From assembly GCA_029560455.1 (NCBI GenBank), contig JAKQKW010000273.1, positions 1-21,676 on the forward strand: a stretch of 21,676 nucleotides of DNA, in the 5' to 3' direction. Below the pieces are notes generated by a model that saw only the letters and a list, made by a program, of their open reading frames with translations, was not told the origin of the DNA and did no database searches. This document shows, piece by piece, positions 1 through 21,676 of the stretch. This stretch comes from Candidatus Rifleibacteriota bacterium. GTDB taxonomy: Bacteria > Riflebacteria > Ozemobacteria > Ozemobacterales > Ozemobacteraceae. How positions within the stretch are numbered: the first letter of the stretch is position 1; each line of letters begins with the position of its first letter. A program made the position numbers and the translations under genes.

Positions 1-348
1 GCCTGCGATGCCGGGGTGCTGTCACTCGGCTATTGCCCTTTTCGCGGCATCATCGCCGGCAGTAACCTCAATGCTGCCGGCACCGGCAACCCGCAGGCCA
101 TCAAAGAATTCTTTTCTGACTGCAATACGACGAAGTTTCCATGGAAAGCCACCAGTGTCGATTCGAGCACCGGCAAATTTGCGGTAACCGATTTCAAGGT
201 CATCAGCGCCTTTACTAACCCAGGTGAACGGCAACTGGTGATTTCGGCTCAAATAAAGGCTCTCGGTGAGGCCACCCTTAACCGTGGCAAAATGGAAACC
301 CGCAAGGAAGAAATGATCAAAACCGTTAAACTGACCAGGGAAAACTGA
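1..348 (+). CDS. C-terminal part of an exported/pilin-like protein (5' truncated)
   Basis: The reading frame is open from base 1 to TGA 346-348, so the true start lies left of the window; a GTG at 16 is only an internal codon. The visible 115 residues begin ACDAGVLSLGYC and are mostly hydrophilic. They contain two Cys near the start, Gly/Asn-rich stretches and a charged C-terminus (METRKEEMIKTVKLTREN). There is no visible membrane helix; one may lie in the missing N-terminus. The mix of small residues resembles the C-terminal part of pilin-like or TadE/G-like secreted proteins, but I do not recognise a family. The stop abuts the next gene, whose SD and start lie within 20 nt, so the two are probably co-transcribed. 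Confidence 0.6.
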   Translation, partial: ACDAGVLSLGYCPFRGIIAGSNLNAAGTGNPQAIKEFFSDCNTTKFPWKATSVDSSTGKFAVTDFKVISAFTNPGERQLVISAQIKALGEATLNRGKMETRKEEMIKTVKLTREN

Positions 349-365
349 TGTACCAGGGAGGAAGT

Positions 366-2945
366 ATGTTTCGAAAACAAATCTTTGCTGCGATCGCTAT
401 GATTGCCATGACGGTGCCGGCTCTTCTGGCCTGCTCGCTGCCTGCCGAGCCATGCGCTGCAATCGTGCCGATAAATGCTGCCGCAAGTGGCATGAAACTG
501 GTGCAGGACGGTAACACTTTCTTTTATGTGGTTCCACAGGGCACCTCGGCGCAATTCAAGGTCGTCTGGGATCCGGCCGCCCACAACACTGGCGGCGCCC
601 TTGAAAAAGACAAATACGAGTGGTGCACCAAAGCCGGCATCGCCTTCGAAAGCGGCACGGATTCACCAAACGGCTATGGCTATTTCCCGATTCAGGCCAT
701 GGCCGATTTTTTCACCGTGCAGGGCAACCGTGGCAGCATTCAGGAAGCATTTGCGCGCGAAACCGGCATGTCGACCGGCAACAGTTTTCTGCCCTCGATC
801 GGCGGCGCCTATATGATTTTTTCAGGGTTCGTCAAAGCCGGGCAGCAGGGCAAACTAACCACGCTCGGCGGCACTTCGAACGAATACCCGGATACCGGCG
901 TGGCCAAAATAGTATCAATGTCAGATACACCGGTAACCAGCGCCATCGACAATAATTTTCCGAATGTTGGCTGGATGACGCAACAGATACCGATTACCGC
1001 CGACGCGCCGCCCGAAATGCTTACCGTCTACCGTAAAGGTGACGAAGCCTGCGTTATCAGTGCAGAAGGCCTGTTGATCGAAGAACTCGAAATGAAAATC
1101 ACCGATCTGCAACCTACAGATTACAAAGCTTTTATCCGCACCGGCAACCCAGGTGCCGAAATCGAAGTGCAGTCAAACCCGGCTATCATCTGGAGTGCGA
1201 CCGGCGAAGACGGTACCCCCGGGCCCGACTTTCAGGTCACCTTCAATACCCCGAGTTTTAATGGCAACCCCGATGAATCACGCATTCAGCTGAAAGTCTG
1301 GTCACCTGGCGCCGGCTACGAAGTCAGTAACATGTTCTGGGCCTGGAAAGAAGCAGTTTACAAGAAGTCATCGAAGCGCGTCGTCACCCAGCCCGAAGTT
1401 CGCAATGCCAGCGGCGTCGTTGTGGTGCCAGAGAAGGCCGAAATCCGTGAAGTCTGGCTGCCCGACGGCAATCGCATGTGCAGTGAAGAAGTCATGATCA
1501 AGCTTGTCAAACCGGCGACCGAAGCCGGTTCTACCGATTTCATCGTTTACGATAACAAAAGCCCGATCGCTTCAGACTTCAAGATCACTGCCGCCGACAA
1601 GTTTTTTCAGCCCACCGGCCCGACCACCTTCGATTTTAAAATGAAACTGCTCGATACCAACCCGTTCATCGACAAGGCCTTTTCGACCCAGATCGGCGAT
1701 GTCGCGCTCGCGCAGGGTGCCGACCGCCTCGATCTGCAGGTTTACTACACCTACCCCCTTTACGAATACAGTGCCGCAGCTTGCCCGAACATCAGCCAGC
1801 TGAAGTCTGAAAACGTCGGCCTCGCTGACCTCGACAACACCGAGGGCAAACCCAGCTTCAAAAGCTTCAGACACGAAACCCGCTGGGCCTGGAAAAAAGC
1901 CGAAGTCGCTAACCTCAGTATCGGCGCCGCAAATCAGATCAACGGTTCCACCGGCAAAAAGGCCGGTGCCACCACTGAAATCAGCGGCAAGCTTACCATC
2001 AAACAGCCACGCCCCTGGCACGAATGCAACGAAGGCTCGGGTAAAAGCTCCCCTGAGCCGATTTTCAAGGTTATTGCCATCAGCAAAGATTCTGCCGGGA
2101 ACGCCATCGAGCAGCACGAAGCTGTTAAGAATGCCGTCGGTGAGAGCAAAATCGCCGAAACGGCCAATCCTGACGCCGGCTCGACCGAATTTGCCTTCAA
2201 CCCGGCTGATGGCGCCAAACTCAACCCGGGCGACCTGCCCGATCAGGTAAGTGCCGACGGCATCGATAAATCACGCTGGAGCAATGTCGAACAGCTCAAA
2301 GTTAAAGACGAAATCGGCCCCGAAATTCAGGTGGTCGTCTTCGATACACGCACCAATCGCTGCCATATCTATGGCACAAAAAAGAACGTTGCCGCCGGTT
2401 TCTCTGAATTTGGCGCCGCCGGCCTCAAAGAAGATTATTCGACCGGCGACGTGCCCTATCTCGGCAAAGAAAGCGAAATCAGCACCGCCCACCAGCTGAC
2501 CGACCTTGGCGATATAAACGCCCTGTTCGATCGCTACCTGCAGGGCCCCGACGCGGTTTCGACCATTACCGACGACAGCCAGAAAGGCTTTGTCTGCCAG
2601 CAGAACAACCGTCTGGTCTTCTACATCAGGGCATTAGACAATATCAACGGTTACAAGCCCGACAAATCGTTCGGCATTCAGTCACTCGCTTACGAGCTGA
2701 CCGACAAAGCGGGCGTCGTGAAAAACGCCTCGATTTCGCCAACTGCAATGCTCGACCCGATCGAGCATGTGTTCAGGTTCGAAAACGTCGATGACAGCGG
2801 CGCCATCAACCCGGAATATTCGCTCAAGGTCACTGCCGCCGATCAGTCAGGCAATCAGCGCGAATTCAAACTCGCGATTGCGGTCATGGGCCGAAAACTC
2901 GATATCAGAACGCTCGAAGAACGCCGCAACCGCGTCGAAGATTAA
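366..2945 (+). CDS. Large putative lipoprotein with repeated beta-rich domains, unknown function
   Basis: 859 aa. I chose ATG 366 because GGGAGG lies at 356-361; an in-frame ATG at 348 overlaps the previous stop but lacks its own SD. The N-terminus (MFRKQIFAAIAMIAMTVPALLAC) is a signal peptide ending in LLAC, consistent with a lipobox, though ordinary signal peptidase cleavage is also possible. The rest reads as several Ig-like or beta-sandwich segments. A Trp motif occurs twice (FWAWKEA near residue 324, RWAWKKA near 506), each time after a strand of similar pattern (RIQLKVWSPGAGYEVS; RLDLQVYYTYPLYEYS), suggesting an internal duplication. The C-terminal strand pattern (SLKVTAADQSGNQREFKLAI) is also Ig-like. 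Likely a surface or periplasmic protein, perhaps linked to the upstream exported protein. No family recognised. Confidence 0.85.
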   Translation: MFRKQIFAAIAMIAMTVPALLACSLPAEPCAAIVPINAAASGMKLVQDGNTFFYVVPQGTSAQFKVVWDPAAHNTGGALEKDKYEWCTKAGIAFESGTDSPNGYGYFPIQAMADFFTVQGNRGSIQEAFARETGMSTGNSFLPSIGGAYMIFSGFVKAGQQGKLTTLGGTSNEYPDTGVAKIVSMSDTPVTSAIDNNFPNVGWMTQQIPITADAPPEMLTVYRKGDEACVISAEGLLIEELEMKITDLQPTDYKAFIRTGNPGAEIEVQSNPAIIWSATGEDGTPGPDFQVTFNTPSFNGNPDESRIQLKVWSPGAGYEVSNMFWAWKEAVYKKSSKRVVTQPEVRNASGVVVVPEKAEIREVWLPDGNRMCSEEVMIKLVKPATEAGSTDFIVYDNKSPIASDFKITAADKFFQPTGPTTFDFKMKLLDTNPFIDKAFSTQIGDVALAQGADRLDLQVYYTYPLYEYSAAACPNISQLKSENVGLADLDNTEGKPSFKSFRHETRWAWKKAEVANLSIGAANQINGSTGKKAGATTEISGKLTIKQPRPWHECNEGSGKSSPEPIFKVIAISKDSAGNAIEQHEAVKNAVGESKIAETANPDAGSTEFAFNPADGAKLNPGDLPDQVSADGIDKSRWSNVEQLKVKDEIGPEIQVVVFDTRTNRCHIYGTKKNVAAGFSEFGAAGLKEDYSTGDVPYLGKESEISTAHQLTDLGDINALFDRYLQGPDAVSTITDDSQKGFVCQQNNRLVFYIRALDNINGYKPDKSFGIQSLAYELTDKAGVVKNASISPTAMLDPIEHVFRFENVDDSGAINPEYSLKVTAADQSGNQREFKLAIAVMGRKLDIRTLEERRNRVED

Positions 2946-4651
2946 AGCAGACCGCGATTCTGCAGCCAGTCAAGCCAGCCGGAGGTTTTATCAAGAACCC
3001 CCGGTTTTGCTGTACTGAGGGTTCGCCCCAGCCCTGCCTGCCGCTGCAGCCGGATTTCATTCGCAGCCACACCGGCGGCTGCCAGAGCAACAACCTTGAG
3101 GGGAGCTAGCTGCCCGGCTTCACGGGCCCAGCGGTAATGAATATTCTCACAGAAAGCAGCATCGATACTCCCGGCGAGCTGCCGACAGTCAGCATCTGTG
3201 ATCTTACAAGCCCCTGCGGCACCGGCAAGAAAGAGACAATAATACGGCAATGCCGGCAATTCAGGCTTTTCTGGCGCCAGCCAGCTGCCGGCAAAGTCTG
3301 CCGCAAGCCGGGCAACGACCTCTTTTACCTGAGCCGAACTGAGCTTTTCGCCAACCAGATCAGATACGAAAGCTTCTTTGCCGACAAAGGCCAGACAGGG
3401 CAGATTCCGCCACCAGCCGCGCATTTCAATAATGTCATGCAGGCGATAACGGTAGAGACCGCCGGCAGTGGTCATCAGCACCCGGTAGCGCTGCCCGCTT
3501 ACCAGCTCATGCGCCAGTCTGATTGCGCCCACGCCGGTCTCACCCTCTTCAAATTCAAAGAATGCCGACCTTGCAGCGAGAACCGGTGCCGGTGCCCCGA
3601 CCATCGGTATGGTTACCGGGCCCTCAGTCGCCAGCAGCCCCTTTGTCTGAAATGCCGCGTCAGGGAAAAAGCTGCGCAGATATTCAGCCCCGGCGCCGGC
3701 TTCTGCCTCCGACCAGCTCGAAATCAATGCCAACTTCGGCCAGAGCTGCCGGGTAAAACCGACGCGGTCACCATTTTCAAACAATCTGAACGCTTCGATA
3801 AGAGCTTTCCCGCGGCCAGGCAAAGGCTTGCCCACATACAGCAGCAGAGCCGGGTCATTCAGTTCAGACGCAGATAAAAAAGCCGGGCGACAGGTGCCGT
3901 TTTCGAGATCATCGGCGAGCGATGCAAGCCATTCGCCGCATTGTGAGAACAGCGCCGTAAAAAGCGTCGGGTTCCAGAGAGAAATCAGGCGCATCTGCGA
4001 GTGGCGCAGCAGGCAAAGCAAGGTTACGTATTTCCAGACGGCCGGATTGCTGAGACTGGAAGCTTCTTCAGGAACCACAGTCACCAGGCCGATCAGCGGC
4101 TTTGCCCAGGCACCAAAATAATCTGAATCGGCGGCGAAGCCAATTGGCACACCGCCGGCGGTCATTCTTTTCTCAGACGTTCTTGGCGAAACCACCCAGT
4201 AGGCCGGGCCACCCCAGAGACTGCCGAAATGAGAAAACAGGTCGAAGAGCCATGGGTGCAGAGCCCGGTTGAAAGCCCTCTGCAGACCGGCAGTATAAGG
4301 AATCAGCCGATTCGGGCCCGAAGTGCCGCTCGTCTCTTCGAACATTCTCACCTGGTCACCGGTCAGAACACGCTCCTTACCGGCGGCGATAAGATCGATA
4401 TATGGCTTGAGATCGTCATAATCGTGCACTTTGACTCTGGCGCAGAACTCGTCTGCGTTGCCGATCGTGGCAAAATCATGCTGGCGGCCAAAGTCGGTCT
4501 GAATGGCATTCTGCAGCAGTTCAAGCAAAACCCGGTTTTGCACCCTGGCAAGACTGCTGTTGGCAGCACGCCTGAATTCCATTGCGCCACCAAGGCAGGT
4601 GCCCATCCAGATACCCTGAACCAGGCCCGTTGCAAGTCTGAAACCTGTCAT
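2942..4651 (-). CDS. GH3-family acyl-adenylate ligase (amide synthetase-like)
   Basis: 569 aa, a normal length for the GH3 (auxin-responsive promoter) family of ANL adenylating enzymes. GH3 enzymes activate a carboxylic acid with ATP and transfer the acyl group, typically to an amino acid. Visible motifs: the ATP/phosphate loop ETSGTSGPNRLIP (residues 106-118), the ATEG adenylation motif (341-344), and TTAGGLYRYRLHD (394-406), whose final Asp corresponds to the ribose-binding Asp. The EKLSS segment near 435 matches the start of the mobile C-terminal domain. The start ATG shares one base with the preceding gene's stop (TGATG), so translation is probably coupled. It is the last gene of a four-gene operon with a radical SAM enzyme and two acyltransferase-like proteins. 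The substrate is unknown. Its stop overlaps the stop of the convergent lipoprotein gene. Confidence 0.9.
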   Translation of the reverse strand: MTGFRLATGLVQGIWMGTCLGGAMEFRRAANSSLARVQNRVLLELLQNAIQTDFGRQHDFATIGNADEFCARVKVHDYDDLKPYIDLIAAGKERVLTGDQVRMFEETSGTSGPNRLIPYTAGLQRAFNRALHPWLFDLFSHFGSLWGGPAYWVVSPRTSEKRMTAGGVPIGFAADSDYFGAWAKPLIGLVTVVPEEASSLSNPAVWKYVTLLCLLRHSQMRLISLWNPTLFTALFSQCGEWLASLADDLENGTCRPAFLSASELNDPALLLYVGKPLPGRGKALIEAFRLFENGDRVGFTRQLWPKLALISSWSEAEAGAGAEYLRSFFPDAAFQTKGLLATEGPVTIPMVGAPAPVLAARSAFFEFEEGETGVGAIRLAHELVSGQRYRVLMTTAGGLYRYRLHDIIEMRGWWRNLPCLAFVGKEAFVSDLVGEKLSSAQVKEVVARLAADFAGSWLAPEKPELPALPYYCLFLAGAAGACKITDADCRQLAGSIDAAFCENIHYRWAREAGQLAPLKVVALAAAGVAANEIRLQRQAGLGRTLSTAKPGVLDKTSGWLDWLQNRGLL

Positions 4652-5376
4652 CAGCTCTTCAAAAGCCTTTTAACAAATGGTTTGAAGTTTTCCCAGCTGA
4701 GACGGGTAATGCAGGCGAGCTCATCACCGGCATCGTGACCGGGGTTCTTCTGCAGGAAAAAAGCGATGTGCTGATTCTGCAGGCGTTCCTGTGCCGGTTC
4801 GCTGATGCCGGCCCGCAGCGGCGTCGGATTCTTCAGCCTGACAATACCGGTATCGGGGTTGTAATCTTCGGCAAAAAGCTTCCGGGCGGCCAGATCGAGA
4901 ATATTTTGCATTGCCGCCGGTGTTTCGCGGTCAAAACATGGAAAAAATTCATTGAAATAAGCCGGCAGAAACCGGTAAGTTCGGTAACCACTCGAAATTA
5001 GAAACCAGTAGAGCGGTTTGTCGCCGGATGCCTGCAGTGTTTCATACATAAAGCGGCCCCAGACTCGCGGCAGTTCAAGGCTGCCCCAGAAATCGGGGTG
5101 TATGATTGTGTCACCGCTGAAAAGCACTCTGAATTCATCTTTGTCGGCGCACAGGTCGTAAATGGCGACCGAAGTGAAGCCACGCAGCTTTTTCTGTCCG
5201 TCTTCAAGCAGTATTACAGTATTTTTGCGCGCCAGATCAGCTAAAAAAGGAGCCTTTTCGACCTCATAAAATTCTGACATCAGAGCGAACATGGCTTCTT
5301 TTACAGCAGTATCGAGCTGCTGAACAGTCTGAGTGCGGCCATACAGGGTTCTGCCTGGTAAATTGTCGCTGGTCAT
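4651..5376 (-). CDS. GNAT-like acyltransferase-fold protein
   Basis: 241 aa. The central part (residues 50-140) has an acyltransferase-like strand/helix order: a strand with charged turn (TVILLEDGQKKLRGFTSVAIY), a strand leading into a conserved-looking FSGDTIIHPDFWG (87-98), then a helix, and PLYWFLISSGYRTYRFLPAYF (121-141). This arrangement recalls GNAT N-acetyltransferases, but the standard Q/RxxGxG/A acetyl-CoA loop is not obvious, so enzymatic activity is unproven. No signal peptide or membrane helix is seen. It overlaps the upstream GNAT gene by 4 nt (ATGA) and the GH3 gene by 1 nt, showing tight co-expression. It may load, modify or recognise the product made by its neighbours. Confidence 0.8.
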   Translation of the reverse strand: MTSDNLPGRTLYGRTQTVQQLDTAVKEAMFALMSEFYEVEKAPFLADLARKNTVILLEDGQKKLRGFTSVAIYDLCADKDEFRVLFSGDTIIHPDFWGSLELPRVWGRFMYETLQASGDKPLYWFLISSGYRTYRFLPAYFNEFFPCFDRETPAAMQNILDLAARKLFAEDYNPDTGIVRLKNPTPLRAGISEPAQERLQNQHIAFFLQKNPGHDAGDELACITRLSWENFKPFVKRLLKS

Positions 5377-6563
5377 AGGGCCCCAAGATTGGCAAGATGC
5401 AAAGGTCGGCCGGCAAATTCATGTTTGCCGGTTTCCGGCCAGAATACCTGATATATGATACTCCAGTACGGCAGAAAAAATACACTATTTATCGCCGCCA
5501 GCGCCGGAAATTTTTCGGCCATGCCAAGTGCCGCGAACATGGCACCCCGCTTTTTCGCTTCCTCGCAGACCGCTCTGATCAGAACCGGCATCACCATGCT
5601 TTCGAGGCCAGGCTCGGCCGCCCAGGGGTCGAGCAACACAAAGTCTACGCGCCCTCCGACTCCGGGAACCGGACAACGCCCCACCAGCATTTCGATAGAC
5701 CGCCAGAGCCTCTGCGCCAGCGCAAGAGGTCGACAAAGGTGATGCACGACGATCTGCCGGTAATGCTGCTGGTTCCAGATCCCGATCGCCCCGACCAGTT
5801 CGTCACCGGCAAAAACCCCGATCATGTCCTCAATTTTCAAACCGAAAAAACCGCGCAGACTACCGTCAGATTCGATTCGATCAACATAAGGCGCGCCCTC
5901 ATTGCGGTGCCCGGCACGCGCAAACAAGGCCACCAGCGCTGGCAGATCGCTGTTCTGCAGCATGCGGTGCGCAAACGTGCCCGGTTGCTGCGAACGGTAT
6001 TTCTGCGGCCAGCGGCGACCAGGGCCAGACAAAGGAATAAGGGCCGTCAGATAGCGTGAGACCTGCTGATAAACCGGCATGCCACCGCCAGCGCGTTCAG
6101 CTTCGAGCAACTGGCGGGCATAGTGATTTTCTTCGAGAATTGAAGTAAGAGTCACCGGCAGAGGCCGGTCAGCAAATATTTCGCGAAAGGCCCGATAACC
6201 CCGCAGCAAAAACGACCCACCTCTAATATCTGGGTGGAACCGCAGATGATGCAGATACCCGATGTCGGCCGCCTGCCCGCCGAGATATGCCCGGCGCACC
6301 GACCTGATGCCGAGACCGGCCAGCGTTGCAAAGCCTCGCGGCTGAATGAGAACAAGGTCATGCAGGTTTCCGAATGCGTTTAGAGCGGTAAAAAAAGAGG
6401 GTTCGGTCTGGTAATCGAGACCGATGAAACTGGCCGGCATCTGGCAGATACGGCCAAGATCGCGAATTTGAGCATCGAGACCGGCAAGCTCGGACAAAAG
6501 CTCTGCATCTGCACGGTCAGAAGCGAAGGTAAATTTTTCGACCGGCCCGGGCGACTTGCGCAT
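5373..6563 (-). CDS. GNAT-family N-acyltransferase-like protein
   Basis: 396 aa from ATG 6563, which overlaps the upstream stop as TGATG; a GTG three bases upstream (6566) is an alternative. The N-terminal half has a GNAT-like core: ADIGYLHHLRFHPDIRGGS (residues 99-117) gives the strand, then the R-x-x-G-type acetyl-CoA pyrophosphate loop and the following helix (FLLRGYRAFREIF), then an N-rich strand/turn (SILEENHYARQLLEAERAG). The C-terminal half has a second strand series with VDFVLLDPW and a helix (MVMPVLIRAVCEEAKKRGAMF), so the protein may hold two related acyltransferase folds. It is cytosolic by sequence. It sits second in the radical SAM/GNAT/GNAT-like/GH3 operon. The acyl acceptor cannot be predicted. 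Confidence 0.8.
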   Translation of the reverse strand: MRKSPGPVEKFTFASDRADAELLSELAGLDAQIRDLGRICQMPASFIGLDYQTEPSFFTALNAFGNLHDLVLIQPRGFATLAGLGIRSVRRAYLGGQAADIGYLHHLRFHPDIRGGSFLLRGYRAFREIFADRPLPVTLTSILEENHYARQLLEAERAGGGMPVYQQVSRYLTALIPLSGPGRRWPQKYRSQQPGTFAHRMLQNSDLPALVALFARAGHRNEGAPYVDRIESDGSLRGFFGLKIEDMIGVFAGDELVGAIGIWNQQHYRQIVVHHLCRPLALAQRLWRSIEMLVGRCPVPGVGGRVDFVLLDPWAAEPGLESMVMPVLIRAVCEEAKKRGAMFAALGMAEKFPALAAINSVFFLPYWSIIYQVFWPETGKHEFAGRPLHLANLGAL

Positions 6564-7921
6564 CACCTTTTAAAATCAGCCAGCAGGTGGTTTTCTTCGG
6601 GCAGCCCGAGCGGAATGCCGAATTTTTCGTCGACCTCGCGGCGGCCGTAATAATTCTGAGTCAGAAACAGCGCCAGAGTCGAAAGACTCTGCATATTGGT
6701 CATTGGCGCCAGAGCGCGTCTGATGATCGACTTCGTCGAGTAAAATTTGCGCCGGTAGTGGCGGCAGGTTTCGGCAAGCTCGCCAGGCGGCAGCATCTGC
6801 GGCCGGTATGGTACCTGACCGAAGCGAAAACTCTCTTCGAGCCACCAGGCGTCAGAAATCATGCGCCCCTGCCCTGCCAGCTTCGCATAGAGCGGCGTAC
6901 CGGGGAAAGGCACGAGATGGTTGAAAGCCACGAGAAAAAACTGATGCTTCATGGCGAATTTGAGGGTGCGCGGGAAAGAACTGACATCGTCGCCGTCTAC
7001 CCCGAAAAGGAAGGTAGCATAAACGCAGATATGATTCTGCTTAAGCAGTGCCAGCGAACGTTCGTAGAGCTCGACCGATTCATTGCTCTTCTTGTTCAGC
7101 GTGTTGAGAAGGTCAGAGCGAAGCGATTCAAACCCGATCAGAACCCCGACACAGCCGGCATCAGCCATCGCCTTGACCAAAGCCGGGTCGGCGGCGGCTT
7201 CGACGCTGATCTGGGTGACCCATTTCACATTCAGGGGCTGCAAGGCCCGGCACAAAGCAAAAACCGCTTCGGGGTTGGCGGCAATGTTGTCATCGATGAG
7301 AAAAACGATTTTCTGGCCGGTGCGCCTGATTTCTTCGGCGACTTCTTCGGGTGGTCTGAAATAGTGGCGCCCTTTTGCAAAAACCGTGATCGAGCAGAAA
7401 GAGCAATGGTGCGAACAGCCGCGTGAAAACTCGACAAGCGCCAGCGGCAGGTATTTTTTGTCGGCATAAACTTCACGTTTCGGGAAAACACCGCGCCACG
7501 GAAAATCAAACGAGCCATTATAGCGTTTCTGCAGGCGGCCGGCAGCCGCATCGGCAAGCACTCCGGACCAGACTCCCTCGGCTGGCCCGACCACGATCGC
7601 GTCAGCGTGCTTTTCGACTTCGTCAGGGCAGAGGCTGGCATGGTAACCGCCCATGACCACCTTTACGCCGCGTTTCTGGTAGGCAGCGGCGATCTGATAG
7701 GCGCGTCTGGCAGTATAGGTTTCGACGGTGATACCGACAAGATCGGCCGGAACGTCAGGATCGATAGGCTCGATGCGGTCATCCTGAATCGTGATCTGCC
7801 AGTCATCAGGGGTAAGAGATGCAAGAACAGCAAGAACCAGGGGTTCCATCTGCCAGGTGGCAATATATTTCTGGCCGGGTTTGCGCCCAATCGACGGCAT
7901 GATCAGGGTAAGCTTCTTCAT
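6563..7921 (-). CDS. B12-binding-domain radical SAM protein
   Basis: 452 aa. Residues 1-130 match the Rossmann-like cobalamin-binding domain seen in many radical SAM enzymes (DLVGITVETYTARRAYQIA; VVMGGYHASLCPDE; ADAIVVGPAEG). The DxHxxG ligand motif is missing, as in many members of this class. The radical SAM cluster is C169-x3-C173-x2-C176 (FSRGCSHHCSFC), followed by FLIDDNIAANPE and VGFESL, typical of the SAM barrel. The C-terminus has no recognisable accessory cluster. Such enzymes start radical chemistry (methylation, thioether formation, ring changes) on metabolites or peptides. It is the first gene of a four-gene operon with a sigma70-like promoter and hairpin leader upstream. Possible SD: GGTGGA eight bases before ATG 7921. 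Confidence 0.92.
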   Translation of the reverse strand: MKKLTLIMPSIGRKPGQKYIATWQMEPLVLAVLASLTPDDWQITIQDDRIEPIDPDVPADLVGITVETYTARRAYQIAAAYQKRGVKVVMGGYHASLCPDEVEKHADAIVVGPAEGVWSGVLADAAAGRLQKRYNGSFDFPWRGVFPKREVYADKKYLPLALVEFSRGCSHHCSFCSITVFAKGRHYFRPPEEVAEEIRRTGQKIVFLIDDNIAANPEAVFALCRALQPLNVKWVTQISVEAAADPALVKAMADAGCVGVLIGFESLRSDLLNTLNKKSNESVELYERSLALLKQNHICVYATFLFGVDGDDVSSFPRTLKFAMKHQFFLVAFNHLVPFPGTPLYAKLAGQGRMISDAWWLEESFRFGQVPYRPQMLPPGELAETCRHYRRKFYSTKSIIRRALAPMTNMQSLSTLALFLTQNYYGRREVDEKFGIPLGLPEENHLLADFKR

Positions 7922-7986
7922 GTTGTTCCACCAGCTTTAAAATTAAGCCGCTCTGCCGATCGGGTCTCTCAGAGGTCAGCTGCAGT

Positions 7987-8007
7987 GTTCCCGGTTTTTG
8001 AGGGAAC
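7987..8007 (-). other. Leader hairpin upstream of the radical SAM operon
   Basis: GTTCCC (7987-7992) and GGGAAC (8002-8007) are a perfect 6-bp inverted repeat around a 9-nt loop. It lies about 10-30 nt downstream of the predicted start site (near 8015) and roughly 65 nt before the radical SAM start codon. It would fold in the leader RNA of the minus-strand operon. No riboswitch class is recognised; in particular no B12-box consensus was seen. It may stabilise the transcript or take part in attenuation. No T-run follows it, so it is not a standard terminator. Confidence 0.4.
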
Positions 8008-8021
8008 TTCGTCTGGCCTTA

Positions 8022-8050
8022 AGCATAACCGAATTCAGCGGAAATTGCAA
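8022..8050 (-). promoter_or_regulatory. Sigma70-like promoter of the radical SAM/GH3 operon
   Basis: On the minus strand, TTGCAA (8045-8050) and TATGCT (8022-8027) are separated by exactly 17 nt. That is a good -35/-10 pair. Transcription would start near 8015, leaving a leader of about 95 nt before ATG 7921. It is the best promoter match in the intergenic region. Confidence 0.5.
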
Positions 8051-8300
8051 AAAGGGGCCAAGATCACGAACCGTGTTTTCAGAAACTTCTGCACTGCTGC
8101 AGGCTGAAAGAAAACGCTGCATTGACACGAGCCTGCGAATTTTTGCGATCCCCCGTTTAACCTTTGCTATCAACATCTTATTTGCCTCGTTCGTCTAACC
8201 TTAACCGGTAAATTTCTGCATGTATATGCGCACCGCATTTTAGCAAAATTCATGCCAATGCACAATACCCTGAAAAATCTGCGATTCAGGCTATCTGAAA

Positions 8301-8379
8301 GGGCGCAACGGCAGGGGCACGACAAATTCTGCCAGATTTTCATACACTTCCTGCCAGAATTCAACCAGTGCACGCGCCC
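8301..8379 (-). other. Nested inverted repeats after srfC (possible 3' structure or terminator)
   Basis: Directly after the srfC stop codon, outer arms GGGCGC (8301-8306) and GCGCCC (8374-8379) enclose inner arms AATTCTGCCAG (8326-8336) and CTGCCAGAATT (8351-8361), which pair at 10 of 11 positions. A further 6-bp repeat, CCTGAA (8269-8274) and TTCAGG (8285-8290), follows on the transcript side. The structure is not followed by a clear U-tract. It may mark the 3' end of the srf operon by RNA folding or Rho-type termination. The rest of 7922-8379, apart from the promoter and leader hairpin, holds no convincing gene. Confidence 0.4.
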
Positions 8380-10953
8380 TCAGGCGAAGGGGGCTTTGAG
8401 GATTTTTTCGAGTTCGCGGTTGCTGGCTTCGTCATCAGCAGAGGCTTCGGCGACGTTATCTTTGAAGAGCTGCAGCAGCGAGTTGGTCCAGTGCTGGTAA
8501 ATTGCCAGGCCGGGGTAAGCCCGTGCCGAAAGCGTCGCCTTTGGCGGGCCAGAGGGCACCTGCATTTCTTTCATTTCCTGGCCAAGACAGGTGATGTAAC
8601 GGTTCAGCGCCGTTGCCGCCCTGGCAGAAGCCTTGCGCAGAAAGCGACCCGGGTTCGGGGCATTGAAGACCTGATCACTCTCACCGGCAATCGCAGACTC
8701 AATCTTGAGGCGTGAAGCACCTTTGATCAGTTCCTGCGTCGTTTCGGCAAACCACTCGGCCGGCAAACCGGTCAGTTCCTGAAATTCAGCATCCTGACTC
8801 AAATAAGCCAACTGCGCCTGCCAGCGGTTCATCACCGCCTGGGCAAACACTTCGCCTTTGCGCACCACGGCCTTTTTAGGCGCGGACGCTTCGGCAGCCG
8901 GTGCCGCCGGTTCACCGACCGAAAAAATCGATTCATCGAAAACCGAGGTTTCGGCAGCAACCAGTGAAGGCTCGGCCGCTTCACCCTCTTCGCTTTCCAT
9001 CGGGTTTACAACCGAGTCAAAAATCATACCGACCGTCTTGTCAGAAATCGAGAACCGGTCGAGATCAAGAATGCGCGGTAAAGAATAGCGGGTGGCCATG
9101 CCTTTACCCAGTGTCAGCAGCAGTTTTTTCGCTCGTTCTTCGGCCATTTTTCGCGCATGCGAAATGTCGTCGCCAATAAAATACGGCTGCAGATGTGTTT
9201 TAAGCTCGGCGAAAATCTGCCTGAGATTCGCCTGCAGCTGCTTAACCTTGGCATCGGTTTCTATACCGGCTTTAAGACGCTCGACCAGATACTGAATACC
9301 TGATTGCCCTGGCGCTGCCGCCCGATTCCATGCCTCTTTCGCGTCGGCAAAATGCCGCTGCACGTTCTCGTTGCCTAAATACTGCGCCATGATCTCTGCT
9401 AACTGATCTTCATCTCTGACGAATTCTTTACCGTCTTTGTCACGGCCAAAGACCGTCTGCTGCACACCTGGGTTGCGCACCCAGTAGCAGTTTTGAAAAG
9501 CACGCCCTTCTTCCCACTCGGTTACCCAGCTGCCGGCCCGGCCCATAAAATCAGCAAAATTTGTTTTCAGACGGCTGTCCCAGCGCACTGAAGGGTCTTC
9601 GCCGCGCTTGCGCACCAGGTCCATATCGAATTTGGTAAACACGTGAAACAGCAGCGGCGTTTTGCCTTTGCGCTGCGCCGGTTCCTTGCCCTGGCTCCAT
9701 TCGACCCATTTGTTGACCATGTATGGCAGCGATTTGGCTTCCTGTGGGCCGCCTTCCTGGCAGAGCAGCAGAGCGGTAACATCACGGTCATCAGAATAGC
9801 GGTCGAAAAGATAGGCGACCTTGCCGCGCAGATATACCTCAACCAGCGCCTCATGGTCTTTCGTCAGGCGCTGCTGATCAAAAACCTGAGCACGGGCACG
9901 TGCACCGGGAAAATCGAGCACGTCGAACCGGCGCAGCAGCGACTCATCAGAGGCCGAAGCAGTCTGCAGAATCAGTTCGGCGGTCAGGGCACAAAGCGTC
10001 GATGAATCCATCGACACCTGCCCACCGCTGTTTAGTGCCAAAGCCACTTTTCGGTTGCCCACCTTCATCAGCTGCGACAGACGCTGAACATCGATTATGC
10101 TGTTGGTGCGCGGCAACAGAGAGTCATCATAAATGCCGACAACTTCGCCGCCAAGATTTCCCAGTTCCTTCTGCAAAAAGCGGAACAACTCGGTTATCTT
10201 CGGAAAACGGCCCCAGAGCCATTCAAGATAGCTGATCTGCTGGTCTGCCGGCAACAGCCTGATTTCGTCATTGAGAATGCCCCAGTAGTTGATATCTTCG
10301 AGCATGCGCAGAAACTGATTGTGAAAATGGCGCCGTGCATAATCCTGCAGGTCCCATACATCGGCTTCGGTAAGCAGACCTGGCCCACCAGACCGCCCGG
10401 AAACACCTCTGAACGAATAGCGCAGTTTCTGCAGCTCATCGGCAGTCGGCACAAAATCAGACTGACATTCGAACAGAAACCCGTTGAGAAAAATCTTGAT
10501 CAGATCGGTGATCGTCAGCAGCCGCAGAAATGCAGAACAGCCCTGCACCGTGCGATATGGCCTGGTGGTGAAGCGGGTGACCAGGGCCGTGCTTTCGCGA
10601 CCACCGGCCGGATTGATCTCTTCAAGATAATCGCGCCCGGCCGGGTTCTGGTTGAGCCCGTTGAGAAGCACCGAAAGGGAAGCTTCGCCGCCCCGCACCA
10701 GCTCAGAGGTCAGGTATGATTTGCCGCACTGGCTGGCTCCGAAGACGCCAAGAGCAACCGGTCGTTGCGCCGATTCTTTGATACGACGCACCGTCACCTG
10801 CTTTTCATGCAGGATTTTATCCATGAACTTTCTGATGGCCGCGTCTTTAAGATAGCCGGCAGCCCAGCCCGAGCTGCAGTTAAGCAGCTCGGTCAGCTGA
10901 TCTGACATGGTGACAATCTGCTGCTCTTCGGGGCGCATTTTACTCTGATTCAT
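8380..10953 (-). CDS. srfC: SrfC-like dynamin-type large GTPase
   Basis: 857 aa; matches the SrfC-type putative virulence-factor family. Residues 72-79 form a Walker A/G1 loop (GASQCGKS) after a hydrophobic strand. A candidate G2 Thr lies in GREST (118-122), G3 is DVLDFPG (344-350, DxPG rather than DxxG with a hydrophilic residue), and G4 is TKFD (440-443) in place of N/TKxD. The long gap between G1 and G3 and the helical, charged C-terminal half (roughly 530-857) fit a dynamin-like GTPase with an assembly stalk. There is no membrane helix, so membrane contact would depend on the stalk or on partners. Its ATG overlaps the SrfA-like stop (ATGA), so the two proteins are probably made together. 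It is the last gene of the operon. Confidence 0.85.
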   Translation of the reverse strand: MNQSKMRPEEQQIVTMSDQLTELLNCSSGWAAGYLKDAAIRKFMDKILHEKQVTVRRIKESAQRPVALGVFGASQCGKSYLTSELVRGGEASLSVLLNGLNQNPAGRDYLEEINPAGGRESTALVTRFTTRPYRTVQGCSAFLRLLTITDLIKIFLNGFLFECQSDFVPTADELQKLRYSFRGVSGRSGGPGLLTEADVWDLQDYARRHFHNQFLRMLEDINYWGILNDEIRLLPADQQISYLEWLWGRFPKITELFRFLQKELGNLGGEVVGIYDDSLLPRTNSIIDVQRLSQLMKVGNRKVALALNSGGQVSMDSSTLCALTAELILQTASASDESLLRRFDVLDFPGARARAQVFDQQRLTKDHEALVEVYLRGKVAYLFDRYSDDRDVTALLLCQEGGPQEAKSLPYMVNKWVEWSQGKEPAQRKGKTPLLFHVFTKFDMDLVRKRGEDPSVRWDSRLKTNFADFMGRAGSWVTEWEEGRAFQNCYWVRNPGVQQTVFGRDKDGKEFVRDEDQLAEIMAQYLGNENVQRHFADAKEAWNRAAAPGQSGIQYLVERLKAGIETDAKVKQLQANLRQIFAELKTHLQPYFIGDDISHARKMAEERAKKLLLTLGKGMATRYSLPRILDLDRFSISDKTVGMIFDSVVNPMESEEGEAAEPSLVAAETSVFDESIFSVGEPAAPAAEASAPKKAVVRKGEVFAQAVMNRWQAQLAYLSQDAEFQELTGLPAEWFAETTQELIKGASRLKIESAIAGESDQVFNAPNPGRFLRKASARAATALNRYITCLGQEMKEMQVPSGPPKATLSARAYPGLAIYQHWTNSLLQLFKDNVAEASADDEASNRELEKILKAPFA

Positions 10954-12167
10954 TTTGCATCTCCTGGTTTGACAGCTTCTGCAGCGGGCGGCCCGCCCGG
11001 TGCCGGAGTTCCGGCCGGAGCAGGCGCAGTCTGGCCCTGCTCATTGTTATGCCCTGAATTTGAACCGCCCTGATTATGACCGGTCGACTGGCCGCCGCTC
11101 TCCGGTACATGATGACCGCAGGTCGGGCAGGTAGAACCGGGCGCAGGGACCTGGCCGCCCTTGTTTCCGCCGGGCGCGCCATTACCTTTTCCGAGGCCGG
11201 GCAAACCACCTCCGCCACCGCCGCCTCCACCACCAAGCAGGTCGCTGAGGTCACCAAGACCACCGCCACCACCACTTCCGCCCATACCGCCGATGCCCGG
11301 CGGCAGTTGCGGGAAGGCTGACTGCGGCGGCGGCACCAGGCGCAACAGCAGAAGCAGCAGAATAATGATCGCAAGAATTATCGCCAGCCATTTAACCCAG
11401 CGGTAAGCACCCAGCCCGCAGGCGAGCATACGCTTTTCTTTTTCTTCTGCCGCAGGGGTCGTTTCCGGCTTTTTTGCCACCGGCGGTTTCGCAGATTCTG
11501 CCGTCTTGGCCGGTGCGGCCGCGGTTGCCACTGCAGCGGCTGCCGCTGCTTTTTCCGGTTCTTTTACCGGCTGTGACTCGGGGTAAGGCGGGGGCTCTGG
11601 TGGCAAAACCACTGGCTGAGGCTGCGGTTGCGACTGATCGGCTGTTTTTTTGCCGGCCTTGCGCTGAATTTCGGCAATAAAGTCATCCCAGCCGGCATAA
11701 ATGCCTTTTCCCGGGTGGTTGCCGTCTTCGTTGATAAAGCCCCAGTGAACGAGCACCGGCTGGTTTTTAACGATAAAAATCTGGTTCATATCGGGCGAAA
11801 CGGCTACAGACTTGAGATATTCGGCATAATCCTTCTCTTTGCCCGTGCGACCCTGCTTCTCTTCGGCATATTTTCTGATACGGTCAAGCGAGCGCCCGAT
11901 CTGATCGGCAACCGCCTGCTGCCGTTCAGCCGGCAGATCTTTGAACATGGTCTTTTCGCCCTCAATGGCGGTTGACCATTCTATTTCACCAGGCTGAGCC
12001 TGGCCGTCAACCACATTTTCGGGGCGGGCAAAAAAGTTGTCGAGCTCACCGCCCGGGGCGATCTCACGCAGAACCGCCTGCAGATGCCCATAAAACTGGT
12101 GCACCGGCTGATTGCGGAAAAAACTGGTGCGAAAGCCTTTGGTTAAAGTTCTGGCGATTATTCCCAT
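10950..12167 (-). CDS. srfA: SrfA-like membrane protein with glycine-rich tail
   Basis: 405 aa. SD GGAGG (12174-12178) lies six bases before ATG. The N-terminal domain (1-170) has EIEWSTAIEG and IFIVKNQPVLVHWGFIN, which match what I recall of SrfA family N-domains (W-containing strand, then a 'KPVL..WGF' strand). A Pro/Ala/Lys linker (175-245) leads to one transmembrane helix (257-279). Beyond it comes an exported or cytosolic Gly-rich tail (290-340, with a run of nine Gly) and a CPTCGHH motif (347-353). The lack of a signal peptide suggests an N-in single-pass protein, leaving the Gly tail outside. It is co-translated with SrfC. The SrfA call rests on remembered motifs plus context, so it is less certain than SrfB or SrfC. 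Confidence 0.65.
   Translation of the reverse strand: MGIIARTLTKGFRTSFFRNQPVHQFYGHLQAVLREIAPGGELDNFFARPENVVDGQAQPGEIEWSTAIEGEKTMFKDLPAERQQAVADQIGRSLDRIRKYAEEKQGRTGKEKDYAEYLKSVAVSPDMNQIFIVKNQPVLVHWGFINEDGNHPGKGIYAGWDDFIAEIQRKAGKKTADQSQPQPQPVVLPPEPPPYPESQPVKEPEKAAAAAAVATAAAPAKTAESAKPPVAKKPETTPAAEEKEKRMLACGLGAYRWVKWLAIILAIIILLLLLLRLVPPPQSAFPQLPPGIGGMGGSGGGGGLGDLSDLLGGGGGGGGGGLPGLGKGNGAPGGNKGGQVPAPGSTCPTCGHHVPESGGQSTGHNQGGSNSGHNNEQGQTAPAPAGTPAPGGPPAAEAVKPGDAK
11206..11291 (-). repeat. GC-rich low-complexity tract encoding the Gly-rich tail
   Basis: A run of CCN/GGN-type triplets encodes the poly-glycine segment of the SrfA-like protein, including nine consecutive Gly codons (11206-11234) and a second block at 11260-11291. 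Codons vary at the third base, so this is protein low complexity rather than a pure microsatellite. Replication slippage could change its length among strains. Confidence 0.7.
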
Positions 12168-12192
12168 GCCAAGCCTCCGTTAATTACCCTGC

Positions 12193-12960
12193 TCATGTCA
12201 GCACCTGCCCGAGGCGAACGACGCGATTGCCCTCGCGCAGTACCACAATAAAACCGTGCATTTCGCGAATCTGCCGGCCAGAGGTCGAAGAGCCGGCAAT
12301 ACGTTCGTGATACTGCGGGTTGAAGGGCTCGCCTTCCATACTCAAAAAAGAGTGAACTTCAGATATACCCGAAAGAAACCGCGAAACCGCCTTCAGCAGC
12401 TTTTTTCGCGCCGGGTGGGCAAAACCTGCCAGGCTCTGCAGAAATCTGTCACCAAGCACATTGAGCACAAACAGTTTCTGTTCAGGCGTTCCGATTCTCA
12501 GAAACTTTTTAATCGGAAAAACGCCGGCCATAGCCCAGATAACCCGCGCCTGATCGTCTGAACCGGTTATCTCGCCGTAGATTTCCTTGAAAGCAGCGAG
12601 CGCCTCTGCTTCAGTCGGTTCAGACAGCCTGAACTGTGCCCAAAAAGAATCCGGGCGCAGGCCGCCTGCGGTTGCAGCCGGCATTGAAGCAGCTGCGGCC
12701 GGTACAGCAGAATCTGCGACAGCAACATCTGGTATTACCGGCAGGTCTTCTGCGAGAGCCACACTCTGCTGACCCGCATCTGCGGCGACACTTCTGCCGG
12801 CACGGTAGGCCTTGAGCATGCCACGCAGATCGCGCAGTTCATCATCACCAAGAGGAGGTTCGCCAACGACCGGGAAAGCAGGCAGTTCGACGCCGCCAGC
12901 CGCTTTCTTCTCATCTTCAGCGACCGTCGGAAAAGGAAACAATTCGTTAGTTTCGCTCAT
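12193..12960 (-). CDS. Conserved-looking SrfAB-associated protein, unknown family
   Basis: 255 aa. SD GGGGAG lies seven bases before ATG 12960. Residues 1-100 are acidic, Ala/Val/Pro-rich and probably disordered. Residues 101-255 look folded: an all-helical part (AFKEIYGEI, VIWAMAGVFPIKKFL, PEQKLFVLNVLGDRFLQSLAGF, RKKLLKAVSRFLSGI) followed by a basic beta-rich end (YHERIAGSSTSGRQIREMHGFIVVLREGNRVVRL). No membrane segment or catalytic motif is visible. It lies between srfB (17 nt upstream) and the SrfA-like gene (25 nt downstream). It is therefore probably a structural or adaptor subunit of the same complex. The canonical enteric srfABC order has no gene here. Confidence 0.8.
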   Translation of the reverse strand: MSETNELFPFPTVAEDEKKAAGGVELPAFPVVGEPPLGDDELRDLRGMLKAYRAGRSVAADAGQQSVALAEDLPVIPDVAVADSAVPAAAASMPAATAGGLRPDSFWAQFRLSEPTEAEALAAFKEIYGEITGSDDQARVIWAMAGVFPIKKFLRIGTPEQKLFVLNVLGDRFLQSLAGFAHPARKKLLKAVSRFLSGISEVHSFLSMEGEPFNPQYHERIAGSSTSGRQIREMHGFIVVLREGNRVVRLGQVLT

Positions 12961-12976
12961 TTTCTAACTCCCCCTC

Positions 12977-15721
12977 TTAAAGATCGAAACAGCCCGTATC
13001 GAGCCAATACTGGTCTGAAACCATGGTGCGCAGACGCAGCTGGGCACTTTTCTGATTACATTTTGTCCCCTTCGCATCAAGAAGCTCGGCGACCGCAAGA
13101 CACTCGCGGTTGTTGTTATCCTGGTTCAGCTTAACCAGATACGGGCCGCTGCCCTTGAGCGAGTCAGCATCCAGAACAACTTCCCATAACGGGTTAACCA
13201 TACAGACTTCAGAATCGATGCGGCGAATGCCAAGCAGTGCATTTTTGCTCACCTGCAGCTGCGCCGGAGCGGAAGCCGGTGTCGGAAACAGGCACTGTTC
13301 GATATTCATCGTCTCGCGCGCAAAGGTGCCGATAAAGCACTCGCGCTGGCGAATCAGGCTGCTGTCTGTGGTCAGACTCATGCCATCGAGACAGTTGAGC
13401 TTTTCGGCAAACAGCCAGACGGCACCGCCCATGACGCAGGTGGTCTTGGGGTCGGCAATACCGCCGCCCCGCTGCGAAAACGGATACCAGCTGCCCACCG
13501 GGTAACCCTTCAACCCGATTATACGGGCGGGCTGCACCGGCATCAGGCGCACGAGCATTTCTCTGATGATCGGCAGCGATGACGGCTTACCGCCAAGAAT
13601 CAGGGTATCGCAGTCAAACTGCGCGATTACCTCGGCAAAAATACGCATGACGTTTTCGAGAACATTGGCGATTACGGCATTAACCTTAGGGCGCGAGATC
13701 TGCCACGGAATCTCGGGCAGTGTTATGTCGCAGCCAAAATCGCGACGCATGTGCTCGGCAAAAAAGTCGAGCACCCCGGCACCCGGCATACGATTCGGGA
13801 AAAACCGGTCGAAACTGAGTTCGATATCAGGGTCTTCACTGTCGAGCTCGGCAAATTCAAGGTGGCGATGTGCCATCGGAATCCAGAGCTGGCGACACAG
13901 TTCAGCTTTCATATCGTTGAAACTCTTGTCACGCCCGCCGCGGCCGGGCCCGAAGAAAATCTGAAAGTCTTCCCATGAAATGTTGGGGTTTTTCTGCTGC
14001 GCCCAGCTGAAAATGCGTCTGAGAATCAGTTTCTCGATAACCCGTTTGGCAATTTCGTCGCCGGCAATCGAAAAGCCTTCCGAGAACAGCATTTTCTGTC
14101 TGATCAGCATCGGCTGCGCCGCGTCAGCATGGTATTCGGCAATCATCAGATCGCTAGTACCCCCGCCAATATCGATGCTGGCAACCCTGACCATTTTGCC
14201 GGCCGTGTCAGCCCGCAAGCGGCCAAGCGTTTCAACCGCTTCGCCGGCATTGCCGAGAAATCGGTGCATAACTTCGCCATAAAGCCAGGTGAGCTGAACA
14301 GCGGTTGCTTCGTCCAGGTTCAGTTCGACATCGGGCCTGGTTTCGGGGTCTCTGCCCGTCACATGAAAAAACAGATCGAGGGCAGAATCCACCCGCTGCC
14401 GGTATAGATTCTTTTCTGGAAATGACATGCCGCAGGGTGTCGTCATGACGATATTCTTCAACCGGCGACCGGCCTGACGATGCCCGCGAGAACGCCGGTA
14501 TGAATACGAATTGATCTGGGCATAAGCATGACAGAGAATCTCGGTCATCAGAAAGGTCATCAGTGAACTTGGCGGATAGCAGGGCTCAAATGGCGGAGTT
14601 GCCTTTTCGCCCATGAACACGCCATTTTCATCGAGATATTTCAGAAACGGCGCCCCGATTTTTTTGCCCAGCCCGTCGCCTGGCAGGTTGAAATACCACG
14701 GAAAATGCCGTTGCTGTTCATCCCACAGGTAGCGTTTCGGGCTCGACATGCCGGTATCACCGATATCAGAAGGTTCCTGGCGGGCCGCTTCATGGCCCAG
14801 GCGAAGAATTCCGGGCCAGGCAAACCGGTTGCCGGCGGCCGGAATCTGATAATCGCTACCGCTGAAAAGCGGCGGCTGAAATTTGAAACTGGTATCGAAA
14901 GGCTCGGTATAAACAGTGCAGGGTTCCTGCAGATCACGAATTTCGAGTTTGCAGCATTCATCGAGACTGACCGGCCGCCCGGGAATCTGCTCGATGAGAA
15001 CACCACAGGCCCGGCTGTTGCCAAGATCGAGAACAAGACTGACATCGATCGCCTCACCCTCTGGGCGAAGCATGGTTACTTCAGGCAACAGGGCGGCCTG
15101 CTGCAGGCCATCCATCAGTGTCATAAAAGCGGCCAGAGAAGCCGCATAGGGTGGAACCTTCTCGCTGCCTTCGGCCGGCACGTTCTGCAGGGCGCTCTTA
15201 ATCCAGTTCAGCATTGCCGGAGTCTGCCAGAATGACAGATTGCCGGGGTTGATGATGAAAGTCTGGCCGACGTCTTCACTCAGCAGGCCGGTGCCGCCTT
15301 TACCATCGGCGGCGGCATCTGCGCAGACTGAAGTATCTACGGCAATCGCGTAATTGATGATGTTGTCGTCGAGCTGCAGCAGCGGGCGCTGCAGAAAAAT
15401 TCGCGCCCAGTCGACACTACGCGAACTGCCGCAGCCATCGACAGTTTTGCGGCCGAAAGGCAGAGGCAGCCATTTGCCAAGGGCAGCGGCAAGAGCGTCG
15501 CCAAAACACACCGACAGGCCGCCGATATCTTTGAGATCGGTGCCCCCGGCAGCGGCATTGACAATTGGCTCAGTACCAAGTTGCAGACTGATTGCCGAGC
15601 TTGGTGACTGCAGCACTCTGAAATGCCATTTTTTGCCGAGCAGCATGTCAGAAAGGCGCAGTTCGTTGTCTGGAGCGTAAAATGAAATTCCGGTTTCGAC
15701 AAGAAATTCGATTTTTTCCAT
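12977..15721 (-). CDS. srfB: SrfB-like Hsp70/actin-type ATPase
   Basis: 914 aa, close to the roughly 900-1000 aa of SrfB proteins. It carries the split ATP-binding signature of the actin/Hsp70 superfamily: phosphate-1 VLDLGNSRACG (230-240), phosphate-2 ASIDIGGGTSD (514-524) and the adenosine motif DTLILGGKPSSLP (705-717). Residues 1-225 form an SrfB-specific N-domain. A long insert of about 280 residues separates phosphate-1 and phosphate-2. There is no signal peptide or membrane helix. It starts 3 nt after the stop of the small membrane protein gene, with weak SD GAAGG upstream. As an ATPase in one operon with a dynamin-like GTPase and membrane proteins, it may drive assembly or remodelling of a membrane complex; the actual mechanism is unknown. 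Confidence 0.9.
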   Translation of the reverse strand: MEKIEFLVETGISFYAPDNELRLSDMLLGKKWHFRVLQSPSSAISLQLGTEPIVNAAAGGTDLKDIGGLSVCFGDALAAALGKWLPLPFGRKTVDGCGSSRSVDWARIFLQRPLLQLDDNIINYAIAVDTSVCADAAADGKGGTGLLSEDVGQTFIINPGNLSFWQTPAMLNWIKSALQNVPAEGSEKVPPYAASLAAFMTLMDGLQQAALLPEVTMLRPEGEAIDVSLVLDLGNSRACGVLIEQIPGRPVSLDECCKLEIRDLQEPCTVYTEPFDTSFKFQPPLFSGSDYQIPAAGNRFAWPGILRLGHEAARQEPSDIGDTGMSSPKRYLWDEQQRHFPWYFNLPGDGLGKKIGAPFLKYLDENGVFMGEKATPPFEPCYPPSSLMTFLMTEILCHAYAQINSYSYRRSRGHRQAGRRLKNIVMTTPCGMSFPEKNLYRQRVDSALDLFFHVTGRDPETRPDVELNLDEATAVQLTWLYGEVMHRFLGNAGEAVETLGRLRADTAGKMVRVASIDIGGGTSDLMIAEYHADAAQPMLIRQKMLFSEGFSIAGDEIAKRVIEKLILRRIFSWAQQKNPNISWEDFQIFFGPGRGGRDKSFNDMKAELCRQLWIPMAHRHLEFAELDSEDPDIELSFDRFFPNRMPGAGVLDFFAEHMRRDFGCDITLPEIPWQISRPKVNAVIANVLENVMRIFAEVIAQFDCDTLILGGKPSSLPIIREMLVRLMPVQPARIIGLKGYPVGSWYPFSQRGGGIADPKTTCVMGGAVWLFAEKLNCLDGMSLTTDSSLIRQRECFIGTFARETMNIEQCLFPTPASAPAQLQVSKNALLGIRRIDSEVCMVNPLWEVVLDADSLKGSGPYLVKLNQDNNNRECLAVAELLDAKGTKCNQKSAQLRLRTMVSDQYWLDTGCFDL

Positions 15722-15724
15722 GAA

Positions 15725-15937
15725 TTATCTGCCTTCGGTGATGGTTTTTGGATCGGCAGCAGGCTTTTCAGCCGGAGCCGGCCAGTCGAGTGCCGCGCGG
15801 CATGGCCAGTACATGATAAAGGCAGCAAAAGCCAGCAGCGGAAACTGCATCAGATATGCGATAACAAAAAATTCGACAATGACCACCCCGCACCAGATCA
15901 GCAGTGTCTGATTTATAATTCTTTCCTGCTCCTGCAT
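15725..15937 (-). CDS. Small two-helix membrane protein
   Basis: 70 aa. The N-terminus (MQEQERIINQT) is hydrophilic; residues 12-32 and 33-46 form one or two transmembrane helices (LLIWCGVVIVEFFVIAYLM; FPLLAFAAFIMYW). The tail (PAPAEKPAADPKTITEGR) is Pro/Ala-rich like the linkers of neighbouring proteins. It sits between the Sel1-repeat gene (20 nt) and srfB (3 nt), so it is an operon member and not noise. It may anchor or dock SrfB-type partners at the membrane. A start SD is suggested by CGGAGGG (15947-15953 on the minus strand), nine bases before ATG. Confidence 0.75.
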   Translation of the reverse strand: MQEQERIINQTLLIWCGVVIVEFFVIAYLMQFPLLAFAAFIMYWPCRAALDWPAPAEKPAADPKTITEGR

Positions 15938-15957
15938 CGATTACCCTCCGGGCAGGT

Positions 15958-17199
15958 CTAGGCCTGCAGAATTTCTTTCAGCAAGGTTTTTGCTTCTTTG
16001 TGCCCCTGAGCCGCCGCTTTCTGCAGCCAGCTGTTGGCTTTCTCAAGACTGAATTCAACACCCATACCACACTGGTAAAGGGTGCCGAGATAAAACTGTG
16101 CATGCATATCGCCAGCATCGGCGGCAAGTCTGAACCAATTGGCTGCGGTGGCAAAATCCTGTTTTACCCCCAGCCCCTTGTGGTAGATTTCGCCAATCAT
16201 GCGGCGTGCGACAATTGAACCAAGTTTGGCCGCCTGCTGCAGCATTTGCAGCGCCAGCGGCACGTCGACGCGGGTGCCATAACCTGGCAGCAGCGTTTTG
16301 GCCTGAGCGACCAGCTCTTCGGCACTGCCGGTGAGAACCACCGGCGCGGCCGGCTTGGGCGGCGCAGCCGGGGCAGCAGGAACTGCCGGTCTGGCTGCAG
16401 GTTGAGTTGGTCTGGGCTGAGATGCCGGCGATTTTGCCTGGGTAGCCGGCTGCTGCGTTGCCGGTTTTGCGGGTGCGCCGCCATGAACGGCACTTTGCGG
16501 CACACTGGCTTTGACCGGTTGCGCCGCGGCCTGAGGCGATTGTACAGACTGCGATGCTGCAGTCGGAACAGACTGAGCAGTTGCGGCGCCGGCGGACTTA
16601 ACCACTGTCTGCCGCTTTCTGGGCGCGGCGGCAAAAAAGGCCGATTCACCTGATTTTTCTGATTTAACTGGAGTTGCTGCCAGGCCGGCGCAGTCTGCTT
16701 CGGGCAGCGGACGCCACCAGGCGCTGAAAACCTTTATAACACCGCTGGCATCGGTGCCAAAAATGAGACCGGCGCGGTTCTTTTCGAACAACCGCATGGT
16801 TTCGGCACTTAAAGTCGGAGTAGCGGCAGATTGAGCTGCAGGCTGCGATACCTCAGCAACTGAATCGGGTGAGGCTTCGACCTTCAGTCCGAGAGAAATT
16901 GCCCAGGACTCGACAGCCCAGGCGGCCAGGGCCGGGTTAACAGGGTGTTTGCGGCCTATTCCGGCTGCCAGAGAATTGATCAGCGAGCGCGAAACGAGCC
17001 CGGCATAGCCCTTCTGCAGTTCCCATGGTATGCGTTCCTGCAGACCGGCACGCAAAGCGGTTGTTTCTGGTGACTGCGCCAGGTTGCCTGCTTTCTGCAG
17101 CATGCGCTCAAAAATATCGGGGCTCTGAAAAACAGTTGCGTCTTTGCGCCCGACCAGCTCGCACAGAACCTTGAGTATTCGCTCCCTTGAAGTATCCAC
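15958..17199 (-). CDS. Sel1-repeat protein with WAVESWA module and Pro/Ala/Gln linker
   Basis: 413 aa, start GTG 17199. Residues 1-105 are helical and end in LAAWAVESWAISLGL, a module that recurs in many bacterial multidomain proteins. Residues 135-175 hold a short folded segment (LIFGTDASGVIKVFSAWW). Residues 200-290 are an Ala/Pro/Gln/Ser-rich linker. Residues 300-413 hold Sel1-like repeats (GEIYHKGLGVKQDFATAANWFRLAADAGD and GTLYQCGMGVEFSLEKANSWLQKAAAQGH), usually protein-binding scaffolds. There is no signal peptide, so it is probably cytosolic. As the first gene after a good promoter, it is the lead gene of the srf operon here and may be an adaptor that recruits the ATPase or GTPase. Confidence 0.85.
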   Translation of the reverse strand: MDTSRERILKVLCELVGRKDATVFQSPDIFERMLQKAGNLAQSPETTALRAGLQERIPWELQKGYAGLVSRSLINSLAAGIGRKHPVNPALAAWAVESWAISLGLKVEASPDSVAEVSQPAAQSAATPTLSAETMRLFEKNRAGLIFGTDASGVIKVFSAWWRPLPEADCAGLAATPVKSEKSGESAFFAAAPRKRQTVVKSAGAATAQSVPTAASQSVQSPQAAAQPVKASVPQSAVHGGAPAKPATQQPATQAKSPASQPRPTQPAARPAVPAAPAAPPKPAAPVVLTGSAEELVAQAKTLLPGYGTRVDVPLALQMLQQAAKLGSIVARRMIGEIYHKGLGVKQDFATAANWFRLAADAGDMHAQFYLGTLYQCGMGVEFSLEKANSWLQKAAAQGHKEAKTLLKEILQA

Positions 17200-17226
17200 A
17201 CCTGCCGCCTTTATTATTGCTGCCTC

Positions 17227-17255
17227 AGAATAACAAGTTTTGCCAACCCGGTCAA
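17227..17255 (-). promoter_or_regulatory. Sigma70-like promoter of the srf operon
   Basis: On the minus strand, TTGACC (17250-17255) is followed after exactly 17 nt by TATTCT (17227-17232). Predicted transcription starts near 17220, about 20 nt before the GTG of the Sel1-repeat gene. It lies in the 87-nt gap after the flavoprotein gene, so the srf operon likely has its own promoter. Confidence 0.6.
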
Positions 17256-17286
17256 CAACTTAACTGCCCGGGCGGCGGACTGCAGG

Positions 17287-17862
17287 TCAGGCCTGCAGCT
17301 TCTTCATCAGCCACGCCATGTTCTGCCCAAGCACGCGCATGGTGTTCATACCTTCTTCGTCGGCAGCTGCGGCACCCGGCTCACGCCCGACAGCGAGGTT
17401 CCAGTAGACTGAGCCCGGTACAATCATTTCCTGAATGAAAAAGAACTTGTTGATGGCGTCAAAAGCATCGGTAGAACCGGCACGGCGGACCGCCACCACG
17501 GCTGCACCGACCTTGCGCCTGAGAGCCCTCCCGTTGGCAATGGCAACATAACCGGCCCGGTCAATCAGAGCTTTGATTTCGGCGTTAACATTGGCAAAAT
17601 AAGTCGGCGAACCGATCAGAATGCCGTCTGCCTCAAGCATCTTCGTAATTACTTTGTTCATCATGTCAGTCTCGATGACACAGCGGCCGTTTTTCATTTC
17701 AAAGCAGCGACCACAGGCGAGACACCCGCGCACAGCGTTTCCGCCCAGCTGAATCAATTCTGTTTCGATACCTTCATTATTCAGTTCAGCAAAAACCGTT
17801 TTGAGAAGCAGTTCAGTATTGCCATTCGGCCGCGGACTTCCGTTTATACCAATTACTTTCAT
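17287..17862 (-). CDS. NAD(P)H-dependent FMN reductase / iron-sulfur flavoprotein type
   Basis: 191 aa from ATG 17862, which has a strong SD (GGGAGGT) right upstream; an ORF start further upstream (18042) is rejected because it lacks this. N-terminus MKVIGINGSPRPNGNTELLL is the FMN phosphate-binding loop of flavodoxin-fold reductases. IGSPTYF (84-89) is the usual flavin-contact loop. Residues 47-61 carry C-x2-C-x2-C-x7-C, matching the compact cysteine motif that holds the Fe-S cluster in Isf-type flavoproteins. Such proteins pass electrons between NAD(P)H/ferredoxin and acceptors. It is probably redox- or stress-related, transcribed divergently from a membrane pentapeptide protein. Confident as flavin reductase, moderate for the cluster. 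Confidence 0.9.
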   Translation of the reverse strand: MKVIGINGSPRPNGNTELLLKTVFAELNNEGIETELIQLGGNAVRGCLACGRCFEMKNGRCVIETDMMNKVITKMLEADGILIGSPTYFANVNAEIKALIDRAGYVAIANGRALRRKVGAAVVAVRRAGSTDAFDAINKFFFIQEMIVPGSVYWNLAVGREPGAAAADEEGMNTMRVLGQNMAWLMKKLQA

Positions 17863-17883
17863 AATACCTCCCGTTTTTTTCTG

Positions 17884-17912
17884 ATTATACATCAGTTTTC
17901 TGCAGGCGTCAG
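17884..17912 (-). promoter_or_regulatory. Promoter of the flavoprotein gene with overlapping palindrome
   Basis: On the minus strand, CTGACG (17907-17912) and a perfect TATAAT (17884-17889) are 17 nt apart; the -10 lies 22 nt before ATG 17862. The -10 is covered by the inverted repeat CTGAT-N5-ATCAG (17881-17895), which could be an operator. Confidence 0.55.
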
Positions 17913-17941
17913 CGCCAACCGCAACCAGAATAACGATTTTT

Positions 17942-17970
17942 TTGTCTACCGGGTGATTTTGCGCTACCAT
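17942..17970 (+). promoter_or_regulatory. Possible promoter of the pentapeptide membrane protein gene
   Basis: TTGTCT (17942-17947) and TACCAT (17965-17970) are separated by 17 nt. TATAAG at 17978-17983 is an alternative -10 without a good -35. Both sit 26-40 nt before ATG 18010, whose SD AGGAA is at 18005-18009. Confidence 0.35.
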
Positions 17971-18009
17971 GGACCAGTATAAGTTCAACGACAAAGGGCT
18001 TTTTAGGAA

Positions 18010-19011
18010 ATGAAAGCGAAGAGACCGGATTACTCGGGGCATGAAGCCGAACTAGGGCTTCTTTCTCAGCTTTTTCCGCAACTGCGACCTCTGGCACAGC
18101 TGTTCGGAACCGGCAAAAGCAAAATAAATCGCTCTGAAGCACCATTTGCTATTCTAATGCAGTTTCTACTGGCTCTGGTGGCGGCAGCTTGTTTCATGGT
18201 GGCTATCGTTCTGGTGTCAAAGCTCGAGCCTTATCTGCCGTTTCTCAATTCAAGCCGTGGCAATCTGCTGACCAGATTAACCGGGACATTCATAGGGTTG
18301 CCTGCGATAATGATCATTCTGCTTTCGCTTAACCGCAGCTTTGATCTTTTCTATCTGCTGGTCACAGGCAATGAATTTGACAAATGCGGTGACGAACTGA
18401 AGCCGGTAAAATCGCTGATGCTGGTTCTTGGCTTCGTCGGCAGCCTGTTTGCTGCGGGAGTCGGTTATTTCTATTTCGAAATGTATGCTTCGAAGCTTGA
18501 GCAAAAAAGGCAGATGCGCATCGAACAGCAGGAATATTTTTCTTACCTGAATCAGGGCCGCGCCGCCTGGAACCGCTACATCACCGAAGGGCCGATGCAC
18601 CGTATAGAATTCACCGAGGCCGATCTTTCGAAGCGGCATTTTAAAGGCTTTTATTTTTATTCAGTAGATTTTATCGGCACCGACCTGACCGATACGGTTT
18701 TCGAAGACTGCTATCTTGGCTACTCAAACTTCTCTGGCGCAATACTGAAAAACACAGCTTTCAAAGACAGCTATCTGAAGGGTGCCGACTTCATCGGAAC
18801 CGACCTTTCTGGCGCAGACCTGACCGGAGCCTTCGGCGAAAAGAGTGATTTTAAAAAAGCTATAAACGCTGAAAAGGAAATCGCGAAGCTGCAACCCTGC
18901 GAAAAAAGTCGCTGGAGCGGCGTTTCCTGGTTTGATTTCCGCGACGAAAAATGGCTGAAAGAAAAGGGCTACTGGACCGAAGGCCGCAAACCACTCGGCC
19001 TTGAATTCTGA
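18010..19011 (+). CDS. Three-helix membrane protein with cytosolic pentapeptide repeats
   Basis: 333 aa, ATG with SD AGGAA directly upstream. Residues 46-70, 88-120 and 134-157 are strongly hydrophobic (likely three or four membrane passes). A charged helix follows (SKLEQKRQMRIEQQEYF, 161-177). Residues 201-275 contain pentapeptide-type repeats with the A(D/N)LXX/F pattern: ADLSK, TDLTD, FEDCY, SNFSG, AILKN, AFKDS, ADFIG, TDLSG and ADLTG. These form a right-handed beta-helix in known proteins and often act as scaffolds or DNA mimics. The C-terminus (WSGVSWFDFRDEKWL) is aromatic. The fusion of multi-pass membrane region with a short pentapeptide helix suggests a membrane scaffold; no specific function is known. 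Confidence 0.88.
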   Translation: MKAKRPDYSGHEAELGLLSQLFPQLRPLAQLFGTGKSKINRSEAPFAILMQFLLALVAAACFMVAIVLVSKLEPYLPFLNSSRGNLLTRLTGTFIGLPAIMIILLSLNRSFDLFYLLVTGNEFDKCGDELKPVKSLMLVLGFVGSLFAAGVGYFYFEMYASKLEQKRQMRIEQQEYFSYLNQGRAAWNRYITEGPMHRIEFTEADLSKRHFKGFYFYSVDFIGTDLTDTVFEDCYLGYSNFSGAILKNTAFKDSYLKGADFIGTDLSGADLTGAFGEKSDFKKAINAEKEIAKLQPCEKSRWSGVSWFDFRDEKWLKEKGYWTEGRKPLGLEF

Positions 19012-19071
19012 CCTTACAGTCACGGGCCGCCGCATTCTCGACTAATAAATTGCCATACCGGAAACCGGGGT

Positions 19072-19100
19072 TTGCTGGCTGGATAGCCCAAGGATATGAT
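19072..19100 (+). promoter_or_regulatory. Sigma70-like promoter of the Sir2/GYF operon
   Basis: TTGCTG (19072-19077) and TATGAT (19095-19100) are 17 nt apart. Transcription would start near 19107, giving a leader of about 47 nt before the Sir2 ATG. Confidence 0.5.
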
Positions 19101-19153
19101 ATTATCAGCATGTAAAGTTTTCGACCATTGAAAATGCAGATATCAGGAGCCAG

Positions 19154-19912
19154 ATGATGATACAGAAAGCAGCCCGCATAATGCTCGAAGCGAAGCGCGT
19201 CTGCGTCTTTACCGGCGCCGGCATTTCGGTAGAAAGCGGGATACCGCCGTTCAGAGGCAAAGGCGGCCTCTGGAACCAGTACAACCCTGAATTTATAGAA
19301 ATTGGCTATTTTCATCGGCACCCGCAGCAGTCATGGCAGCTGATCAAAGAGATTTTTTATGATTTTTTCGGGCAGGCAGTGCCGAATGACGCACACCGGG
19401 CGATTGCCAGTCTCGAAAAACAGGGTATTGTTAAATCGGTGATCACCCAGAATATCGACAACCTGCACCAGGATGCGGGCAGCAAAGTCGTGCATGAATT
19501 TCACGGTACCGCCAGCCGGCTTGTCTGTTTAGACTGCCACAAAACCTTCACCGTCAAACAAATCTCTTTCGAAAAACTGCCGCCAGAATGCCCGAACTGC
19601 GTGGTTGGCCGAATCAAGCCAGACTTCATCTTCTTTGGCGAAGGCATACCCGAACCGGCGCGCAAGAACTCTTTTGAAGAGGCTGAAAAATCAGATGTTT
19701 TTCTCGTAATCGGCACAACCGGCGAAGTTATGCCAGCCTGTATGATTCCGTGTCTGGCCCGCGAAAATGGCGCCAGAATAATTGAAATCAATATCAGCCC
19801 ATCGGCTTTCACCAGCGGCATCACCGAAATTTTTCTGCAGGGCCCGGCAACCAGCATGATGAGCGGGCTTCTCAGAGAAATCAAAAACCTTTCAGGCTCA
19901 ACCTCGAATTGA
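19154..19912 (+). CDS. cobB: Sir2-family NAD-dependent protein deacylase
   Basis: 252 aa, SD CAGGAG (19144-19149) before ATG 19154 (a second ATG follows directly). Motifs: GAGISVESGIPPFRG (21-35) for NAD binding, TQNIDNLHQDAG (98-109), catalytic His in HEFHG (H117), four Cys (C125, C128, C146, C149) for the structural zinc, RIKPDFIFFGEGIPE and the VIGTTGEV nucleotide-binding stretch. It removes acyl groups from lysine residues using NAD+. The cobB symbol is used in the general bacterial sense. It is the first gene of a two-gene unit; the GYF_2 membrane protein starts 2 nt after its stop. Confidence 0.92.
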   Translation: MMIQKAARIMLEAKRVCVFTGAGISVESGIPPFRGKGGLWNQYNPEFIEIGYFHRHPQQSWQLIKEIFYDFFGQAVPNDAHRAIASLEKQGIVKSVITQNIDNLHQDAGSKVVHEFHGTASRLVCLDCHKTFTVKQISFEKLPPECPNCVVGRIKPDFIFFGEGIPEPARKNSFEEAEKSDVFLVIGTTGEVMPACMIPCLARENGARIIEINISPSAFTSGITEIFLQGPATSMMSGLLREIKNLSGSTSN

Positions 19913-19914
19913 GA

Positions 19915-20373
19915 ATGAATTCAAGACAAAATCAGGCACCAACAACTCCGGCAAACCCTTTTCAGGGCCGAATGTTTCGCATTCACAACAAAATCACCAA
20001 CGATTCTCTCGGCCCCTTTTCATGGGAAGAACTAACCAGCCTGGCACGCAGTGGCGATCTGAACCTCGAAAGCCGCATCGCCGACGTTGCAAGGCCTGAT
20101 CAATGGCTTAAGATTGCCGATACTCCTCTGGTTTTTGAATTGCCCCTGAGTGTTGAAGATCATCGGTATGTTCCGATCGAGAAGAAGGGCTACAAGCCCT
20201 CGCATCGCACCCGCGACTACCTGATTTTACTTGTGCTTGGCAACTTTCTGATTTTTCTGATGAATTTTGGCATCGCGCTCAACGTGGTCAGTATCATGTT
20301 TCTTCTGGCGCTGGTGGTGATTTTTAACGTCGCCCTCGCCTGGATCATGTTTGGCATTTTTCAGCGTTACTGA
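19915..20373 (+). CDS. GYF_2-domain membrane protein
   Basis: 152 aa from ATG 19915 (a TTG at 19909 overlapping the sirtuin stop is an alternative). Residues 20-75 form a GYF_2 (DUF4339-type) domain: MFRIHNKITNDSLGPFSWEEL with the G-P-F/W core, then a SLARSG...SRIADVARPDQWLKI pattern. Residues 102-149 hold two transmembrane helices. GYF_2 domains are thought to bind proline-rich peptides, so this could be a membrane-docked adaptor. It is probably translated after the sirtuin. Its last 48 codons, which encode the membrane helices, are antisense to the 3' end of uvsE. Confidence 0.88.
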   Translation: MNSRQNQAPTTPANPFQGRMFRIHNKITNDSLGPFSWEELTSLARSGDLNLESRIADVARPDQWLKIADTPLVFELPLSVEDHRYVPIEKKGYKPSHRTRDYLILLVLGNFLIFLMNFGIALNVVSIMFLLALVVIFNVALAWIMFGIFQRY

Positions 20374-21273
20374 ACCTTTTTTCAGGCCCAGATCAGCCAT
20401 CAAACGCATTATTGAAAGTTCTTTGGCCTTGGCTTCGACTTCGACAGTAATTTGCAGATGCCGCCATTCCGCCGGAAAATCAGCCGGGTCTATATAATCG
20501 TGATGCTGCTGCGGCTGTGGCCCACCCCAGCCATTAAGCGGGCTCGACAGATGGAAAAGCGGCTCACGGTTCCAGGTTTTCAGGGCCGCTGCCGTAGCCT
20601 GGCCAATGCTCATGCCGTCAGGCAGAACCCGATGATGATGCACGTCATACACCAAGGGAATACGCATTTCTTCGCATAAAGGCAGCAGATCAGCAGGCGT
20701 AAAAGTCTTGTCGTCATTTTCGAGAGTCACGAGCTTTCCGGCACTCGCAGACAAACTCTTGAAGCCTTCTTTGAAACGCTCAAGCGCAGCAGGCTTGTCA
20801 CCATAGCCGCCGCCGGCATGAATATTTATCACATCGGCCCCAACCCAGCCGGCGACTTCTGCCTGATATTCGATTTCGGCAATTGATGAAGCAACCACTT
20901 CGGCGCGCGGCGAATTGAGAACAACGAATTGATCGGGGTGCAGTGAGGCACGCAGATTATTCTTTTTTAAAAAATTCCCACACTGTTTGAAAGCATCCAC
21001 GATCTGCTGGCCAGCGGGAAGGTCGCCAACGGCATAGCCCACGGTCGGGTGAGTCTTCAGCGGCAGAATCTGGCTGTTGATGCGAAAGCAGCCAATGCCG
21101 GCAGCGGCGCAGAATTCGAAAGCTGCGAGAAGGCTGCGGGCATTTTCCAGACAAAGTTCAGAAAGTTTTGCCAACTGCTCCGGGCGGCTTTTCTTCAGCA
21201 GATGCGTCGCAGTGGTAGTTCTGAATTTTATTGGCTGCTCGATAAAAATGCAGCATAGCCCAAATCTGATCAC
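20227..21273 (-). CDS. uvsE: UV damage endonuclease UvsE/UVDE with extended basic tail
   Basis: 348 aa, GTG start with AAAGG upstream; the N-terminus MIRFGLCC matches the family. Motifs: SLHPDQFVVLNSPR (110-123), NIHAGGGYGDK (150-160), LENDDKTFTPADL (184-196), VYDVHHHR (208-215) and VEVEAKAKE (277-285), matching the metal-binding TIM barrel of UVDE enzymes. UVDE nicks DNA 5' of UV photoproducts. The family-like core ends near residue 300. The remaining 48 residues are Lys/His/Gln-rich (e.g. KNHHQRQKKHD) and are entirely antisense to the GYF protein gene. The tail could add DNA binding or simply be run-on sequence. Confidence 0.92.
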   Translation of the reverse strand: MIRFGLCCIFIEQPIKFRTTTATHLLKKSRPEQLAKLSELCLENARSLLAAFEFCAAAGIGCFRINSQILPLKTHPTVGYAVGDLPAGQQIVDAFKQCGNFLKKNNLRASLHPDQFVVLNSPRAEVVASSIAEIEYQAEVAGWVGADVINIHAGGGYGDKPAALERFKEGFKSLSASAGKLVTLENDDKTFTPADLLPLCEEMRIPLVYDVHHHRVLPDGMSIGQATAAALKTWNREPLFHLSSPLNGWGGPQPQQHHDYIDPADFPAEWRHLQITVEVEAKAKELSIMRLMADLGLKKGSVTLKNAKHDPGEGDVKNHHQRQKKHDTDHVERDAKIHQKNQKVAKHK

Positions 21274-21301
21274 AACAAGCCTTTCTCCTGGAAGGAATTA
21301 C

Positions 21302-21324
21302 CAGCAGAGCTTTTTTCTCTGCTG
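21302..21324. repeat. Perfect 8-bp inverted repeat upstream of uvsE
   Basis: CAGCAGAG (21302-21309) and CTCTGCTG (21317-21324) flank a 7-nt T-rich loop. On the minus strand a perfect -35 hexamer TTGACA (21323-21328) touches the outer arm, but only weak -10 candidates (such as TGGTAA, 19 nt away) follow. It also sits 26 nt after the receiver gene stop, but no U-tract follows. It may be an operator for uvsE or a terminator-like hairpin. Confidence 0.45.
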
Positions 21325-21349
21325 TCAATGATACATCCGCATCGAGACC

Positions 21350-21676
21350 TCATCGACTCAGATGTTGGTTGAGCATGTTTGACAGATCCTGCATGCTGAA
21401 AGGCTTGTGAAGACTGGCGGCAAAACCGTATGAATGTGGGCTGACCATTGCCTGATTCTCTGAATAACCGCGCATAACGAAAGCCGGCGCCAGAAGGCCC
21501 ATGCGTCGTATTGCCGCCAGAGCATCGATACCCCCCATACCACCTGGCACGGTCAGGTCGAAAAGCATGGCAGCAACCCGTTCCTTATCGATAATTCTGT
21601 CCTGCAGCATTGTCAATACCTCTTCGCCATTGGCTGCAGTCACCACAGTGTAGCCAAATGATTCGAGATTTTTTAT
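21350..21676 (-). CDS. Receiver domain, C-terminal end of a probable hybrid histidine kinase (truncated)
   Basis: The frame is open to the window edge; only the last 108 residues are visible (IKNLESFGYTVVTAANGEEVL...), so GTG 21646 is not the start. The phospho-acceptor Asp lies in AAMLFDLTVPGGMGG, and the conserved Lys in LHKPF near the end. The 'LDLTxPGGMGG' and 'GYSxxxxM..YGF' style matches receivers at the C-terminus of hybrid sensor kinases. The usual Ser/Thr of the switch motif ('VSSGYS') appears as VMRGYS, i.e. Arg at that position. The missing N-terminal part would decide between a stand-alone regulator and a kinase. It ends 76 nt before the uvsE start. Confidence 0.82.
   Translation of the reverse strand: MKNLESFGYTVVTAANGEEVLTMLQDRIIDKERVAAMLFDLTVPGGMGGIDALAAIRRMGLLAPAFVMRGYSENQAMVSPHSYGFAASLHKPFSMQDLSNMLNQHLSR

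What the first reader, a model, noticed from the sequence alone, without database searches (positions are those of the whole stretch)
8380..17199. SrfABC-type locus with three extra components in a rearranged order
The operon has SrfB (split Hsp70/actin-type ATPase), SrfC (dynamin-like GTPase) and an SrfA-like membrane protein, together with a Sel1-repeat protein, a 70-aa membrane protein and a 255-aa unknown protein. The order is Sel1, small TM, SrfB, 255-aa, SrfA, SrfC, unlike the enteric srfA-srfB-srfC. An ATPase and a GTPase encoded with membrane anchors suggest a nucleotide-driven membrane machine. The enteric systems are annotated as virulence-associated, and a SrfABC toxin has been reported from Xenorhabdus, but the mechanism is unsettled.
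Basis: partly seen in the sequence, partly recalled or inferred. Interest (0 to 1): 0.8.

Follow-up and report, generated by a model that had tools for sequence, protein, structure and literature searches.

The report
Membrane ATPase operon with own GrpE-like partner
A bacterium carries a six-gene version of the poorly understood SrfABC system in which the unexplained gene looks like a dedicated nucleotide-exchange helper for the Hsp70-like ATPase SrfB, which suggests that the system is a chaperone-type engine working with a dynamin-like protein at the membrane.

Summary
The six-gene minus-strand operon is real. SrfB and SrfC give Pfam E-values of about 1e-148 and 1e-150; the SrfA-like protein is a relative but scores under the curated cut-off. 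The source is probably a Riflebacteria genome (inferred from homologue names).

The new result concerns the "255-aa unknown". It belongs to a family whose C-terminal half is predicted to fold like GrpE, the nucleotide-exchange factor of the Hsp70 DnaK. All nine best Foldseek rows are GrpE. The profile comparison with GrpE beats 200 of 200 shuffles and 41 of 41 other families, but its absolute probability is only 35% and no Pfam GrpE match is seen.

Relatives sit directly after srfB in six Bacteroidota loci. In 198 genomes of one Bacteroidota order, 9 of 10 with this gene have SrfB (13 have SrfB); leaving out the five used to build the profile, 4 of 5.

SrfB aligns better with DnaK than with MreB and keeps DnaK-type catalytic residues in 37 of 37 rows. 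SrfC is predicted dynamin-superfamily.

Best reading: SrfB is an Hsp70-type ATPase recharged by its own GrpE-like factor, acting with a dynamin-like NTPase on a membrane anchor. Exchange activity and cell function are inferred. A new variant of a known but unexplained system.

The parts
15958..17199 (-). Sel1-repeat protein (413 aa, GTG start): N-terminal domain of unknown fold, Pro/Ala-rich linker, C-terminal Sel1 repeats
   Evidence: Pfam Sel1 E 2.4e-19; no TM segment; 15 relatives of residues 1-120, two sharing a contig length with GrpE-like clusters and one with an SrfB cluster
15725..15937 (-). 70-aa small membrane protein (hydrophobic segment residues 12-30, about 15848-15904)
   Evidence: no family hit
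12977..15721 (-). SrfB, Hsp70-type ATPase (914 aa): ~225-aa N-terminal extension, nucleotide-binding domain, C-terminal part of untested fold
   Evidence: PF07520 E 1.7e-148; profile-profile match to DnaK over 453 columns, E 1.4e-7
15026..15028 (-). SrfB D232 (phosphate-1 loop LDLGNSR)
   Evidence: invariant in 37 of 37 rows; aligned with the DnaK phosphate-1 loop
14735..14737 (-). SrfB K329, aligned with DnaK K70
   Evidence: invariant in 37 of 37 rows; alignment
14309..14311 (-). SrfB E471, aligned with the E of the DnaK NEPTAA motif
   Evidence: invariant in 37 of 37 rows; alignment
14150..14173 (-). SrfB phosphate-2 motif DIGGGTSD (residues 517-524)
   Evidence: D517, G519-521, T522 and D524 invariant in 37 of 37 rows
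12193..12960 (-). GrpE-like protein (255 aa), candidate nucleotide-exchange factor of SrfB
   Evidence: AlphaFold model mean pLDDT 74, ten-residue blocks from 111 on at 86-94; 9 of 9 best PDB rows are GrpE; hhalign against GrpE with nulls; relatives directly after srfB in Bacteroidota
12355..12630 (-). predicted helical bundle of the GrpE-like protein (about residues 111-202)
12196..12354 (-). predicted GrpE-like beta domain (about residues 203-255), with FNPQYHER ... NRVVRLGQVLT
10950..12167 (-). SrfA-like single-pass membrane protein (405 aa): N-domain (cytoplasmic side inferred), Pro/Ala linker, TM 260-278 (about 11334-11390), Gly-rich tail
   Evidence: NF040486 E 1.4e-10; residues 1-175 match 41 ORFs
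8380..10953 (-). SrfC, dynamin-superfamily NTPase (857 aa)
   Evidence: PF10139 E 6.2e-150; model pLDDT 81.6; Foldseek SynDLP E 1.4e-8, BDLP, Drp1, Mfn1
10714..10740 (-). SrfC P-loop (G1) GASQCGKSY, residues 72-80
   Evidence: G72, G77, K78 invariant in 35 of 35 rows
9904..9915 (-). SrfC G3 motif DFPG, residues 347-350
   Evidence: D347 and P349 invariant in 35 of 35 rows, G350 in 34

Best explanation
The operon encodes a membrane-bound, nucleotide-driven machine built round an Hsp70-type ATPase. SrfB binds and hydrolyses ATP like DnaK. The 255-aa protein is its own GrpE-type exchange factor: its beta domain docks on the SrfB nucleotide-binding domain and opens it so that ADP leaves and the cycle restarts. 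SrfB with this factor acts on SrfC, a dynamin-like NTPase that assembles at the membrane, and SrfA is the single-pass anchor that holds the complex at the inner membrane and carries the system's outer part. The Sel1 protein and the 70-aa membrane protein are scaffolds or further anchors. Supported here by computation: homology and predicted fold of SrfB, SrfC and the GrpE-like protein; conserved catalytic residues; adjacency and co-occurrence of the GrpE-like gene with SrfB. Inferred: binding to SrfB, exchange activity, action on SrfC, topology, and the cell process served (envelope remodelling or protein handling).
For: GrpE-like protein: its AlphaFold model (25-row alignment) matches only GrpE in the first nine Foldseek rows (six PDB entries, E 1.3e-3 to 0.25, probability up to 1.00); the first other fold is at E 1.3. 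hhalign against 18 ordinary GrpE proteins: score 33.8, E 4e-4, aligning FNPQYHER with FDPNAHQA and RVVR with RVIR. Nulls: 200 column-shuffled GrpE profiles reach at most 22.9; 41 other families from SrfB loci reach at most 24.1 against the window's family and 26.0 against GrpE. A family member lies directly after srfB in L002, L097, L098, L100, L101 and L105; window-type profile against the profile of these six: E 1e-7. In 198 genomes of one Bacteroidota order 13 have SrfB, 10 have the GrpE-like gene and 9 have both (Fisher p 6.5e-12). Five of the nine gave rows to the search profile; without these five genomes 4 of 5 carriers have SrfB (8 of 193 have SrfB; p 6.1e-6). Neither p is corrected for kinship. 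On a 60-row SrfB tree the trait needs 2 changes. Among homologue clusters 11 of 61 GrpE-like ones share an exact longest-contig length with one of 52 close SrfB clusters, and CVV42_04630 and CVV42_04635 are a near-consecutive pair. SrfB: better fit to DnaK than to MreB, catalytic residues invariant in 37 of 37 rows. SrfC: dynamin superfamily. Xenorhabdus SrfA, SrfB and SrfC are reported to form a heteromeric complex (PMC6950479, abstract and first quarter of the text seen).
Against: The GrpE link is remote: hhalign probability 34.8%, 27.7% with the joint family; no PF01025 hit at E<=10; no GrpE row in the PDB sequence search with the joint profile; no Foldseek row reaches E 1e-3; VIA Z for GrpE (6.1) ties with designed helical bundles. 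The six Bacteroidota relatives compared with GrpE on their own are not significant (score 15.8; L002 alone E 0.24), so they reach GrpE only through the window's family. The long N-terminal dimer helix of GrpE is not predicted in the window's protein. No such gene was found in the other SrfB loci held nor in four SrfB genomes searched whole (G003, G336, G415, G472), so SrfB can work without it; ordinary GrpE is present in 18 of 18 SrfB genomes tested and might serve SrfB. One genome has the GrpE-like gene but no SrfB match (G476). No complex was modelled and nothing was measured.
Confidence: 0.5

Rival explanations
1. The 255-aa protein is GrpE-derived but no longer an exchange factor: its GrpE-like domain is a docking adaptor that ties SrfB to SrfA, SrfC or the Sel1 scaffold.
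For: The long N-terminal helix of GrpE is not predicted in the window's version, which has a low-confidence N-terminus with a conserved short motif NELFPFP ... LPAFP that looks like a peptide ligand (inference). Many SrfB loci have no such gene.
Against: The C-terminal beta domain, the part of GrpE that touches the Hsp70 nucleotide-binding domain (recalled), is among the best conserved parts.
Confidence: 0.25
2. The system is a trans-envelope signalling or secretion-regulating complex of the TagQRST/PpkA type, and SrfB/SrfC switch a sensor rather than remodel membrane. (Not exclusive of the exchange-factor reading.)
For: A cluster with vWA signature appears 18 times, a TagS-like one 17 times and a TagR-like one 16 times within 5 genes before to 7 after SrfB in the 56 neighbourhoods printed; in the representative L024 Pfam gives vWA, ABC transporter and FGE-sulfatase domains. 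A TssR-like vWA protein lies upstream in L002. The link to tagQRST and ppkA was reported for host-associated Deltaproteobacteria (PMC3608642, passages seen).
Against: None of these genes was recognised among the ten window flank ORFs given to Pfam, and many enteric loci lack them on the stretch held.
Confidence: 0.25
3. SrfABC is a tripartite toxin or virulence factor.
For: Reported for Xenorhabdus: E. coli lysates and the separate proteins act on insect and HeLa cells (PMC6950479); Pfam names the families virulence factors.
Against: The parts look like ATPase, dynamin-like and GrpE-like machinery. SrfB loci occur in genera that I recall as free-living, such as Methylococcus, Sedimentitalea and Terasakiella (names). 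Release of any of the six proteins was not tested here.
Confidence: 0.05
4. The operon is an anti-phage defence system using a dynamin-like NTPase at the membrane.
For: Multi-NTPase membrane operons with patchy distribution (13 of 198 genomes in one order) are typical of defence (recalled). A Sir2-family gene and a pentapeptide-repeat gene lie 1-3 kb upstream; the latter has a sub-threshold match to an anti-phage effector (E 0.0096).
Against: No PADLOC hit at E<=0.01 for any of the six; the flanking genes named have no family match over cut-off that is specific to defence.
Confidence: 0.1

Closest known systems
SrfABC of Salmonella, Xenorhabdus and other Pseudomonadota
   Same: SrfB (PF07520), SrfC (PF10139) and an SrfA-type anchor with the same N-domain
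   Different: different gene order; extra GrpE-like, Sel1 and 70-aa genes; SrfB 24-31% identical to the 61 loci found; no Tag/vWA genes recognised in the window flanks tested
GrpE, nucleotide-exchange factor of DnaK (PF01025)
   Same: predicted helical bundle plus C-terminal beta domain with an F-[DN]-P-x-x-H signature; gene paired with an Hsp70-type ATPase
   Different: not recognised by PF01025; no long N-terminal helix predicted in the window's version; partner would be SrfB, and an ordinary GrpE exists besides in the SrfB genomes tested
DnaK / Hsp70 (PF00012)
   Same: nucleotide-binding domain with aligned K70 and NEPTAA-glutamate residues and both phosphate loops
   Different: ~225-aa N-terminal extension, large inserts, C-terminal part not shown to be a substrate-binding domain
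Bacterial dynamin-like proteins (SynDLP, BDLP) and mitofusins
   Same: G domain and adjoining helices, about 340 of 857 residues aligned with Fzo1/Mfn1; P-loop and DxPG
   Different: degenerate G4 motif in the family; about 8-14% identity; low whole-chain TM-scores; EHD ATPases also match, so the nucleotide is uncertain
srfBC-tagQRST-ppkA neighbourhoods of host-associated Deltaproteobacteria (PMC3608642)
   Same: SrfB and SrfC core
   Different: that locus has T6SS-type signalling genes; no GrpE-like gene was found in the Desulfovibrio loci held here

Membership tests
SrfABC system | SrfB family protein | tested here: met
   PF07520 496.9 bits, cut-off 27.1
SrfABC system | SrfC family protein | tested here: met
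   PF10139 501.6 bits, cut-off 28.1
SrfABC system | SrfA family protein | tested here: inconclusive
   NF040486 E 1.4e-10 but 41 bits against a cut-off of 150; N-domain homology to 41 ORFs in SrfB loci
SrfABC system | gene order srfA-srfB-srfC | tested here: not met
   order is Sel1, small TM, SrfB, GrpE-like, SrfA, SrfC; order also varies elsewhere
GrpE family (PF01025) | match to the curated profile | tested here: not met
   no PF01025 match at E<=10 for 7 family members, the L002 relative and the L047 candidate (HMMER filters drop most matches above about 0.1)
GrpE family (PF01025) | GrpE fold, C-terminal beta domain on a helical bundle | tested here: met
GrpE family (PF01025) | long N-terminal helix that forms a dimer | tested here: not met
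   residues 57-100 pLDDT under 50, longest N-terminal helix 39-61; the Bacteroidota relatives carry extra N-terminal sequence that looks coiled-coil, not modelled
GrpE family (PF01025) | ADP/ATP exchange on an Hsp70 | not testable with these tools
   needs biochemistry
Hsp70 superfamily (SrfB) | phosphate-1 and phosphate-2 loops, Lys70- and Glu171-type catalytic residues | tested here: met
   alignment with DnaK, residues invariant in 37 of 37 rows; the roles of these residues are recalled
Hsp70 superfamily (SrfB) | C-terminal substrate-binding domain | not tested
Dynamin superfamily (SrfC) | dynamin-type G domain and helical stalk by fold | tested here: met
Dynamin superfamily (SrfC) | G4 motif for guanine | tested here: inconclusive
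   TKFD in the window, but K and D vary in the 35-row alignment

The most novel reading that the evidence does not exclude
SrfB founds a separate line of Hsp70 machines that does not fold proteins in general: with its own GrpE-type exchange factor it drives the assembly and disassembly of a dynamin-like NTPase on a membrane anchor, a bacterial counterpart of Hsp70-driven coat removal coupled to dynamin. The GrpE-like gene would be the first assigned co-chaperone of any SrfABC system (as far as the searches show).
Probability: 0.3. Interest if true: 0.8.

Novelty: new variant of a known kind. Interest (0 to 1): 0.6.

Why it matters
SrfABC carries the label 'virulence factor' but its function was still called unclear in PMC3608642 (passage seen). 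A GrpE-type partner for SrfB gives a concrete, testable enzymatic cycle (ATP hydrolysis and ADP release) and argues that SrfB works as an Hsp70 rather than as an actin-like polymer. It moves the system from virulence annotation towards envelope or chaperone biology, and would add an Hsp70 and exchange-factor pair dedicated to a dynamin-like partner.

Tried and rejected
Toxin and defence readings: no PADLOC hit, no support in the window. SrfB as an actin-like filament protein: DnaK fits better than MreB, but MreB also aligns (E 5.2e-6), so this is a preference, not an exclusion. HMMER search of solved structures with the SrfB profile: 0 matches at E<=1; with the joint GrpE-like profile: 6 chance-level rows and no GrpE. 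Viral contigs: none of 25 pattern matches encodes a relative. The L002 protein searched alone in 295 genomes of its class found only itself; the joint profile A5 was needed. Planctomycete SrfB search: 9 of 246 genomes, 4 over the cut-off, mostly short matches in other proteins of about 1140-1440 aa, not followed. The 208-aa gene after srfB in L047 was considered as a further exchange factor and not kept: no match to the A5 profile at E<=1. In 5 of the 61 loci my ORF picking found no SrfB-labelled ORF. The 70-aa gene was not tested in other genomes. Alignments are selections of mine: SrfB 37 rows (window plus 36 of 120 listed hits), GrpE-like 25 rows (window plus 24 of 61), SrfC 35 rows (window plus 34 of 43 ORFs of 780-1000 aa). 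For the tree I dropped 11 near-duplicate loci from 62 SrfB ORFs over 740 aa and added 9 Riflebacteria-type rows; it is a quick LG+G4 search and two Planctomycete rows are long branches. In one search I labelled all nine Riflebacteria-type rows as carriers although only three (the window, P0076, P0083) have evidence; with the other six unlabelled the count is still 2 changes, and with only the four absences tested in whole genomes it is 1.


Full report
WHAT IS THERE. The window holds six minus-strand ORFs at the stated coordinates with gaps of 20, 3, 16 and 25 bp and one 4-bp overlap: Sel1 protein, 70-aa membrane protein, SrfB, a 255-aa protein, an SrfA-like protein and SrfC. Pfam gives SrfB E 1.7e-148, SrfC E 6.2e-150 and Sel1 E 2.4e-19. 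NCBIfam gives SrfA_fam E 1.4e-10, under its curated cut-off; the first 175 residues of the SrfA-like protein without the linker nevertheless match 41 ORFs at E<=0.01 among the ORFs picked in 71 SrfB loci. By a simple hydropathy scan one TM segment each is found in the SrfA-like and 70-aa proteins and none in the other four. No whole genome is held for the window.

SOURCE. Of 61 relatives of the 255-aa protein, 8 carry a taxon name, 7 of them Riflebacteria-type names and one 'Erysipelotrichia'. Of 120 listed SrfB hits (239 in all, with only the 7996 best candidates scored), the first 52 stand at 47-96% identity and the rest near 30%; 11 of these 52 carry a taxon name: 6 Riflebacteria or Rifleibacteriota, 3 Ozemobacter(aceae) (same phylum by recall) and 2 'bacterium'. 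The window is therefore most likely from that phylum; this is inference.

IT BELONGS WITH SRFB. In the Bacteroidota MAG locus L002 a 329-aa gene lies between srfB and srfC. It is the top hit of the window family's profile among 976 ORFs of 61 loci (E 2.7e-4, next 0.016), and hhalign gives E 1.6e-5. Searching SrfB in 198 genomes of that order gave 13 with SrfB. Of ten fetched neighbourhoods five have the gene directly after srfB (L097, L098, L100, L101, L105); L104 and L106 run straight from srfB to srfC, L099 and L103 are cut by a contig end, and in L102 another gene follows. Searching the joint profile A5 in the 198 genomes gave 10 with the gene: 9 also have SrfB, one (G476) does not, and four SrfB genomes (G003, G336, G415, G472) lack it; Fisher p 6.5e-12. 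Five of the nine (G002, G327, G345, G364, G392) supplied rows of A5 and so are not independent: without them 4 of 5 carriers have SrfB, against 8 of 193 genomes, p 6.1e-6. Neither value is corrected for kinship. In those four (G001, G366, G374, G378) the two genes lie on different contigs. On a 60-row SrfB tree the nine Bacteroidota rows whose genomes have the gene form one clade (support 100) and the Riflebacteria-type rows another (support 100); the trait needs 2 changes, shuffled mean 15.7 (two changes also when six unproven Riflebacteria rows are left unlabelled). Absence elsewhere was judged from the stretches held, in whole genomes only in that order. Within the window's phylum 11 of 61 GrpE-like clusters share an exact longest-contig length with one of the 52 SrfB clusters, and one pair has the tags CVV42_04630/04635. 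Two of 15 Sel1 clusters share contig lengths with GrpE-like clusters (8495, 16378) and one with an SrfB cluster (14249). So these two extra genes are not private to this genome; the 70-aa gene was not tested.

RELATED ARCHITECTURES. In the 56 neighbourhoods printed, a vWA-type cluster appears 18 times, a TagS-like one 17 times and a TagR-like one 16 times near SrfB, mostly in Pseudomonadota; many enteric loci, Salmonella L036 among them, lack them on the stretch held. The domain names rest on Pfam for one representative, L024; the Tag names come from PMC3608642 (passages seen) and recall. In L002 the SrfA-like protein has NF040486 E 3.4e-35 and a subtilase domain E 3.4e-45 in one chain; L101 and L105 hold relatives. 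So the anchor's outer part varies between lineages while the SrfB/SrfC core stays, which suggests a cytoplasmic engine coupled to different outer parts (inference).

MECHANISM. Best reading: an Hsp70-type ATPase cycle (SrfB) reset by a dedicated GrpE-like factor, coupled to a dynamin-like NTPase (SrfC) at an SrfA anchor. Complex formation of SrfA, SrfB and SrfC is reported for Xenorhabdus (PMC6950479; abstract and part 1 of 4 of the text seen). Exchange activity, the action on SrfC and the cell process are inferred. My confidence that the 255-aa protein is GrpE-like is about 0.85, that it serves SrfB about 0.7, and in the whole mechanism about 0.5. The rivals on signalling and on an adaptor role are not exclusive of parts of it.

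LITERATURE. Searches: SrfABC (37 papers, 20 listed), SrfB/SrfC (20 listed), SrfB with Hsp70/dynamin (20 listed), SrfB with GrpE (7 papers, listing only, none whose title concerns this link), Riflebacteria terms (15 listed), exchange-factor terms and family accessions. In what was listed or opened (PMC6950479, PMC3608642, PMC11258249; the last is about unrelated Rickettsia proteins called Srf) no GrpE-like partner for SrfB is proposed. The library holds only open-licence PMC papers.

Noticed in passing
L002:16568-19003; relatives in L101:14228-16777 and L105:277-2679: A Bacteroidota SrfA-like anchor (NF040486 E 3.4e-35) carries a subtilase domain (Peptidase_S8) after its membrane segment, so the outer half of SrfA can be a protease. 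L023:15556-18423 also has a subtilase domain in the corresponding gene.
   Followed up: partly
window 2942-7921 (minus strand): Four closely packed genes downstream: B12-binding radical SAM protein, a 397-aa protein with a weak GNAT match, a 241-aa protein with no family hit, and a GH3 protein with a sub-threshold match to the lyso-ornithine lipid synthetase OlsH: perhaps an aminolipid pathway.
   Followed up: no
window 348-2945 (+): 865-aa protein with a hydrophobic N-terminus and no Pfam or NCBIfam match.
   Followed up: no
L002:4755-7238: A TssR-like vWA protein (TssR is a T6SS part of Bacteroidota, recalled) lies upstream of SrfB, a second link between SrfB loci and T6SS-type genes.
   Followed up: no
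L080 (G001): A second, weaker GrpE match (E 9.2e-11) besides the ordinary GrpE in a genome that also has the SrfB-type GrpE-like gene.
   Followed up: no
L102 (G366), L001 (G001): Some Bacteroidota SrfB genes have no SrfC-labelled gene beside them on the stretch held, so SrfB may act without an adjacent SrfC or the set is scattered.
   Followed up: no
L119-L124, L127-L132: Planctomycete genomes hold large proteins (open frames of 1136-1438 aa) that match only the phosphate-2 part of SrfB, perhaps another Hsp70-like family.
   Followed up: no
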